This document shows positions 1 through 63,991 of a DNA stretch of 63,991 nt, one piece after another (position 1 is the stretch's first letter; each line of letters begins with the position of its first letter). The notes below the pieces were generated by a model. It did no database searches. It had not been told where the DNA came from and saw nothing but the letters and a program-made list of their open reading frames with translations. This stretch comes from Fibrobacter succinogenes (GTDB taxonomy: Bacteria; Fibrobacterota; Fibrobacteria; Fibrobacterales; Fibrobacteraceae). Made by a program: the position numbers and the translations under genes. The stretch covers positions 1 through 63,991 of the forward strand of contig CACWNW010000012.1 of assembly GCA_902762305.1 (NCBI GenBank), read 5' to 3'.

Positions 1-2615
1 ATCGTCTTCATGACGACGCTCCTCTGAATCCCGTGGCGCCCGTAGCTGCCCGTCTCCGCATATTTCGGGGATTGCGGATAAATTAACCCTATAATCATGA
101 AGCCCTTGTTTTGCGTGCTGTCGATAAAAGCGGTAAGGCTGTCGATAGTCTGTTCATAGCGCCGATTCAGGTATTCAGGCATGACCGAATCCCTCTTTAC
201 TTCGGCATCATCCCTCCAGCCGTACGCATCTATTTTCAGCAAGCCATTCGTATTGACATAATTCAGGGAATCCTCGCCCGTATACCGGACATTGGCATCG
301 ACAGCACGCACAAAATTCTCCGGCACGCCATCCTTCCAGAATTTATGGTTCCTGTCGTAGAAGAATCCAGGAGCCTGTTCGAACGCATACTGCATTCTCG
401 CGCTCTTGTCGTTGCGCATCAGTTCGAACGATATTTCAAGAACCAAGTATTTGAGTTTCTTCGCATGCGGCACGACATAATTGTCCATCAGGTAGAGCGC
501 TGCCCACATGTCCCCGCCAATATAGCCGAAGTTGAATGCAGGTTTAGAAATCTGCATGGGATCGAATCCCCTTTCGGTACGGGAACTCCCGACGGCGATA
601 ACTTCCAGCGAGTCGCGCATATCCCAGAACATGCGCATCTTCAGGGCCGACGCCTTTTCACCCGACTGGTAAATGGGGTCCCAATACAGGCCGGCGCTGT
701 CCAAGTCGATAAAGCCATCCTCGGAAACAATCCGCGACATCACCCACAAATTCGGGTGCCACAGTTCCTCCCCTTCGGCCAACTCCACCACACTGGAATC
801 AAGTACGTTCACCATCACAATCTTCGTGTGCTCGCCATTCACATTCGCAAGCGACGCTACTGCCCAATTTTCGCGACCGCCCCATTCCGAATGGTCGAAG
901 GTATAGCCCTTCGGCGCAGGGATTGCCCTTACCAGGTTTCCATTGCTATCCGCGACAAGCAGGCGTTCGTGCACACCGTACTTCGCGTTCGCGAATTCTC
1001 TTCCGGTTTTCCCGCTAAAATCAAGAAAGAGCGTCTGGTTCAGCCCGTCCTTCGAAAGCGACGCGTTGCAGGCCTGTTCACCTCCGTACCAGATTTCGTC
1101 CTTCCCGCCTACATGTACGCGGAGGCGACGGGCGCCCGATACGGCGCGGTCCTTTTTCTGCGAAAGCCCGCTGTGGTACGCTCCGTTCAAAACCTTCTTC
1201 GGCGTGCCGAATTCCCCATTCACAAAAGGAACCATCCATGTCGCGCTCGCAAAAAATTCCGCATCATCGCTGTTGTCGCCAGTACGGTCGACATAGACAA
1301 TAGAAGTGTCTCCGTTCTCATCTACATGCCAACGAGGAATCGCCGCATTTTTCACATTGAGTTTTACAAGCCCGCCTCCACGCGCATCGAGATTCCTCAC
1401 ATAGACAGCGGACTCCCCGTCAATACCTTCTGTTCCCGTGCAAAACGCGACCCTGTTCCCGTCCGGAGAAATTTCCGGATGGAACACCGGAATGCTATCG
1501 ACAATCTCAACGACGCTGGGCACCCCGCCGCCATAATCCACGAAGGCCAGGTTTCCCGTCTTATCGTTCCGGAACGCGAGTTTCGCATGTACCGTCCCGA
1601 ACTTACTGCGGAAATCCGAAGAGAACGATTTTATCGCCACCGGGTTCGAAGACGCCGCCCCGTTCCCGTCCATCCAAACAGCATCCGGAATCTTGCCGAA
1701 GGCTAGCCGGAACCCCATATACCCGCCGTTTGTCGACGCAGTCACCGGATAGGCATCGCCCCTGTTGTCCAGGCTTATTTCTGCAGCCGCCTGGAACAGG
1801 TGCCCTCCCTTGACAACCTTCTCGAGCAGGGAGTTCCCCGTCGGCGGGCCCATGTAGTTTTCTACGGTGGCAGAGCCCGAGCCGCCGACCCAGTCGTTCG
1901 TCAGTTCAAGCACATTGCCAGCCAAGTCGCAGAAGCCCACCGAATCCGGCAACATGCAGACCGAATGCAGGCCGAAATTCGCGTTCGACGAATTCCAGCT
2001 ATACAGTTCCGGATTCCACGACCGCGATGCGGCCATCACCCATTCCGCTTCCGTAGGCAACCGGAAGCCCTCCACGTCGGTCCGGAGCGCAAGCCCTTCC
2101 AGATTAGTACAGCGGTCTTTTGAATTGATTAGCTGCCGGTGGTATGTATACGCAGTATCGTAGCCGTGCGCCTTGCTGTAGGCATTCGCGAAAAGCACCG
2201 CATCGTAGTACGACACGCTCACCACAGGCCAGTCTTTCAAATCGCAGCTGTCCAGGTGATATCCGTCCAACTCACTGGCGTACTCTTCGTATTCGAGGCA
2301 AGTCACCTCGTGAATCCCGAGCGAATAAGGGTAATCCAGGCGCACCCGCATCCGGCCGCCACCCAGCGATACCGACGCCCCGTTGGGGTCGACCCGCATC
2401 ATTCCCTCCCTGAGGGTATCTTCCGTTATCACGGGAACGGGTTCCGGAACAGGGAGCGTTATCTGGTCCACGGACGTATCGGCCAGCGCTACAATAACAT
2501 CGGGAAACTTCAACTCTGGCTCATCCGTATCCGGCGAACAAGCCTGGAGAAAAACAGAAAAAAGGAGGCCAGCAATCAGCCTCCCGAAATTGTTTCTTTC
2601 GCCCCCCGCTTTCAC
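1..2615 (-). CDS. TIGR02171-like giant lipoprotein (3' end outside window)
   Basis: About 871 codons are visible and the frame is still open at the left edge, so the C-terminus is missing. The chosen GTG start (2615) gives a short basic N-terminus, a hydrophobic stretch and a lipobox ending QAC, so a lipoprotein. Around residues 70-300 is a formylglycine-generating-enzyme/sulfatase-modifying-like domain (GFRLPTEAEW, then YMGFRLA). Residues about 350-560 contain TolB/PD40-like beta-propeller strands (for example HPEISPDGNRVAF). From about residue 675 is an SGNH-hydrolase-like block (VIAVGSSRTERGFDP, later NFGYIGGD and LVLEIS). Size and layout fit the Fibrobacter paralogous family TIGR02171, whose function is unknown. 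It starts 20 nt after the moxR stop, so the two may be cotranscribed. No ATG or strong ribosome site is seen, so the start is uncertain. Confidence 0.75.
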   Translation of the reverse strand, partial: MKAGGERNNFGRLIAGLLFSVFLQACSPDTDEPELKFPDVIVALADTSVDQITLPVPEPVPVITEDTLREGMMRVDPNGASVSLGGGRMRVRLDYPYSLGIHEVTCLEYEEYASELDGYHLDSCDLKDWPVVSVSYYDAVLFANAYSKAHGYDTAYTYHRQLINSKDRCTNLEGLALRTDVEGFRLPTEAEWVMAASRSWNPELYSWNSSNANFGLHSVCMLPDSVGFCDLAGNVLELTNDWVGGSGSATVENYMGPPTGNSLLEKVVKGGHLFQAAAEISLDNRGDAYPVTASTNGGYMGFRLAFGKIPDAVWMDGNGAASSNPVAIKSFSSDFRSKFGTVHAKLAFRNDKTGNLAFVDYGGGVPSVVEIVDSIPVFHPEISPDGNRVAFCTGTEGIDGESAVYVRNLDARGGGLVKLNVKNAAIPRWHVDENGDTSIVYVDRTGDNSDDAEFFASATWMVPFVNGEFGTPKKVLNGAYHSGLSQKKDRAVSGARRLRVHVGGKDEIWYGGEQACNASLSKDGLNQTLFLDFSGKTGREFANAKYGVHERLLVADSNGNLVRAIPAPKGYTFDHSEWGGRENWAVASLANVNGEHTKIVMVNVLDSSVVELAEGEELWHPNLWVMSRIVSEDGFIDLDSAGLYWDPIYQSGEKASALKMRMFWDMRDSLEVIAVGSSRTERGFDPMQISKPAFNFGYIGGDMWAALYLMDNYVVPHAKKLKYLVLEISFELMRNDKSARMQYAFEQAPGFFYDRNHKFWKDGVPENFVRAVDANVRYTGEDSLNYVNTNGLLKIDAYGWRDDAEVKRDSVMPEYLNRRYEQTIDSLTAFIDSTQNKGFMIIGLIYPQSPKYAETGSYGRHGIQRSVVMKT

Positions 2616-2635
2616 AAAGCCTCGCGACGTTCGCC

Positions 2636-3619
2636 TTACGGAACCTCGACAGAGTCCAGAATCTTCTGCACCACAGTCTCGGCGGAGACTTCTTCCGCTT
2701 CGGCCTCGTAGCTCAAGATAATGCGGTGACGGAGCACTTCCATCGCGACGGCCTTCACGTCTTCCGGCGTCACGTAGGCGCGGCCCTGGATGAACGCATG
2801 GGCCTTTGCTGCCTGGGCGAGGCCGATGGAGGCACGCGGAGAGGCACCGACTTCCACGAAGCCGACCAAGTCGCTGCGCTTGATGCTACCCGGATCGCGG
2901 GTGGCAAGCACGAGGTTCACGATGTATTCGCGGACGCGTTCGTCCACGTACACCTGCTTCACCAGCTGGCGAGCGGCAAGGATATCTTCCTTAGTAGCGA
3001 CAGCCTGCGGCTGACGGAGGCCCGCACCGGCGACGGCGTCGAGAATCTTCATTTCGTCGGCCTTGTTCGGGTAGCTGACCTTCACCTTCAAGAGGAAACG
3101 GTCCACCTGAGCTTCCGGCAGCGGGTACGTACCTTCCTGCTCAATCGGGTTCTGCGTAGCAAGCACCAGGAACGGTTCGTCGAGCTTGAACGTCTCGTCA
3201 CCGATGGTGATGTGGCGTTCCTGCATGGCTTCAAGGAGGGCGCTCTGCACCTTCGACGGAGCACGGTTGATTTCGTCGGCCAGCACCAGGTTCGTAAACA
3301 GCGGGCCCTTGCGGGTCTCGAACTTCGCTTCCTTCGCGTTGTAAATCGTGGTACCCAGCAAGTCGGCCGGCAACAGGTCGGGCGTGAACTGGATGCGCTT
3401 GAAATCAAGCGACACGGCATCGGCGAAAGCCTTCACCGCAGTCGTCTTGGCAAGACCCGGAAGCCCTTCCAGCAGCACGTGGCCGTCGGCCAGAATACCC
3501 GTCAGAATGCTTTCGACCAGAGCCTTCTGGCCAATAACTGTTCCTTCCACTTCACGCAGCAAGTTCATGCAGAATGCGCTCTGCTGGCGCACCTTTTCCG
3601 AAAGTTCTTGAATATCCAT
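2636..3619 (-). CDS. MoxR-family AAA+ ATPase
   Basis: A 327-residue cytoplasmic AAA+ ATPase. Walker A is GLPGLAKT (near residue 50) and Walker B is LVLADEIN; the sensor-type ATQNP motif follows, and the C-terminal lid holds the GASPRAS motif typical of MoxR proteins. MoxR ATPases act as chaperones that insert cofactors or assemble complexes, often with VWA-domain partners; no VWA gene is visible here. I chose the ATG at 3619 rather than the upstream in-frame start at 3649, because AGAGGT lies 8-9 nt before it. The TIGR02171-like lipoprotein follows at 20 nt. Confidence 0.9.
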   Translation of the reverse strand: MDIQELSEKVRQQSAFCMNLLREVEGTVIGQKALVESILTGILADGHVLLEGLPGLAKTTAVKAFADAVSLDFKRIQFTPDLLPADLLGTTIYNAKEAKFETRKGPLFTNLVLADEINRAPSKVQSALLEAMQERHITIGDETFKLDEPFLVLATQNPIEQEGTYPLPEAQVDRFLLKVKVSYPNKADEMKILDAVAGAGLRQPQAVATKEDILAARQLVKQVYVDERVREYIVNLVLATRDPGSIKRSDLVGFVEVGASPRASIGLAQAAKAHAFIQGRAYVTPEDVKAVAMEVLRHRIILSYEAEAEEVSAETVVQKILDSVEVP

Positions 3620-3714
3620 GTGAGTACCTCTAAAATTTTTTACGGACATTAAAATACAAAATTTGCCGAAAAAAAAGCAAATCCATCTATTATATATTAC
3701 ATTTATTGCGAATT

Positions 3715-4452
3715 ATGGGCACATTTACCGATAAAGAACTAAAAAAATACGAGAAGGAAATCCGCAAGAAGCTTCTACCCGAGCTTCGCGACGAACTGCT
3801 AGACGTCATAACCGACCCAACGCCCGAACGCGCAAACATCGTCAAGGCCCGCATCAGGGTTCTCGAAAAACGAGAAATTAGATTCAACAACGCAAAACAA
3901 AAAATCATCGACAAGCAGCGACAACCCCTACCCGACAAAGAGGGATTCAGGCAGTTTCTTTTTATCATCGTCGCCACATTCGCATTTATCCTAATCGAAA
4001 TGCTCTTCTCGAGAGGCGGATTCTCGCTTATCACCAATTTCAATCTCGGGCGCTTCCTTGGCGTAGCAAAATTCTTCCCTATAGTCGGGATCTTCGGATG
4101 GTTTACCTATTACCTTCCCTTTTTCAGAAGACATGTGTGGGACGAAAAAAAATCGTATATCAAGGACATTCCCGAATTCTGGCTCAGGAACTTTAAAATT
4201 GCCCTGAGCTTCGCATCTTTCCTTTTCATTTTCTCTCTAGAAATCTTTTCCACCGGGACGTACAACGGAGTTTTCTACTCCGGCACCGGCCTCCCCGCAT
4301 ACATCATCGCGCTAGGCTACCTAGTCGCATCTACTTTGTACATCATCAACGCGTTTTACCCCATAATCAAGAAACTCCGCCCCAAGTTCGGCATAACCCT
4401 GCTCGCATTCGCAGCTGCTCTAGAACTAATTATCAGCAATATTTTCGGATAA
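3715..4452 (+). CDS. hypothetical five-helix membrane protein
   Basis: A 245-residue protein of no family I recognise. The first ~80 residues are highly charged and likely helical or coiled-coil and cytoplasmic. About five hydrophobic segments follow (for example QFLFIIVATFAFILIEML, AKFFPIVGIFGWFTYYL, IALSFASFLFIFSLEIF, AYIIALGYLVASTLYII). The ATG at 3715 is preferred to a TTG three codons upstream; no clear Shine-Dalgarno is visible. It runs divergently from moxR. The last ~53 codons are duplicated as a remnant at 5343-5501, beyond the VanW-like gene. Confidence 0.7.
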   Translation: MGTFTDKELKKYEKEIRKKLLPELRDELLDVITDPTPERANIVKARIRVLEKREIRFNNAKQKIIDKQRQPLPDKEGFRQFLFIIVATFAFILIEMLFSRGGFSLITNFNLGRFLGVAKFFPIVGIFGWFTYYLPFFRRHVWDEKKSYIKDIPEFWLRNFKIALSFASFLFIFSLEIFSTGTYNGVFYSGTGLPAYIIALGYLVASTLYIINAFYPIIKKLRPKFGITLLAFAAALELIISNIFG

Positions 4453-4476
4453 TCAAAAATTGTATATTAATCACCA

Positions 4477-5289
4477 ATGATTCACCAAGTTGACAAACCC
4501 GTGCACCGCACCCAGCTACGCCGTACATTGGGTAAAGAATTTTATATCGCCAAGCGCCGGCTCACCTGGTTCTTTTCCAAAACTCGGTTTGCCAAAGTAG
4601 ACCATTCCGTCAATTTTTCAAACGTCTGGATAGACCACAGGTCCATTCTTTTGCGCAAGTTGAAAGACGTGGATATGTACCTTCAATACAACAAGATTAC
4701 CAACTTGAAGCTCGCTGTCGCCAAACTGGATGGCGTAGTAATCAAGCCCGGTGAAACTTTTTCTATCTGGCGCCTAGTGGGCAGGCCCAGCAAAAAGAAG
4801 GGCTATAAAGAAGGCATGATGATTCACAACGGAAAAGTTGGCTCGGGTATAGGCGGCGGATTGTGCCAACTCGGGAACTTGCTCTATTGGATGGCTCTAC
4901 ACACGGATCTCACGATCAAGGAACGCTGGCGCCATAGTTTTGACGTTTTCCCCGACGCCGGGCGAACAATTCCCTTTGCATGCGGGGCCACGCTGTCGTA
5001 CAATTACATAGACCTTCAACTGCAAAACAACACGAATCATGCGTTCCAAATAAAACTCTGGGTTGATGACGAATATTTGAATGGGCGTATATCATCTGAT
5101 ATCCCCCTCTACTCAAAATACGAGGTCTACGAAACCGACCTTCGTTTTGAACTCCAGTGGTGGGGCGGTTATACACGGCACAATTGCATTTGGAAGCGCG
5201 TTACCAACACGCATACAGGCGAAGAAACAACGGAATTGATTACCGAGAACAATGCGATTATGATGTACAATCCGATGCTGGAACGATAA
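4477..5289 (+). CDS. VanW family protein
   Basis: A 270-residue protein matching the VanW family. The family-typical core is visible: KPGETFSIWRLVGRP, then GYKEGMMI and GSGIGGGLCQLGNLLYW, then RHSFDVFPD. VanW was named from accessory genes of vancomycin-resistance clusters, but its biochemical role is unknown and most members, like this one, lie outside any van cluster. No signal peptide or clear membrane segment is seen. It is 24 nt downstream of the membrane-protein gene and bracketed by that gene and a decayed copy of its 3' end, so this small locus was probably shaped by duplication. Confidence 0.85.
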   Translation: MIHQVDKPVHRTQLRRTLGKEFYIAKRRLTWFFSKTRFAKVDHSVNFSNVWIDHRSILLRKLKDVDMYLQYNKITNLKLAVAKLDGVVIKPGETFSIWRLVGRPSKKKGYKEGMMIHNGKVGSGIGGGLCQLGNLLYWMALHTDLTIKERWRHSFDVFPDAGRTIPFACGATLSYNYIDLQLQNNTNHAFQIKLWVDDEYLNGRISSDIPLYSKYEVYETDLRFELQWWGGYTRHNCIWKRVTNTHTGEETTELITENNAIMMYNPMLER

Positions 5290-5342
5290 AAATCAGTCTT
5301 CAGTTTTTCCCAAAAATACAAGAAGGGTTACACCCCTAAAGT

Positions 5343-5501
5343 CCCGCATACATCATCGCATTTGGCTACCTGGTCGCATCTACTTTGTACATCATCAACG
5401 CGTTTCGCCCCATAATCAAGAAACTCCAGCCCAAGTGCGGCATAATCCTGCTCGCCTTCGCCGCAATCCTCGAAGCATGCGTCAAGAACTGCTTTTCGTA
5501 A
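5343..5501 (+). pseudogene. decayed 3' remnant of the 3715-4452 membrane protein gene
   Basis: Fifty-three in-frame codons here read PAYIIAFGYLVASTLYIINA onward and end in a stop. They match the last codons of the gene at 3715-4452 almost residue for residue through KFG/KCG, then diverge (LELIISNIFG against LEACVKNCFS). No start codon or upstream part of the gene is present, so this is a non-functional duplicate tail. The two copies flank the VanW-like gene in direct orientation. Confidence 0.85.
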
Positions 5502-5539
5502 AGACATAGACGGGGCCTCCCAAACCATAAAAACCTTTA

Positions 5540-6400
5540 TCAATCCAATTCTCGAATTTTCACCTTCACTGCATCTAGGGAATCTCTCATTTCCCTAATC
5601 TTTATTTTTTCTTCCTCGAATTTTTCTTCATTATATACCCCCTGCAGTTTATCTTCGTTCATTTGCCATTTCAGCTCTTCCTTTCGCATTTGTATTTCCA
5701 GCTTTAACTCCCTACGCTTTTTCAGGGCAGCCTTCAATTCCCGTCGCCTTTGTTTTTCTTCTTCTGTTTTTTCTTTCACAACATAGAATTGATAATTCAG
5801 CGTAAAATAGAACCGGTTATTCGGATTTCTAATTTCTCGGCCATATCGAAATTCCAAGGAGAAATTCATAAACGTCATGTAGGCGCCCACACCAAATTCA
5901 TTATAATAGGCGGACGAAGCTCCATACAAATTAGGGTCACTCACATCAAGCGCATTACGAGAAAAATGTTCGCTAAGGCCAATTCTAAAATTGTCGCTTA
6001 TGGGAAAATTCTCGATTAGCATTACGCCACCAGTAAACGGACTATCTTTAGATGAATTAGGCAAAGTAGCACCAACCCAACCTTGGAATCCTACATATCT
6101 ATAAGCGAGTCCCCAAACTCCTCTAGGGATGATATTTTCAAACGATGCCCCTATCATCGCAAAGTTGAAAAACCTACACAATATCGAGAAATCCAGGTTC
6201 CAATATCCCTCGTTATAAAAAGAATCTTCGACCCTTCTTTTTTCAAGATTATCTCCTGCTCTTGCCGTGGCCCCAATAGCAAGGGCACCACCGTTTCTTT
6301 CCATATTCATAAACTGCGCGGCAGACGGAGGATGGCTAGAACACCCCGCCAAGAGCAGGGCACACACTGTCAACACAATCCACAAAATTCCGCGAGCCAT
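5540..6400 (-). CDS. outer-surface lipoprotein, tandem paralogue A
   Basis: A 286-residue predicted lipoprotein: hydrophobic leader and lipobox LLAGC at about residue 19, then the motif SSHPPSAAQFMNM. The middle is rich in short alternating aromatic strands (FRYGREIRNPNNRFYFTLNYQF), suggesting an outer-membrane or outer-surface beta structure. The last ~75 residues are extremely charged Lys/Glu/Arg and likely form a coiled coil. It is a clear paralogue of the next gene upstream (6427-7272), 26 nt away, so the two are probably one operon. Function unknown. Confidence 0.75.
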   Translation of the reverse strand: MARGILWIVLTVCALLLAGCSSHPPSAAQFMNMERNGGALAIGATARAGDNLEKRRVEDSFYNEGYWNLDFSILCRFFNFAMIGASFENIIPRGVWGLAYRYVGFQGWVGATLPNSSKDSPFTGGVMLIENFPISDNFRIGLSEHFSRNALDVSDPNLYGASSAYYNEFGVGAYMTFMNFSLEFRYGREIRNPNNRFYFTLNYQFYVVKEKTEEEKQRRRELKAALKKRRELKLEIQMRKEELKWQMNEDKLQGVYNEEKFEEEKIKIREMRDSLDAVKVKIRELD

Positions 6401-6426
6401 TATCTACAAATTCCCCCTAAAAAGCA

Positions 6427-7272
6427 CTATCTTTTTTTCAATTCCCGAACTTTCATTTTCTGCTGATCCACAGCATCTATCAATTCCCGAAACCGCCGTG
6501 TCTCTTCTTCAATTTCTTCATCGGAAACATTCTCCCCTCTATTCTTCGCTTGAATGAGCCACTTCAGTCTTTTCTTTTGCTCAACCATTTCTACATACAA
6601 CGCCACATACTGTTTATAAGCTTTCTTATATTCTGCAGTTTTTTCCTTCAAACCGAACAAGTAATTCAGCATAAAATTAAACCGATTGTTGGAGGTCCCT
6701 ATTTCCCGCCCATAGCGGAATTCTAGCGAAGCACCCCAGAAGGAAACATAAGCACCGACACCATATTCCCCAAAAGCATCCGCAGACCAAAAACTAAGAC
6801 CACCCAAATTTTCATCGACCTTATAGACATTACGCGAAATATGTTCACTGATACCCACACTAAGCTTTTCTGTTATCGGGAAATTTTCAATCAGCATCAA
6901 GCCTCCATAAAGTGGCATTTCATCATTCACAGCTCCTATTGCAAGCCAAGTCCATCCCTGCAACCCAATATACTGACTGATATATCCTGCGTGCAAACTG
7001 GGGGTGATATTTTCAAGAGATAATCCAAACACCACATTGTACATCTGAGTCAAAAATGTAAAATCGAGGTCCCATGTTTCTTCAACGCAATTATAATCAT
7101 CATATTTATAACCGCAATCCCCACCATATAAATCTCCAGCCCGCAGCGTTCCTCCAGAACCAAAGCCAAAAAGCTTTTTGTTCATATTCATAAACTGCGC
7201 GGCAGAAGGCGGGTGGTTCGAACACCCCGCATACAGCAACATCGCAACAGCCAACAACAGAATCCTACGCAT
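6427..7272 (-). CDS. outer-surface lipoprotein, tandem paralogue B
   Basis: A 281-residue predicted lipoprotein with lipobox LYAGC and the same NHPPSAAQFMNMN motif after the cysteine as its neighbour at 5540-6400. Shared features include the leader, GLSLENITPS/GASFENIIPR, GGLMLIENFPI/GGVMLIENFPI, ISEHISRN/LSEHFSRN, the FRYGREI strand and a charged coiled-coil C-terminus. It is the promoter-proximal gene of the pair. The pair is probably a gene duplication producing two surface proteins with the same fold. Function unknown. Confidence 0.75.
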   Translation of the reverse strand: MRRILLLAVAMLLYAGCSNHPPSAAQFMNMNKKLFGFGSGGTLRAGDLYGGDCGYKYDDYNCVEETWDLDFTFLTQMYNVVFGLSLENITPSLHAGYISQYIGLQGWTWLAIGAVNDEMPLYGGLMLIENFPITEKLSVGISEHISRNVYKVDENLGGLSFWSADAFGEYGVGAYVSFWGASLEFRYGREIGTSNNRFNFMLNYLFGLKEKTAEYKKAYKQYVALYVEMVEQKKRLKWLIQAKNRGENVSDEEIEEETRRFRELIDAVDQQKMKVRELKKR

Positions 7273-7387
7273 TTTACCCCAGAATATCTTCCTTGAGCAA
7301 AGATAACAACATTAAAGTCCTCATTTTACTTCTAAAAAGTGTGTCTAGGCACAGATTTTAGAAACATATTCAAAGAAAAAACAGCCC

Positions 7388-7412
7388 AAAAGGTGGTACA
7401 ATACCACCTTTT
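7388..7412. repeat. perfect 11-bp inverted repeat
   Basis: AAAAGGTGGTA, a 3-nt loop CAA, then TACCACCTTTT. It lies between the lipoprotein pair (reading left) and the AAA_14 gene (reading right). The A/T flanks would allow a terminator, but both neighbours start here rather than end, so an operator for one of the divergent promoters is more likely. Confidence 0.6.
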
Positions 7413-7447
7413 ATTAAAGCTCGAGAAATACAATTACCTTTAATTTT

Positions 7448-7514
7448 ATGGATATAATCCATATTTTTATAGGTAAATATTGATTTTACCTATAATTTTA
7501 TGTATATTATCCAT
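7448..7514. promoter_or_regulatory. clustered palindromes upstream of the AAA_14 ATPase
   Basis: Three operator-like elements sit within 67 bp just before the gene at 7530: ATGGATATAATCCAT (7448-7462, palindromic), a 9-bp inverted repeat ATAGGTAAA...TTTACCTAT (7469-7493), and a near copy of the first, ATGTATATTATCCAT (7500-7514). The last ends 15 nt before the start codon, so a bound repressor would block transcription or initiation. No regulator for them is identified. Confidence 0.5.
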
Positions 7515-7529
7515 AAAAATGGAGACTAC

Positions 7530-8753
7530 ATGCTGCACCGTTTCATCCAAAACCGACTCGAAAACGTATTCAAGTACTTTCCTTGCGTACTGCTAACAGG
7601 CGCAAGGCAAGTCGGCAAGACGACCCTTATCAAGGAACTCGTCCCAAGCGAGTCCATGGTCACGTTCGACCCCGTGGAAGACATCCGCGGGGCAAAAGCC
7701 GACCCGGATCTATTCTTGCGGCAGATGCCCATTCCCGGATTTCTGGACGAAGTGCAATATGTTCCACAAGTGCTCGCCTCCCTCAAGCGATTTGTCGATA
7801 CAAGCGATTCCCGCAAATCCATGTTCTACCTGAGCGGTTCGCAAAACCTGAATGTTCTCCGCGGCGCAGCTGAATCCATGGCGGGGCGAGTCGCCGTTCT
7901 CGACCTCTACCCGCTTTGCTATAAAGAATTGTTCCAAAAACAGGAACGCGGCGTATTGGAAGCATGGTTGCAAGATGGGGCAGACAATTTTTCCAACTTT
8001 GGTGACGGATCAGTCCCTGCGTTAGCGAAACTTCTTTGGCGAGGCGGAATGCCAGGCATCCTTGACATGCCCGACTCGCTCATCCCCGATTATTTCACGG
8101 GCTACATGCGCACCTATATCGAGCGCGACGTCCGTACCATAGCCGAAATTTCAAATCTGACCTTGTTCTCCCGATTCGTACGGCTGCTTTCGGCACTTTC
8201 GGCACAGGAGGTAAACGAAAGCGAACTGGGGCGCGACCTCGGAATCGACAGGACGACTGCTCTCCGCTGGAAAAACATCTGCGAAGCGACATACCAGTGG
8301 GTTTCTATACCGCCCTTCAACAGGAACCCCATCAAGAAAATTTCGGGCAAAAGCAAGGGTTACTTTGTGGATACGGGTTTCCTTTGCCAGCTGCAAGGAA
8401 TCTACTCACCTGAAGTTCTAATGTCTCACCCGTTGTACGGCCATATCTTTGAAAGCTTTGTCGTGATGGAAGTCATCAAGCGTATCAACGCCTGGAGCGC
8501 AAGGCCAATGCTATACCATTACAGGACCTACGCAGGAGCCGAAGTCGATTTGATTTTAGAATACAACGGGAAACTATTCCCCCTAGAAATTAAACTGGAT
8601 TCACACCCAGCCAAGAAAGATGCAAAAGGTTTCGCATCCTTCAAGGACTCTTTCCCTAAAGAGAACATCGCCATGGGAATAGTCGCCTGCAACACTCCTG
8701 TTCCATACAAGTTATCAGAAAACGTGTGGGCAGTCCCCTGGTGGGAACTTTAA
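7530..8753 (+). CDS. AAA_14/DUF4143 ATP-binding protein
   Basis: A 407-residue protein of the widespread AAA_14-DUF4143 family. Walker A is TGARQVGKTT and Walker B is GFLDEVQ, followed by the sensor-like YLSGSQNL. The middle part has a winged-helix-like stretch (ESELGRDLGIDRTTALRW). The C-terminal DUF4143 part ends with GAEVDLILEY and PLEIK, the D...ExK pattern of PD-(D/E)XK-like folds. The cellular role is unknown. I chose the ATG at 7530, not 7500, because GGAG lies 6 nt upstream. Palindromes in the short promoter suggest tight control. Confidence 0.85.
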   Translation: MLHRFIQNRLENVFKYFPCVLLTGARQVGKTTLIKELVPSESMVTFDPVEDIRGAKADPDLFLRQMPIPGFLDEVQYVPQVLASLKRFVDTSDSRKSMFYLSGSQNLNVLRGAAESMAGRVAVLDLYPLCYKELFQKQERGVLEAWLQDGADNFSNFGDGSVPALAKLLWRGGMPGILDMPDSLIPDYFTGYMRTYIERDVRTIAEISNLTLFSRFVRLLSALSAQEVNESELGRDLGIDRTTALRWKNICEATYQWVSIPPFNRNPIKKISGKSKGYFVDTGFLCQLQGIYSPEVLMSHPLYGHIFESFVVMEVIKRINAWSARPMLYHYRTYAGAEVDLILEYNGKLFPLEIKLDSHPAKKDAKGFASFKDSFPKENIAMGIVACNTPVPYKLSENVWAVPWWEL

Positions 8754-8763
8754 ATCAAGCGAA

Positions 8764-9486
8764 TCACAAATACAGCCCAAAACGGACATCGCACTTGAAG
8801 CCCGCGAAGTCCGCATAGTTCATCCATACGGCGCAACCGACGCTCACCCCGTTGATAAGCACGTCCTCGTCTTCGACGATGTTCCTGCGGTCCTGCAGGG
8901 TATGCTCGTAACGGACGCCCAGCGAGTAGTGGAACAACGGTTCAACATAATCGTCGCTATCGAACGGTTCATAAGACGTGACGCCAATGCCAACTTCGGG
9001 CGCGATTTTCCAGATGCCGTTCATGTCGATAGGCGGTCTGTAAAAAATGTTTCCATCGACAAATGCCATCGATAAATTAGTGCCGCCACCAAGCGACATA
9101 AAAAGCTCTCCAAACCGGGAAACTACTCCCCAAACAAGTTCCGCACCTCCCGCCACATCTTTTTCTTCAGCAAAGAAAGGCATGGTCAACGCAATTCCCA
9201 AGTAGCCCGTCTTGTAATTTCGATTCTTTTCGCGCCATTTTTTCTGGTTTTCTTTAGCCCGTCGAGCGTTCTCCTCATTTTCGCGCTTGTGATATTCACC
9301 TTGGCGCTTTTTGCATTCATAATCGTCTTCGTTACACGAGGTCGCCCAATCGACAACGCCCCAAATCACCTCCAGTACGGAAGGCTTATCATCACTGTTC
9401 GAATTCGAGGAACCCGCCCACGCCGGGAAAACCTGCATGCACACGCATACCAGAATCATCCGCAAATTTTGCTTCGGCGAGAACAT
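8764..9486 (-). CDS. hypothetical exported beta-structured protein
   Basis: A 240-residue protein with a signal-peptide-like N-terminus (MILVCVCMQVFPAWAGS), a Cys pair (SCNEDDYECKK), a strongly charged helical stretch of about 35 residues, then alternating beta strands ending in FGLYL, as in small outer-membrane barrels. AGGGG lies 6 nt before the ATG at 9486, which is preferred to a TTG two codons upstream. It ends convergently 10 nt from the AAA_14 gene. Family not recognised. Confidence 0.6.
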   Translation of the reverse strand: MFSPKQNLRMILVCVCMQVFPAWAGSSNSNSDDKPSVLEVIWGVVDWATSCNEDDYECKKRQGEYHKRENEENARRAKENQKKWREKNRNYKTGYLGIALTMPFFAEEKDVAGGAELVWGVVSRFGELFMSLGGGTNLSMAFVDGNIFYRPPIDMNGIWKIAPEVGIGVTSYEPFDSDDYVEPLFHYSLGVRYEHTLQDRRNIVEDEDVLINGVSVGCAVWMNYADFAGFKCDVRFGLYL

Positions 9487-9621
9487 ATCCAACCCCTAGA
9501 TTTTACTCTAATGCGACTTCTCCATATCCATGAAGATATATTATTGCGCTTGAATATGAGCGTTGGTTATCTGCGAATTCCGCGCGTTCGTCGGGATTAT
9601 TTATTGCAAGAAGATGCCAAT

Positions 9622-9660
9622 GGACCCTATCGCATCGGCTTCGCCTCGCTCCAGGGTGAC
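9622..9660. repeat. REP-like dispersed palindrome, copy 1
   Basis: An intergenic element starting GGACCCT and ending AGGGTGAC, with a short hairpin-forming centre. It resembles the elements at 45195-45235 and 54061-54090, which share a GGATYCTTCG...CTCAGRATGAC layout. These look like a low-copy dispersed palindrome family confined to spaces between genes. Confidence 0.5.
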
Positions 9661-9667
9661 TGCGTGT

Positions 9668-9985
9668 TTATTTCTTCTTTGCGGCGGGCAGCTCGGAGAG
9701 CATCGCGTCGAGCAGGCGCAAAAGCAGGCCGCTGTCTTCAATCTGCTCATTGGTCACGCGGAGCATGGGCTTGGCACCTTCGTAGGGCAACTGCTTCTTT
9801 GCGCCCGGCAACATCGCCAAGGCCGCGGCCACGGGTTTTACCAGCAGGCGGTCGTCGTAAATCCCGCCGAAGATTTTCCCGTCGGCATACAGGATGTACT
9901 CGCCCATCATCTTGCGGGTGGTCACCCGCAGCTCACCCTTGAACTGCTGCAAAACGTGGTCGCGGAACTTTTCAGAACTCGGCAT
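9668..9985 (-). CDS. TfoX/Sxy N-terminal domain protein
   Basis: A 105-residue stand-alone TfoX N-terminal domain: MPSSEKFRDHVLQQF, then TTRKMMGEYILYADGKIFGGIYDDRLLVK, the most conserved part of the family. In gammaproteobacteria TfoX/Sxy is a competence coactivator; short single-domain homologues elsewhere have no proven role. AGGGG is suitably placed before the ATG at 9985, so I prefer it to a GTG two codons earlier. The XRE-type regulator at 10122 is transcribed divergently. Confidence 0.8.
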   Translation of the reverse strand: MPSSEKFRDHVLQQFKGELRVTTRKMMGEYILYADGKIFGGIYDDRLLVKPVAAALAMLPGAKKQLPYEGAKPMLRVTNEQIEDSGLLLRLLDAMLSELPAAKKK

Positions 9986-10121
9986 ATACACCCCTTAGCG
10001 ATTTCCCATAATATAAAAAAGATGGTATCCCGTATTCACTTTTTACAAAAAGCAACAGGGCGTTTCTTGACTTCGCATAGGCGCATAGGTATATTTGCGG
10101 CATAAACAAAAAGGAGACCCC

Positions 10122-10568
10122 ATGCAAGTCCAAGATGTCCTCAAGAGCCTTAGAGAAAAGCACAACCTGACCCAGGAACAGTTCGCAGAACGCGTCAACG
10201 TGACGCGCCAGGCCGTGAGCCGCTGGGAAACCGGCGAGACCCAGCCCAACACCGAGATGCTCAAGGTGCTCTCGCGAGAATTCAACGTTTCCATCAACAC
10301 GCTGCTGGGCGCCCCGAGGCAACTTTTCTGCCAGTGCTGCGGCATGCCCCTCGGCGACGACGCCATGATTAGCCGCGAACTCGACGGCAACTTCAACGAA
10401 GATTACTGCAAATGGTGTTACACCGAAGGCAAGTTCACCTACAGCAACAAGGACACCCTGCTAGATTTTCTGCTTTCGCACATGCCGAACCCCGAAAACA
10501 CCCCCGACGCAGAAAGGCGCAAGTTTTTCGACTCGCACCTTTCTCAGTTGAAGCATTGGAAGGCTTAG
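10122..10568 (+). CDS. XRE-family HTH regulator with C-terminal zinc ribbon
   Basis: A 148-residue protein. Residues 1-62 are a Cro/C1-type helix-turn-helix (LTQEQFAERVNVTRQAVSRW). Residues about 68-105 hold FCQCCGMPLGDD and DYCKWCYTEG, a likely zinc ribbon of the kind often fused to such HTH domains. The ATG at 10122 has AAGGAG 6 nt upstream and is clearly the start. It is likely a small transcription regulator that responds to metal or redox through the cysteines, but its target is not visible. Confidence 0.85.
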   Translation: MQVQDVLKSLREKHNLTQEQFAERVNVTRQAVSRWETGETQPNTEMLKVLSREFNVSINTLLGAPRQLFCQCCGMPLGDDAMISRELDGNFNEDYCKWCYTEGKFTYSNKDTLLDFLLSHMPNPENTPDAERRKFFDSHLSQLKHWKA

Positions 10569-10580
10569 CAGATAAAGGAA

Positions 10581-11012
10581 TCAAAGTTCCTTTTCCATAT
10601 ACACGCATTCGAACGTGTCATGATGGGCTTTACCGCTTTCGTTGAAGCGGTAGCCCATTTTTTCATAGAAGTCCGCGACGTTCACGCGGCTCGAAATCTC
10701 GACCTTCTTGAAGCCGGCCTCGCGCATCCACTTTTCGGCTTCGGCAACAACGGCCCGGCCCAAATGCCGCCCGCGGTATTCCGGCAACACCACGACGCGC
10801 CCGATTTCGGCGACGCCTTCGCGAACTTCGAACCAGCGGCACGTGGCCACCGGGTAGATGTCGTCTAGCGCAAGGATGTAATGGCATTTTTCACCGTCAT
10901 GCGAGTCGATTTCGGCCTCGAGCGGAATCTGGTGTTTGCGCATCATCGCGGCGATACGCACGTAGTAGGCGCCAGCGCGTTCACATTCCTTTGCAACCCG
11001 GATGATTTCCAT
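10581..11012 (-). CDS. GNAT-family N-acetyltransferase
   Basis: A 143-residue GNAT protein. The acetyl-CoA-binding motif A is visible as IGRVVVLPEYRGRHLGRAVV, followed by AEKWMREAGFKKVEISS and the typical DFYEKMGYRF ending. The substrate cannot be predicted. An in-frame GTG at 11027 overlaps the upstream gene's stop codon (TAGTG), which would couple translation; the ATG at 11012 is the safer start. It ends close to the convergent XRE gene. Confidence 0.85.
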   Translation of the reverse strand: MEIIRVAKECERAGAYYVRIAAMMRKHQIPLEAEIDSHDGEKCHYILALDDIYPVATCRWFEVREGVAEIGRVVVLPEYRGRHLGRAVVAEAEKWMREAGFKKVEISSRVNVADFYEKMGYRFNESGKAHHDTFECVYMEKEL

Positions 11013-11026
11013 CTGCGTTCCAGCCA

Positions 11027-11956
11027 CTATTCGTCTTCGGAAATCCCCATGAGCTTCATGGCGCCTTTCCAGGTCTCCTTGTTCTCGAAGCCGTCACGCT
11101 TACCGCCGCCGTAGCGGGCATGCGCGAATTCTTCCACAAGCGATTCCCAGCCTTCGAGCTTGCCATCCTTTACCATAGCCTCCAGGTTGACCGCGGAGGC
11201 GGCGGAATTTCCTTCACCGGAGCCCCCGCCCGCAATCCCGAACTTTTCCGCGACATATTCCTTGCAGATGGTTTCCAGTTCCAGGAGCCATTCGCGGCTG
11301 TCGGCGGTATTCACGCGCTGCTTCAGCACCAGCATCCTTGTGCGTAGGGCGTCCTGTGCGGCGTTTTTCGCCGCCACGGCGGCACGCCTTGCTGCCCGCC
11401 GTTTCGCGCGCCACAGACCTGCGAACAGCACGCAAATGGCCACGATTGCCCCTACCGCAATCGGCAGCGGGTTAAACGGTTCGTTCACGCGCACATCCAC
11501 GCTCTCGCTGCGCAAATCGATGGGGCGGCCCACCTGCGTGGGAATTTCGAAGCGCATCGCGGGAATATGCAGGTCGCCCGTATCCTGCGCCGCAATCTTG
11601 TAGGTGAAAGTAATCGAGGCGACTTCCTTGCCGTCTTTCACGGAGCGCGCCGATTCCTGCGACACACCCACCTGAGTAAGCCCCTTCGCGTTCGCGGAGC
11701 CCGTAGGCACCACCAGAAGCGCGCTGCCCTGTACGCTCCAGCTGACAGTCACGGGGAATTCAAAGGTATCGCCCACCGTAACCGCATGCATCCCGCCTTC
11801 GGGCCCGGCCGTAATCGAAATACCGAGCTGTACGGGAGTGGGCATGCTTATCGTCGAATCCGGAGCGGAGTCCGGCATGGCACTCGCGGCAGAATCCTGT
11901 ACGCCGGCCACTGCAGTATCCTGCGCCACATCCATATTCAAAGAATCATTTTCCAT
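11027..11956 (-). CDS. single-pass membrane protein, possibly BatD-like
   Basis: A 309-residue protein. Residues about 40-160 are beta-rich (TAGPEGGMHAVTVGDTFEFP, then DTGDLHIPAMRFEIPTQVG), like the Ig-type ectodomain of BatD proteins. A transmembrane helix (PIAVGAIVAICVLFAGLW) lies near 165-185 and is followed by a very basic stretch (RAKRRAARR) and a helical cytoplasmic tail. The N-terminus is acidic and Ala/Ser/Asp-rich and has no signal peptide, which is odd for an ectodomain; an N-out reverse anchor or a missed upstream start could explain it. BatD relatives normally work with MoxR and VWA proteins, but the MoxR gene here is 8 kb away. Confidence 0.55.
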   Translation of the reverse strand: MENDSLNMDVAQDTAVAGVQDSAASAMPDSAPDSTISMPTPVQLGISITAGPEGGMHAVTVGDTFEFPVTVSWSVQGSALLVVPTGSANAKGLTQVGVSQESARSVKDGKEVASITFTYKIAAQDTGDLHIPAMRFEIPTQVGRPIDLRSESVDVRVNEPFNPLPIAVGAIVAICVLFAGLWRAKRRAARRAAVAAKNAAQDALRTRMLVLKQRVNTADSREWLLELETICKEYVAEKFGIAGGGSGEGNSAASAVNLEAMVKDGKLEGWESLVEEFAHARYGGGKRDGFENKETWKGAMKLMGISEDE

Positions 11957-12010
11957 ACCAGCAAATCTACAAAAAAAGCCTGCGCGAGATTACTCTGCAT
12001 GAAATCTCAA

Positions 12011-12147
12011 TGGATGCACTTGCCTTGCGAAGCAAGGCTGCGGCATGACGGCGGGCGTGGCACGACAATACAAAAACACCCCGCGAGGTTGCGGGGCGTT
12101 AAATGCCTTTGGATGCACCTGCCTTGCGGGGCAAGGCTTCGACATAA
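12011..12147. repeat. pair of direct repeats with internal hairpins
   Basis: Two ~38-bp copies (12011-12048 and 12110-12147) begin TGGATGCAC and contain CTTGCGAAGCAAG or CTTGCGGGGCAAG, a short stem. The terminator of the GH8 lipoprotein lies between them. The repeats occupy nearly all of the 200-bp gap. Confidence 0.6.
12072..12100 (-). terminator. Rho-independent terminator of the GH8 lipoprotein gene
   Basis: On the minus strand CCCCGC and GCGGGG arms around a 6-nt loop are followed by a run of T. It sits about 57 nt beyond the stop of the gene at 12157-13539. Confidence 0.8.
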
Positions 12148-12156
12148 TGCCAAGCG

Positions 12157-13539
12157 TTACAGCGGCAGCAGCGCCGGCTTCACGTACAAGCCGTTCAGGA
12201 GTTCGCTGTACAACGTCATGAGGATATGCGGGAAGTAGCTGAACCCGCTCATCGCCTTGGTATTGAACGAAGCCGTGCACTCGTCAAGCCAAGTCTGGTT
12301 CCCGCCCATGCCCGTGAGGCACCATGCACCGAGCCAGTTCGGCATCAGCGACTTCGTAGAACCGTCAGCCTTGCCCGCGACAGCGGAATACATCACCTTG
12401 CCGCTCGTTTCCAGGTTGGCAGCGCTACCCTGGGACCTTGTCGAAATGAAGCTGTTCAAAGTGCCAAGAACCTGCTGTGCACGCACATCCTGAGTCCAGA
12501 AGTAGTCCCAGGCAATGCGCCACGGGATACGCACGGATTCGTGGAAGAACTGCCAGTAGGTGCTGGTGGCACTCCCGTTCTTCGGGTCGATTGCCACACC
12601 GTTGATATCGGTCCAGTCCGGGAACACACCCGTGCCGGCCGCCTGCACATTGAGCATGTAGGTGTACATCGTGTTGAGCACGCTAGTCCAGTTGTGCGCA
12701 CCGTCCACAAGCGCAAACAGCTTGATGGCGATCGGAGAGAAGTAGCTCAGGTTGTAGGCGCTGGTTTCCTTCTTCCATACCGGCATGTTGCCTGCGTAAA
12801 TCATGCCCGACGGGCTGATTTCGTTGTCCCAGATGGCGTTGACAATCAGGAGGGCGTCGTTCAGGTATGCGATATCGCCAGTGGAATAGTAGGCAAGAAT
12901 CAGAGCAGTCGCGATATCCAGGTCGGCGTCAGTCGCCGAAGAGGAGTTGGCCGTAGCGACGAGGGATTCGTACGAGAACGTTCCCACCTTCCAAGGCATC
13001 AGGTTGGAGCCCTGATATTCACGGTAACCCCTGTTGTAGTACCACAGGGAATTGAAGGCCTGCATGTCGCCTGCAAAAAGCGTTATCAGCATGCCGTAGC
13101 CGATTGCTTCCGATACGGTGCATCCGCGCTTCTTGTAGCTATCGTTGCTCTCGTCAATGACACAGTAGGCGTCATTCTGCGTATCCCAAACAATGCGGGC
13201 CGGAATCATGCCAGCCGCAACGTAGTTGCCAAACACCAGAGTCCAGTCCTGGGCCAGCACCGGATAAAGAGCGGCTTCTTCCAGGTAGGTCTTGTAGTAC
13301 GTAGCCTTCCACGTTCCGTACAAGCCCAAAGCCACGTCCATATTCTTAACAGTAGGCAAGATGCCGTAGGGGGACTGGGCGACACCGCCATTATTGACGG
13401 CAGAAGACGAAAGCGGGACCACCGCACTGCTCGTCGGAGGCGTCACCAGTTCCGAGGAGACAGGCCCTTCCTCGTCGCAAGCAGAAACCAACATGGCAGC
13501 GCCGATTGCCAGCGCCCAGAATAACAATTTTTTCTTCAT
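12157..13539 (-). CDS. GH8 family glycoside hydrolase, lipoprotein
   Basis: A 460-residue surface hydrolase. The leader ends in lipobox VSAC (Cys21), followed by a Ser/Thr/Pro linker. The GH8 (alpha/alpha)6 catalytic domain fills residues ~58-450: catalytic Glu144 lies in VSEAIGYGM, and the conserved aspartates in SATDADLDIA are at 204 and 206. ESVRIPWRIAWDYF also matches the family. GH8 enzymes are inverting endo-acting hydrolases of cellulose, mixed-linkage glucan, xylan or chitosan; the substrate here cannot be fixed. There is no carbohydrate-binding or sorting domain, so lipid anchoring probably keeps it at the cell. Confidence 0.9.
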   Translation of the reverse strand: MKKKLLFWALAIGAAMLVSACDEEGPVSSELVTPPTSSAVVPLSSSAVNNGGVAQSPYGILPTVKNMDVALGLYGTWKATYYKTYLEEAALYPVLAQDWTLVFGNYVAAGMIPARIVWDTQNDAYCVIDESNDSYKKRGCTVSEAIGYGMLITLFAGDMQAFNSLWYYNRGYREYQGSNLMPWKVGTFSYESLVATANSSSATDADLDIATALILAYYSTGDIAYLNDALLIVNAIWDNEISPSGMIYAGNMPVWKKETSAYNLSYFSPIAIKLFALVDGAHNWTSVLNTMYTYMLNVQAAGTGVFPDWTDINGVAIDPKNGSATSTYWQFFHESVRIPWRIAWDYFWTQDVRAQQVLGTLNSFISTRSQGSAANLETSGKVMYSAVAGKADGSTKSLMPNWLGAWCLTGMGGNQTWLDECTASFNTKAMSGFSYFPHILMTLYSELLNGLYVKPALLPL

Positions 13540-13710
13540 TTAAAAAACCTCGTCTATTTGTCCCATAATATACTTTTCTATTCGTATTTCATCTACAAAA
13601 TAAACAAAAAAAAAGCCGCGAGCACACGATCCCCAGCCGGCATGTGAATAAAATCACCCGATTGTTCTATAAGGCATTACAATCAGGCGCCCACTGGGAC
13701 ATATCGGGAC

Positions 13711-13742
13711 AAAAAAAACACCCCGACCCGAAGGCCAGGGTG
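13711..13742 (-). terminator. UUCG-loop terminator of the three-domain binding protein gene
   Basis: On the minus strand CACCCTGGCC, a TTCG loop and GGTCGGGGTG form a 10-bp stem followed by eight T. Near-identical hairpins end the two paralogous genes upstream. Confidence 0.9.
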
Positions 13743-13764
13743 CCGAATTTTCACCGTCAGCAGA

Positions 13765-16059
13765 TTATTCGAGGCTAATCTTCTGAGCGAATTTCACGCT
13801 CTTGCCAACAACGCGGACCATGTAGACACCGGCGTTGAGGTTGGAGAGATCCATGCTGGAGCCCGCAGTAGCGGACTTCACGACCTGGCCGCGGAGATTG
13901 AGCACCTGGACCTTGCCGTCAGTAATACCCTGGAGCGAAAGCGTGCGGCCAGCGAGAATCGCCTTGGAATCCGTCGGGAGGCTTACCGGCTTCACAGCCA
14001 TGAGATCGGACGACGCGGGCTTATAGAAGGCAGCAGCAGAACCATGAATCGACCTGATCTTGGTTATACGGAAATCGCCAACAGTGCCTGCACGGCCTTC
14101 GAACTTGAACTTGACCGCAGCAATATGCTTAAGGGCAGAAGTCTTATTAACCGAGAAGCCCCAACCAGTAGAACGCTTGAACTTCGACCACGGGAGTACC
14201 AACTGGCGGACATGGTTACGGGACTTGGGTGCAGACGCCGCGTAAGTACCGTAGTAAGAATCTTTCTTGTTGCCGTCGGTTACGAGTTCTACAGAGAAAT
14301 CAATAGTGGATTCGTATTCGATTACGAGGCCGCCCCAAGAAGAGACATCCACGCCTTCCTGTTCTTCACTCCAGACGTTGAAGCCGAGACTTGCATACGG
14401 ATGACGAGCACCCTTATTCAACTTTACACGGCCCTTGACGCCATCATAAGCCTCGACGAGCGGACCAAAGAAGTTTCCGTACACGTTTTCATGGACATTA
14501 GCCGGCCATACAAACTTGGAATGGCCATGTTCGCCTTCATCGGTTTCTTCGAACCAGTAACCGGAAGTCAAGTCATCCGAGCCCGTATTGACCCTGCCCT
14601 CATCATCTTTTGCACCATCCCAGAAAAGCGAGTTGGAAACAAAATCCTTTACAATCGGAGTAGGCGGAACAACCGTGCCAGAGCCCTTCGTAATCGACCT
14701 AATCTTGGTTATACGGAAATCAATGTTCGTACCGGCGGTACCTTCAAATTTAATGCGGATAGCGGCAACATGACCGATAGTGGCTCCTATGGCATAAGAG
14801 TTACCCCAACCACTCTGCCTGAATACCGACCAGGGGGCTACAAATTCACAAGTAGAACTGCACTTGGGAACAGCCACCTTGTAATTGTCGTATCCATAGT
14901 ACTTTTCGTCATCAGTTACGATTTCCAGAACAAAGCTACCCGTAGACTCATAAGTCAACACAAGGCCGCCCCAAGAAGACACATTTACGGCATCCTGGTC
15001 TTCGTTCCAGATGTTGAAGCCGAGACCGACATACGGATATTCGTATCCATCGCCAAGCGATGCACGAGCCTTGATGCCACCATACTGCTCAACAAGCGGG
15101 CCGTAGAAGTTGCCGTATTCATTTTCTTCGACATCCGACGGGTATATGAATTTGGATGTGCCAGCATCATTTTCATCGGTATACTCGTACCAGTAACCGG
15201 CAGTCAAATCATCCGACCCCGTTTCGACACGGCCTTCCGTATCCACGGAACCATCCCAGTAGAGCGTATCGGAAGTAAACCTGGATATAGGCGAAATGAC
15301 AGGAGGAATGACTGTCGTATCGGGCGGCGGAACGACCGTTGTATCAGGCGGCACTATAATCGTGGTATCGGGCCTCGGTGTACTCACTGTATCGGGAGAA
15401 CCCTCGATAGACCTGATGCTGGTAATACGGAAATTACCGCTCGTACCTGCGGTGCCTTGGAACTTCAATTTAATAGCGTTAGCATGAGCAAGGACATAAT
15501 TCAAGTCGGCCGTTCTACCCCAGCCACCCTGCCTGAATTTCGACCAAGGAAGCACAATTTGATTACCGGAAGGAGCCTTGGTCACGCTCGCCCAGTAATT
15601 ATCGTATTCTGTCACGTTGCGTTCGTCTTCGACACCGATTTCGGCAACGAAACCGAGAGTGGATTCATACCCGATTATGATGCCACCCCAAGAAGAGATA
15701 TCGGCTCCGTCCTGTTCTGCGTTCCAGACGTTGAAGCCGACACCGGCATACGGATATTCGTACCCATCACCAAGCATTACGTGAGCCTTGATTCCACCAT
15801 AAGCTTCGACAAGCGGCCCGAAGAAATTGCCGTATTCATTTTCTTCGATTTCGGACGGATATGTGAATCTGGATGTTCCCGCATCATTTTCATCGGTAAA
15901 CTCGTACCAGTAACCAGCCATATCATCGTTTGAACCCGTTTCGACACGGCCTTCGGTATCAGTTGTGCCATCCCAATAGAGTGCATTGGAAACATTTCCT
16001 GCGGCAATTGCAGCGGTCGCTGCACAGGCTAATACGCCGAGGACATTTCGTTTGTTCAT
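13765..16059 (-). CDS. secreted protein with three carbohydrate-binding-like repeats and a type IX sorting tail
   Basis: A 764-residue exported protein. After the signal peptide come three repeats of about 180-190 residues. Each begins WDG-x2-D-x-EGRV-x-TG, continues with GYWYE and FGPLVE or YGPLVE, and ends FRITxIRSI. The repeats are aromatic-rich beta-sandwich-like sequences resembling CIA30/CBM11-type galactose-binding folds; that assignment is my inference. A Pro/Thr linker (PPDTTVVPP type) separates repeats 1 and 2. The last ~75 residues (LNLRGQVVKSATAG, GVYMVRVVGKSVKFAQKI) match the type IX secretion sorting domain. No catalytic domain is present, so it is probably a glycan-binding or adhesion protein. 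Start ATG 16059 has GGGGAGG upstream. Confidence 0.75.
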   Translation of the reverse strand: MNKRNVLGVLACAATAAIAAGNVSNALYWDGTTDTEGRVETGSNDDMAGYWYEFTDENDAGTSRFTYPSEIEENEYGNFFGPLVEAYGGIKAHVMLGDGYEYPYAGVGFNVWNAEQDGADISSWGGIIIGYESTLGFVAEIGVEDERNVTEYDNYWASVTKAPSGNQIVLPWSKFRQGGWGRTADLNYVLAHANAIKLKFQGTAGTSGNFRITSIRSIEGSPDTVSTPRPDTTIIVPPDTTVVPPPDTTVIPPVISPISRFTSDTLYWDGSVDTEGRVETGSDDLTAGYWYEYTDENDAGTSKFIYPSDVEENEYGNFYGPLVEQYGGIKARASLGDGYEYPYVGLGFNIWNEDQDAVNVSSWGGLVLTYESTGSFVLEIVTDDEKYYGYDNYKVAVPKCSSTCEFVAPWSVFRQSGWGNSYAIGATIGHVAAIRIKFEGTAGTNIDFRITKIRSITKGSGTVVPPTPIVKDFVSNSLFWDGAKDDEGRVNTGSDDLTSGYWFEETDEGEHGHSKFVWPANVHENVYGNFFGPLVEAYDGVKGRVKLNKGARHPYASLGFNVWSEEQEGVDVSSWGGLVIEYESTIDFSVELVTDGNKKDSYYGTYAASAPKSRNHVRQLVLPWSKFKRSTGWGFSVNKTSALKHIAAVKFKFEGRAGTVGDFRITKIRSIHGSAAAFYKPASSDLMAVKPVSLPTDSKAILAGRTLSLQGITDGKVQVLNLRGQVVKSATAGSSMDLSNLNAGVYMVRVVGKSVKFAQKISLE

Positions 16060-16264
16060 AATGAACCTCCCCTGAAAAAAAAATGTTTAACCCTGAGAAG
16101 AATATATATCCATTCGGCCTGACAAGAAATTTTATTTTACATACAAAATCAACACTTCGACTAAAAATCAAGGTGTCAAAATTCCTCACTAGTAGACTAC
16201 CTGAGGACAATTTTCTTTGTTCGCAAAATCCCGTGAGCCGTAGCACGCACCTTTGCTTCTTCAT

Positions 16265-16295
16265 AAAAAAACACCCCGACCCGAAGGTCAGGGTG
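16265..16295 (-). terminator. terminator of the paralogue at 16321-17277
   Basis: Minus-strand hairpin CACCCTGACC/TTCG/GGTCGGGGTG followed by seven T. The 261-bp gap that contains it also carries the ribosome site of the three-domain gene; nothing else is recognised there. Confidence 0.85.
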
Positions 16296-16320
16296 CCGAA
16301 TTTCTACAATCAACAGATTA

Positions 16321-17277
16321 TTACTTGAGGACAATCTTCTGAGCGAAGTTCACGCTCTTGCCAGCGACGCGAACCATGTAGATGCCAGCGTCGAGGCCGG
16401 AGAGGTCCATGGTGGAGCTGACAGTGGCAGACTTCACGACCTCACCCTGGAGGTTGATCACTTCGGCCTTGGCAGAAGAGATGCCCTGGATGTAGAGGAC
16501 GCGGTCAGAGAGCTGAGCCTTGACGGAAGATGCGGCAGCGGCCTTGACCGAAGATGCGGCAGCGGCCTTGACCGAAGAGTCGTAAGAAAAGCCACAACAT
16601 GACCCACAACCAGTGCATCGGCCCAAAGAACCGATCTGGCAGATGCGGAAGTCACCGGAAGTACCGGCAGTGCCTTCGAACTTCAGCTTGATAGCGGCAG
16701 TAGCCTTGAGGACGACATCCTGGTCAACAACGGTACCCCACTTGCCCTGCTTGAACTTGTTCCAAGCGTAGTCAGCAATGGTAGAAGTAGGAGACTTGCC
16801 GACAGTAGCCTTGTAGTTATCGTAGGCGGTCACTTCCTTTTCGTTTTCGACACCGAGTTCGATACCGAAACCGATAGTGGATTCGTAAGCCAAGCAGATG
16901 CCTTCCCAAGCAGTAATGTCAGCACCTTCCTGCTTGTCGCTCAAGACATTGAAGCCGATGCCGGCATACGGATACTCGTAACCGTCACCGAGAGTGAAGG
17001 AACCCTTGATACCAGCGTACGCTTCTATAAGCGGGCCAAAGAAGTTGTTGTAATCGTTGGCTTCGACATCGGCGGGCCAAGTGAACTTGGACGTACCCTG
17101 ATCGTTTTCATCGGTGTATTCGTACCAGTAGCCAGCAGTTGAATCGGGCGATCCCGTCTCAACCTTACCCTGAGTATCGGTTGCACCTTCCCACAGGAAG
17201 TTTTTTTTTACCGTCTCTTGAGCAAAGACGCTTATGGCCGCCAAAGCGAGAGCGGCAACTACAACTCTTTTATTCAT
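16321..17277 (-). CDS. secreted single-repeat carbohydrate-binding-like protein, paralogue 2
   Basis: A 318-residue exported protein with one copy of the WDG...EGRV/KVETG repeat seen three times in the gene at 13765-16059 and once at 17436-18353. After the repeat come a Cys cluster (CTGCGSCC), two tandem SSVKAAAA octapeptides and the type IX-like sorting tail (VINLQGEVVKSATV, GIYMVRVAGKSVNFAQKI). GGGGGAG lies before the ATG at 17277, ruling out the longer frame from 17307. It is probably secreted or attached to the cell surface for glycan binding. The octapeptide duplication is also a near-perfect DNA repeat, so it is recent. Confidence 0.75.
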   Translation of the reverse strand: MNKRVVVAALALAAISVFAQETVKKNFLWEGATDTQGKVETGSPDSTAGYWYEYTDENDQGTSKFTWPADVEANDYNNFFGPLIEAYAGIKGSFTLGDGYEYPYAGIGFNVLSDKQEGADITAWEGICLAYESTIGFGIELGVENEKEVTAYDNYKATVGKSPTSTIADYAWNKFKQGKWGTVVDQDVVLKATAAIKLKFEGTAGTSGDFRICQIGSLGRCTGCGSCCGFSYDSSVKAAAASSVKAAAASSVKAQLSDRVLYIQGISSAKAEVINLQGEVVKSATVSSTMDLSGLDAGIYMVRVAGKSVNFAQKIVLK

Positions 17278-17378
17278 AATCGAATTCTCCCCCAAAAAAA
17301 GAACCATTCATCGTGAATATACACTCCCCACTTTGCAAAAGCAATACCCTATGCAAAATCCTTTGTTCTTTACAACAT

Positions 17379-17411
17379 AAAAAAAGCACCCTGGCCCGAA
17401 GGTCAGGGTGC
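17379..17411 (-). terminator. terminator of the paralogue at 17436-18353
   Basis: Minus-strand hairpin GCACCCTGACC/TTCG/GGCCAGGGTGC followed by seven T; the third of three similar terminators that accompany the duplicated genes. Confidence 0.85.
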
Positions 17412-17435
17412 CGAATTTCTACAATCAGCAGATTA

Positions 17436-18353
17436 TTACTTGAGAACAATCTTCTGAGCGAAGTTCACGCTCTTGCCAGCAACGCGGACCATGTAGATGC
17501 CAGCGTCGAGGCTGGAGAGATCCATGGAGGAGCTAACAGTAGCGGACTTCACGACCTGGCCCTGGAGGTTGATCACTTCGGCCTTGGCAGAAGAGAAGCC
17601 CTTGAAGGAGAGGACGCGGCCAGAGAGCTGAGCCTTGACGGAGGAAGCAGCAGCGGACTTGACGATAATCTTGCCGCCGCAGCCAGTGCACTTGCCGAGA
17701 GAACCGATCTGGCAGATACGGAAGTCACCGGAAGTACCGGCAGAGCCTTCGAACTTCAGCTTGATGGCGGCAGTCTTCTGGAGAACGACTTCCTGGTCAA
17801 CAGCAGTACCCCAGTTGGCCTGCCTAAACTTGCTCCACGGGAAATCAGTAGCGGTAGGAGTAGCAGCCTTGCCAACAGTAGCCTTGTAGTTATCGTAGGC
17901 GGTCACTTCCTTTTCGTTTTCAACACCGAGTTCGATGCCGAAGCCGATATTGGATTCGTAAGCCAAGCAGATACCCTGCCACACAGTAATGTCAGCACCT
18001 TCCTGCTTGTCGCTCAAGATGTTGAAGCCGAGGCCGGAATACGGATATTCGTAACCGTCACCGAGGGTGATGGAGCCCTTGATGCCACCGTATGCTTCGG
18101 TAAGCGGGCCGAAGAAGTTGCCGTAGGTGTTTTCTTCGACGTCAGCAGGCCAAGTGAAGTGAGACGTACCATCATCGTTTGAGTCAGTGTATTCGTACCA
18201 GTAGCCAGCAGTCCTGACAGAGTCGGAACCGGTGTCCACACGGCCTTCGGTATCGGTAGCGCCATCCCAAAGGAATGTATTAGAAACCGAGAGCTGGGCA
18301 AAAGCCATGGCGGCGGAGCCAGCAATAGCAGCGAGTGTAATGATCTTGTTCAT
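17436..18353 (-). CDS. secreted single-repeat carbohydrate-binding-like protein, paralogue 3
   Basis: A 305-residue exported protein: signal peptide ending AMAFA, one WDGATDTEGRVDTG repeat with GYWYEYTD, YGNFFGPL and FRICQIGSLG, a CTGCGG motif, and a type IX-like sorting tail. It is closest to the gene at 16321-17277, sharing long identical stretches such as ENEKEVTAYDNYKATVGK. Three adjacent paralogues, each with its own terminator and ribosome site, imply local duplication and separate expression. The divergent neighbour is the GH8 gene at 18676, consistent with a shared polysaccharide role. Confidence 0.75.
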   Translation of the reverse strand: MNKIITLAAIAGSAAMAFAQLSVSNTFLWDGATDTEGRVDTGSDSVRTAGYWYEYTDSNDDGTSHFTWPADVEENTYGNFFGPLTEAYGGIKGSITLGDGYEYPYSGLGFNILSDKQEGADITVWQGICLAYESNIGFGIELGVENEKEVTAYDNYKATVGKAATPTATDFPWSKFRQANWGTAVDQEVVLQKTAAIKLKFEGSAGTSGDFRICQIGSLGKCTGCGGKIIVKSAAASSVKAQLSGRVLSFKGFSSAKAEVINLQGQVVKSATVSSSMDLSSLDAGIYMVRVAGKSVNFAQKIVLK

Positions 18354-18675
18354 AGTATCTCTCTCTTTTTAATTGTGAACGCCCCCCAAAAAGGGGACAT
18401 GGTTTACCGCAAATATATCTTTTTTTTCGGGATAAGCAATAACAAAAAGCAAAAAAAACACTTTTTTCGAAAAACAGTTCAATTCGTCACACATTTGGCC
18501 GAATCATGCCTTCACAGCAGAAAAAAGGGACATTCCGTACCGAACCGCCACCGCCGGTCTGTTTTTCATGAGACCTCCGTCACTGTAAAAATATCTTTAC
18601 CTATAGAATTACGCAAGTATAAATATCTTTTAAATGGGTGGGTGCATACAACCTGTTTCAGGAACATATAACCAT
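18354..18675. other. 322-bp divergent intergenic region
   Basis: AT-rich space between the paralogue-3 gene (leftward) and GH8 (rightward), with runs of A and T. It should hold both promoters and the GH8 leader. I see no RNA gene, riboswitch or clear operator. Confidence 0.5.
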
Positions 18676-20778
18676 ATGAAACTACGTCACTTAGCAATAA
18701 TTGTCGGCATAGCCGTCTTAGCAGGTGCAGCCAACGCCGCACCGGCATTCCCGTTTCCGCAAAACCAGGCCTACCCGCAGGGAAACACGGCAAAATTCGC
18801 AACCCCCAGCGCCATCAAGGCTCATTTCGACACCTGGAAAGGGTGCTGGTACAAGGACATGGGCGATGGAACCGCCCGCATCATCAGTCCCAACGACAGT
18901 ACCGAGATGTCCGTATCCGAAGGTATCGCCTACGGCATGCTCATCATGGTGTACATGTCCGGCTCGCAGGGCGACTACCAGAGCGAATTCAACAAGCTCT
19001 GGGCCTTCTGGAAAAAATACGCCATGGGCGGCGGCGCAAGCGGCATGAAATGGCATGTAAACACCAATAACGGCCATGCCGACGACGGCAGCGCCACCGA
19101 CGCCGAATTCGACGCCGCAGTCGCCCTCGTGATGGCAAGCAAGCAATGGGGCGACGCAAGCTACCTCTCCGACGCGAAAAGCCTCATCAGCTGGATCAAG
19201 AGCAACGACATGACCTCCGACGGGAGCGTAAAGCCCGGCAGCAACTGGAACAACTACTTCAACCCGAGCTACGCGGCGGTAGGCGCGTTCCACCTGTTCA
19301 AGGAAGTCACGAACGACACCTTCTGGGATACTGCCATCAAGAAGACTCTGAGCGACGTGAGCCAATGCCAGGATTCAAAAACCGGGCTCGTGCCCGACTG
19401 GTGCGACTGGAACAGCCACAAGGCCGTACAGGGCAACGCGGCCATCACCAACGGAATCGGCTTTTTCGACGACGCCAGCCGAACCCCGTGGCGCATGGCT
19501 TGGGCCTACTACTGGTACGGCGATACCGGCGCAAAGGCAGTAAACGACAAGATTGTCCCCTGGCTCAAGGAAACATCGTACGAGCACGCCACCTATATCT
19601 CCGCCGGTTACAAACTCGACGGTACCCCCGTACGCGATTTCGTGACGTCCTCGTTTGTCGGCGGCCTCGGACTCGCCATGGCTTCGGCTTCCGAACCGGG
19701 CTACTTCATGGAAACCTTATACGAAACCCTCATCAACACCGAAGGGCGCGTGAAGCCCGATTCCCCGAAGGGAGAAAAGTACTATCCCGCGACCCTCAAC
19801 ATCCTTTACCTGCTCCTGATGACAGGCAACATGCCCAACTTCTACAACATGACCGGCTACACGGCGTTCACGCCCAGCGAAAGCAACAAGAGGCAGGTGA
19901 CGGCACCGGCAGGCACGTTATTGCCCAATGACCCGTCCACATTCGCCGCCGGATTCTGGAAATGGGGCGCCTACAGCGACAAATTCGGCGTCACCAAGAT
20001 GCAGCCGGATTCGGGACAATCGGCCATATACCAGACAGCTACCGGCACCAGAATTGCAGCCTCCATGTATATCGCCCCGGAACCCACCTACGACGCGAGC
20101 GCCGACCTCAAGTACCCCTTCGCAGGCGTCGCGGTATCGTTCAAGGCAGACGAAAGCAACATCGACATCTCTGACGCGGCAACCATAAAAGTCCGTATCC
20201 GCACGCAGGGCGTAATCCGCATGGCCCTCCTCAACCAGGCCACCCTCGACTACGATAACGAGGGCGGAGAACCGGGTTACCTGTTCCACCCCTCCGACGA
20301 CTTCCAGGACGTGACCGTGAGCCTCGCAGCCGACCAGTACGGCGATTTCACCGAACTTTCAACCCCCAGCTGGGCCTTCGCCTGCAGCAGGGAAGAAGTC
20401 CTCAAGGCCGTTCGCGGAATCAAGTTCGAGGCGAAGATGAGCAAGGGGGGCTACGGCTCCTTCGAAATCACAAGCCTCCAGATACTCAACGCCGCCGGAA
20501 CGACCGTCGCCGCCCTCGAAGGGCTCACCCCCATTCGCGAGACAAAGAGGTTTACGGCACACGGAGACCTGCGCCAGGTCGGCAACATGGTCGAGTTCCA
20601 GGGATTCGGCCCAGGAGCCACGGTTTCCGTATTCGACCTGGGCGGAAAACTCGTTCGTAAATTTAATATTACGCACTTTGGAAGCCTTCCCGTAGATCAG
20701 CTGGTACCCGGTGCCGGGGTTTATGCGATGAAGGTCACGGAAGGCAGCAAAACACAATTGCTACGGATACGGAAGTAA
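18676..20778 (+). CDS. multidomain GH8 glycoside hydrolase with C-terminal binding and sorting domains
   Basis: A 700-residue secreted enzyme. The signal peptide ends near ANAAP. A GH8 catalytic domain covers residues ~25-400: catalytic Glu82 in SVSEGIAYGML, Asp142 in SATDAEFDAA, and SRTPWRMAWAYYWYG. Residues ~425-610 are a CBM11/CIA30-like beta-sandwich (AGFWKWGAYSDKFG to GSFEITSLQIL). The last ~75 residues are a type IX-like sorting domain (VSVFDLGGKLVRKF, GVYAMKVTEGS). The start at ATG 18676 gives a proper leader; longer frames lack one. It probably attacks cellulose, mixed-linkage glucan or xylan outside the cell. The GH5 enzyme follows 70 bp downstream. Confidence 0.92.
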   Translation: MKLRHLAIIVGIAVLAGAANAAPAFPFPQNQAYPQGNTAKFATPSAIKAHFDTWKGCWYKDMGDGTARIISPNDSTEMSVSEGIAYGMLIMVYMSGSQGDYQSEFNKLWAFWKKYAMGGGASGMKWHVNTNNGHADDGSATDAEFDAAVALVMASKQWGDASYLSDAKSLISWIKSNDMTSDGSVKPGSNWNNYFNPSYAAVGAFHLFKEVTNDTFWDTAIKKTLSDVSQCQDSKTGLVPDWCDWNSHKAVQGNAAITNGIGFFDDASRTPWRMAWAYYWYGDTGAKAVNDKIVPWLKETSYEHATYISAGYKLDGTPVRDFVTSSFVGGLGLAMASASEPGYFMETLYETLINTEGRVKPDSPKGEKYYPATLNILYLLLMTGNMPNFYNMTGYTAFTPSESNKRQVTAPAGTLLPNDPSTFAAGFWKWGAYSDKFGVTKMQPDSGQSAIYQTATGTRIAASMYIAPEPTYDASADLKYPFAGVAVSFKADESNIDISDAATIKVRIRTQGVIRMALLNQATLDYDNEGGEPGYLFHPSDDFQDVTVSLAADQYGDFTELSTPSWAFACSREEVLKAVRGIKFEAKMSKGGYGSFEITSLQILNAAGTTVAALEGLTPIRETKRFTAHGDLRQVGNMVEFQGFGPGATVSVFDLGGKLVRKFNITHFGSLPVDQLVPGAGVYAMKVTEGSKTQLLRIRK

Positions 20779-20848
20779 ACAATGAAATTATATTTTACAC
20801 TCTGGATGGGTGTACATAATTTATCTTTGGCGTATAAAGGAGTCTTTT

Positions 20849-23047
20849 ATGACTAGAATCAGCAAAACGATAAAAGCATTGGCAGCAAGCGCACTCCTCC
20901 TCAGTGCGGTAGAAGCCAATGCCGCCGCATCAACGGCCAAGCCCCTCCGCATAGGTCCGGTGCAAGTTCATGGCGCCCTCGGTACTAATGGCAACAAAAT
21001 CGTGGGTCAGAAAAGTGGCAAGGAAGTCATGATCCGCGGTATGAGCATGTTTTGGTCCGATGCAACCGGTATCCAGTACTACAACAAGGAAGTCATCAAG
21101 TGGGCCGTCGATAATCTGAAAATGGACGTGTTCCGCTACGCCATGGGCATCAACTACTACGATAGCGATGGCGGTTCAAGCAATAAACTCGACGAAAGCT
21201 ACTCCTACAAAGGCAACCCCGACATGCAGGAAGGCAAAGTCGACCAGATGGTCGAGGCTGCCATCGAAAACGACATCTATATCATCATCGACTGGCACAG
21301 CCACCGCGCTTACGACAATAGCGAAAAATCCCAGGCAAAGTCCTTCTTCTCCAAAATGGCAACAAAGTACAAGAACGTCCCGAACATCATTTGGGAAGTG
21401 TTCAACGAACCTGCCGGCAGCTTCAATGACTGGGGTCAAATCAAGGGCTACGCCAATGACGTTATCGGCGGCATCCGCAATGCGGGAAACGACAACCTCG
21501 CCCTCGTGGGTACGCCTAACTGGTCCCAGATGGGTCAGTGCGGCGGAGTGAACGGCAAGAACATCGGCTACGTATTCCACTTCTATGCAGGCACGCACTC
21601 CGTAGGCCAGTACGGTGGAGCCGTGACAAGCTGCAAGAACGGCGGTAACGCCGTGTTCATTACCGAATGGGGTACTACTACCGCCGACGGTAAGAGCGAC
21701 GCCAACACGAGCGCCTCTTCCAGCTGGACCGACTTCATGGAGCAGAACAAGATAAGCAACTGCAACTGGAGCCTCCGCCAAAAGGTGACCAAGATCGGCA
21801 ACGCTTCAGACGAAGGATCCGCCATGTTCGCAGGCGACAAGGCACTCACCAAGCAATCAGAACTCGCAAGCGCAAGCTACACCAACTCGGGAAACTTCGT
21901 AAAGAAATACCTCACCAGCCACGCCACCGACTGGACTAAAGAATATTCTTCGACCCTGAAAAGCGGGAACTGTTCCTTCTCGGTAGCCACCGTCAAGGAA
22001 ACTGCCGGCAGCGTGGCAAGTTCCTTCAAGTCCGGCTGCACCTACACCTCCAGCGACGAAACCATCGTTACATCGGCCGGAGCAGTCAAGGGACCCGGTT
22101 TTGTCATCATGACCGGCAACGACGGCTCGCAGTCCATCATTACCGTGACGGCCGAACCTAGACAGTCCATCAGCGGCTTTGTGGATTTCAACTGCTTTAC
22201 GTCGGGTTCCTGCACCAAGAGCAAGAGGATTATGGACCTGGATGGTGACGGCAAGAACGAAGTGATTGTCAGCGCAACCCCACAGACGGACCAGGGCGCC
22301 ACAGCATCGTTCACGTCCCTCAACCCCGAAGTCGTCAAAATCAAGAAGGCCACTTGCTCCAACAAGTCCGGTTGCTTCGGCAAGACTGAAGGAGCAAGCG
22401 TGTACATGTACGAATTCTCCGGAAAACTCGGTAGTGCGAAAATCGTGGCAACGGCCCCGGCTACGACCGGATACATCGCCATGAGCGACACGATCACGGT
22501 CACGTACTCCAAGATGGGCGACAAGATCGGAGACAACTTCAAGTCAATGACCATTGAAAAGGGTGCTGTCGTCCCGGCATTCTTCGCCACCGAGACATTC
22601 TACGGGAAGGTCGCGGTTTCGTACACCTTCGACGGTCAGGAAGCCTCTATCTATGTCGTCAACAGCGACGGGTACCTCATTGCAGCCGACATGGATGCCA
22701 CCGTGGTTATCAGGGCTACGGCCCCCGAAACCACAGAACGAGCCGCAATCGACTCTACTGTAACCATCATCGTGGGTGCCGGCAGTCCGGATGCGATTAT
22801 CGCCAAGAAGCCGCAGACTGCATTCAAGGCAAAGTTCTATAACGAGGGCCTGATGTTGACCTCCCCGAAGGCAGGCCTTGCCACCGTCGAAATCTTCACG
22901 GCACTCGGCCATGTGGAACAGAGCCAGAAGGTAATGCTCGGTGCAGGAACCAACTGGATTCCGGTCGCAGGCGTTAGCGCAGGCAAATACTTCGTCCGCA
23001 TCAAGCAAGGAAGCAGCTTCAGCAGCTACACCTGGGAAAAGAAGTAA
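20849..23047 (+). CDS. multidomain GH5 cellulase-type hydrolase with Ig-like and sorting domains
   Basis: A 732-residue secreted enzyme. After the signal peptide (ending VEANAAA) the GH5 TIM barrel spans ~35-345. The acid/base Glu187 lies in WEVFNEPAG and the nucleophile Glu273 in FITEWGTTT, a pattern close to GH5_2 endoglucanases. Residues ~390-650 are beta-rich and contain paired cysteines (SCTKSKR, ATCSNKSGC) like Ig-type modules. The C-terminus (VEIFTALGHVEQSQ, GKYFVRIKQGSS) resembles a type IX sorting domain. AAGGAG precedes the ATG at 20849, so the frame from 20810 is too long. A strong terminator follows at 23073. Confidence 0.92.
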   Translation: MTRISKTIKALAASALLLSAVEANAAASTAKPLRIGPVQVHGALGTNGNKIVGQKSGKEVMIRGMSMFWSDATGIQYYNKEVIKWAVDNLKMDVFRYAMGINYYDSDGGSSNKLDESYSYKGNPDMQEGKVDQMVEAAIENDIYIIIDWHSHRAYDNSEKSQAKSFFSKMATKYKNVPNIIWEVFNEPAGSFNDWGQIKGYANDVIGGIRNAGNDNLALVGTPNWSQMGQCGGVNGKNIGYVFHFYAGTHSVGQYGGAVTSCKNGGNAVFITEWGTTTADGKSDANTSASSSWTDFMEQNKISNCNWSLRQKVTKIGNASDEGSAMFAGDKALTKQSELASASYTNSGNFVKKYLTSHATDWTKEYSSTLKSGNCSFSVATVKETAGSVASSFKSGCTYTSSDETIVTSAGAVKGPGFVIMTGNDGSQSIITVTAEPRQSISGFVDFNCFTSGSCTKSKRIMDLDGDGKNEVIVSATPQTDQGATASFTSLNPEVVKIKKATCSNKSGCFGKTEGASVYMYEFSGKLGSAKIVATAPATTGYIAMSDTITVTYSKMGDKIGDNFKSMTIEKGAVVPAFFATETFYGKVAVSYTFDGQEASIYVVNSDGYLIAADMDATVVIRATAPETTERAAIDSTVTIIVGAGSPDAIIAKKPQTAFKAKFYNEGLMLTSPKAGLATVEIFTALGHVEQSQKVMLGAGTNWIPVAGVSAGKYFVRIKQGSSFSSYTWEKK

Positions 23048-23072
23048 CCGCGAACAACCAGATTGAATTTAG

Positions 23073-23097
23073 GCCCCGGCATTTGCCGGGGCTTTTT
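23073..23097 (+). terminator. terminator of the GH5 gene
   Basis: GCCCCGGC-ATTT-GCCGGGGC followed by TTTTT, 26 nt beyond the stop codon. Confidence 0.95.
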
Positions 23098-23451
23098 CGT
23101 ATCTGCGCGAGGGAGTGCCACGGCAGTCTACGAGACACTGTCATGGCAGGGCAAGCCTGCCTAAGCGACAGCCGAAGGAAGCCTCCATCTCCAAATTGAA
23201 AAAGAGCCCGGAAGGACGCCCTTATTGAAAAGTACAACCCACTTTCAGCCCCAACGATGGCAACCCGTTGCCAAGGAACAAAACCGCTAAACAGTAAAAT
23301 GCAGAAGATGGCGGGTCAAGCCAACCTGACGTTCGCGTATAGGATGCAGTGGACACTCTTGCCCCAAGCGGCGGCGGTGTGACGTTCACGTACAGGATGC
23401 AGTGGACACCCCAAGGGGGCGGCGGTGTGACGTTCGGGAACAGGAATACAC
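23098..23451. repeat. non-coding gap with a ~50-bp tandem repeat
   Basis: This gap between converging genes has no credible gene. From 23328 it holds two full tandem copies (23328-23380 and 23381-23428) that start GACGTTC, contain AGGATGCAGTGGACA and end GGCGGCGGTGT, plus a partial third (GACGTTCGGGAACAGGA). The copies differ by a small insertion. Confidence 0.75.
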
Positions 23452-23486
23452 AAAAAGGAAAGCGTCCGGATGTCCGGACGCTTTCC
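23452..23486 (-). terminator. terminator of the six-gene outer-membrane operon
   Basis: A perfect palindrome with 13-14-bp arms (GGAAAGCGTCCGGA and its complement, 23457-23486), followed on the minus strand by five T. It closes the operon running 33253 to 23508. Confidence 0.95.
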
Positions 23487-23507
23487 AAAACGTTCACCTA
23501 GCGAGGA

Positions 23508-24563
23508 TTACTTCTTCGCAGACTTGTAGCTCACGCCGGGGCGGAGTTCCAGGCCAATCGTCACGAGGACAGAGACGATGGGTTCATGGTGGTCCTGCGA
23601 CACGTCGTAGACCGCCACGCCGGCATAGCCCTTGTTCTTCACGTTCACGGCGACAGCCTTCACGGAAGGAATGCCCATGAACACGATGGCTTCTTCCTTG
23701 CTCACAGCGATTTCGGACTGGGAGTCGGAATCGAAAGTAACCTTGTAGTCGGGCGTATCGAACTTGCTCATGAGTTCCTTATACGGCAGGTAACCTTCGT
23801 TACCGCTACCCGTTCCCTGGTGCGAAGAACCAAAGCCCGTAGCGCCCAGGAAGGACTTGCCGTAGAAGTAGACCACCGGCACAAGGAGGCTCTTCTGGAT
23901 GCCTGCATCCGCAGCCTTCTCGAGCGTTTCGGCAATAATCTTGCCACCCTGGTTCGGGACGAGCGTAGAATTATCTTCGTTCATCTGGTCGGGAATGAAC
24001 ACGTTGATGTAAGAGAGCTTGTTCATCACCTCGGCGGTGTACGGTTCCATCGCGGCCAGCGGATACATGGTAGATGCCACGATGATACCGGAGAAGGCAT
24101 CGACGAGGGCGTTCATCATCTTCGCATAGTCGGCGGCATCGTCGGCAGTGATGTTCTGCCAGTCGAGTTCCACGCCGTTCGCCTTATGTTCGCCAACCCA
24201 AGTCTTGAGGTTGTTGACAAAAGCAGCAAGAGCTTCGTCGGAACCGGCAATCGCCTTCAGGTTGCCTTCGGCTTCCACGCCACCAACAGAAACAACAAGC
24301 TTCACATTGTTGGCTGCGCACATGTTCGCGAGCGAGTCGTAGTTCGGGGCGTCGTTTTCATCGGGGAAAGCGAGCGAGCCGTCTTCGGCAGGCATGAGCG
24401 AAGAATAGTGGATATGGGTAACCGTATTGTAGCGGATATCCTTCGGGTAGAACTGGGAATACTGGCTCCAGTAGGGGAAATAGCCAATCACCTTGTCGGC
24501 CGCAGCCTGGGACATAGCCACGCAGGCAACCGCAATTGTCGTTACAAAAAGTTTGAGTTTCAT
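23508..24563 (-). CDS. GH18-like protein lacking the catalytic glutamate
   Basis: A 351-residue exported protein (signal peptide ending QAAA). It has a GH18 fold: DKVIGYFPYWSQY at strand 1, VVSVGG at strand 3, and the strand-4 motif at residues 129-136 reading NGVELDWQ. In active GH18 chitinases this motif is DGxDxDWE, and its final Glu is the proton donor. Here that residue is Gln136 and the second Asp is Glu132, so hydrolysis is unlikely. Such GH18 pseudoenzymes usually bind glycans or other enzymes. It is the last gene of the operon, 14 nt after the lipoprotein gene. The C-terminus (HHEPIVSVLVTIGLELRPG) is beta-like. Confidence 0.85.
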   Translation of the reverse strand: MKLKLFVTTIAVACVAMSQAAADKVIGYFPYWSQYSQFYPKDIRYNTVTHIHYSSLMPAEDGSLAFPDENDAPNYDSLANMCAANNVKLVVSVGGVEAEGNLKAIAGSDEALAAFVNNLKTWVGEHKANGVELDWQNITADDAADYAKMMNALVDAFSGIIVASTMYPLAAMEPYTAEVMNKLSYINVFIPDQMNEDNSTLVPNQGGKIIAETLEKAADAGIQKSLLVPVVYFYGKSFLGATGFGSSHQGTGSGNEGYLPYKELMSKFDTPDYKVTFDSDSQSEIAVSKEEAIVFMGIPSVKAVAVNVKNKGYAGVAVYDVSQDHHEPIVSVLVTIGLELRPGVSYKSAKK

Positions 24564-24577
24564 AGTAATCCCACCTT

Positions 24578-25390
24578 TTATTCAGTAACAGAACTTGAAC
24601 TTTCCGCAACGGGTTCCGTTGCAGAACTGGATTCGGGTTCGGTGCTTTCACCTTCGCTGGACTCGGGTTCAGCCACCTCGGAGGAACTGGAATCGCCTTC
24701 GACAGCCTCAGAAGAACTGGAGTCGCCTTCGGTCACAGTTTCAGAAGATTCAGGAGCGGCCTCGGAACTGGAACTTTCCGGAATGATGACAGGGCATTCA
24801 TCCAAGACCTTGTCGCAGTCGAAACAGTAGGTCACACCATCGAGAGCACAGTACTTATGGTTGCTATACCCCACTTTTGCACTCTCGCTGGCCTGGCATT
24901 CGCCCTTCTTCACGAGTTTCGCCAAGTCACCTTCGCCACACATGCGGTAAGGGCGACCTTCGATCTTGCCATAGGCGATATATTGCATTTCGAACACAGC
25001 CGAGTCAAGCGTAAGGGTATCGAACACCACATACTCGCTATCGACTCCATTAATATTGAATGACTGGAGGTAAGCCGTGTAATTATCATTCATCTTAAAG
25101 TCAAAATTGGCTTCGGTGAATCCGGCATGCTCGAGCGCAATCTTCTTCAAGGTCGCAGAATCGCTCATGAACGATTCCAGGTCGGAAGGCTTGCCCGATT
25201 TAGCGTTCATAATTGCGACCTGATCCCTAATCTGAAGAGCTCGGAGATCGGGGTTTACACGAACAAATTCAGAAGTATTCCAGTCTGACGGGAAGTTTTC
25301 GGCTTCCGGATTACTGACTTCCAAGGAGGAACATGCCAGGAGCGCAATGGTCACGCCGGCAGCAAGAAGAGAAATCTTAAAATTCTTCAT
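24578..25390 (-). CDS. acidic Ser-rich lipoprotein of the outer-membrane operon
   Basis: A 270-residue lipoprotein with lipobox LLAC (Cys20). Residues ~30-200 are an unrecognised domain with six cysteines near its end (MCGEGD, GECQ, YCALDGVTYCFDCDK, DEC). The last ~65 residues are repeats of ESSSSE/GDSSSSEA type, a highly acidic flexible tail. This is unusual, because in other Fibrobacter lipoproteins the Ser-rich part usually follows the lipobox. Short gaps to both neighbours (12 and 14 nt) place it in the operon. Function unknown. Confidence 0.75.
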   Translation of the reverse strand: MKNFKISLLAAGVTIALLACSSLEVSNPEAENFPSDWNTSEFVRVNPDLRALQIRDQVAIMNAKSGKPSDLESFMSDSATLKKIALEHAGFTEANFDFKMNDNYTAYLQSFNINGVDSEYVVFDTLTLDSAVFEMQYIAYGKIEGRPYRMCGEGDLAKLVKKGECQASESAKVGYSNHKYCALDGVTYCFDCDKVLDECPVIIPESSSSEAAPESSETVTEGDSSSSEAVEGDSSSSEVAEPESSEGESTEPESSSATEPVAESSSSVTE

Positions 25391-25402
25391 TTTTCGACCT
25401 CA

Positions 25403-27547
25403 CTAGAAATTAACCGTCACATCGGCGGAGATAATGTTCTTGTCGACAGAAAGTTCTTTGTCTGCCACAGCACCGGTAGCGGCATCCGCCAACACCTTGT
25501 AATCCACGGAGTTCTTCAGGAGACCATAACGGATGGTCACGTAGGACTCGGGAGCAATGCGGAACTTGGGACCAGCAAGGACGAGGACTTCGTCAACCTT
25601 CTGGATAAACCCGCTACCCACCGGGAGACCCGCAATGCCTAAGCCAAGGGCATCCCCCTCAAACTTCTTATTCAAGAGTTGAGCTCCGACCTGGAGACCA
25701 ATCGGGCCCCAAATATCAGCAGTAAGCCCGCCGACAATGCGCTGAGACGAACGCTTCAGGTAGGAATTTTCGGTGGCCTTTTCGTAAGAACCCGAAACTT
25801 CGAGCTTACGTTCTATGGAAGGAACAAGGCGGCCAACATTCACGCCAAGGCCCACGCCAATCGTCGTAAACTTGTTGTCGCTCGCTTCGGCTGTGTACTG
25901 GGAGAAGCGGACATTCAGCGTGATGGCGTCCATCCAATCCGCATCGAGAGATGCCGCAAAGCCCTTACGGTCAGGTGTTGCCAGGCCAAAAGGCAGAGCG
26001 AGGTTCACGGACGGGTCCATCAGAATGAGCGCCTGATTAGCCTCGAGGTTCCTCATGGTATTGGCATCGTAGCCGTTGCGGTAGAAATGGGCAAGCTCGT
26101 AGTTGTTGAATAGCCTGTAGAGGTGATCCTTATTTTCGGAAGAACCCGAACGCACTGTATTCGTGCTCGAAGTCATAATTGTCGCGGCCGTCAGCAGGTC
26201 CGTGTTGTAGACCATGAAGTAGAGGTTTTCGAGGTTGCCCGAGGCAAAGTTCGAAGCCACAGTCTGGTCGGCATCGCCGTAGAGTGCGTTCGCGTTGAAG
26301 ATAATCCCGTTGTTCGTGTAATTCGGAGAAGAAGCAAGTTCGGACCAGAACTCCTTGTCGTTCTGCAAGTAGGAAGCATTCAACTTGAAGCTAAAGCCGG
26401 AGAACGAGCCTTCCACGTAAGGGTTAACATTGAAAGCGGTTCCCTTGGTATCAAAGAAGTGTTCCGTAAATCTTCCATAAGCCGCATCACCTACCGTTTG
26501 CATACTTGTAGCCATATATATGGTACCTTCCAGAGGCCCTGACGCCCCATCCTCCTTGAGAACGTGCTTGACAGGATTTGTGATCTTCATAACATCGGCA
26601 TCAACATTCCACCATGACATGGCATATTCGCCATTCAAGCCAAAGTGCACCGGCAAGCCGGAGAGCAGCTTCTGCGAATCGAATCCCAACTCGGCAGAAA
26701 AGACGCTGTTGTCATCATAAATGATGGTGTCTTTCGAGGGCAAATCGCGAGAACGCGTAGTCTGGCGGCGGTCCAAGGCTCCAACATAGTTCGCGCCAAG
26801 ATTCACGCCAAAGGTGCTGATTCCGGCACGGAGACCGTAAGCGTAGCGGTCTGCCCAGTCGAAGTCAAAGAACACCTGATCGTTCTTCTTGGCCGTGTTA
26901 CGCATACGGGCGCCTGTACCCTGCGCATAGATATCGTCGATAACGCCCACGGCACCGCTATGGAACTCGGCATTCAGGCCCTGCATGAGGCGGCGGGATG
27001 TCGTGTCGAGATTGCGGTAAGAAAGAGCTTCGACGCGATTCTGGCGGAAAATTTCCGGCTCCTGCAGGATTTCGAACTGCGGGGTATTGATGGTGAGCGG
27101 AGAATAGCCGACACGCATATAACCCAAGTTGAAATCGACATGGTTGTTCAAAATCTTGCCATCGTAGCTGAACCAGTGGCCAATAACCGGGTTGTTGTTC
27201 TCGTCCACAGCGCTCTGCCAATCCTTATGGAGGCGCACCTGCACATCGAGGCGGGTCTCGGAAGAAGGCTGGGCGAGGAACCTGAGGTTTACATCGGTAA
27301 AGGCCTGATTTTCCTGAGTAGCAGATTTATCGGTAAACTGCTCGGAAGACGCCATAGAAGTGAGGGCGCCCGCTTTGGCCGTTCCGCTCAGGCGAAGCCC
27401 GAGTATGGCCTTGTTCAAGGAATCCAGTTTCTGCAAGAACGATGTCTGCTTTACGACGACAGCGGAATCTGCTTCGGCGAATGCCGCCGTAGCAGAGAAC
27501 ATGAGCGCGGTCGCAAAAATGAGCGTGGTCTTCTTATTATTCATCAT
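25403..27547 (-). CDS. outer-membrane beta-barrel protein, operon paralogue 1
   Basis: About 714 residues with a signal peptide ending AAFAEA and dense alternating beta strands to a C-terminal ADVTVNF, an outer-membrane barrel signature ending in Phe. Near residues 155-210 it carries GYSPLTINTP, EPEIFRQNR and RLMQGLNAEF. The next gene has the matching YSPLTLFAPD, EPQVFARKR and NLQGVNLQF, so the two are paralogues. GGGAGGGG is too close to the ATG at 27553, so the ATG at 27547 is preferred. It may be a transport or binding barrel; no plug or TonB box is seen. Confidence 0.75.
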   Translation of the reverse strand: MMNNKKTTLIFATALMFSATAAFAEADSAVVVKQTSFLQKLDSLNKAILGLRLSGTAKAGALTSMASSEQFTDKSATQENQAFTDVNLRFLAQPSSETRLDVQVRLHKDWQSAVDENNNPVIGHWFSYDGKILNNHVDFNLGYMRVGYSPLTINTPQFEILQEPEIFRQNRVEALSYRNLDTTSRRLMQGLNAEFHSGAVGVIDDIYAQGTGARMRNTAKKNDQVFFDFDWADRYAYGLRAGISTFGVNLGANYVGALDRRQTTRSRDLPSKDTIIYDDNSVFSAELGFDSQKLLSGLPVHFGLNGEYAMSWWNVDADVMKITNPVKHVLKEDGASGPLEGTIYMATSMQTVGDAAYGRFTEHFFDTKGTAFNVNPYVEGSFSGFSFKLNASYLQNDKEFWSELASSPNYTNNGIIFNANALYGDADQTVASNFASGNLENLYFMVYNTDLLTAATIMTSSTNTVRSGSSENKDHLYRLFNNYELAHFYRNGYDANTMRNLEANQALILMDPSVNLALPFGLATPDRKGFAASLDADWMDAITLNVRFSQYTAEASDNKFTTIGVGLGVNVGRLVPSIERKLEVSGSYEKATENSYLKRSSQRIVGGLTADIWGPIGLQVGAQLLNKKFEGDALGLGIAGLPVGSGFIQKVDEVLVLAGPKFRIAPESYVTIRYGLLKNSVDYKVLADAATGAVADKELSVDKNIISADVTVNF

Positions 27548-27562
27548 TTTCATCCCCTCCCA

Positions 27563-29929
27563 TTAAAATTCCACGTTAATGGAGGCTTCAACAATAAATT
27601 GTGAGAACTTGCTGGTAAACTCGTTTTCCCAAACGTAACTATGCTTTTTAGTTTCTTTATCATAGGTATCACCAGCATAATCCGGCAGGTTCACAGCCTC
27701 ATCGGCATTCCCAAGTGAGGTATTATAGGTGTTGTTTACCGATATCATACCCATGTTCAAGGAGAGCCAGGAGTGCTTGTCGAGCGAATAGTCGGCACCG
27801 ACCATCCACTGCATCTGTGTACCCTTGACTAGCGGAGCAATCGGAGCGATAGCGGCATAATCCGTAACGCTCTGCTTCTGCTGGGTGCTGTTCATATGCA
27901 TGCTCACCATCTGGAAACCAGCGGTAAGGCCGAGGCGCGGCAGGTACTGTACGTAGAACCCGGCATTGAGGAATTCCGTCTTCATTTCGGCCTTGCCGGG
28001 AGCCGGGACACCGAGAAGGGCATAAATAGCCGGGTCATATTCCAAGCTACGCTCGGAATGGCGGTAAGAGAGGCTTAATTCGAGCGGTCTAGAGAAACCG
28101 AGCACCTTGAACACGTCGGCCTTCAATCCGCCACCGTATTCCATATACGCGACATTCTTAAAGCCATAAAGCGGAGAGGTCTGCGAGAAGGCGCCAAACA
28201 GGGCCTGGGCTTCAAACCAATCCCCCATGTTGCCGATTAAAGTCGCGCGACCGCCCGTACGGTTTGCCGTAGCCAAGCCATTCGGAAGAATCATCTGGAT
28301 TGCAGGATCGGCCATCGCGTTCAAGAGAGCAATCTGCGCCTTGGAATAGACGTTTCCTGTCCAGGAGTTCTTGTTATACGGGGCAATGTTGTAGCTCTGG
28401 GACTGTTTATCTGGATTATTGAAAGCCTTGTCATCGGTCCTCATTTCACGCGACACCGGAGCGAACTTCGGAGCGAAATTGTAGAGGGCGTCGAAGGTGG
28501 AGTAAAGCGGGGAATTCACGCTATACTTGACAGTCAAACCATCAAAGTCGGAATTCAAGATGCGCTGGGCAAAGAACTTGGGCGACTGAGCAAGGTTGTT
28601 GAACCAGAGGCTATCGTTCCTGATTACATCACCAACTATGCGGATGCTCCAATCGGAGGCCTTAAAGCCAGCATTGATGTTCGCGTTGATGGCCAAGCCG
28701 TTATCGGATTCGGTCTTCCGTTCCATCTTGAATTCACCCGTAACAGGATCGAGCGCGAAGTATTCGTCCGCAGAGAAAGCACCATCACCATTAACGTCCA
28801 GGGGCACAGCATCCTTAGCGTCGGCACTCGGATGAACGGGCTCCGGAGCCCTCTTAACCTGATCCATCGACAAGGCGGCTTCGGCCGTAAAGTCCAAGAT
28901 GAGGCTCTTGCTGCCTACGATGCCAGCGATATCGCCGCCCAAACGGCCAGCAGAGACAAGAGTCTTCTGCGGGTCGAGTTCGAACGGATTGATATCATCA
29001 ATCTTGTAAGGGTCAGTTGCATCCAATGTCAATTGACCGCTGGTGTTAGCATGGCGATAGGTGTAAGTGTAACTATCTTCGTTATCGAAGATGTACATCG
29101 CTGTCAACCCCACGTAGAGGTTCTTGTCGAGCGGCAACAGTTCGAAGTTTCCTGCCACAAGGAACTTGTCGGTATTAGAAGCCTGCGTCATCCCCGGAAG
29201 GGTGTTATCCGAAATAACACCGCCTTCAGAACTGACAGGAAGGATATTGCCTTCGGCACCGGTAAGGTCGAGTGCCTGGGCACGGTTCAGTCTCGCGAAG
29301 ATACCTTCGGCACGTACTTGCCCGAGAGATTCGCTCAAGTCTGCACGGAACTGCAGGTTCACACCCTGGAGGTTTCTCTGGTTCCCCTCAAGGAGCTGCT
29401 GCTTTTCGGCCATGTGACGCTTGCGGGCAAACACCTGGGGTTCATACAAGATGTCGACATCCGGGGCGAACAACGTGAGCGGAGAATACTGCTGACGGAA
29501 ATCACCCACAGTCCAGTAGAAGTTGTTGCCAATCTGGCCCTCGACATTGATCCAGGGAACTGCGATAAACTTCGCGGCAGAGGCGAAGTAATCCTGCATG
29601 CCCGCATAAAGGCGGAGCATGGCGTTTGCTCGGACACTTTCCCACGGGCGGAAACCAAAGTTAAAGTCCGCAGTCACAAACTCAACCCTTTCCACATCGG
29701 GCATAGGGACCTGACCGTAGCGGTTTTGAGAAGTACCGAAATCAGATGTCTGCGCGACACCACGAATAGCACCTGTAACTTCGAGGCCACGGTGTGCGTT
29801 GGTAGAATCGACCTTGCTCGCTATCTTGTCCTGATTGTCGGCCACAGAAGCTGCAGCGACACCGGCCGTGAGCGCAAGGACACTCAAAGTTCTAGTCATC
29901 ATTTTTGAAGCACTTTTGTTGAAAATCAT
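27563..29929 (-). CDS. outer-membrane beta-barrel protein, operon paralogue 2
   Basis: A 788-residue exported protein (leader SVLALTAGVAAASVA) made almost wholly of amphipathic beta strands and ending EASINVEF. It shares the YSPLT...EPQVF block with its downstream neighbour. An acidic stretch around residues 375-400 (DVNGDGAFSADEYFALD) matches an EF-hand or dockerin-like calcium loop inside an extracellular loop. It lies in the middle of the six-gene operon, 15 nt from the next gene. It probably sits in the outer membrane; its substrate is unknown. Confidence 0.75.
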   Translation of the reverse strand: MIFNKSASKMMTRTLSVLALTAGVAAASVADNQDKIASKVDSTNAHRGLEVTGAIRGVAQTSDFGTSQNRYGQVPMPDVERVEFVTADFNFGFRPWESVRANAMLRLYAGMQDYFASAAKFIAVPWINVEGQIGNNFYWTVGDFRQQYSPLTLFAPDVDILYEPQVFARKRHMAEKQQLLEGNQRNLQGVNLQFRADLSESLGQVRAEGIFARLNRAQALDLTGAEGNILPVSSEGGVISDNTLPGMTQASNTDKFLVAGNFELLPLDKNLYVGLTAMYIFDNEDSYTYTYRHANTSGQLTLDATDPYKIDDINPFELDPQKTLVSAGRLGGDIAGIVGSKSLILDFTAEAALSMDQVKRAPEPVHPSADAKDAVPLDVNGDGAFSADEYFALDPVTGEFKMERKTESDNGLAINANINAGFKASDWSIRIVGDVIRNDSLWFNNLAQSPKFFAQRILNSDFDGLTVKYSVNSPLYSTFDALYNFAPKFAPVSREMRTDDKAFNNPDKQSQSYNIAPYNKNSWTGNVYSKAQIALLNAMADPAIQMILPNGLATANRTGGRATLIGNMGDWFEAQALFGAFSQTSPLYGFKNVAYMEYGGGLKADVFKVLGFSRPLELSLSYRHSERSLEYDPAIYALLGVPAPGKAEMKTEFLNAGFYVQYLPRLGLTAGFQMVSMHMNSTQQKQSVTDYAAIAPIAPLVKGTQMQWMVGADYSLDKHSWLSLNMGMISVNNTYNTSLGNADEAVNLPDYAGDTYDKETKKHSYVWENEFTSKFSQFIVEASINVEF

Positions 29930-29947
29930 ACTCTTATCGCGCCTCCA

Positions 29948-32506
29948 TTAGAACCATACTTTAGTTTCGGCGTAGATGTAATGGCCCTGCCAGTCATTGT
30001 CAGGCACAGTCTCGTCGGAATGGGTAGCCCACTTGTAGCGGACATGGATACCGGCACGGTCGGCAAAGTTCCAGTCGAAACCGAGGCCGAGTGCCGTTTC
30101 AAGATAGTTGATAGGAGTCTTGCGGTAGGACGCCAAGTTCACATTTTTGAAGTAGTCCTTTGTTTTATCCAGGCCATTATCGATGTTGTCGATAATGTAG
30201 CCGTATTCCGAGCGGAACGTTTCGAGACCGAGGATACCGACGAGGTGGAAGGTCGGCGTCACCGCGATGGCGGGTTCAAGCTGACCGTAGAAGCTCCACA
30301 GAAGCATGTCCTTCTGGGATTCGCTGTAGGCAATCGGAGCGATAGTCTTCGAAACACCGGAAATGGAGGCGTAGCCACTCATCACGATGTTCCTATCGGT
30401 ACCAAACCAGTGGCCGATATCATAACCACCCGCGAGAGAGAGGTAGCTAGACCACTTGGTGTGGCTCGGAACAACAGAATCCCTAACCTGCTCAGCATTT
30501 TCGTAAGCAACGAAGGTTTCCCACATTTCCCAGGTACCGCCACGGAGGCCACCCTGCTGACGGGTCATCTTGATACCCGGGGTGAGCACACCGGCACGTT
30601 CCACATAGCCATTGGCATTGGCGTTACCGGAGTCGGCCCAGAAGAGCGGCTTGTGCTTGGTCCAGGAGTTCGTAGATTCCCAGAGGTTACGGCCATTCAG
30701 ACGGTAATTGAAGAGAAGGACATCATTGCCTTCCTCAACTTGGCTATGCAAGCCGTACTGGATATCGAGGTGACCACGATTGAATTCCGGTTCAATCTTC
30801 AGGTTGATACCCGCCATGTTGGGGGTGTAGCGCATGGAACCGGCATTGAGAGAGAACTCATCCTTTCGCCAAGCCAAGAAGCGCGAGGGGTTAGACATGG
30901 AGAACGGAGAGTAGAAGTTCTTCTGGAGGAAGATGGCTTCGAGAGTCATCGGCCAGCCTTCGAGGTACTTGCTCTGAGCCTTCACGTACACACCGACCTG
31001 CGGGATATTCCATACAGATTCGTAGGAGTTCTTCTGGTATCCGCCATTAGTAGACAAGGCACCCACACCCTTGAAGAACTTGAGGGAATCCGTCATGCTC
31101 AAGGCCACATCAGCCATAAGGTAGAATTTCGGAGTAATATTGCCCTTGAAGTCGACAGATGCCACATGCGTATTCATGATGGTCGGGTCGACACTCATCT
31201 TCTCGTACTGGCTATAGAATTCGTTTTCATAGATGACAGCCTCGTCAAAGACGACGCTCATATAGTTGATACCGACCGAGAGGTTGTCCGCAATCTTGTT
31301 CTTCGCAATGCGGCCATGGTAGACGGCGCCACGGAAATCGTAGTCACCGGACATTTCGAGTTCACCCTGCAGACCACCGTACATGCGCAAGCCATCGCGC
31401 GTACCGATGTCCATGTCGGCCGGCTGGGAAATCATCGCCTGTGCGGTAAGGTCGAACGGGAGCTGGTAAACGCTCATGAACACGCCACCGAAGCTTCTGT
31501 TGGTCCAGAATGCACGGCCACCTTCCTTAACCGGCTTGAACACTTTTTCCTTGTAGTAAGTGCTCACAGTCTTTTCGTCTTCGAAGGTTTCGTACACCCA
31601 ACCGAAGCGGGGCATGGTCTCGCGTTCCCACATGGTAAGCGGAGAAGAGTTCGCCCAGATAACACCACCCGCCGTGACATAGGCACCGAACACGCCAGCG
31701 CGGATATCGACACCGAAGTTCATCTCTTCGTCAATCGTAGAGGAGTAGTAGTCGGTAGAGTGGTCGAACAGCACGCGTTCGTTAGACGTGGGTACGTTCG
31801 TCGGCTGAGAACCGAGATTGTTGGAGAAGAAGCCCGAGAGGTCGAACGGGAACGTGAGGTTCGTCCAGAGGGTCATGTAGGAGTTCGGCATCGCAACGAT
31901 GTTCGCCTTAAACATAGCGTCGACCGAGGTACGAGCCTTATCGGAAGCAAAGAGTTCGGAAGCTTCCGGATAGCGGAAGTCCTTTACACGGAAGGCCATG
32001 AAACCAGAAACCGCGAGAGGAGCGTCATCCTTGCCCATGAGCGTGGATTCCATGTTCTCGGCAAGGTTATCCACATTGCCTTCGGCAATTTCGAGCTGCT
32101 TTTCAGCGGAAAGTGTCGCGGGAGCATCGACCACGGCTGCAGGTACAGACGCAGGGGCAGCAGAAGCGAATTCCTTCTTGGGAGCTTCCTCGGGTGCCGG
32201 TTCGGCGGCGGCTTCTTCAACCGGAGCGGGTTCTTCGACAGCAGCCTCTTCTACCGGGGCAGCTTCTTCAGCAGGAGCAGATTCTTCTGGGGCAGCGGCT
32301 TCCTCTACGGGAGCGGCCTCTTCGGCAGGGGCAGCTTCTTCGGTTGCCGCACTTTCCATTTCACTAGAAGCCTCTTCGGCGGGGGCTACAGTCTCTTCCA
32401 CCGCTTCGGTCTCGGGAGCGCTGGCATCCAGTGCATCCTCAGATTCCTGAGCAAAAGCGAGGGAAGAGCAAAGCAAAGTCGTAAAGAGTAACGGTAATTT
32501 ACGCAT
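29948..32506 (-). CDS. outer-membrane beta-barrel protein with Ala/Glu/Pro-rich N-terminus, operon paralogue 3
   Basis: An 852-residue protein. After the signal peptide, residues ~25-115 are almost only Ala, Glu, Pro and Val in AEEAAPVEEAA-type repeats, long enough to span part of the periplasm. The rest is barrel-like and ends HYIYAETKVWF. The motif NSSPLTMWERE near residue 285 recalls the YSPLT block of the two downstream barrels. AAGAGG precedes the ATG at 32506. The tail could contact peptidoglycan or an energising complex, but this is speculation. Confidence 0.75.
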   Translation of the reverse strand: MRKLPLLFTTLLCSSLAFAQESEDALDASAPETEAVEETVAPAEEASSEMESAATEEAAPAEEAAPVEEAAAPEESAPAEEAAPVEEAAVEEPAPVEEAAAEPAPEEAPKKEFASAAPASVPAAVVDAPATLSAEKQLEIAEGNVDNLAENMESTLMGKDDAPLAVSGFMAFRVKDFRYPEASELFASDKARTSVDAMFKANIVAMPNSYMTLWTNLTFPFDLSGFFSNNLGSQPTNVPTSNERVLFDHSTDYYSSTIDEEMNFGVDIRAGVFGAYVTAGGVIWANSSPLTMWERETMPRFGWVYETFEDEKTVSTYYKEKVFKPVKEGGRAFWTNRSFGGVFMSVYQLPFDLTAQAMISQPADMDIGTRDGLRMYGGLQGELEMSGDYDFRGAVYHGRIAKNKIADNLSVGINYMSVVFDEAVIYENEFYSQYEKMSVDPTIMNTHVASVDFKGNITPKFYLMADVALSMTDSLKFFKGVGALSTNGGYQKNSYESVWNIPQVGVYVKAQSKYLEGWPMTLEAIFLQKNFYSPFSMSNPSRFLAWRKDEFSLNAGSMRYTPNMAGINLKIEPEFNRGHLDIQYGLHSQVEEGNDVLLFNYRLNGRNLWESTNSWTKHKPLFWADSGNANANGYVERAGVLTPGIKMTRQQGGLRGGTWEMWETFVAYENAEQVRDSVVPSHTKWSSYLSLAGGYDIGHWFGTDRNIVMSGYASISGVSKTIAPIAYSESQKDMLLWSFYGQLEPAIAVTPTFHLVGILGLETFRSEYGYIIDNIDNGLDKTKDYFKNVNLASYRKTPINYLETALGLGFDWNFADRAGIHVRYKWATHSDETVPDNDWQGHYIYAETKVWF

Positions 32507-32515
32507 GAGGACCTC

Positions 32516-33253
32516 TTAAATTGCGTTGCGGAACGGGTAGTTAGCCGGGCCTTCGTAAGGCTTGCCGTGCTTCTTGATTACGATATCGTCAATCCAGACC
32601 TTGAAGGACTCGTTCTCGTCCTTGCGGACTTCGAGACGGAAGCCCTTGAAGTTCGACCAGGCAAACGGGAGCATCACTTCGCGAGTGTTCTTGGCATCCC
32701 AGTACACGCCGGTCATGCCGAAAAGCTTGAGGGGAATGCTAAAATGCTTCCATTCCGTGGTAATTTCACCGAGGCTCTTGGAACGGAGTTTGACCTGCAG
32801 GGATTCACCATTGCTCTTCACGCCGTCATCGACGAGCACGAACAGGGCGTTTTCGCCACCCTGGGCACCCTTGATCCAGAACTCGAGGACGCCTTCTTCC
32901 AGGTACGGGGTCAGGTCCACGGAACCGGCGATACAGATGGCCACACCGGAATAGTCGCTTGCGATAAGCTCGATCTCCATGGAAAGGGCTCCTTCCATAG
33001 CGTACTTATCCGTGAGGACCGGTTCGGGGTTTTCGCGCGGATACTGGTAGGTATATCCACCGCCACGGGGAATGGCTTCACGCATAACGACGCTCACCAC
33101 GTCCTTGTCGGGGCGGAACTGTTTGGCCTCGCGCGTGACGAAGCGGGAATTATCTCTATCCCTGTAATCGCTGAATGAAGCAAAGGAGAAAGACGCAAGA
33201 AGAAGCGAGCCCACGGCGCACTTCCAGATGATGGTCTGCAGATGTGATTTCAT
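32516..33253 (-). CDS. exported carbohydrate-binding-like beta-sandwich protein, first gene of operon
   Basis: A 245-residue exported protein (leader GSLLLASFSFASF). Residues ~75-230 look like a CBM/galactose-binding jelly roll: YSGVAICIAGSVDL, GVLEFWIKGAQGG, WKHFSIPLKLFG and FKVWIDDIVIKK, the last being the usual final strand of CBM11/CIA30-like modules. The ATG at 33253 is used; the longer frame begins with TTG. It starts the operon whose products are otherwise outer-membrane or surface proteins, so it is probably their periplasmic or surface glycan-binding partner. Confidence 0.7.
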   Translation of the reverse strand: MKSHLQTIIWKCAVGSLLLASFSFASFSDYRDRDNSRFVTREAKQFRPDKDVVSVVMREAIPRGGGYTYQYPRENPEPVLTDKYAMEGALSMEIELIASDYSGVAICIAGSVDLTPYLEEGVLEFWIKGAQGGENALFVLVDDGVKSNGESLQVKLRSKSLGEITTEWKHFSIPLKLFGMTGVYWDAKNTREVMLPFAWSNFKGFRLEVRKDENESFKVWIDDIVIKKHGKPYEGPANYPFRNAI

Positions 33254-33502
33254 AAGGTACAAAATCTCCAAATTCGATGGCTTACAATATAACTTGTTTT
33301 TTGGACATTGTACTGCATCTTTTCTTGAAAAAACGGATACAAAGGTGAAATCACCGGAAAAAAAGTGTTAAATAACATGTTTTTTTGATTTTTTGCAAAT
33401 TATCACTCGTTTACTATCGTAACCGAATTATTTTAAAAACACTTTCCCACAAGGGCGAATATGTCTAAATTTCAGTATAGAACAACCAACGACAGGTAAC
33501 CC

Positions 33503-34681
33503 ATGCTTTTTTACAAACCCATTATCGCTTTATCGGCCATATTTCTTCTCGCAAGCTGCAATTCCGGCAGCGGAGCCTTGAACAGGGCTGTTGATGATGA
33601 TGATGACAAGAAAGTCGTAACCCACCCGGCTGTCGACTATTCCAAGGGCCGCGCCATGAACCAGAGGCTCGGTCACGGCATCAACCTCGGCAATTCCTGG
33701 GAATCCGCAGGCACCGGCGCCCATCCGGATTGCGGCTGGGGCAACTGCATCCAGGACGAAGACTTCCAGATTATCAAGGACGCTGGTTTCAACTCCGTAC
33801 GCATTCCCGTACGCTGGGAACAGGACGTCGACGTGAACGGCGTCATCGACCCGATACGCCTTGCCGGAGTCAAGGAAGATATCGCGATTGCGCATAGCAA
33901 AGGGCTTGCCGTTATCGTAAACTTCCACCATCACATGAACATGAACTATGCCGCCGTCAATGCCGAAAAGGATTCCGCAAACTACAAGGAAGAACTGGCA
34001 AAATTCTCCAGCATGTGGACCCAAGTGGCAACGGCCCTGAACGAATTCCCCGACAGCCTGCTCGTGTTCGAAATCATGAACGAACCGCACGACATTAAGA
34101 AAAAAGCCTTCGTGAACGAAATCATGCTTGCCGGATACAACGCCATCCGCGCCGTGACCCTGACCAAGACCATCATGTTCGAAGCCAATGGTTACTCCAA
34201 GTTCGGCGCCATCAAGCAGCTCGACCTGCCCCAGGACGGCAACATCATCGCAAGCGGACACTACTACGAACCCTACGAGTTTACCCACCAGGGAACCGCA
34301 GATATGTACAAGTGCGGCGCAGAAATCACAAGTTCAAACTTGAGCCAGATCGCCAAGGACTTCAAGTCGTACGTCGACTCCGCCAAGGTGTACTTCCCCG
34401 ACATAGACGGCAAGCACAGCGTGCCTCTGAACATGGGTGAATTCGGCGCCATCGGACGCACGGGTTCCTTCTGCAACAGCAAGGCCCCCAGCGAAGCCAT
34501 GCGCGCCCAGTGGACAAGCTACGTCATCAGGGCAGCCGAGAGCTACGGCATCAGCTGGCACTACTGGGCTTACGGGAAAACCAGCGGTTTCCAGGCATAC
34601 AACCAGGATGACGGCGAATGGTTCCCCGAAATGAAGAAGGTGTTCGACTCCTTCACGAGCAATCCGTTCCCCACCCTATAA
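33503..34681 (+). CDS. GH5 endoglucanase-type lipoprotein
   Basis: A 392-residue lipoprotein (lipobox LASC, Cys19) with a run of five Asp in the linker. The GH5 barrel covers ~48-385: GHGINLGNSWES at strand 1, NSVRIPVRWEQ, VNFHHHMN, acid/base Glu194 in FEIMNEPHD and nucleophile Glu313 in LNMGEFGAIG. This pattern is typical of GH5 beta-1,4-glucanases acting on cellulose, xyloglucan or mannan. It is transcribed divergently from the outer-membrane operon across about 250 bp, which suggests linked regulation. It overlaps no other gene and ends 28 bp from lpxA. Confidence 0.92.
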   Translation: MLFYKPIIALSAIFLLASCNSGSGALNRAVDDDDDKKVVTHPAVDYSKGRAMNQRLGHGINLGNSWESAGTGAHPDCGWGNCIQDEDFQIIKDAGFNSVRIPVRWEQDVDVNGVIDPIRLAGVKEDIAIAHSKGLAVIVNFHHHMNMNYAAVNAEKDSANYKEELAKFSSMWTQVATALNEFPDSLLVFEIMNEPHDIKKKAFVNEIMLAGYNAIRAVTLTKTIMFEANGYSKFGAIKQLDLPQDGNIIASGHYYEPYEFTHQGTADMYKCGAEITSSNLSQIAKDFKSYVDSAKVYFPDIDGKHSVPLNMGEFGAIGRTGSFCNSKAPSEAMRAQWTSYVIRAAESYGISWHYWAYGKTSGFQAYNQDDGEWFPEMKKVFDSFTSNPFPTL

Positions 34682-34709
34682 AATTGTATCGGGTTACCCC
34701 CGCTTGGAA

Positions 34710-35477
34710 CTACGGGCGGACGAGAGTGCCGCCCCAATGCTCGTCGAAAAAGGCTTGGAACAGAGGTTCCGGGCCTTTTTTCAATTCCTCGACGACCTCG
34801 GATACGGGGCGGCCACTGCGGTAGAGTTCGCGATAGGCACGGGAAAGCGCTTCGACGCGCTCTTCGGGGAACAGGTCCGGGTGCAGGCGGAGTGCATGCA
34901 GGTTGAGCCCGCCGTAGCGGATGGGGCTCCCGTAGGCCTTGGTGCAAGGAGGCACGTCGCGGTCGACCTTGTGCGTGCCACCCACGAAGGCATAGGCGCC
35001 CACCTGGTTACGCTGCTGGATTCCGGTAACGCCCCCGAGGGTCGCATACTCGCCGACGCGCACATGGCCGCCAATCTGGCAACCGTTCGCGATGACGACT
35101 CCTTCGCGGATATCGCAGTCGTGCGCGATATGCGAGTACGCCATAACCAATACTTTGTTCGCAATGCGCGTACATCCGCCGCCCTGGACCGTACCGCGGT
35201 TGAGCGTACAGTACTCGCGGATGGTGCAGTCCTCGCCTATGCTGAGGCGCGTCGGCTCGCCCGCATATTTCAGATCTTGCGGAGGAGCGCCGAGGATGGC
35301 ACCGTCGTAAACATGGGTATTCTTGCCAACGGACACCCCGCCGTACACGTGCACGCGGGACTCGAGAACAACGTTTTCCCCAATATCTGCTCCCGCATCC
35401 ACGAGGCACCACGGGCCAATAGAGGCCGTTTCATGGACTTTTGCCTGCGGGCTTACGAATGCGGACGGGTGAACCAT
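34710..35477 (-). CDS. lpxA: acyl-ACP--UDP-N-acetylglucosamine O-acyltransferase
   Basis: A 255-residue cytoplasmic enzyme for the first step of lipid A synthesis. The hexapeptide left-handed beta-helix is clear from residue 1 to ~185 (IGPWCLVDAGADIGENV and so on). The catalytic His is in AYSHIAHDCDI, and the C-terminal helical domain holds GLNLHALRL. Length and motifs fit LpxA, not LpxD or another hexapeptide transferase. It stands alone rather than in an lpx-fab cluster. The convergent neighbour is the GH5 lipoprotein. Confidence 0.95.
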   Translation of the reverse strand: MVHPSAFVSPQAKVHETASIGPWCLVDAGADIGENVVLESRVHVYGGVSVGKNTHVYDGAILGAPPQDLKYAGEPTRLSIGEDCTIREYCTLNRGTVQGGGCTRIANKVLVMAYSHIAHDCDIREGVVIANGCQIGGHVRVGEYATLGGVTGIQQRNQVGAYAFVGGTHKVDRDVPPCTKAYGSPIRYGGLNLHALRLHPDLFPEERVEALSRAYRELYRSGRPVSEVVEELKKGPEPLFQAFFDEHWGGTLVRP

Positions 35478-35486
35478 GGACTATAA

Positions 35487-35590
35487 TTTAGTAATTAGTT
35501 GTTAGTCATTAGTTGTTAGTTATTAGCAAAAAAAATCATCTAGGTACTATTATAAGAACCAATGAACTATGACTAGTGACTAATGACAGC
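35487..35590. repeat. TAGT/CTAG-rich repeat tract, left of the GT2 gene
   Basis: Tandem TTAGT-type words (TAGTTGTTAGTCATTAG repeated with changes) run into an arm that is partly complementary: GTCATTAG at 35505-35512 and CTAATGAC at 35580-35587. The tract fills the divergent space between lpxA and the GT2. A related tract lies just right of the GT2 gene. Confidence 0.65.
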
Positions 35591-35613
35591 ATTCTTTTTC
35601 TAACTTTTGTCAT

Positions 35614-36717
35614 ATGGGCGGTATAATCATCGCATGCCTCACCGCACTCTACGTGCTCCTGTTCCTATTCTTCATAATAGGGCTTGTCCGCACGCACCGC
35701 TACAGGGGGCCGAAGGCGACCCCGAGCGTCACCGTGGTGGTGCCGATGAGGAACGAAGAGGAATTCGCACAGCGCACGCTCGAAGCTCTGGCCGAACAGG
35801 ACTATGCCGGCGAATGGGAGGTCATCTGCGTGGACGACCGCTCCACGGACCGCACCCGCGAGATTCTCGAGAAGTTCGCCGCCACCCACCCGCGTTTCAG
35901 GGTACTTTCGCTGCCACAGGACCTGCCCGTAATCGCAAGCCCCAAGAAGCGCGCCCTCGAAAGCGCGTTCAAGATTGCGAAGAACGAAGTGCTTTTGACG
36001 ATGGACGCCGACTGCATCCCGCGCAAGAGCTGGATTACTGCAATGGCGGGCCGGTTCGTGGACGGAATATGCATCGTGCAGGGCCCCAAGCAGAACAACG
36101 GGAGCCGCACCCTGCCCCACCTGTACCAGAAGCTCGAAACGCTCGGCTACACTGCGATGGAAGCCGCCGGATTCAGCTGGGGCCACCCGATTGTCGCCTC
36201 CGCCGCATGCCTCGCCTACAAGAAGGAACTGTTCTTCAAGGTGGGCGGGTTCGGCGACCTCATCAACCTCTCGAGCGGCGACGACGACATGCTCATCCAC
36301 AAGATGATGAAAATCCCAGGCACCAAGGTCTGCTACAACCTGGACAAGGATGCCGTGATAGAGACCGCGCCGGTACACACCTGGAAACAGCTATTCAACC
36401 AGCGCGCCCGCTGGAGCAGCAACGGCACGAACTACGAGAGCAAGGCATACATCCTGCTGCTCACTCTCATCTACACGTACTACATCTGGATGTTCGTGAG
36501 CCCCTGGTGCGTCGCCTTTATGGATTGCCCTTGGCAGTGGTGCGTTTTCAGCATCGCCCCGAAAATCGTTGTGGATTTCGTATTCCTGATGATCGCATCG
36601 TGGAAATTGCATTCCAAACGCAAGATGTTCGCCTTCTTGCCGACAGAACTCCTACAGATTCCGATGATCGTGTTCGCCGTACCCGCGGGCATCACCGGCA
36701 TGTTCAAGTGGAAGTGA
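35614..36717 (+). CDS. GT2-family membrane glycosyltransferase
   Basis: A 367-residue inner-membrane transferase. An N-terminal helix is followed by a GT-A domain: VTVVVPMRNEE, VDDRSTD, the DxD-like TMDADC, SSGDDDML as the acceptor-site ED motif, and the QxxRW motif as NQRARW. Two or three C-terminal membrane helices follow. Processive or single-addition GT2 enzymes of this type make lipid-linked or exopolysaccharides; the sugar is unknown. The ribosome site is weak. It is flanked on both sides by TAGT/CTAG repeat tracts, as if it were a separately inserted unit. Confidence 0.88.
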   Translation: MGGIIIACLTALYVLLFLFFIIGLVRTHRYRGPKATPSVTVVVPMRNEEEFAQRTLEALAEQDYAGEWEVICVDDRSTDRTREILEKFAATHPRFRVLSLPQDLPVIASPKKRALESAFKIAKNEVLLTMDADCIPRKSWITAMAGRFVDGICIVQGPKQNNGSRTLPHLYQKLETLGYTAMEAAGFSWGHPIVASAACLAYKKELFFKVGGFGDLINLSSGDDDMLIHKMMKIPGTKVCYNLDKDAVIETAPVHTWKQLFNQRARWSSNGTNYESKAYILLLTLIYTYYIWMFVSPWCVAFMDCPWQWCVFSIAPKIVVDFVFLMIASWKLHSKRKMFAFLPTELLQIPMIVFAVPAGITGMFKWK

Positions 36718-36779
36718 GCCGCTTCTCCACATAGTGGATAACAGCAACTAGGCAACAAGTTGCCAAGTTTTGTATAGCG

Positions 36780-36890
36780 GCAGTTAATAGTTAGTAGTTC
36801 CTAGTTACTAGTATAGCTTTTATCAAGAATCTTCTAGGTAAATGCAATCCTAGTAACTCAGAACTAGGAACTTATCTAAGCTCTAAGTTC
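36780..36890. repeat. TAGT/CTAG-rich repeat tract, right of the GT2 gene
   Basis: AGTTCCTAGTTACTAG (36796-36811) is complementary, with a small interruption, to CTAGTAACT plus ACTAGGAACT (36850-36872), so the tract can fold into a long stem. The wording matches the tract at 35487-35590. CTAG is a rare tetranucleotide in most bacterial DNA. Confidence 0.65.
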
Positions 36891-36897
36891 AAAAAAA

Positions 36898-38178
36898 TCA
36901 CTGCTGAAAGTTCATCGCCCAGGCGACCGCCTCTTCTGTACTCGCAATCTTGCCGTCGAGCTGCATCTCGAAGCTCTGCTTGATAATTTCGCCCATCTGC
37001 TTGCCAGGTTTCACGCCCAAATCCATGAGCATCTTCCCCGTGAGGTAAGGCTGCGGGGCGGCTTCGAGGAGCCCGTACTCGCTTGCAACATTCCACAAGT
37101 TCTTCGCAAAATCCGCCGTGTGGTAATAACGGCCCGGGACGCATTGGACCAGCAGGCAAAGCGGCCGAAGTCCATTCAGTTTCACAGCCAGGCGACGCAT
37201 CGCCGGAATATCGCCTGTAATACATTCATCAAGATGCCGGAGCGTCTGCAACTGCAGCGGAACGTTTTTCAGCAAGTGAACTTCATTGGTAATGCGTTCC
37301 AGGAACTTGAGGGAAGTTTCCTCACTACCAGTCAGGAGCGCGGCAAAGGCAAAATCCATTTTCTGGGTATCGGAAAGGCAACTGCAATCCCGCAGTTCCG
37401 CCATGTTGTCGAGGATTTCGCCAAGCACATCCCAGGAACTATCAAACGGGCGGATTTCCGGAAAGTAGGCGTCGAGCTTTATATCCAAGAAGGCGCGGAG
37501 CCCGAGCGAAGGCTTGCCCGGTTTCAAGAGCCACTTCTTGAATTCCTCGAACAGGCGTTCCACGCTCAGGTCGTCGAGCGAGAGCGTGCGGCAGAGTTCT
37601 ACAGTCTCGGGCGCGAGCGTACACCCGAAGCGGCTCGCAAACTGCACCCCGCGCAATATGCGCAGGGAATCTTCGGCAAAGGCAGGGCCCACATGCCTGA
37701 GCACGCGCGCCTTCAAGTCGCCAATCCCATTGTACGGGTCACAGAGAGTGAGGTCCGGCAGCTCCATGCCCATCGCATTGATGGTAAAGTCGCGCCGGAG
37801 CGCCGCCTCCTTGAAACTGAGCTTCTCGTCGGTATGCACCACGAAACCGCGATGCCCGTACCCGACCTTGCTCTCGGTACGCGGGAAAGAGAAATCGAGC
37901 GACAGCCCCTTCATGGCGAGGTGGATCACGCCGAACGCCTTCCCGACCAGGTTCGTGCGGCCGTACTTCGAAAGGATAGGCACCAGCGCGTCTTGCGCCA
38001 TGTCGTAGACTTCGACATCGTAGTCGCGGCAAGGCTTCCCTAAAAGGGCATCACGGACCCAGCCGCCCACCAGATAGGCGCGGCCACCCGCATCGCGGAT
38101 ATCGCCCGCAATCTTCAAAAGGCGTCCCGGCAAGTCCGGTTCGAACCTTTCCCCTGCAAGTGTCTGGATGCGCGCCAT
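36898..38178 (-). CDS. cca: tRNA nucleotidyltransferase / poly(A) polymerase family
   Basis: A 426-residue class II nucleotidyltransferase. The head domain shows YLVGGWVRDALLG, RDYDVEVYDM for the metal-binding aspartates, RRDFTINAMG and the neck helix region DSLRILRGVQFASRFG. The C-terminal half is helical. CCA-adding enzymes repair or complete the 3' CCA of tRNAs; poly(A) polymerases of this superfamily look alike, so the exact activity is inferred. There is no HD domain motif. The ATG at 38178 is used, since the codon two upstream is TTG. It is last in a run of three minus-strand genes. Confidence 0.85.
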   Translation of the reverse strand: MARIQTLAGERFEPDLPGRLLKIAGDIRDAGGRAYLVGGWVRDALLGKPCRDYDVEVYDMAQDALVPILSKYGRTNLVGKAFGVIHLAMKGLSLDFSFPRTESKVGYGHRGFVVHTDEKLSFKEAALRRDFTINAMGMELPDLTLCDPYNGIGDLKARVLRHVGPAFAEDSLRILRGVQFASRFGCTLAPETVELCRTLSLDDLSVERLFEEFKKWLLKPGKPSLGLRAFLDIKLDAYFPEIRPFDSSWDVLGEILDNMAELRDCSCLSDTQKMDFAFAALLTGSEETSLKFLERITNEVHLLKNVPLQLQTLRHLDECITGDIPAMRRLAVKLNGLRPLCLLVQCVPGRYYHTADFAKNLWNVASEYGLLEAAPQPYLTGKMLMDLGVKPGKQMGEIIKQSFEMQLDGKIASTEEAVAWAMNFQQ

Positions 38179-38192
38179 CTGCAACGACCGCC

Positions 38193-38654
38193 TTACTGGA
38201 AGCTTTCCGCATCTACTGCGGACGTGTCGGCGGGTCCCGACGCAGGAGCAGCAGATGCTCCCGTACTTGTCGTATCGACCGACTTGTAACGGTCATAAAT
38301 GCTCACCGTCGCCTCGGCCGACGAATCTTCCAGCGCCTTCGAGACCGAAATGACACTGGAACCTGAATCCGCCGATGCGGAATCGGCCTTATTGGTCGCC
38401 GCATAGCGTTCGTAAATACCTTGTCTCCATACGGAATCGGCACCACGTTTTTTCGCCTCTTCTGCACGGCATTCGTTCAATTCATTTTCGATATAGGCGC
38501 GCTGGTCCGGAGAATACGTCTGCGTGTCGAGCCTGTACTGGATTTCGGAGCACACAAGGCCCTGACGCTCACCTGCGCAGGCCTGGAACACTAACGTCAC
38601 GGCAACAACGGCAAAAAAAGCCGCCAAGGAAACGAATGTCTTTTTCGTGAGCAT
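38193..38654 (-). CDS. small Ser/Ala-rich lipoprotein
   Basis: A 153-residue lipoprotein: leader and lipobox FQAC (Cys26), then an acidic helical stretch (YIENELNECRAEEAKKRG) and a low-complexity Ala/Ser/Asp tail. A short motif occurs twice, GIYERYAATNKA and SIYDRYKSVDT. The ATG at 38654 with GGTGA upstream gives a proper leader; the longer frame from 38807 runs into the neighbour. It begins 10 nt after the propeller gene and 14 nt before cca, so the three are probably cotranscribed. Function unknown. Confidence 0.7.
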   Translation of the reverse strand: MLTKKTFVSLAAFFAVVAVTLVFQACAGERQGLVCSEIQYRLDTQTYSPDQRAYIENELNECRAEEAKKRGADSVWRQGIYERYAATNKADSASADSGSSVISVSKALEDSSAEATVSIYDRYKSVDTTSTGASAAPASGPADTSAVDAESFQ

Positions 38655-38664
38655 ATTCACCCCA

Positions 38665-40806
38665 TCAGCGTTTAATGATAAACTTGCCCTTCTTGATTTT
38701 AGACGAAGAACGGACAACATAATAGTACACGCCCGGAGTCGCAAACCGGCCATTCTTGCCCTTGCCATCCCACTCCAGGCGGCCACCGGCGACCTCTTCC
38801 CCGGCAAACGAGCGGATCAAGGAACCACCGCGGTTGTAAATATCGACCCTGGAGTCTTCCGATATGTGGTCTATAGTCAGGAACGGCTGCAGATGCGGAT
38901 TGTACGGTATAGGATACACCTTGATTTCGGCATCCGTAGAATCGGTCATGTACGTCTTGGAATAGCGCAAATCGTTACGGTGGTAACTCGAGATCCCATT
39001 TTCATGAGCCATCCAAATCACCCCGTTCTTCTTGTCTATGGACAAATCCAGGACGATGTCGTTAAGGAGGCCATCCTTCATCGTAAAGTGCGTCGTAGAC
39101 AACGTATCGAACGAACCATTGCGGCGTTCCAGGCGGTAAATGCCCTGCGACGCAGTGCCGACCCACAGATTGCCATGCGGGTCCACATCCAGCGAAGTAT
39201 ATTCCGCGCCGAGCAAGCCATTAATCGAGACGGGATGCCGAATCGTATCCTTGTCAAACTCCATGTAGCTGATTTCCGAAGTAGTAATAAGCCACAGGAC
39301 CTCATTTTCCTCGTCAACCACCATGTCGATAGGAGTCTTGCCCCCGAAACCGCGCAGGGACTTCACTTGGGGATTGAGCAGGCGCCCGCCATTCTTTGAC
39401 GGGGACGGGAACCGGATTATATCCAATCCGCCCGAAGCGAACGCACTGAAAGTCTCTTCGCGCGTCGAGACATATACAATCCAGTCCTGAGTTGCAGGGT
39501 CAATACGGGCAGCAATAGGGCCGGCATTCGAAGTACTCCCAATTCCCGATGCACAACTGACATTAGCATCCGGCGTTATAAAGTCTACACCATATTTTTG
39601 TGCCAGCGCCGAGCCCGATGTCGCCGTCAGGAACCCGCTTCCATCGGGAGCAACAGTCGTACCGACAAACACCGTATATTTATCTTCGACCTGTTCCAAG
39701 CAGTTGTCTGCGCCAGGAAGCATGTCGTAATATGGTTGCTGGCCCATCGACCAATAGAGGTGGGCACCGGTGCCCCATATATGGGACAAGACATAGCCTC
39801 TCGGCAATACCGACAAATTCTTCAAACGGTAATTATATGTTTCTGCACCGGCCGGGTATCCGAGATACACTATTGTAGGGTCGTACCAGAAAGTACCCGT
39901 ATTCACAGCCATGTAGCCATCGACCGAAGCCGCAATGACACCGCCTTCCGGTATCGCCTGAATTACATAAGCGCCATTAAGCTTAAACGGGGCATATTCC
40001 GTCAAATCCGTCAATTTCTTGTTCTCGTAACGGGCAACCAGTTCGCGCCCCACGAGATAGGTTTTGCCATCCTCATCGAATTGCCACAGGACGCGGCTCT
40101 TTCCGTCACTGTAAAGCAGCGGATTATCGAGAGTCTTGCCGTTTACAACGACATGCAGGGAATCACGGCAATGGAGGCATACATTTTTCACTTTTTTCCA
40201 CTTTTCCGGGTCCACAAGGCGCACATCGTCTTCCAGGTGCTTCCAATTCATGCGGCGCACCAGCGTACCAAGAATAGTCGAGACGTACAACGAGTCACCG
40301 CGAATTTCGATTTTTTCCGGATGGTACAAAGAAAGCACAACATTCCCGATGCGGTCGATTGAAAGCAGCGACTGACCCGTCTCGAGATTGACAAAGGCAA
40401 TCTTGTTTTCGAAGGCAATCACCAAGAAACCTTCCGCGTATTCAACCATTCCCGGAACGACACGGACGTTACCCGAGACAAAAGACCTGTTCTTGACCTT
40501 CCACCAAGTATAATCGTCATTCATGCGGGCAATCAACCCGTATTCCGAAACGGCATAGACACCCATCGGCGTGTTGACAATTCCATAGAAATTCGAGGCC
40601 TCCAAGCCGTTCGCCGGAGTAAAGACGAAATCACTCGCATCGTCCTTGTACCTTATACCGCCATCAGTGGCAAGCCAGACGCCCCCCTTGTCGGCAGGGG
40701 CAGCATCCCAAATAGGGTACGGTACGGAAAAATTCTGCCATACGTCGGCAGCGTATGCCGACAAGAAACCGCCCAAAAGGGCCAAAACCTTAAACAATAA
40801 CTTCAC
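38665..40806 (-). CDS. two-component-regulator-propeller-type secreted protein, PorZ-like
   Basis: A 713-residue exported protein (leader ending SAYAA). Beta-propeller blades run through most of it: IWDAAPADKGGVWLATDGGIRY, NLWVGTASQGIYRLER and VIWMAHENGISSYHR are typical 'regulator propeller' repeats, though no histidine kinase follows. The last ~90 residues (VYPIPYNPHLQP, DIYNRGGSLIRSF, GVYYYVV, KGKFIIKR) form a FlgD/type IX sorting-like domain. PorZ of Bacteroidota type IX secretion has the same layout, so this may be a secretion component; that is inference. An ECF sigma factor gene lies 49 bp upstream in the same direction. Confidence 0.65.
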   Translation of the reverse strand: MKLLFKVLALLGGFLSAYAADVWQNFSVPYPIWDAAPADKGGVWLATDGGIRYKDDASDFVFTPANGLEASNFYGIVNTPMGVYAVSEYGLIARMNDDYTWWKVKNRSFVSGNVRVVPGMVEYAEGFLVIAFENKIAFVNLETGQSLLSIDRIGNVVLSLYHPEKIEIRGDSLYVSTILGTLVRRMNWKHLEDDVRLVDPEKWKKVKNVCLHCRDSLHVVVNGKTLDNPLLYSDGKSRVLWQFDEDGKTYLVGRELVARYENKKLTDLTEYAPFKLNGAYVIQAIPEGGVIAASVDGYMAVNTGTFWYDPTIVYLGYPAGAETYNYRLKNLSVLPRGYVLSHIWGTGAHLYWSMGQQPYYDMLPGADNCLEQVEDKYTVFVGTTVAPDGSGFLTATSGSALAQKYGVDFITPDANVSCASGIGSTSNAGPIAARIDPATQDWIVYVSTREETFSAFASGGLDIIRFPSPSKNGGRLLNPQVKSLRGFGGKTPIDMVVDEENEVLWLITTSEISYMEFDKDTIRHPVSINGLLGAEYTSLDVDPHGNLWVGTASQGIYRLERRNGSFDTLSTTHFTMKDGLLNDIVLDLSIDKKNGVIWMAHENGISSYHRNDLRYSKTYMTDSTDAEIKVYPIPYNPHLQPFLTIDHISEDSRVDIYNRGGSLIRSFAGEEVAGGRLEWDGKGKNGRFATPGVYYYVVRSSSKIKKGKFIIKR

Positions 40807-40855
40807 AAGGTAAAATTACGAATTTATCGCCCGCGAGAAAAGCGGTTCAGCCCCT

Positions 40856-41419
40856 TTATTGTGCCATTTTCGACGGTTCGAACCATTCTTCCAACATGCG
40901 CTGCATTTTACGCAGGGCGGCATAGCGGCGTTTCCGGACCGCATTTTCGGACAGCCCGAAAATATTGCTCAGTTCCCGAACCGAGAACCCGCCATAGAAT
41001 TTCATCTCCACAAGCATCCGTTCGAGGGGCGTCACCCGCTCGAGAGTCTTTTCCAGCGCATACAGCAATTCGGAAGCCGGCCTGCACTCATAGAACATGC
41101 CCTCCTCTTCGCAGAAGGAGGCGTATTCCGAACAGCGGTCGCCGACACCCGACATGCACATCGTACGCCTACCCTCGATTCGCAGGTCCATGTGCGTATG
41201 CCGCAAGACGGAAATCAACCACGGCAGCATGTCTTCCCTATCCGAAAGCTGCCCGATATTTTCGCAGAATTTCAACGCCACGGTCTGGAACAAGTCCTTA
41301 GCTTCCTCGGCAGAATTGCACCGCACAGCGCATAATTTGTAGATTGTTTCCGAATACCGTCGCCAAGTTTCCTCGAGCAACTTGCGATATTCTATTTTTT
41401 CTTCCGATTGATTAAACAT
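40856..41419 (-). CDS. ECF-type RNA polymerase sigma factor
   Basis: A 187-residue sigma-70 family protein. Region 2 is visible as NSAEEAKDLFQTVALKFCENIG and LPWLISVLRHTHMDLRI; region 4 as MLVEMKFYGGFSVRELSNIFGLSENAVRKRRYAALRKM. A Cys-containing linker (CMSGVGDRCSEYASFCEEE) lies between them and could sense redox. No anti-sigma gene is adjacent. The ATG at 41419 is taken. It may control the downstream propeller-lipoprotein-cca group or the divergent dsbD, but no promoter proof is visible. Confidence 0.85.
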   Translation of the reverse strand: MFNQSEEKIEYRKLLEETWRRYSETIYKLCAVRCNSAEEAKDLFQTVALKFCENIGQLSDREDMLPWLISVLRHTHMDLRIEGRRTMCMSGVGDRCSEYASFCEEEGMFYECRPASELLYALEKTLERVTPLERMLVEMKFYGGFSVRELSNIFGLSENAVRKRRYAALRKMQRMLEEWFEPSKMAQ

Positions 41420-41449
41420 TGTCCAAACCAAAGATTAAAGCGAAAATTT

Positions 41450-43366
41450 ATGAATATCAGTGCATTTTTCAAGACCCGAAAAAATTTTGCAACCATTAGT
41501 TGCTTTTTCGCAATTTTTCTTTGCATTTTGTCAACGGCTGTTACCAAAGTGCATGCCCAGGAATTCAACATGAACGCGATGGAGCCCCCCGAGGCGGCGC
41601 TCCGCTACACCGCCGGCGCACTTTCCAAGGAATCCTCCGTCATTGTCGATATCGTCATTCCGGACAACTGGCATGTGAACGCGAACGTTGCCGCCGACGA
41701 ATTCCTGAAGCCTTCTTCCATCGAGATTGCTGCACGCGGAATCGAGTTCGGCGAACCCGTTTGGCCCGAACCCATCAAGGAATACAACGAAGTGCTCGAA
41801 TTCGACAACCTCGTATTCAAGGGACATTTCCAGATCAGGATTCCCGTGAAGGCGGTTACCGACGGCTACGACAGCCTCACCACCAACGCGACATTCCACT
41901 ACCAGGCCTGCGACAATTCCATCTGCCTTGCGCCCGCGAGCGTGGATATCCGCATCGGAAGCCGTCTGGGCACCGGGAAAGCCGGCGGCTTAAAAAAAAA
42001 CGATGACGGGAACGGGGCGCAGGATTTAAACGGCTCTCAGGAATCAAACGGCGCCGCTGGAAATATGCAGGCATTAAACGGCGCCGCGGGCCAGGAAGGC
42101 TTCGCAGGTAAGGAAGGTGCCGCCGCCGTGGCACTCCTGCTGTTCTTCGCGTTCGTTGGCGGTATCATCCTGAACCTCATGCCGTGCGTGCTGCCGGTGC
42201 TATCGCTCAAGCTGTTCAGCCTCATCAAGCAGGCAGGCGAGTCCCGCCGCAAGCTCATCACCCTCGGGATTTCTACGACCGCGGGCATCCTCGTAAGCTT
42301 CTGGGTGCTCGCCGGAATCGTAGCCGCCATCAAGGCCGGCGGCGGCGCCGCGGGCTGGGGAATGCAGTTCCAGAGCGCAGGGTTTATTGCCTTCATGGTC
42401 GTCATCCTCACCGCATTCGCGATGAGCTTCTTCGGCGTGTTCGAAATTTGGCTCCCGTGGAGCGCCACCACAAAGATGGACGAAGCCGGCAACAAGTCGG
42501 GTATCGTCGGGGCGTTCTTTACCGGAGCGCTTCTCGTCCTCCTGAGCACGCCGTGTTCCGCGCCCTTCCTCGGGACTGCGATGGGCTTCGCGTTTACCGC
42601 GTCGACACCCGTGCTCTTTTTGTTCTTTACTGCCGCAGGGCTCGGGCTTGCGCTCCCCTACCTGCTGGTGAGCGTATTCCCCGGCGCGCTGAAGGTATTC
42701 CCGAAACCGGGCAAGTGGATGGTTATACTCCAGAAGGTGATGGGCGTGCTGTTGCTCGCCACCGTCGCTTGGCTCCTGTGGATAGTAAACGAGCAGGCCG
42801 GCGGAAGGGGCGTTGCACTCTTTGTAGGGTTCATCCTCGGTACTGTCATCGTCAGTTTTGCCATCGGCAAGTTCGCGCCTCCAGGTTCATCGTTTGCCAA
42901 AGAGGTTCGCTTACTCATTGTATGCGCCCTCGCGTTTGCCTTCGCCTGGTTCGTCTGGTCCGCGCCGCAATACGAAAAGGTTCTGGATGAAAGGTTCAAT
43001 GCCCGCATGGCCCAGCAGGTGCTCGAAGGCGGGTGGTACCGCTACTCTCCGGAGCTCGTCGCCGAATTTGCGAAGGCCGGCAAGACCATCTTCATAGACG
43101 CGACCGCCGACTGGTGCCTTACCTGCAAGACGAACGAAGCCGCAGTTCTCGATCGCGAAGAATTCCGCAAAGCGATGGACAGTGCGGGAGTCGTGCGCAT
43201 GAAGGCGGACTGGACCCGCGAAACGCCCGAGGTGAACGAACTGCTGCGCAGCATGGGAAAATCCGGCGTGCCCGCCTACGCGATTTACCCGAAGGGAGAC
43301 ATAAGCAAGCAGGTCGTGTTACCGGAACTGCTCACCACCGGCCTGATTCTGGAAGCGATTCCCTAA
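41450..43366 (+). CDS. dsbD: thiol:disulfide interchange protein DsbD
   Basis: A 638-residue inner-membrane electron carrier that passes reducing power from cytoplasmic thioredoxin to periplasmic proteins. All three parts are present. The N-terminal DsbD-alpha domain has CDNSIC (alpha cysteines). The eight-helix transmembrane domain contains MPCVLPVLSLKLF (near residue 246) and STPCSAPFLGTAMG (near 367). The C-terminal thioredoxin fold has DWCLTCK near 555. A Gly/Asn/Ala-rich linker joins the first two. It starts 31 bp from the divergent sigma factor. It may support disulfide quality control of the many Cys-containing surface proteins nearby. Confidence 0.95.
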   Translation: MNISAFFKTRKNFATISCFFAIFLCILSTAVTKVHAQEFNMNAMEPPEAALRYTAGALSKESSVIVDIVIPDNWHVNANVAADEFLKPSSIEIAARGIEFGEPVWPEPIKEYNEVLEFDNLVFKGHFQIRIPVKAVTDGYDSLTTNATFHYQACDNSICLAPASVDIRIGSRLGTGKAGGLKKNDDGNGAQDLNGSQESNGAAGNMQALNGAAGQEGFAGKEGAAAVALLLFFAFVGGIILNLMPCVLPVLSLKLFSLIKQAGESRRKLITLGISTTAGILVSFWVLAGIVAAIKAGGGAAGWGMQFQSAGFIAFMVVILTAFAMSFFGVFEIWLPWSATTKMDEAGNKSGIVGAFFTGALLVLLSTPCSAPFLGTAMGFAFTASTPVLFLFFTAAGLGLALPYLLVSVFPGALKVFPKPGKWMVILQKVMGVLLLATVAWLLWIVNEQAGGRGVALFVGFILGTVIVSFAIGKFAPPGSSFAKEVRLLIVCALAFAFAWFVWSAPQYEKVLDERFNARMAQQVLEGGWYRYSPELVAEFAKAGKTIFIDATADWCLTCKTNEAAVLDREEFRKAMDSAGVVRMKADWTRETPEVNELLRSMGKSGVPAYAIYPKGDISKQVVLPELLTTGLILEAIP

Positions 43367-43464
43367 GCGCCGTCATGCCCCGCGCATTCCAAAACGGGGC
43401 AATCGCACGCACAGTTTTTGCGTCCACACATTTCAAGTCCGCGCACGTTTAATGTCCGCGGACT

Positions 43465-45180
43465 TTATTTTTTAAGAATCGTCGCGCCGTTCAGGCGGTA
43501 GGATTTTTCACCATCGCGGACAATCGCATTGTGGCGCACCCTCTGCACGAAGGGGGCGCTTTGCTTTTGATTGCCGGAATGCAGGGACCGCGGATTTATA
43601 GAAACAACACTCTCATCGAAAACAACCTTTCCGATGAAAATACCGTTGCTTATGCGGTTTCTCGTTTCGTCGTTCGCAAAGTGGATGCATTCTTCGACCG
43701 GGGCGTCATTACAGACCTTCAGGTACACCTCCAACGGGATGCCCGTCCAATCTTCGGGAGATTGGTATTTCAAGGAGCCCAATTTCGCTTCGATCAAAAC
43801 TTCATTGTTGCCATCAAATGTCATCACGGTATCGGCACCCTTGATTTCAATTTTGCGGCTATGCACTTTCATAAAATCAATAGAATCAGGGAGAGGAACT
43901 TCATAGTAAATGTAAGCCAAAGTATCTAGCATACCCACTTGTTGTATCCCATTAACAACTAGTGAAGCCTTCATCTTTCGCGTCAGGTTTCCAAAGCCCA
44001 CATTCTGGATGCGCAACTTCGCGCGGAAGATTCCGTCGGCGCCCACCGTATCGCTCACCCACGATTCACGCAGTACAAAGCGGTAACCCAGGTGGTCGTT
44101 GATGTACTTGAAACCCGTAAGCGAATCCTCTTTCGTGCCGTCGTACTCGTAATCCTTTCCCGTAAAATGCGTCTTTTTCCAGCTGTCGATCAGGTTGTTG
44201 TTCCACTGGATGTTCAGGTAGCTCGTATGCGTGCGGAAACCCTCGTAAGAGAGGAACTCCGGCGTGTTGATGACCTGGTAATTTTCGGCCGTCGTGAGCG
44301 CCTCGCCACCATAAGGCGTGTTGATGCCGTACTTCTCGAGCCAGGCCACTCCCTCTTCACGGCAAATGGACGTCTTGCAGTCGGCACCCCACGTACCGTA
44401 ATCGTATTGCGTTCCCAAGTAGCCGTCGTTGAACATTCCCACGCGGTACATGGTATCGCCCTTCACCTTCGCGATTTCGGCAAACTTCTCGCCATCGATA
44501 TGGAAGTCGACGCCCCAGTTGTCAAAGCCCAAAACCTTTGCGGAGTAGTTGCCCGTACGCGTGAGGATTTTAAGTTCGGGCGGCGTGTTGCGCAGCATCA
44601 GGTTTGTCGCTTCGGCAATGCGATTGTACGTGATGTTCGTATCGCTGTGCATCTCGCCGTAGGCGCCGTGCATTCCCATCTCGAGCGCCACGATTACGTC
44701 GGTATTTTTCGAGAGCACCGGCGCGAGCTGCTTCACGTGCTTGAGAACCCATTCGTGATCCGGAGTCACGTTGCTGCGGCCGTTGTACCACGGGTCGTAA
44801 CAGATGCGCACAACCACGAAGCCCTTGTTCGCGCGAATGTTGTCGAATGTCGTCTGCAACACATACAGGGCATCTTCCGTGAGGTCCTGGTTCTTGCCCC
44901 AGGTCGTATCCCCGCTCGCCGAATCAATACCGAGCCAGGCGTGGCTACTGAATTCCGAAATCTCCGCACGCAAGTGTAACAGCCTGCCAGACGGCTTTTC
45001 AATCGGCTTGCCTCCCGAAGGCTTGAGGTGCAGTACCTGCGGCGTATAGAACCCGCGGTCATAATTGCCGAGCGTCGCCATCGCATCGGTCGTATCGACA
45101 TTCTGTTTCACGAGGCCTGCCGCAAAGAGCGGGACCTGCAGGAACGCTGCCGCAATTGTCCAAATAACAAACCTTTTCAT
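43465..45180 (-). CDS. exported DUF4874/DUF4832 protein
   Basis: A 571-residue exported protein (leader ending PLFAAG). The opening GNYDRGFYTPQVLHL and following TIM-barrel-like strands (VVVRICYDPWYNG, IVALEMGMHGAYGE) match DUF4874; the part from about residue 200 (NYSAKVLGFDNWGVDFH, SYLNIQWNNN, LGYRFVLRES) matches DUF4832. The pair is common in secreted proteins near polysaccharide genes and is suspected to be a hydrolase-like fold, but no activity is established. The C-terminus (KSYRLNGATILKK) resembles a weak sorting tail. The ATG at 45180 is used because it begins the leader. Confidence 0.8.
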   Translation of the reverse strand: MKRFVIWTIAAAFLQVPLFAAGLVKQNVDTTDAMATLGNYDRGFYTPQVLHLKPSGGKPIEKPSGRLLHLRAEISEFSSHAWLGIDSASGDTTWGKNQDLTEDALYVLQTTFDNIRANKGFVVVRICYDPWYNGRSNVTPDHEWVLKHVKQLAPVLSKNTDVIVALEMGMHGAYGEMHSDTNITYNRIAEATNLMLRNTPPELKILTRTGNYSAKVLGFDNWGVDFHIDGEKFAEIAKVKGDTMYRVGMFNDGYLGTQYDYGTWGADCKTSICREEGVAWLEKYGINTPYGGEALTTAENYQVINTPEFLSYEGFRTHTSYLNIQWNNNLIDSWKKTHFTGKDYEYDGTKEDSLTGFKYINDHLGYRFVLRESWVSDTVGADGIFRAKLRIQNVGFGNLTRKMKASLVVNGIQQVGMLDTLAYIYYEVPLPDSIDFMKVHSRKIEIKGADTVMTFDGNNEVLIEAKLGSLKYQSPEDWTGIPLEVYLKVCNDAPVEECIHFANDETRNRISNGIFIGKVVFDESVVSINPRSLHSGNQKQSAPFVQRVRHNAIVRDGEKSYRLNGATILKK

Positions 45181-45194
45181 AATTCTACCCCGCA

Positions 45195-45235
45195 GGATTC
45201 TTCGATTTCGTGCTTCGCACTCCACTCAGAATGAC
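45195..45235. repeat. REP-like dispersed palindrome, copy 2
   Basis: Begins GGATTCTTCG, has a GTGCTTCGCAC hairpin in the centre and ends CTCAGAATGAC. It lies between the two minus-strand genes and resembles the copies near 9622 and 54061. Confidence 0.55.
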
Positions 45236-45317
45236 ACTCTACTTTCCTTACCAAAACGGATATGGATTCTAGCCATATCCGTAATATACACTCATATCGC
45301 GAACATGGCGATATTTT

Positions 45318-46346
45318 TTATTCACCCCTCGGAGGCGGCGGTGCAATCTGGTAGGTTTCGCCGTCACAGACATACACGCAGTTGTCTGTCGAGATGCCGG
45401 GATCGCCATCCTTGCATTCCCTGCCCACAATGGCGTTGAGCGAGCAATCTTCCCGTGCACCGAAGTCCCCATGGTATTCCGTCCACTTGCCGTCCTTGCA
45501 CTGGTAGGCAACATACATGAAGCTTCCGCCCGCATCATCCACCCTGGCATTCTGGACATCGCCCTCGGCTAGGCAGCTCTTACCTTCTTGGGGTATGGAA
45601 GGCGTCCAGGTTCCGCCATCGCACGTAAATTCAACATGCCTTGCACAATCGACCGTCACCGTACCCTGCATGCACGGGGTCATGCTGCACCCCTCCGTGA
45701 TTACACATTCGTTATCGGTGATATGGGAGCACGTCACCTTCGGTTGCACATATTCCCAGAACATGCCGTTGCACTTATATTCATCACCACTCTTGCAGTC
45801 GAAGACATTCAGCGAATCTTTCGCATCGCAATGCTTAGGGCCACAACCGGGCGCATCGCACGTAGTCGGAGCGACATCCCGACACGTTTCCACCTTTTTC
45901 CAGAACATGTCGTCGCAGATATAGACTTCCTGCGTGACGCAATCGACAGCACGTTCCCCTTCGCCGTGGCACCAGTCGTCATAATCACTATCGGGAGGAA
46001 AATCGCTAATATGGATGCAGGTCTCGCCAGAATCCGACGAGCTGGATTTTACAACGGAGGAGGAACTCAAGACCTCGGAAGAGGAGCTTTGTTCCTGCAC
46101 CGACGACGAGCTTCCGCCATTTTCAATGCTCGAGCTGGAATTCTCGACTTCAGACGAGGAACTTTGCTCCGGGCAGTATTGCTTCACGCCCATTCTACAG
46201 AGTTCTTCGACGGTATACCCGCATTCCGGACTGAGCGCTTCGCATTGGTTTGAACCAGAACTGGTATCGTCTCCGCAGGCGGCAAGCCCGAATGCCGTGA
46301 TTACGGTCGCTGTCCCAAGTTTAACAAACAACATCTTGTGATTCAT
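45318..46346 (-). CDS. Ser-rich lipoprotein with Cys-Trp repeat modules, paralogue 1
   Basis: A 342-residue lipoprotein (lipobox LAAC, Cys24), then a ~60-residue poly-Ser/Glu linker. From about residue 130 it has repeated modules with the pattern [Asp-Cys]-x5-[Tyr/Phe]-x-Cys-x4-Trp-x-Cys: DCVTQEVYICDDMFW, DCKSGDEYKCNGMFW and DCARHVEFTCDGGTW. The C-terminal part has further Cys pairs and ends with a Pro-rich stretch. More than 20 cysteines suggest a disulfide-rich surface domain. Last gene of the TIGR02147 operon, 23 nt after its paralogue. No family recognised. Confidence 0.75.
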   Translation of the reverse strand: MNHKMLFVKLGTATVITAFGLAACGDDTSSGSNQCEALSPECGYTVEELCRMGVKQYCPEQSSSSEVENSSSSIENGGSSSSVQEQSSSSEVLSSSSVVKSSSSDSGETCIHISDFPPDSDYDDWCHGEGERAVDCVTQEVYICDDMFWKKVETCRDVAPTTCDAPGCGPKHCDAKDSLNVFDCKSGDEYKCNGMFWEYVQPKVTCSHITDNECVITEGCSMTPCMQGTVTVDCARHVEFTCDGGTWTPSIPQEGKSCLAEGDVQNARVDDAGGSFMYVAYQCKDGKWTEYHGDFGAREDCSLNAIVGRECKDGDPGISTDNCVYVCDGETYQIAPPPPRGE

Positions 46347-46369
46347 AATAATTCTCCTTTTTACTCCTG

Positions 46370-47392
46370 TTAATTAGTCAACATCGGAGGCGGCATGAAT
46401 TCATACTTGCCGTCACGGCAAGCGAAGTCGCACCCGTCCTTGACAACAAAGGCCGTTTCCTCATCATTTTCGTCGCAACTGGTACCGACAATTTCGTCCG
46501 CACGGCATTCAGTAAAATCACGCGGCGTACAATCCAGGCTGTCGGGGCACTCGAAGAGATTCGCGCGGTCAATCCACACGTTCCCTCGGCAAACGAAGTT
46601 TACGATAACGAAGGTGTCGGAATCGGCCAACGGGAATACCCTGAGGTCACGGGTCGCACCCTCCTCCTCGCAAGGTTCCGCCACCCAGTCGTCGTTACAG
46701 AAATCCCTGAGGCCGTATTCCATACAGAGCTTGTAGGCATCGAATCCGCACAAGTCCTTGCTGCGATTGCAATCCGGAGCATCAAGCCAGGTACCGTTCG
46801 CGCATATCATGTGGTAACCCCTGACGCAATCCAAAGCGACTTCGAGTTCGGTATCGCAGGTATACGGCATAATCTGGTCGCTCTTATTGGTAATGTTGCG
46901 GCAGGCTTCGATATGCTGCCAGTAGCCGAATTCGCACACGAAATTTTCTCCCGTATAGCAATCCTGCTTGTTCAACGGACCATCGGGATTGCAGGACTTG
47001 GGCTCGCATTCCGTATAGTCTTCGCCTGCAATGCATTCACCCGGCGCAATGAGACCGCAATAAAAATCCTCATCGTGGATTCTACTTTCTTCCACCCAAG
47101 TGTGCAGGCAGACATATTCTTTCCCTGAGCCGCATTCTACGGCCTTCGCGCCGAATTCATCGCACGCATCGCAAGGCTGGACATACACAGGGCAGTCCGG
47201 CCCCTTGCAATTGTCGCACTCGTGGTTTATGTAAATGCATTCCCCTTCGTCAATACTGGAGCTGGACTGCACTACAGACGAGGAACTCGGTGTAATGTCG
47301 GGCCCGCTGAAGCTGACGTCGCAGCCAACGAACGAGAACGCAGCAAGTACAGAGGCCATCCCCATGGCCTTGATTGTCATTTTCTGTTTCAT
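46370..47392 (-). CDS. Ser-rich lipoprotein with Cys-Trp repeat modules, paralogue 2
   Basis: A 340-residue lipoprotein (lipobox FVGC) with a short Ser linker, then the same type of modules as the next gene: ECGSGKEYVCLHTW, DCYTGENFVCEFGYW and DCVRGYHMICANGTW, plus CDNCKGPDCPVYVQPCDAC near the start of the domain. The C-terminus (KDGCDFACRDGKYEFMPPP) matches that of the downstream paralogue (TDNCVYVCDGETYQIAPPP). GGAG precedes the ATG at 47392, so the longer frame from 47494 is wrong. Probably surface-exposed and disulfide-bonded. Confidence 0.75.
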   Translation of the reverse strand: MKQKMTIKAMGMASVLAAFSFVGCDVSFSGPDITPSSSSVVQSSSSIDEGECIYINHECDNCKGPDCPVYVQPCDACDEFGAKAVECGSGKEYVCLHTWVEESRIHDEDFYCGLIAPGECIAGEDYTECEPKSCNPDGPLNKQDCYTGENFVCEFGYWQHIEACRNITNKSDQIMPYTCDTELEVALDCVRGYHMICANGTWLDAPDCNRSKDLCGFDAYKLCMEYGLRDFCNDDWVAEPCEEEGATRDLRVFPLADSDTFVIVNFVCRGNVWIDRANLFECPDSLDCTPRDFTECRADEIVGTSCDENDEETAFVVKDGCDFACRDGKYEFMPPPMLTN

Positions 47393-47426
47393 GATTTTTC
47401 TCCTTATTGAACTCCAAACCGAACAA

Positions 47427-48194
47427 TCATTTGTCCAGAACCCATTCCGCATTCGGCTGCAGGTCCTTGCACTTGCCCGCAGGCATATCGACATTGACTG
47501 CCTCGTGCACGGCTACAGGGCACGAACCGATTTCGCCGCAGTAGCGGAACAGGAACCTGAATACCATGGATTCCGTCGTCACCTTGCAGCTGGGTACCGC
47601 GATATCGATTACAGAAACTGTATCCTTCGCGACTCCGGCAAGCACGAACCCGGCGTATTTCGAGTTCCCCTCGACAGTCATCATGTACAGTCCGCAACCA
47701 CCGCTCGCGATGCCCTTCCTGATGGAATCGGCCAGGCCGGCATATTCCAGGGCCGCATCCGGAAAGTACGTTTCCAGCTTTTCGATATTGCCCGCGTTAA
47801 ACCGATTGGGGCACGGGCCGTCGAATTCCGTATTAGCACCAGGCGAAGCCGATTGCCCAGGTTCAACAGACGATGGAGGCGGCTTGGGGCCGTGCTCCCC
47901 CTTGGCGGCAAGCACGCCACCATCGAACTGGAGGCTGTCCACCCCGAACAGCGCGAGATAGTAATCCAGCGAGAAGTCGTTAAAACTCGGGCTAGGATCC
48001 TCGACAACCGAAGACAAGCCCGAAGGCTCCGAAGAACTGCTGGACGATTTTGATTCGCAGTCCTTATCGCAATCCGCAGTCATTTCATTGGGCTCTTCGG
48101 CCGTACCCGCAAGCAGGTGGCCGCACCCTACGCACAAGCCAGCCGCCACAATGGTCCAAAACGCGAAGGCGATAAACAAATTAAACTTCTTCAT
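47427..48194 (-). CDS. Ser-rich lipoprotein coupled to the TIGR02147-like regulator
   Basis: A 255-residue lipoprotein (lipobox CVGC), with CDKDCESKSSSSSSE after it. The middle and C-terminal part is an unrecognised domain with four to six cysteines (ASGGCGLYMMTVEG, PSCKVTTESM, YCGEIGSCP, AGKCKDL). Its ATG lies inside the end of the regulator gene, a 14-bp overlap, with AAGGAG just upstream. Regulator and lipoprotein are therefore translationally coupled. It does not share the Cys-Trp module of the two genes that follow. Confidence 0.75.
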   Translation of the reverse strand: MKKFNLFIAFAFWTIVAAGLCVGCGHLLAGTAEEPNEMTADCDKDCESKSSSSSSEPSGLSSVVEDPSPSFNDFSLDYYLALFGVDSLQFDGGVLAAKGEHGPKPPPSSVEPGQSASPGANTEFDGPCPNRFNAGNIEKLETYFPDAALEYAGLADSIRKGIASGGCGLYMMTVEGNSKYAGFVLAGVAKDTVSVIDIAVPSCKVTTESMVFRFLFRYCGEIGSCPVAVHEAVNVDMPAGKCKDLQPNAEWVLDK

Positions 48195-49017
48195 TTTTGC
48201 ACTCCTTCACGTTCTTGCTCAGGGGAAAAAGCTGCAGGTTCAGGCGGTAGACCTGCTCGATATCCTTGTCTTCGGCGGCAACGGCTATAACCTGGCGGCG
48301 GAACTCATCGATCAGGCTCGCGATGCGTTCGTAGCTCCTGCGCGAAAGCCCCATGGTGATTCCGCTAAAATGGCGCTCGTCCACAGGGAGCTCAACCGCG
48401 GACGTCGCAAGCCTAGACATCTGGCCGTGCATTCCCCGAAGCGCGAGCCGGGTCGCATCCGGCGTACCCACAATCGAGGTTTCGGCCTGCACGAAGGCAT
48501 CGTTCCCGGCCTTTTTCAGGAGCCCCGCCCTCGTAAGGAAACTCAGGCTCTTCTGCACATCCGCCGCGGTGACCTCGGGATAGCACATCTTCCCCATATC
48601 GCCGGGAGTGGCACCCGGCATCAGCGGGGCGAGTTCGCGCACTACGGGATTGTGCCAGGAATCGTAGAACTCGAACAGGTCGCCTTCCATCACGCGGACC
48701 TTGTGGACCTTGGCGATGGCAAGCATGTTCTCGTAGGCGGCCTTCTTCTTCGCCTCGGTTTCGGCCTGGCCGTACTCGACCATGGCGCGGAAATATTCCA
48801 TCTCGAACCCCACGAGGCCCATGGCCTGCCCCGTGCGCTCCACCCCGACACGGGAAAGCTTGCTCTTGCCGTCGCAGACCACCTTCATGTACGAAGACGA
48901 GGTAAAGCCCGCAAGCTTCGAGAACTCACGCCACGAGAACACGGAACGGCGCTTGCGCTCCTCGTAGTAGTCCCGCATGTACTGGCGGAAATCGGAATAT
49001 TCAACTATCGGTTTCAT
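48181..49017 (-). CDS. TIGR02147-family putative regulator
   Basis: A 278-residue soluble protein of the Fibrobacter paralogous family TIGR02147 (DUF4423). The typical N-terminus is present: YSDFRQYMRDYYEERKRR, FSWREFSKLAGFTSSSYMKVV (a helix-turn-helix-like part), DGKSKLS, and FEMEYFRAMVEYGQA. The C-terminal part includes SGITMGLSRRSYERIASLIDEFRRQV. I take it as a DNA-binding regulator; no target has been shown for the family. It heads a four-gene operon with three lipoproteins. A near-consensus promoter sits directly before the start, and an in-frame GTG at 49020 is the alternative start. Confidence 0.85.
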   Translation of the reverse strand: MKPIVEYSDFRQYMRDYYEERKRRSVFSWREFSKLAGFTSSSYMKVVCDGKSKLSRVGVERTGQAMGLVGFEMEYFRAMVEYGQAETEAKKKAAYENMLAIAKVHKVRVMEGDLFEFYDSWHNPVVRELAPLMPGATPGDMGKMCYPEVTAADVQKSLSFLTRAGLLKKAGNDAFVQAETSIVGTPDATRLALRGMHGQMSRLATSAVELPVDERHFSGITMGLSRRSYERIASLIDEFRRQVIAVAAEDKDIEQVYRLNLQLFPLSKNVKECKNEEV

Positions 49018-49025
49018 CACTTATA

Positions 49026-49053
49026 ATTATACCTCTTTTTTTTCGAATGTCAA
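49026..49053 (-). promoter_or_regulatory. near-consensus sigma-70-like promoter giving a possibly leaderless transcript
   Basis: On the minus strand TTGACA (49048-49053), a 16-bp A-rich spacer and TATAAT (49026-49031). The expected transcription start falls on or next to the GTG/ATG at 49020-49017, leaving no room for a leader. Confidence 0.55.
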
Positions 49054-49059
49054 TAGTTT

Positions 49060-49171
49060 CATGCAACAAAATTGCTTATTTTTAATTAAAATCACAATTT
49101 TTAACACTCTATCAAATTTTTTCTTTCTTTATGCAACGCCTTGTTGCATAAAGAAGAACCCTGTTGCATAA
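49060..49171. promoter_or_regulatory. four ATGCAAC/GTTGCAT words upstream of the TIGR02147-like gene
   Basis: ATGCAAC occurs near 49060 and 49131, and GTTGCAT near 49143 and 49163. Two of them form a perfect inverted repeat TATGCAAC-GCCTT-GTTGCATA (49130-49150). The spacing and repetition suggest a regulator-binding site, though the last copy is inside a terminator stem. Confidence 0.45.
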
Positions 49172-49180
49172 ACAACAGGG
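49159..49180 (-). terminator. probable terminator of the GH9 gene
   Basis: CCCTGTTG and CAACAGGG arms around a 6-nt loop, followed on the minus strand by TTCTTCTTT, 50 nt after the GH9 stop. The T run is interrupted, so its strength is uncertain. Confidence 0.6.
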
Positions 49181-49229
49181 CGCAAAGGGTCGCGAAAGGC
49201 CGGTTGAGGCACAAAGGCCCAGCAGCAGC

Positions 49230-50963
49230 CTATTTCGAGTAAATCGCTTCGAGGGCGGCGGCGAGGTACGCAAGCGGGGCGTTCCAGTTGATGGCCACTT
49301 CGTTGGTCGCATAGCTGCAGCGGTCGTCAATGTAGGCGAGCGCCGGCTTGTCGGCAGCGGCATAGTTCGGGCACTTCCAGTGTTCCTTGCCGTCGAGGTT
49401 AATATCCTGCTTGCCCAAATGCGGGCCACCCACGAGCATGCCCGGCACCGGATCGTCCACCAGGTCAGATTCACTCGGGCGGTGGTGCGGGTTGCGCGGG
49501 CTCCTGTAGCCGAATCCCGTCACGTAGGTAATGTCCATCGGGTTCTTGCCGAGCAAGTAATCAAGGCACTGCTGCGCGCCGTCCAGGTAGCTCTTGTCGC
49601 CCGTAATCAGGTAGGCGTGCACCAGCACCATGCCGTTGTTCGCCATCGCGCTGTTGGAGCCCCAGTTCCAGCTCCACGGGAAAGCGGGCAGGCGGTAGGC
49701 GCTCGTGTCGCCCACGGCACGCAGGTTGTTCGCCTCGGTCATCACGACCTTCTTCGCGGCAGCGACGAGGTCCTTGTCGAAATCCGCGGAATCGAGCGCC
49801 ACGCGGAAGGCGGAAAGCATGTTCACATCGCCCCACCAGGCGCCATTCGCCGTGAACGGGTTCTTCTTCAGGTCATCCTGATAGTTCTTCTTCTTGGTCA
49901 CGCGGAAGAGTTCGGCGGCAGCCCAGCGGAACTCGTCCTTGCCGTTCTCGTCACCGGGAACGTAGCCGCCCGTCTGCACGTCGGCAGGCTGCTTGTAGAT
50001 AGCCTTCGGGTTCTTCTTCGCCCAGGCGTACGCGCTTTCTGCCGCCTTGAGCATCTTGTCGGCATAGGCCTTGTCGATATTCCTGTAGACAACGCTCGCC
50101 TGCGCCATCACGGCGGCAAAGTCGAGCGACGCGGGCATGTTCTTGATAATCGCATAGCGCGGGGCCGTATCGTCTTCGGGCAGCACGCTCCCGCCGAACT
50201 TGAGAGTCGTCACCTTGTGGTACACACCGCCGTCCTTGTCCTGCAAGGTCAGCATCCAGTCCAGGTTGTAGCGGATTTCTTCGAGCAGTTCCGGGTACTT
50301 CGGGAATTCGCGCGGAATGTTCCAGGTCAGCGAATCCATGTACTTCGGGAAATGCTCGTAAATCTCGAGCAGGGTGAACACGGTAATGCCGGAGTTCACG
50401 ATGTACTTGCCGTAGTCGCCCGCATCGTACCAGCCGCGCGCAGAATTGATGACCTTGCCGGCGCCCTTGCCGCCAGTCACCTTGTCGGAACCGTAAATGA
50501 TCACCTTGTCGTCCATGTGGCCCGCGGCACGCGCCCACTTGCCCGCATACTGCGGTTCGAGCGCCATGCTCGAACGCTGGTAGTAGAACCACTTGAGGCT
50601 CGCCTTCACGAGGTCGCCGTAGACACCCTTCCCGACGGTAATGGGGCTACCCACGTAGGCGCCACCGCGGAACAGCCGGTAGGTTCCCGGAGTCTTGATA
50701 CTCGAGATATCGAAGGTCTGCACCTCCTCGCCGCTGTAGTCCCAGTCGTACACATCGGGGGCATCGAGCTTAAGCACCGTCTTGCCGTTCAGGTCGCGCA
50801 CCTCGAGGCCGTTCGCGTCGTTGCCCGGGTACACGACCGTCTTTTCGGCTTCAGGATAAAAACCCAGCTGGTTCACGAGGGGGCCCGCAACGGAACCCGA
50901 AGCAAACAACGAGATTGCGGCCAAAACCGCACCGGCATAAGAAACATTCTTGTATACAGTCAT
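49230..50963 (-). CDS. GH9 family endoglucanase with N-terminal Ig-like domain
   Basis: A 577-residue exported cellulase. The signal peptide ends near ASGSVAG. Residues ~27-112 are the CelD_N Ig-like domain (VNQLGFYPEAEKTVV, GTYRLFRGG). The (alpha/alpha)6 GH9 domain runs ~117-575: Asp180 and Asp183 in GWYDAGDYGKY (water-activating), PHHRPSES in the active-site loop, and the proton donor Glu555 in YATNEVAINWNAPL. All catalytic residues are present. It lacks a carbohydrate-binding or type IX sorting domain, unlike the GH8 and GH5 genes at 18-23 kb, so it may be released or periplasmic. The ATG at 50963 starts the leader. Confidence 0.93.
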   Translation of the reverse strand: MTVYKNVSYAGAVLAAISLFASGSVAGPLVNQLGFYPEAEKTVVYPGNDANGLEVRDLNGKTVLKLDAPDVYDWDYSGEEVQTFDISSIKTPGTYRLFRGGAYVGSPITVGKGVYGDLVKASLKWFYYQRSSMALEPQYAGKWARAAGHMDDKVIIYGSDKVTGGKGAGKVINSARGWYDAGDYGKYIVNSGITVFTLLEIYEHFPKYMDSLTWNIPREFPKYPELLEEIRYNLDWMLTLQDKDGGVYHKVTTLKFGGSVLPEDDTAPRYAIIKNMPASLDFAAVMAQASVVYRNIDKAYADKMLKAAESAYAWAKKNPKAIYKQPADVQTGGYVPGDENGKDEFRWAAAELFRVTKKKNYQDDLKKNPFTANGAWWGDVNMLSAFRVALDSADFDKDLVAAAKKVVMTEANNLRAVGDTSAYRLPAFPWSWNWGSNSAMANNGMVLVHAYLITGDKSYLDGAQQCLDYLLGKNPMDITYVTGFGYRSPRNPHHRPSESDLVDDPVPGMLVGGPHLGKQDINLDGKEHWKCPNYAAADKPALAYIDDRCSYATNEVAINWNAPLAYLAAALEAIYSK

Positions 50964-51043
50964 GCTTAGAATATACCTAAAAACAAAGAAAAAACGGACG
51001 ATGACCCGTCCGTTTTTCGTTTTCAGCAGGAAACAGTCATCAA

Positions 51044-52588
51044 TCAATACGTTTCCGGCTCGTAATCCTGTACACAGCGCAGGTAGCCCGCATTACGCCG
51101 GCTTTCCGGCTCGTTATAGAGCTTGTCGTTCTTGAGGTATATCGAACGGGTTCCGCCATAGGGCTGCTGATCGCTTGTCCAGAGGAAAGTCGTCGCCCCA
51201 GCCTCTACGTACTCCACCGTTCCCGTATACACATAGGCACCACCATCGCCGTATTCGTGTTCGGCCACGCCATAACCGGCAGGAATCAGCGAGAAGCCGC
51301 TCTTGTTGTCGCCCAGCGCCATGAACGCCGAGGCAAAGGACTCGTACCAGTCCAGCTTGCTGAATTCCCGGTTCGGCACATGCCAACCCTCCGGGCAAAT
51401 GCCACGCCACCCGTCGTTCACATCGGCAACGGAATCCAGGTAGACTGGTTCCAGATCCATCGCCGCCGACCATGAATACAGGCGGCCAAAGACTTCGCAG
51501 TTCGACTCGTCATCGTCATAGCACCAGCTCTGACCCTTCAGGTTCTCTGTGACTGCGCTGTCCGCATACCTCAAGTTCTCTGCCATCCAGACATAGCCGG
51601 CGATTTCCAGTGTCCTGTACGTCTTGCCGTCGCGTGGATCCACCATCGTCCCATATTCGACATCAGGGTTGAAGATGTCCTTGGTATCAAAATCGTCCTT
51701 CGACGCAAGGCGCCACGCCGAATCCGAGCACACGAGAATCTTGTTCCTGAAGTCCCCGCCAACATCCCTCATTTCGCCTTGGTTCAAGCCATTGCATTCA
51801 GGACTGCCATCCCAGACCGCAAGGCGGGTCAGGTATTTCTCGAAAGGCCCAACCTTCCCCTTGGGAGCCTTCTCCTCGATATCCTTGCGGATGGATACCC
51901 CGCCGTCATCAGAAATAATCCCGTTAGCGAACGAGGCAAGGATATCGAACACCTCCGAATCGTCAAACCTTCCTGTCAGGGTGTCTATATTGAAACCACC
52001 CCATGCAGTCGTATTGTAGTATTCGCGGAAGTAGCTCCCGACGACAATGGATACCGCGGCGAGCATCGCATCGCCCTCGCCTTCACCGTACAGGGAATAC
52101 TTGTCGAAATCAATGAGTTCCTTCGGCATGTGCAAGGCCGAAAGCACCGCCGTATTGGCCTTTTCCCTCGCCGTTTCATAATCGTAGCCGCGATGGATGT
52201 ACGACCAGGTCAGTTCAGTTGCGAGCGTCGTCAGGAAGTTGACGTTCACGAGGCTGTCCTTCTCCATGTCGGCCACAGCAGAAAGCGGGAAACTGCCTCC
52301 CATCGCATTGAATTCCACGAGGCCGCTCGTGAGCTCGGCATCAAGCTTATAAGCCCCGGTCACGCTGTCAACGGGCGCGCTCTCGCTCCAGTCGACAATC
52401 CAATAATTGGGAGCCTCGCGGTTCCCCATCTGGATGCTCGTTGCGCCCTTCGGCACATCAAAGAATCCATACTGTACAACTCCCGAAGCACCGTATTCAT
52501 TCGTGCTACGTTCGTGCGGAACACCTTCAATCTTGATAGTGCAGCCAACCAAGGCTGCCGAAATCAGTACATATAAATATTTTTTCAT
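51044..52588 (-). CDS. FISUMP-domain lipoprotein (TIGR02145)
   Basis: A 514-residue lipoprotein (lipobox LVGC, Cys16). Residues ~25-290 form an unrecognised domain. The C-terminal ~200 residues are a complete Fibrobacter succinogenes major paralogous domain: DPRDGKTYRTLEIAG, YVWMAENLRYAD, SWCYDDDESNCEVFGRLYSW, ICPEGWHVPN and LRCVQDYE. The domain resembles FGE-sulfatase/C-type-lectin-like folds; its function is unknown but it is massively repeated in Fibrobacter surface proteins. It ends 80 bp before the GH9 start. The ATG at 52588 is used because it begins the leader. Confidence 0.88.
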   Translation of the reverse strand: MKKYLYVLISAALVGCTIKIEGVPHERSTNEYGASGVVQYGFFDVPKGATSIQMGNREAPNYWIVDWSESAPVDSVTGAYKLDAELTSGLVEFNAMGGSFPLSAVADMEKDSLVNVNFLTTLATELTWSYIHRGYDYETAREKANTAVLSALHMPKELIDFDKYSLYGEGEGDAMLAAVSIVVGSYFREYYNTTAWGGFNIDTLTGRFDDSEVFDILASFANGIISDDGGVSIRKDIEEKAPKGKVGPFEKYLTRLAVWDGSPECNGLNQGEMRDVGGDFRNKILVCSDSAWRLASKDDFDTKDIFNPDVEYGTMVDPRDGKTYRTLEIAGYVWMAENLRYADSAVTENLKGQSWCYDDDESNCEVFGRLYSWSAAMDLEPVYLDSVADVNDGWRGICPEGWHVPNREFSKLDWYESFASAFMALGDNKSGFSLIPAGYGVAEHEYGDGGAYVYTGTVEYVEAGATTFLWTSDQQPYGGTRSIYLKNDKLYNEPESRRNAGYLRCVQDYEPETY

Positions 52589-52724
52589 GGCACCTATTAT
52601 AGCAAACAAGCGAGCGTATTTCATCATGAAAAAAGAAAAATATCTAACTTTTTATTCAATTTATTCCGCTTGACAATGTTAATCCTCATGGACCGGGCGT
52701 TGATTTTGATTGGATGAAAATAGT

Positions 52725-53999
52725 ATGAAGATAATTCTCGCGATATTTATGGCATTCTTCTTTGTTTCTTGTACGGAAAGGACTTCATCGGGTCCTGATA
52801 ACCGTGAAGATGAGAGAATTTATGGATGGAGATGGGACGATTTTAAACCTGTTCCAGATGCTTCCAGAATGTATGGAGGATTAAGGAAACTTTTTCACGT
52901 GAATGGTTGGATTGTATTGCGTGATGATTATTATTCCAGCAATGAATATACGTCTCCAGGCTATATTACAATAACACCAAGGGTATTTGCATCTAAAATT
53001 GGGTCGACTCAATGGGATACGCTTACTAGTTCTGAATGGATTCGGTATATCTATGGTGATTCTACAGGTCTTTATGCTGGAACACAACTTAGCGGAAAAT
53101 TATTGAAATATGATTTTGATAGAAAATCGTGGGTTGATTTGTATGCGTTAGAATTTGATTCTAAGGGGGCTTTCGACGTTTATGGAATTACAACTTATAG
53201 GGGCAAACTAATGGCATGCATTGCTGGTTTTGCTGATACAGCGAATAGGCGTGATGATAACATAGTTCTTTTTATGAAAATGCAGACAGATACGGGCTGG
53301 GTGGATATAACCTATGACTATGATTCATCCAAGGAATATCCATTTCAGTTTCACAAGGGTGTAGAATTGAATGGAAAACTATATGCAATTAGTGGTGCTC
53401 GTGGTGTGTGGCAATTTGATGGTAGCTGGAAAAGGCTTGCGAGAATTCCTTATCCAGATTGGGCGACTTGGGTGCCAGCAAATGATACTAACGATACGGC
53501 GATGGACATTGTTGTCCATAAGGGAAAATTGTATGCCATTGGTGAAAAGTTCTCGACACATGTTTTAGAGTACGATGAATCTCTTGATCGTTGGAACCCT
53601 ATAGACAGTGTTATTGCAACTTATGACGAGACTATTGATCCAGACGATCCGATGGCTGATCCCAATAGGGGGCATCGGACGTATCATAATACCCCTTTTA
53701 AGAGGTACGCTCTTGCTTCAGATGGAAAGCATCTTTTTGTTGCAGGAGAGGATCCGTCTATTCCTGCTGTGTATATGGGCGATTATGGGGCTCCCTATGG
53801 GATTGAAGAAAAGGGGTGGAAGTTCGTGAAGGGCAATTTTTGCGATAATTTGAAATGCATGTCGACCGCAGCTACTTACGATATGGAAGCGATAGGCGAC
53901 ACCCTGTATCTGGCTAATTGGAATGGCGTTTTGAAATTTCCTCTGGCAGACTTGGATAGTGCTATAGCCAAGGAAGAATCATTCCCTAGGGTGAAATAG
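52725..53999 (+). CDS. AT-rich beta-propeller-like lipoprotein
   Basis: A 424-residue lipoprotein (lipobox FVSC, Cys16). The body shows propeller- or Kelch-like repeated strands: GLYAGTQLSGKLLKYD, GKLYAISGARGVWQFDGSW, GKLYAIGEKFSTHVLEYD and DTLYLANWNGVLKFPL. Codons are much richer in A and T than those of its neighbours, suggesting a different origin or recent acquisition. The start is the ATG at 52725; the longer frame begins with TTG. A bidirectional terminator follows. Function unknown. Confidence 0.75.
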   Translation: MKIILAIFMAFFFVSCTERTSSGPDNREDERIYGWRWDDFKPVPDASRMYGGLRKLFHVNGWIVLRDDYYSSNEYTSPGYITITPRVFASKIGSTQWDTLTSSEWIRYIYGDSTGLYAGTQLSGKLLKYDFDRKSWVDLYALEFDSKGAFDVYGITTYRGKLMACIAGFADTANRRDDNIVLFMKMQTDTGWVDITYDYDSSKEYPFQFHKGVELNGKLYAISGARGVWQFDGSWKRLARIPYPDWATWVPANDTNDTAMDIVVHKGKLYAIGEKFSTHVLEYDESLDRWNPIDSVIATYDETIDPDDPMADPNRGHRTYHNTPFKRYALASDGKHLFVAGEDPSIPAVYMGDYGAPYGIEEKGWKFVKGNFCDNLKCMSTAATYDMEAIGDTLYLANWNGVLKFPLADLDSAIAKEESFPRVK

Positions 54000-54022
54000 G
54001 ACTGTTTTTTTCCAAAAACAAG

Positions 54023-54049
54023 AAACCCGGCTCCGGAGAGTCGGGTTTT
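54023..54049. terminator. bidirectional-type terminator hairpin
   Basis: AAACCCG and CGGGTTT arms enclose a second CTCCGGAG stem, then TTTT. It ends the gene at 52725-53999 and may also serve the ABC operon from the other side. Confidence 0.85.
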
Positions 54050-54060
54050 CTTAATTGGCT

Positions 54061-54124
54061 GGATCCTTCGCGCTTTGCGCTCAGGATGACACAATTGGCG
54101 ATGCCGGAACAAGTCCGGCATGAC
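54061..54124. repeat. REP-like dispersed palindromes, copy 3
   Basis: GGATCCTTCGCGCTTTGCGCTCAGGATGAC (54061-54090; shown with its hairpin centre split as GGATCCTTCG, CGCTTTGCGC, TCAGGATGAC) is followed by ATGCCGGAAC...GTCCGGCATGAC (54101-54124), a second palindrome that also ends in ATGAC. It matches the elements at 9622 and 45195 and the ATGAC-ending hairpin near 12045. Confidence 0.6.
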
Positions 54125-54132
54125 AAATCGCT

Positions 54133-54942
54133 TTACTTCTTGCTACGATGGCTGTTCTTGATCCATTCGGTCTTGTGGACTTCGGGGATATCGTCGAGCA
54201 GGCGAAGCGTATGCGGTTCGTTCGTGTTGTCGAGCACCTCGGCAGGGGTACCCTGGTTCACGATCTTGCCGTCGTGCATGATGAAGATACGGTCCGAAAC
54301 GTAGTTAGCAAGGCCGATATCGTGGGTCACGAACACCACGGTCATCTTCAGCTCGTCTTTCAACTTGCGGAGGTAATCGAGGATGTTGGCGCGCACGCAG
54401 GCGTCCACCATGGAGGTGGCTTCGTCGGCAATCAGGACCTTCGGGCGGAGCGCGAAGATACGGGCCAAAAGCATACGCTGCATCTGGCCACCCGAGAGCT
54501 CGAACGGGTACTTGCCTTCGATATCGGCAGGCGTCACGTTCACAGCCATGAGGCCTTCGTCCACGCGGCGGCGGATTTCGTCCTTGCTCGGCTTGTTCTT
54601 CAGGATGTTCAGGGAATCTTCCAGCTGGCTACGGATGGTAAAGAACTGGTTGAAGCATCCGAACGGGTCCTGGAACACGGACTGCACTTCGTTCCAGTGT
54701 TCCTTCAGGTTCTTGATGGGCTTGTCGCGGTACAGGAACTGGCCGCGAGTCGGCTTGTAGAGGCCCAGCATGATTTTCGCGAGCACGGACTTGCCGCAGC
54801 CGGAACCACCCACGATGGAGATGAATTCCTCGTCATAGATATCAAAGGAGACATCCTTCACGGCGGTCTTCAGCGTCTTACCGGCACCGAAGTCCTTGCT
54901 GATGCGCTTGGCGGAAAAAACAACGGGCTTATCACTTAGCAT
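54133..54942 (-). CDS. ABC transporter ATP-binding protein, OppF/DppF type
   Basis: A 269-residue ATPase: Walker A GGSGCGKSV, Q-loop SVFQDPFGCFN, signature LSGGQMQR, Walker B VLIADEATS and the H-loop THD. The sequence fits the F subunit of Opp/Dpp importers but lacks the C-terminal Cys-rich domain. It overlaps the D subunit gene by 11 bp and is the last gene of the operon. It energises the importer formed with the permeases at 55945-58175. Confidence 0.9.
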   Translation of the reverse strand: MLSDKPVVFSAKRISKDFGAGKTLKTAVKDVSFDIYDEEFISIVGGSGCGKSVLAKIMLGLYKPTRGQFLYRDKPIKNLKEHWNEVQSVFQDPFGCFNQFFTIRSQLEDSLNILKNKPSKDEIRRRVDEGLMAVNVTPADIEGKYPFELSGGQMQRMLLARIFALRPKVLIADEATSMVDACVRANILDYLRKLKDELKMTVVFVTHDIGLANYVSDRIFIMHDGKIVNQGTPAEVLDNTNEPHTLRLLDDIPEVHKTEWIKNSHRSKK

Positions 54943-55933
54943 AATCGCACCTCACGTCACGATCACCGACAATGCGGAGATTCTGAGTATTCTTCTTGCA
55001 ATCGGGGCATGCCTTGCTGCAACGCGGAGCGAAGCGGCAACCGACAATTTCCTTCTTGAGGCTCGGGGGAGCGCCTTCGATGGCCACCGGGTGGCGACCA
55101 CGCTGGCTCGCTTCCGTACTGAGCATGGCGCCCATGAGGGCCTGCGTGTACGGATGGCGCGGATCCTTGACGACCTGTTCGGCCGTACCCTTTTCGACGA
55201 ATTCGCCCGCGTACATGATGGCGATGTTGTCGGCCACGTGGTACAGGAGCGGAAGTTCGTGGGTAATGAAGATCATCGTCGAGAAGATGCCCTTGTCAAG
55301 AAGATCGAAGATCATCTTGATCACTTCCTTCTGGGTAGACACGTCCAGAGCGGAAGTCGGTTCGTCGGCAATCACCATCTGCGGGTTGAGCAAGGTGGAG
55401 ATACCGATAACGGAACGCTGGCGTTCACCGGCGGTGAGCTGGATGGGGTAAGAATCGAGCACGCGCTTCGTGTCCATTCCGAACAGGTCGAAACGTTCAC
55501 AGAGGCGGTCGTAGATTTCCTTGTGGTCGAGCTTCTTGCCGGGCTGCTGGTGAGCGGCAATCACGTCGGCGGCGATGTCCTTGATCTTGCGGACAGGGTT
55601 CAGGGCGTTGAACGCACCCTGCGGAATCATCGAGACCTTCTGGGCGAGGACGTTCGCACGGACGTCTTCGACCTTGCGGTTCATGAGGGATTCCATTTCC
55701 TTGCCGTTCCACACGCGCACGTCGCTCTTGCCTTCGGGGTAGAGCGGCGGGATGCACATGCCCATGAGGCCAGACACGAGCGTGGACTTACCGCAACCGG
55801 ATTCACCGGCGATGCCGAGGATTTCGCCCTGCTTCATGGTGAAGCTGACGTTCGTCACGGCATGGGTCTTGTCGCCGAAGCGGCCCAGGTAAAACAGGCT
55901 GAGGTTTTCTACTTCAAAAACATTATCAGACAT
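54932..55933 (-). CDS. ABC transporter ATP-binding protein, OppD/DppD type
   Basis: A 333-residue ATPase: Walker A GESGCGKST, Walker B MVIADEPTSALDV and the typical C-terminal oligopeptide domain with FAPRCSKACPDCKK (Fe-S-type cysteine pattern). The signature reads LTAGERQR where family members usually have an SGG core, so the first Gly is replaced by Ala; such changes are seen in one half of asymmetric ABC pairs. It overlaps the F gene by 11 bp, consistent with a D-F heterodimer. Confidence 0.9.
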   Translation of the reverse strand: MSDNVFEVENLSLFYLGRFGDKTHAVTNVSFTMKQGEILGIAGESGCGKSTLVSGLMGMCIPPLYPEGKSDVRVWNGKEMESLMNRKVEDVRANVLAQKVSMIPQGAFNALNPVRKIKDIAADVIAAHQQPGKKLDHKEIYDRLCERFDLFGMDTKRVLDSYPIQLTAGERQRSVIGISTLLNPQMVIADEPTSALDVSTQKEVIKMIFDLLDKGIFSTMIFITHELPLLYHVADNIAIMYAGEFVEKGTAEQVVKDPRHPYTQALMGAMLSTEASQRGRHPVAIEGAPPSLKKEIVGCRFAPRCSKACPDCKKNTQNLRIVGDRDVRCDYAK

Positions 55934-55944
55934 TTAATCACCTC

Positions 55945-56790
55945 TTACTTGCGGAGCCTGGGGTTAAAGACACCTTCCATGGAAGTGTTGATCAGGTAAA
56001 GGGCGAACACCGTGAGGGTAATGATGATGGTTGCCGGGAGGAAGGCAATCCAGATACCACCCGAGAGGGCGCCGTTATCCTTGGCCTGGTTCAAGATGAT
56101 GCCGAGGCTCGTAGAATCCAGAGGACCGAGGCCGATCATGGAGATGGAAGCTTCGGAAAGGATACCCGAGGACACCTGCATGATGAACACCATGAACACA
56201 TAGGAAAGCAAATAGGGAAGCACGTGCTTCAGAACGATCGTGAGAGTCGAAGCACCGTTGATGCGTGCGAGCGCGATGTGGTCGCGGCTGCGCAGGGAGG
56301 ATGCCTGGGCACGCACGGCACGGGCAGACCAGCTCCACGCGGTAAGGCCGATGATAAGGCCAATGAGCGTCAGGGAGCGGCCGTCCTTCACAGCGGAGCT
56401 GATGAGCACGAGAATCACGAACTGCGGAATCACGATGAAGATGTTGGTGAGCATGTTCAGGACTTCGTCAATCCAGCCGCCGCGGAAACCGCCGAACAGG
56501 CCGACAAGCACACCGATCGTCGTCGCAATCACACCGGCGACAAGACCCACATAGAGCGAGGAACGAAGACCGGCGATGAGCAGCGACACGTAGTCGCGGC
56601 CAAGGTGGTCCGTACCGAGCAGGTGGTCTGCGCTGGAACCGGCGTAGGGGCCGGCCATCATGTCGCGGGCGTTGATATCCACATGGTAGAAGAGAGGTCC
56701 GAAGAGCGCAATCAGGAGCGTGATGAGGAAGATAGACACGCCGATCACGAACATCGGGGACTTGAGAAGATTTCTAAGAAGTTTACCCAT
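55945..56790 (-). CDS. ABC transporter permease, OppC/DppC type
   Basis: A 281-residue membrane protein with about six helices. The N-terminal part has the OppC_N pattern and the loop HLLGTDHLGRDYVSLLIAG; the coupling region is EAAxxxG-like (RINGASTLTIVLKHVLP). It starts 2 nt after the B subunit stop, so translation is coupled. Together with the B subunit it forms the pore. No unusual insertions. Confidence 0.92.
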   Translation of the reverse strand: MGKLLRNLLKSPMFVIGVSIFLITLLIALFGPLFYHVDINARDMMAGPYAGSSADHLLGTDHLGRDYVSLLIAGLRSSLYVGLVAGVIATTIGVLVGLFGGFRGGWIDEVLNMLTNIFIVIPQFVILVLISSAVKDGRSLTLIGLIIGLTAWSWSARAVRAQASSLRSRDHIALARINGASTLTIVLKHVLPYLLSYVFMVFIMQVSSGILSEASISMIGLGPLDSTSLGIILNQAKDNGALSGGIWIAFLPATIIITLTVFALYLINTSMEGVFNPRLRK

Positions 56791-56792
56791 GA

Positions 56793-58175
56793 TTACTTAC
56801 CTCCCATCTGGAGACCGGCCTTGACGCGCGGGTCAAAGACGGCAATCAAAACGTCGACAGCGAAGTTAGCGACGAGCACGCAGGTCGAAATCATGAGCGT
56901 GCAGCCCTGAATCGTAGCGTAGTCGTTCTGCTGGATGGCGGTAAGCATCGCCATACCGAGGCCCGGGTAAGAGAAGATCATTTCGGTAATGAGGGCGCCG
57001 CCCACCATCGCACCGAGGCTCTGGGCAAGGCCCGTGAGCTGCGGGAGCATGGCGTTACGGAACACGTAGCTGATAATCTTGCCTTCGCGGAGTCCGAGCC
57101 ACTTGGCGTACTTCATGTAGTCGGTACCGAGTTCGTAGATGGACATGGAGCGCATACCGGTTGCCTGACCAGAAAGAAGAATCGGGAACACGGAGAAGAA
57201 CGGCAGGATGTAGTAGAATCCGACGCTCTTGATGCAGTTCCAGTTGAACTGGAGTTCCGGAATATCTGGGCTATACGCGCCCATGGCCGGGAACCAGCCG
57301 AGCGTGATGGAGAAGAGCGCCACCAAGAGCATACCGAACACGAAGAACGGCACACCGTTGAGGAACATGGCGCACGGGAAGAACACCTTGTCGAAGATGC
57401 CGCGCTTGTATGCAGCGAAGGCACCGAGGAGGTTACCGACAATCCAGCCGAGGATAATGGTCGGGGCCTGGATAGCAAGGGTCCACGGGAGGGATTCCTT
57501 GATAATCTCGACAACCGGCTTCGGGTACTGGCTGTAAGAAAGGCCGAGGTCACCCTTGAAGACGTTCTTGATATAGACAAAGAACTGGGAAATGCCGGAA
57601 GCAAGTCTGGGGTCCGCCTTGCGCAAGACAGTATCGATCATGACAGTGTCCTGGTGTGCGGCCTGGATCTGCTCCATGACAGCAACCTGTTCGACCTTCG
57701 CAACCTTCTTCTTGGTCTTCGGGTCCTTTTCCATCACAGGCTTGCCCTTCGCATCGAGGACAGGCTTCTCTTCGAACACGGGATTACCTTGTTCGTCGAG
57801 CTTCTGGCGTTCGATCATCTTCGGCGAACCATCTTCGTTCACCTCGAGAACGGTCTTGAGCACCGGAGCGCCGTTTTCCCTCTTGACAACCTTGACCATC
57901 TTCACCTGGCCATTCTCGTCGACTTCGGGATCGTAAATCACGTTGCCCTGATCGTCAAGTTCGGCCATACCGAAGGCCTTGAGCAAGGTTTCCTTCTTGA
58001 GCTTGGCTTGTTCCGGAGAAAGGCCCTGGGCGGCCTTACCCATAATGATATCTACCGGGTTATTTTCACCCATACGCGGTAGAGTGAAGTTGATTGCGAC
58101 AGCTACGACGAATGTCAGAAGATACCAGAACGCCTTCTGCAAGACGTAGCGCAGCATGGGATACTGTTTAAGCAT
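56793..58175 (-). CDS. ABC transporter permease, OppB/DppB type, with a repeat-filled insert
   Basis: A 460-residue permease; family members are usually about 310-340. The core is standard (KAFWYLLTFVVAVAINFTLPRM, GDLGLSYSQYP, coupling loop EGKIISYVFRNAMLPQ). Between residues ~72 and ~185, in the first periplasmic loop, is an extra ~110 residues with six tandem units of 13-14 residues: DDQGNVIYDPEV, DENGQVKMVKVV, ENGAPVLKTVLE, NEDGSPKMIERQ, DEQGNPVFEEKPV and DAKGKPVMEKDP. The insert is charged and outside the pore; it may contact the binding protein. Confidence 0.9.
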   Translation of the reverse strand: MLKQYPMLRYVLQKAFWYLLTFVVAVAINFTLPRMGENNPVDIIMGKAAQGLSPEQAKLKKETLLKAFGMAELDDQGNVIYDPEVDENGQVKMVKVVKRENGAPVLKTVLEVNEDGSPKMIERQKLDEQGNPVFEEKPVLDAKGKPVMEKDPKTKKKVAKVEQVAVMEQIQAAHQDTVMIDTVLRKADPRLASGISQFFVYIKNVFKGDLGLSYSQYPKPVVEIIKESLPWTLAIQAPTIILGWIVGNLLGAFAAYKRGIFDKVFFPCAMFLNGVPFFVFGMLLVALFSITLGWFPAMGAYSPDIPELQFNWNCIKSVGFYYILPFFSVFPILLSGQATGMRSMSIYELGTDYMKYAKWLGLREGKIISYVFRNAMLPQLTGLAQSLGAMVGGALITEMIFSYPGLGMAMLTAIQQNDYATIQGCTLMISTCVLVANFAVDVLIAVFDPRVKAGLQMGGK

Positions 58176-58199
58176 TTATATTCCCTTCGTTCCTTTGTA

Positions 58200-60023
58200 T
58201 TACTTGAGCTTCAGGTTCCAGAGAACCTTCGTGCCAGAAGCGATCCACGGCAGCTGGGCCGGAGCGTAGGAGTTTTCGGCAGAGGGCCAGTTGGTCCAAA
58301 CGCGGTCGCTGAACTCGTAGTACTGTTCCGGGAGGTAAGCGAGCGGGATAGCCGGCTGGTCTTCCATGAAGATCTTGTTGAGTTCGCGGTAGGCTTCAGC
58401 CTTCTTGGCTTCGTCGGTCATGAGAGGAATTTCGGCAAGGAGCTTGTCCACTTCGGGGCGGAATTCCTTGGTACCCGGCTGGTTGTAACGGCCGATGTTG
58501 GTGCCGGCCCAGTCGCCGAGCTTCTGCCAGTCGCGGCTGGACATGACTTCGTTGAAGCGGCTCCACGGGAGAGACGGAGACACGTCGGCAGTCGGCTTGT
58601 GCATGATGAGGTCGAAGTTGCCGGTGCCCATGGCAGGCCAGTACTGACCGCCATCCACGAAACCTTCACGAACGTCGATACCGGCCTTGCGCATGCCTTC
58701 GACAGCGATGTTCACGATGGATTCCCAGTCGGTCCAGCCGGCCGGAGACGTGATGAAGAGGGTCGGGATCTTTTCGCCCTTGGCGTTTTCCATGTGGTCG
58801 AGAGAACCGTCGTCCTTGAACACGGACTTGTAGCCGGCTTCGGTAAGCATGGCCTTGACGGTGTTGAGACGTTCGGCTTCGTCAACGATGTCGAGCTTCA
58901 CGCCGACCTTCTGGTCTTCGGCGTTGATGTACTTGCCTTCGAGGTTCGTCGGCATGATGAGGCCCGGCTGCAACTGGGAAGTGTAACCGGAGAGAGCGAA
59001 CTGACGGATAGCGTTGTAGTCGATAGCCGTAGCGAGGGCACGACGGAAGCGCTTGTCGTTGAGGGGTTCCTTCATGGTGTTGATCATGAGCATCGGCATA
59101 GCGCCCGGAGTGAAGAACGGAGCATCGTTCAGCCAGGTGTGCACGCCGGCGCTCTTGAGGTCGCCAATACGCGGAATGAAGGACATAGAAGCATCGAGTT
59201 CGCCCTTGCGGAGAGCGATAGTGTTGTGTTCGTTGCTCTTGTAGATCGGGTGAACGATGTACTTCGGAGCCGGGAGCTTGCCTTCGTGGAGGGCAGCGTT
59301 GCCCCAGTAGTCGTCACGACGTTCGAGGATAATCTTGTTCGCAGAGTAGTCCTTGATGGTGTACGGGCCGGAAACGACCGGGTTCTTGTCCATCATGAGC
59401 TTCTTGACTTCGTCGAGGCCCTTTTCGGCAACGAGCGGTTCGAACACGTGAGCCGGCACGATACGGATGGCCTGGAGGAGGTCCATCACAGAAAGCGGGT
59501 TGTTGCGCTTGTCCTTAGCCACAATGAAGGAGATGCGTTCGGCAACGGGAGCGTCCGCCGCTGCCGGTTCGGCCTTGAGGGTATCCACGTGGATGGCAGA
59601 AATCTGTTCGGTGGTGTTGATGGAGCCATTCGTGAAGATGAACTTCACGTCGTTGGAGTTCACCTGCTTGCCGTCGCTCCACTTGGCAGCCGGGTTCAAG
59701 TCGACCACGATGCTGTCGTTGTTGGAAAGTTCCGGAACGAGCGTACCGAGAAGCGATTCCACCTGACCGTTCAGGGTGTTGTAGGTGACGAGCGGTTCAT
59801 AGACCAGGTTGAAACGGCCACCGACGGGCCATGCGGCCATCCAGCTTTCGGCGAGCGGGTTGAACGTAGCGGGAGCACCCCACTGCTGGCCGGACAAGTA
59901 AAGAGTTTGCTGGCGAGGCAATGCGCCTTCGGCTGCCTGCTGCTCGCTGTTGTCGCACCCGAAAAGGGCGGCCGTCGCCGAAACCACGACAGCGGTCTTG
60001 ACAATCGATTTCATTCCAATCAT
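58200..60023 (-). CDS. ABC transporter solute-binding protein family 5 lipoprotein
   Basis: A 607-residue lipoprotein (lipobox LFGC). It has the SBP_bac_5 fold: NLVYEPLVTYN, AKWSDGKQVNSNDVKF, GPYTIKDYSANKIILERRDDYWG, NDKRFRRALATAIDY, and a C-terminal LAYLPEQYYEFSDRVWTNW. It is the first gene of the importer operon, 24 nt before the permease. Family 5 proteins bind peptides in most bacteria, but a subgroup in Thermotoga and archaea binds cello-oligosaccharides. Trp-rich ends and this cellulolytic setting make a sugar ligand plausible. AGAGG precedes the start at 60023. Confidence 0.9.
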   Translation of the reverse strand: MIGMKSIVKTAVVVSATAALFGCDNSEQQAAEGALPRQQTLYLSGQQWGAPATFNPLAESWMAAWPVGGRFNLVYEPLVTYNTLNGQVESLLGTLVPELSNNDSIVVDLNPAAKWSDGKQVNSNDVKFIFTNGSINTTEQISAIHVDTLKAEPAAADAPVAERISFIVAKDKRNNPLSVMDLLQAIRIVPAHVFEPLVAEKGLDEVKKLMMDKNPVVSGPYTIKDYSANKIILERRDDYWGNAALHEGKLPAPKYIVHPIYKSNEHNTIALRKGELDASMSFIPRIGDLKSAGVHTWLNDAPFFTPGAMPMLMINTMKEPLNDKRFRRALATAIDYNAIRQFALSGYTSQLQPGLIMPTNLEGKYINAEDQKVGVKLDIVDEAERLNTVKAMLTEAGYKSVFKDDGSLDHMENAKGEKIPTLFITSPAGWTDWESIVNIAVEGMRKAGIDVREGFVDGGQYWPAMGTGNFDLIMHKPTADVSPSLPWSRFNEVMSSRDWQKLGDWAGTNIGRYNQPGTKEFRPEVDKLLAEIPLMTDEAKKAEAYRELNKIFMEDQPAIPLAYLPEQYYEFSDRVWTNWPSAENSYAPAQLPWIASGTKVLWNLKLK

Positions 60024-60375
60024 GTGTATCCTCTTATTGTAAGCCTATTTACGACTTTTGATGAAAATTCGGAACTAATATAGATTTAAACGTATTGTTT
60101 GTTGCTCCCCATACTAAAAAAATACGTTTACAACGCGACACAAACGAGGGTCCGGCGAACCGCCACCGCTTCTCCACCGCCTGAATGATTACGAAAATTT
60201 ACAAACATGTATGACAAACAGCATATACGCGGCAATCTGCAATTGTCAACCGCCTTGCTCGGGCTGGAACGCGAACTTTCCACAATGTTGCGCACAAAGT
60301 AATTTTGATTATATACAAAAGAAGCCGCCCCCGACGGGAGCGACTTCTCTTAGTAAGTTCTATTGGTTTAAGAAA
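60024..60375. other. intergenic region with enolase terminator and ABC operon promoter space
   Basis: About 350 bp between the enolase stop and the binding-protein start. Apart from the enolase terminator I see no gene, RNA structure or repeat. The promoter of the ABC operon should be in 60040-60300. Confidence 0.5.
60317..60347 (-). terminator. terminator of the enolase gene
   Basis: On the minus strand a 12-bp stem GAAGTCGCTCCC/GGGGGCGGCTTC with a 3-nt loop and three G-T pairs, followed by TTTT, 29 nt past the stop codon. Confidence 0.85.
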
Positions 60376-61797
60376 TTACTTGGCCTTCTTGCAAGCCTTT
60401 TTGCAGCCACAAGCCTTCTTGGCAGGAGCGGCCTTGCAAGCCTTGCGCGGGTCACCGGCGTACACAGCATCCTTGCCGAGTTCTTCTTCGATGCGGAGGA
60501 GGCGGTTGTACTTGCACACGCGGTCCGTACGAGAGAGAGAACCAGTCTTGATCTGGCCAGCGGCGGTACCGACGGCGAGGTCAGCAATGAAGGTGTCTTC
60601 GGTTTCACCAGAGCGGTGAGAAACGATCGGGGCGTAGCCTTCGTCCTGAGCGCGCTTGATGGCGGCGAGGGTTTCGGACACAGAACCCACCTGGTTCACC
60701 TTGATGAGGATGGCGTTGGCGATGCCGGCCTTGATGCCTTCGTCGAAGATGGTCGGGTTGGTAACGAACAGGTCGTCACCCACGAGGTTGATCTTGCCGC
60801 CGAGCTTGTCGGTCATGACCTTCCAGCCAGCCCAGTCAGCTTCGTCGAGACCGTCTTCAATGGAGAAGATGGAGTACTTGTCGATGAGCTTTTCGTAGAG
60901 CTTCACCATGTCGGCAGACTTGACAGTCTTCTTGGTGCTCTTCTTGAAGGTGTAGGTTTCCGGCTTGCCAGCCTTGGTGTTCTTGTCGCAGAATTCAGAG
61001 GAAGCAACGTCAAGAGCGATCTTGATGTCAGTGCCGAACTTGTAACCGGCATTGGTGGTTGCAGCCTTGAGGGCGTCGAGAGCCTTTTCGAGGGTCATCA
61101 CGCCAGTGATTTCGTAACCGAACTTGTTCTTGGCCGGCTTGATGCTGACGCCCGGAGCGAAGCCACCTTCGTCACCGACGGTCGTATCGAAGCCACCCTT
61201 CTTCAGCACAGCCTTGAGGGCGTGGAAGATTTCGGTGACCATCTGGAGGCCCTTGGAGAAAGTCTTGGCGCCAACCGGGGCGATCATGAATTCCTGGAAG
61301 TCGATCGGAGCGGAGGAGTGGGCACCGCCGTTGATCACGTTGCACATCGGGCACGGGAGCGTGAGCTTCTTGGTGCCATGGAGCTTGGCGATGTACTGGT
61401 AAAGCGGAAGGCCAGCGTCCTTAGCGGCAGCAACGCAAACAGCCATGGAAACGCCGAGGATGGCGTTTGCACCGAGCTTGTTCTTGAGCATGCGGTTGCC
61501 GTCGAGAGCGATCATGGCGTCGTCGACTTCGGTCTGCTTGGAAGGATCCATGCCGACAATCTTCTTCGCAATCTTGGTGTTGACGTTCTTCACGGCAGTG
61601 TAAACGCTCTTGCCGAGGAACTTGCTCTTGTCGCCGTCGCGGAGTTCGCAAGCTTCGCGTTCACCGGTGGAAGCGCCGCTCGGGACAGCAGCGTGACCCT
61701 TCACGCCGTTTTCGAGGGTAACATCAACTTCGAGAGTGGGATTGCCGCGAGAGTCGAGGATCTGGCGGGCAACAACGGATTTGATTTTAGAAGCCAT
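60376..61797 (-). CDS. eno: enolase with a Cys/Lys-rich C-terminal tail
   Basis: A 473-residue glycolytic enzyme (phosphoglycerate to phosphoenolpyruvate). Family motifs are intact: [40 protein letters not shown] with the catalytic Glu, [24 protein letters not shown] (catalytic Lys) and [18 protein letters not shown]. It is longer than the common ~430 residues. There is a Lys-rich insert near residues 285-305 ([16 protein letters not shown]), and after the normal end a ~22-residue tail [20 protein letters not shown] with four cysteines. Expected to be highly expressed and monocistronic. Confidence 0.95.
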
Positions 61798-61915
61798 TTT
61801 TTAGCCTTTTGGTTTAGTGTGAAATTCTTTGTGCTGTAAATATAGGAAAATTGTTGGCAGGTGCTAGAACAGCAAGCCGAGAAAAAGTGGGCAAAAAAGA
61901 GGCGGGTTTTCGCCC

Positions 61916-63043
61916 CTACAATACCCAGCCGTCACGGCACCTTACGACTTCCCATTTTCCCGAGCGCTTGGACAGGTAGTAATAGTTTCCGCTATTGAAG
62001 CTTTGTTTCACATTCAGTTGCACCATATCGTGCGCCTTATTAAAGACTGCATTATCAATGACCGGGAACGAACTGAAATGATAGTCATCGCCCCAGTGTT
62101 CTGGAATCACATTTATAAACGGGTGCCAGAAGGGATATTTATTTGGCTTAACCGTGTATCGCTCTTGCCTGCTCTCATGGACATTCGCCTTCATAAAGTT
62201 GTTCAACAGGGTATTGTACTCCTTGTTCAAGACAACTCTCCGTTGCCCCGCCAATGACTTCCCCATGCAAGCGGATTTTGCCTCTTTCCATTCTTCCCGC
62301 TTTATACTGAATATATTAACCTTGTCCAGTTCCTTCATATCGGCGACAGCGGTATCGACATACAGCACCTCCAGCGTCTGGACAAAATACGCGTAATTAT
62401 AAATGCTGCTAGAATCCTCTTCCAAACGATTCAAGGCTTCATCAAGCGGAATCGCACGGATTTTCAGAGCATAGATGCTATCGGCCCGTTCGCGAACAGT
62501 CCGCATGGAGTCCGAATTCCATCTTTTTAAAACTTCATCAACGTCAATGGGATCAATAGGTTTAGCATTCTTTCTTGTTTCATTTAAAGTATCCTCAAGA
62601 GTATCGCGCTCTTCCCTATCGAGAATATCACGATACTTGCATTTAGCATCAAACTCCAATACGGCCTTGTAGATGGCCAGCAAATCGGCAGCCAACGAAT
62701 CATCTGCCGGAATCGTAGCGCAAATGGAATCCGAAGACGTCCTCCACCTTGCAAAGAAAAGGTTCTTGTGAACATTCATGGAATTCCTATGTTCCGAACT
62801 ATTCGATGCTTTGAACAGCTCGTAAAACCTGAATGCACGATAAAGGAGGGTGTCCGCAGGAAGGCCCCTTGTCGGTTCGGCAGGTTCCGCTTCGGCTGCT
62901 TCAAGCGTGGCCACAGGCGCCGCCATTGGCTCAGTCTTAAGTTCAGCCTTTGGCTCCACCTTCTCGGAAGCGCACCCGCAAAGGAGCACGATAGTCAGGA
63001 ACACCAAAACACAAACAAAAGATTTTTTCAGAAAAAACGGCAT
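61916..63043 (-). CDS. hypothetical lipoprotein, tandem paralogue 1
   Basis: A 375-residue lipoprotein (lipobox LCGC) with an Ala/Glu/Pro-rich linker. The rest is an unrecognised mostly helical domain: LYRAFRFYELFKASN, DDSLAADLLAIYKAVLEF, DEALNRLEEDSSSIYNYAYFVQTL, then a C-terminal SKRSGKWEVVRCRDGWVL resembling a DUF4878/SnoaL-like end strand. It is clearly homologous to the gene at 63053. The spacing of 9 nt suggests an operon. No function can be assigned. Confidence 0.7.
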   Translation of the reverse strand: MPFFLKKSFVCVLVFLTIVLLCGCASEKVEPKAELKTEPMAAPVATLEAAEAEPAEPTRGLPADTLLYRAFRFYELFKASNSSEHRNSMNVHKNLFFARWRTSSDSICATIPADDSLAADLLAIYKAVLEFDAKCKYRDILDREERDTLEDTLNETRKNAKPIDPIDVDEVLKRWNSDSMRTVRERADSIYALKIRAIPLDEALNRLEEDSSSIYNYAYFVQTLEVLYVDTAVADMKELDKVNIFSIKREEWKEAKSACMGKSLAGQRRVVLNKEYNTLLNNFMKANVHESRQERYTVKPNKYPFWHPFINVIPEHWGDDYHFSSFPVIDNAVFNKAHDMVQLNVKQSFNSGNYYYLSKRSGKWEVVRCRDGWVL

Positions 63044-63052
63044 AAATACTCC

Positions 63053-63991
63053 CTACAATACCCAGCCGTCACGGCGCTTTACAACTTTCCATTTCCCCGA
63101 ACGCTTGGACAAGTAGTAATGGCTTGAGAAGTTAAATCTTTCCATGACGTCCAGTTTCACCATATCGTGAGCCTTGTTAAAGACGGCATTATCCATAATC
63201 GGGAACGAATTGAAATGATAGTAGTCGTCCCCGTGATGAGGAAACACATCTATAAATGGGAACCAGAAGGGATATTTATTCGGCTTGATCGTGTATCGCT
63301 CTTGCAAACTCTCATGAACATTCGCCTTCATAAAAACGTTCAATAGGGTATTGTATTCTTTATTCAGAACAAGAATCCGCTGTCCCGTCGGCGCTTTTTC
63401 CATGCAGGCAGAATTCGTTTTTTTCCATTCTTCCTGTTCTATCCAATACATACGAAACTTCTCCAGCTCTTTCATATCAATGCCCTCAATATCAACATAC
63501 CGCACCTGCAGCGTCTGGACAAAATAAGCGCGATTATAGCTGCTGCTAGAATCCTCTTTCAAATGTTTCAGGGCTTCATCAAACGGAATCGGCCGGGTTT
63601 TCGCATCTTTGATACTATCGGCTCCTTCGAAAAGTTTCCGCAAGAAATCTGGATCTTCTTTCCATTTTTTTGTAAAATCAGCAATGTCAATTGGATTGGC
63701 CTTCTCAAGAGAATCGCGCTTTCCCCTGTCACGGTAATAAAGATACTCGCGTTTAACTTCAAACTCCAATACAGCCTTGTAGATGGCCAGCAAATCGGCC
63801 GCCAACGAATCATCTGCCGGGATCGTTCCGCAAAGAGAATCCGTGGACCGTTTCCACCTCGCAAAGAAGTGGTTCCTGTAATCGTCCATGGAATCGCGTA
63901 GCAACGTGTCATTCGTCGCCTGGAACTGCTCGTAAAACGCAAACGCACGAGAAAGAACCGTGTCCAGAGGCAGGGCCTTCAGTTCTTCAAA
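63053..63991 (-). CDS. hypothetical protein, tandem paralogue 2 (5' end outside window)
   Basis: About 312 codons are visible and the frame is open to the right edge; an internal ATG at 63904 is not the true start because upstream codons (LSRAFAFYEQFQATN) still match the paralogue at 61916-63043. Shared blocks include DDSLAADLLAIYKAVLEF, NTLLNVFMKANVHES, NKYPFWFPFIDVFP, AVFNKAHDMVKLDV and the C-terminal SKRSGKWKVVKRRDGWVL. Probably also a lipoprotein, but the leader lies outside the window. Confidence 0.7.
   Translation of the reverse strand, partial: FEELKALPLDTVLSRAFAFYEQFQATNDTLLRDSMDDYRNHFFARWKRSTDSLCGTIPADDSLAADLLAIYKAVLEFEVKREYLYYRDRGKRDSLEKANPIDIADFTKKWKEDPDFLRKLFEGADSIKDAKTRPIPFDEALKHLKEDSSSSYNRAYFVQTLQVRYVDIEGIDMKELEKFRMYWIEQEEWKKTNSACMEKAPTGQRILVLNKEYNTLLNVFMKANVHESLQERYTIKPNKYPFWFPFIDVFPHHGDDYYHFNSFPIMDNAVFNKAHDMVKLDVMERFNFSSHYYLSKRSGKWKVVKRRDGWVL

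Follow-up and report, generated by a model that had tools for sequence, protein, structure and literature searches.

We identified, in a 63,991-nucleotide stretch of Fibrobacter succinogenes DNA (referred to in its entirety as the window), a six-gene operon that is a strong candidate for holding cellulose and taking up its pieces. Fibrobacter is a leading degrader of cellulose in the rumen and has neither a cellulosome nor SusCD. Its mode of cellodextrin transport has been stated to be unknown (PMC6851124). On balance, we lean toward a reading in which the operon encodes a SUS-like, constitutive outer-membrane complex of non-SUS proteins that would bind glucan and probably import cellodextrins. 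Four specific uncharacterized proteins are named here together with conserved partners and external loops, which makes the transport question testable.

Organization of the operon

Positions 23508 to 33253 of the window contain six minus-strand open reading frames (ORFs) with computed intergenic gaps of 9, 18, 9, 12, and 14 nt, transcribed in the order CBM30, OMC, OMB, OMA, lipoprotein, GH18. An earlier sequence-only reading of this DNA had described six minus-strand genes with gaps of 9 to 18 nt, a strong terminator at 23452 to 23486, and a GH5 lipoprotein gene starting divergently next door. The genes were recovered at the same coordinates and strand, the terminator by its pattern (stem at 23486 to 23457 on the minus strand), and the GH5 gene by domain match and lipobox. 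The features are as follows.

23457..23486, minus strand: predicted intrinsic terminator of the operon (pattern-based; 13-bp stem with 9 G-C pairs, T-run)
23508..24563, minus strand: GH18-fold pseudoenzyme (Pfam GH18, E = 5e-30), presumed orthologue of S85 Fisuc_1530/FSU_2012 (CBP-9, cellulose-binding)
24578..25390, minus strand: Cys-containing, Ser/Glu-rich, fast-evolving lipoprotein, recognized by ORF position and lipobox (LLAC)
25403..27553, minus strand: OMA, 716 aa, OMB paralogue (hhalign)
27563..29929, minus strand: OMB, 788 aa, predicted outer-membrane beta-barrel (AF2)
29948..32506, minus strand: OMC, 852 aa, predicted outer-membrane beta-barrel (AF2) with an acidic N-terminal extension and an SSPLTMW block
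32516..33253, minus strand: CBM30 protein, 245 aa, first gene (Pfam CBM30, E = 1e-17), presumed orthologue of S85 Fisuc_1525/FSU_2007
33286..33300, minus strand: promoter-like element AAAACAA-N2-TATATT upstream of the CBM30 gene, kept across relatives
33503..34681, plus strand: GH5 lipoprotein with lipobox LASC (Pfam Cellulase, E = 1.6e-41), presumed S85 Fisuc_1523/FSU_2005
54133..60023, minus strand: SBP5-oppB-oppC-oppF homologues, 47 to 68% identical to importers adjoining OMC-OMB in loci L045, L046, and L047

The upstream element was defined by aligning 40 upstream regions and taking columns more than 80% identical. The window contains one exact match, and three sites were found with at most two mismatches versus 1.1 expected. 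The element differs from the standard −35/−10 promoter and could be a general Fibrobacter promoter form.

Conservation across the Fibrobacterota

The grouping of the six genes is not due to chance, because their order recurs in sufficiently long loci among 79 Fibrobacterota loci. These were the loci kept from a scan that left 48 weaker matches outside the kept set; among the matches listed, all 79 kept loci belonged to Fibrobacterota (Fibrobacter, Fibrimonadales, and others). In Fibrobacteraceae loci of sufficient length, the genes ran CBM30-OMC-OMB-OMA-(lipoprotein)-GH18, and the GH5 gene was a conserved neighbor in this family, divergent in most loci. Gene order in relatives had been named at the outset as a check on the interpretation; when the comparison was run, the order was conserved, and the interpretation was not refuted. 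OMB homologues were detected in 131 of 151 Fibrobacterota genomes, and OMA was found in Fibrobacteraceae, order-level f2, and class f3 loci. OMA, OMB, and OMC are each single copy in the genome from which the window derives. Across 40 genomes, OMC occurred in 20 of 20 with OMB versus 1 of 20 without it, and a strong Cel51A-like match, over and above the CBM30 protein of the operon itself, occurred in 18 of 20 versus 2 of 20 (raw counts that ignore kinship in both cases).

One long ORF (L080:10001-14905) reads through OMC and OMB, but we did not accept this apparent fusion as a sign that the two interact: it has lost the last OMC strand, still has the OMB signal peptide, and is probably a deletion or an assembly error. 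Long open frames in three further genomes (G124, G100, and G051) were shown to be separate ORFs.

Predicted structure of the barrels

No Pfam or NCBIfam family was matched by OMA, OMB, or OMC. By profile comparison, OMA and OMB are clear paralogues (hhalign E = 9e-99 over 658 columns, a single-pair value without database calibration), whereas OMC is only a remote relative of the two, matched to OMA with 95.5% probability over 274 columns and weakly, at 54.5%, to OMB. The earlier description of three related barrels therefore stands for OMA and OMB and must be weakened for OMC. The YSPLT...EP[EQ][IV]F block on which it drew is present in OMA (YSPLTINTPQFEILQEPEIF) and OMB (YSPLTLFAPDVDILYEPQVF), with SSPLT in OMC.

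The AF2 model of OMB, built with 63 sequences, is a beta-barrel (pLDDT 80.8, pTM 0.81), as is that of OMC (pLDDT 66, pTM 0.68). By our reading, the OMB model fits 22 transmembrane strands; even connections are short and odd ones mostly long, as expected with both termini in the periplasm. The predicted topology places loops 147-183, which contains the YSPLT block, and 439-556 (118 residues) on the extracellular side. Conservation of these two loops (0.77 and 0.74, respectively) exceeds that of the strands (0.69) and of the other extracellular loops of at least 7 residues (0.17 to 0.58). In OMC, the most conserved part is residues 271-350, the SSPLTMW region.

The barrel of the OMB model begins at residue 49 and lacks a plug domain, and no Plug or TonB receptor match was obtained for OMA, OMB, or OMC in Pfam/NCBIfam at E ≤ 1. 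The OMB and OMC profiles likewise matched no PDB sequence at E ≤ 1. Structure searches with OMB and OMC returned generic large barrels (ushers, TonB receptors, AlgE, Occ porins, maltoporin, and chitoporin) ranked close together. The best match to both models in VIA-align was FimD (OMB, Z = 14.2, rmsd 4.5, 349 aligned; OMC, Z = 15.0, rmsd 4.8, 350 aligned), with porins and receptors close behind. Naming a transporter family by fold search was rejected, as no single family was clearly ahead.

CBM30 protein, lipoprotein, and GH18 pseudoenzyme

The first gene, initially described as a binding-like beta-sandwich, could be refined to CBM30, scoring 65.1 bits in Pfam against a cut-off of 27, with 1wmx/2c24 as relatives in the PDB. 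Its product has a signal peptide, no lipobox, and no match to a type IX secretion system (T9SS) tail in Pfam/NCBIfam. No other gene of the operon is as well conserved as CBM30 (87% median identity to 74 orthologues); OMC follows at 63%, then GH18 (62%), OMB (51%), and OMA (48%). We rejected the idea that this conservation is an outlier: in the same loci, CBM30 stands at 88%, a flanking LpxA-like gene at 77%, and a flanking glycosyltransferase, equally conserved, at 90%. By sequence comparison, CBM30 stands out only when it is judged as a secreted binding module.

The lipoprotein matched no Pfam family. In all 62 loci of 62, a lipoprotein-like ORF separates OMA from GH18, and 52 of them satisfy the lipobox regular expression.

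The last gene matched Pfam GH18 at 105.7 bits (cut-off, 29.6) and, like the CBM30 protein, gave no T9SS tail match in Pfam/NCBIfam. The active-site motif reads NGVELDWQ. The catalytic Glu of DxxDxDxE is absent from all 70 aligned GH18 sequences, the window included, and is replaced by Q (54), G (8), I (4), L (2), V (1), or D (1). By its motif, the protein is a pseudoenzyme, in agreement with the sequence-only reading, and the sole other GH18 found in the genome retains DGLDMDWE. If the loss of Glu also holds for F. succinogenes S85, the chitinase activity that has been linked to FSU_2012 (PMC6851124) would belong to another GH18.

The same barrels in other classes

In every locus examined from other classes, OMC-OMB is followed by a protein that carries CBM30 or matches the GH51 family. 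The usual partner after OMB is a Cel51A-like protein of about 1,050 aa of the CBM30-CBM30-CBM11-GH51 type; the GH51 label is based on full-length similarity to a protein of the window's own genome (C2:163670-166726) and the published domain order of Cel51A, and Pfam itself returned the CBMs and a weak GH79 match only. The first CBM30 region of this partner is 43% identical to the operon CBM30. In Fibrobacter, the Cel51A orthologue is encoded elsewhere in the genome and shares 49% identity with the GH51 encoded in the distant operons. Many of the other-class loci are flanked by SBP5 and oppB-oppC-oppD-oppF, and by GH94 or glycogen phosphorylase (Pfam SBP_bac_5, BPD_transp_1, ABC_tran/oligo_HPY, GH94, and Phosphorylase). 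The SBP5-oppB-oppC-oppF homologues of the window lie about 21 kb from the operon, and we infer from this homology a functional association of the importer with it.

The partner varies. In L042, L173, and L180-L182, the 1,050-aa cellulase is replaced by a shorter protein of 461 to 657 aa, which in L042 consists of CBM30 and CBM11 with no enzyme match. In two class f3 loci (L035 and L037, from genomes G084 and G079), CBM30-OMC-OMB-OMA is followed by GH20 and two GH18 proteins with intact motifs, and from this gene content we call the arrangement a chitin-type operon. In G079 there is, in addition, another OMC paired with a GH51-type partner (C76). With GH20 and two intact GH18 genes following the class f3 operon, cellulose may not be the ligand in every case, and this barrel family may also act on other beta-glycans.

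Presumed counterpart in F. succinogenes S85

From gene numbers, families, and sizes, the operon presumably corresponds to Fisuc_1525-1530 (FSU_2007-FSU_2012) of strain S85. Both begin with CBM30 (Fisuc_1525 = FSU_2007; PMC3079729, PMC4619616) and end with the GH18 (CBP-9 in S85); the S85 numbers leave room for four genes in between, and a GH5 gene stands beside (Fisuc_1523/FSU_2005; PMC4619616). Published work on S85 treats these genes only individually. No open paper was found that names FSU_2008-2011 (Fisuc_1526-1529). In the papers found, the two end proteins are known individually, the four middle genes are not discussed, and the set is not treated as an operon. FSU_2012 is recorded as cellulose-binding (PMC3079729, PMC6851124), and Fisuc_1525 was located in cell envelope and extracellular fractions (PMC4619616, PMC4668043).

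Expression of Fisuc_1530 is high and stable (PMC6204037), FSU_2012 was 1.3-fold down on cellulose (PMC6851124), and Fisuc_1525 was detected on both glucose and cellulose (PMC4619616). Cel51A (FSU_0382/Fisuc_3111) is constitutive and located in the outer membrane (PMC6204037). These reports suggest that expression of the known S85 members is constitutive rather than cellulose induced, and they partly contradict the original expectation that expression rises on cellulose (PMC6204037, PMC6851124, PMC4619616).

Comparison with SUS and Cytophaga systems

The best reading of the gene content is that the operon works like an outer-membrane system of the SUS/PUL kind and is not one by descent. As in SUS/PULs, outer-membrane barrels, a glycan-binding protein, and a lipoprotein share an operon, and in relatives' loci the barrels are linked to an enzyme, an importer, and a phosphorylase. 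The co-encoded surface glycan-binding protein typical of SUS has its equivalent in CBM30, which is kept in long loci and whose surface location is taken from published work. Unlike SUS/PULs, the operon has barrels of unrelated families without a TonB plug match, the importer is an ABC system, and expression appears constitutive. SusD (PF07980) was detected in 0 of 41 relatives, the window's own genome included, whereas the control was detected in Bacteroides; the same genome has other TonB-plug receptors (5 Plug matches). The sequence-only reading had proposed a SUS-like complex of proteins unrelated to SUS. The absence of SusD from the 41 genomes and of a plug match from the barrels bears out the second part. 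The first part is partly supported by the conserved barrel/CBM operon and by the cellodextrin-type locus (GH51, Opp, GH94) of other classes, and partly contradicted by published expression that looks constitutive.

The nearest functional analogue that we found, likened by description, is chu_1276-chu_1280 of Cytophaga hutchinsonii, an atypical cellulose PUL (PMC12016534). It likewise encodes two outer-membrane proteins (one a predicted barrel), an endoglucanase, and a cellulose-binding protein, CBM11-like and SGBP-B-like, that counts more by being present than by binding; canonical SusCD is not involved (PMC12016534). It differs in being cellulose induced, TBDT-like, and from another phylum (PMC12016534).

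Proposed function and alternatives

In the mechanism that we propose, the CBM30 protein and the GH18-derived pseudoenzyme would be docked on extracellular loops of OMC and OMB (and perhaps OMA) and would hold glucan chains at the surface of the cell. Released cellodextrins or threaded chain ends would cross the outer membrane through the barrels and, once in the periplasm, be handed to a family-5 binding protein with its Opp-type ABC importer and to a GH94 phosphorylase. The physical complex, the passage of glucan through the barrels, and the roles of OMA and the lipoprotein are what we infer. Such a complex is favored by the conserved order, the linkage of OMC-OMB to CBM30 cellulase, importer, and phosphorylase, the GH51 orthologue and importer homologues in the genome, the conserved external loops of OMB, the co-occurrence of OMB with OMC and Cel51A, and the cellulose binding and envelope location reported for S85. 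Several points count against it: structural searches single out no family among generic large barrels, TonB receptors are an alternative uptake route favored by others (PMC6851124), the CBM-only partners (as in L042) fit binding better than degradation, and there remain the class f3 GH20/GH18 context and the constitutive-looking published expression. A bolder and more tentative proposal is that OMC-OMB and CBM30 form a phylum-specific, non-SusCD machine that takes hold of individual cellulose chains or long cellodextrins and lets them through a barrel without a plug, supplying the missing outer-membrane step in the use of cellulose by Fibrobacter.

The main rival, that the barrels instead anchor or export CBM30-bearing proteins without a T9SS tail (CBM30, Cel51A, and the GH18 relative), serving adhesion and not uptake, seems to us rather unlikely. 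Whether or not an enzyme is attached, a CBM30 domain is what accompanies OMC-OMB most constantly, and its conservation matches that of flanking cytoplasmic genes, as if it were buried in contacts; CBM30 and GH18 have only a signal peptide yet occur extracellularly (PMC4668043), and pilus ushers head the VIA-align matches of both models (Z of 14 to 15). However, these usher matches are barely clear of porins and receptors, Pfam usher domains were not matched, and uptake gives a better account of the linkage to importer and phosphorylase genes seen in other classes. We give still less credence to a GlcNAc-based ligand (chitin or peptidoglycan oligosaccharides), with the Fibrobacter version acting in wall turnover, as FSU_2012 has been viewed (PMC6851124). 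Active-looking GH18 and GH20 genes after OMA in class f3 and the chitoporins among the structural matches fit this idea, but in Fibrobacteraceae the catalytic Glu is lost throughout, the genome's other, intact GH18 can account for chitinase activity, both CBM30 and the GH51/GH94 neighborhoods indicate beta-glucan, and FSU_2012 was reported to bind cellulose (PMC3079729). Least probable in our estimation, and very unlikely, is that the barrels are general constitutive porins merely cotranscribed with binding proteins, with no dedicated complex: apparent constitutive expression (PMC6204037, PMC4619616) and the presence of OMC/OMB in most genomes of the phylum would agree with it, whereas the identity and order of partners are maintained across classes, OMC/OMB are mostly missing where Cel51A is missing, and the conserved regions include external loops.

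Neighboring genes in the window

GH8 and GH5 cellulases (18634-20778 and 20810-23047, plus strand) adjoin the operon and have weak matches to T9SS type A sorting domains, whereas the CBM30 and GH18 proteins gave no such match. Three secreted proteins encoded farther along (13765-16059, 16321-17307, and 17436-18353, minus strand) share a start motif (LYWDGTTDTEGRV, FLWEGATDTQGKV, and FLWDGATDTEGRV) and are an apparent paralogous family.
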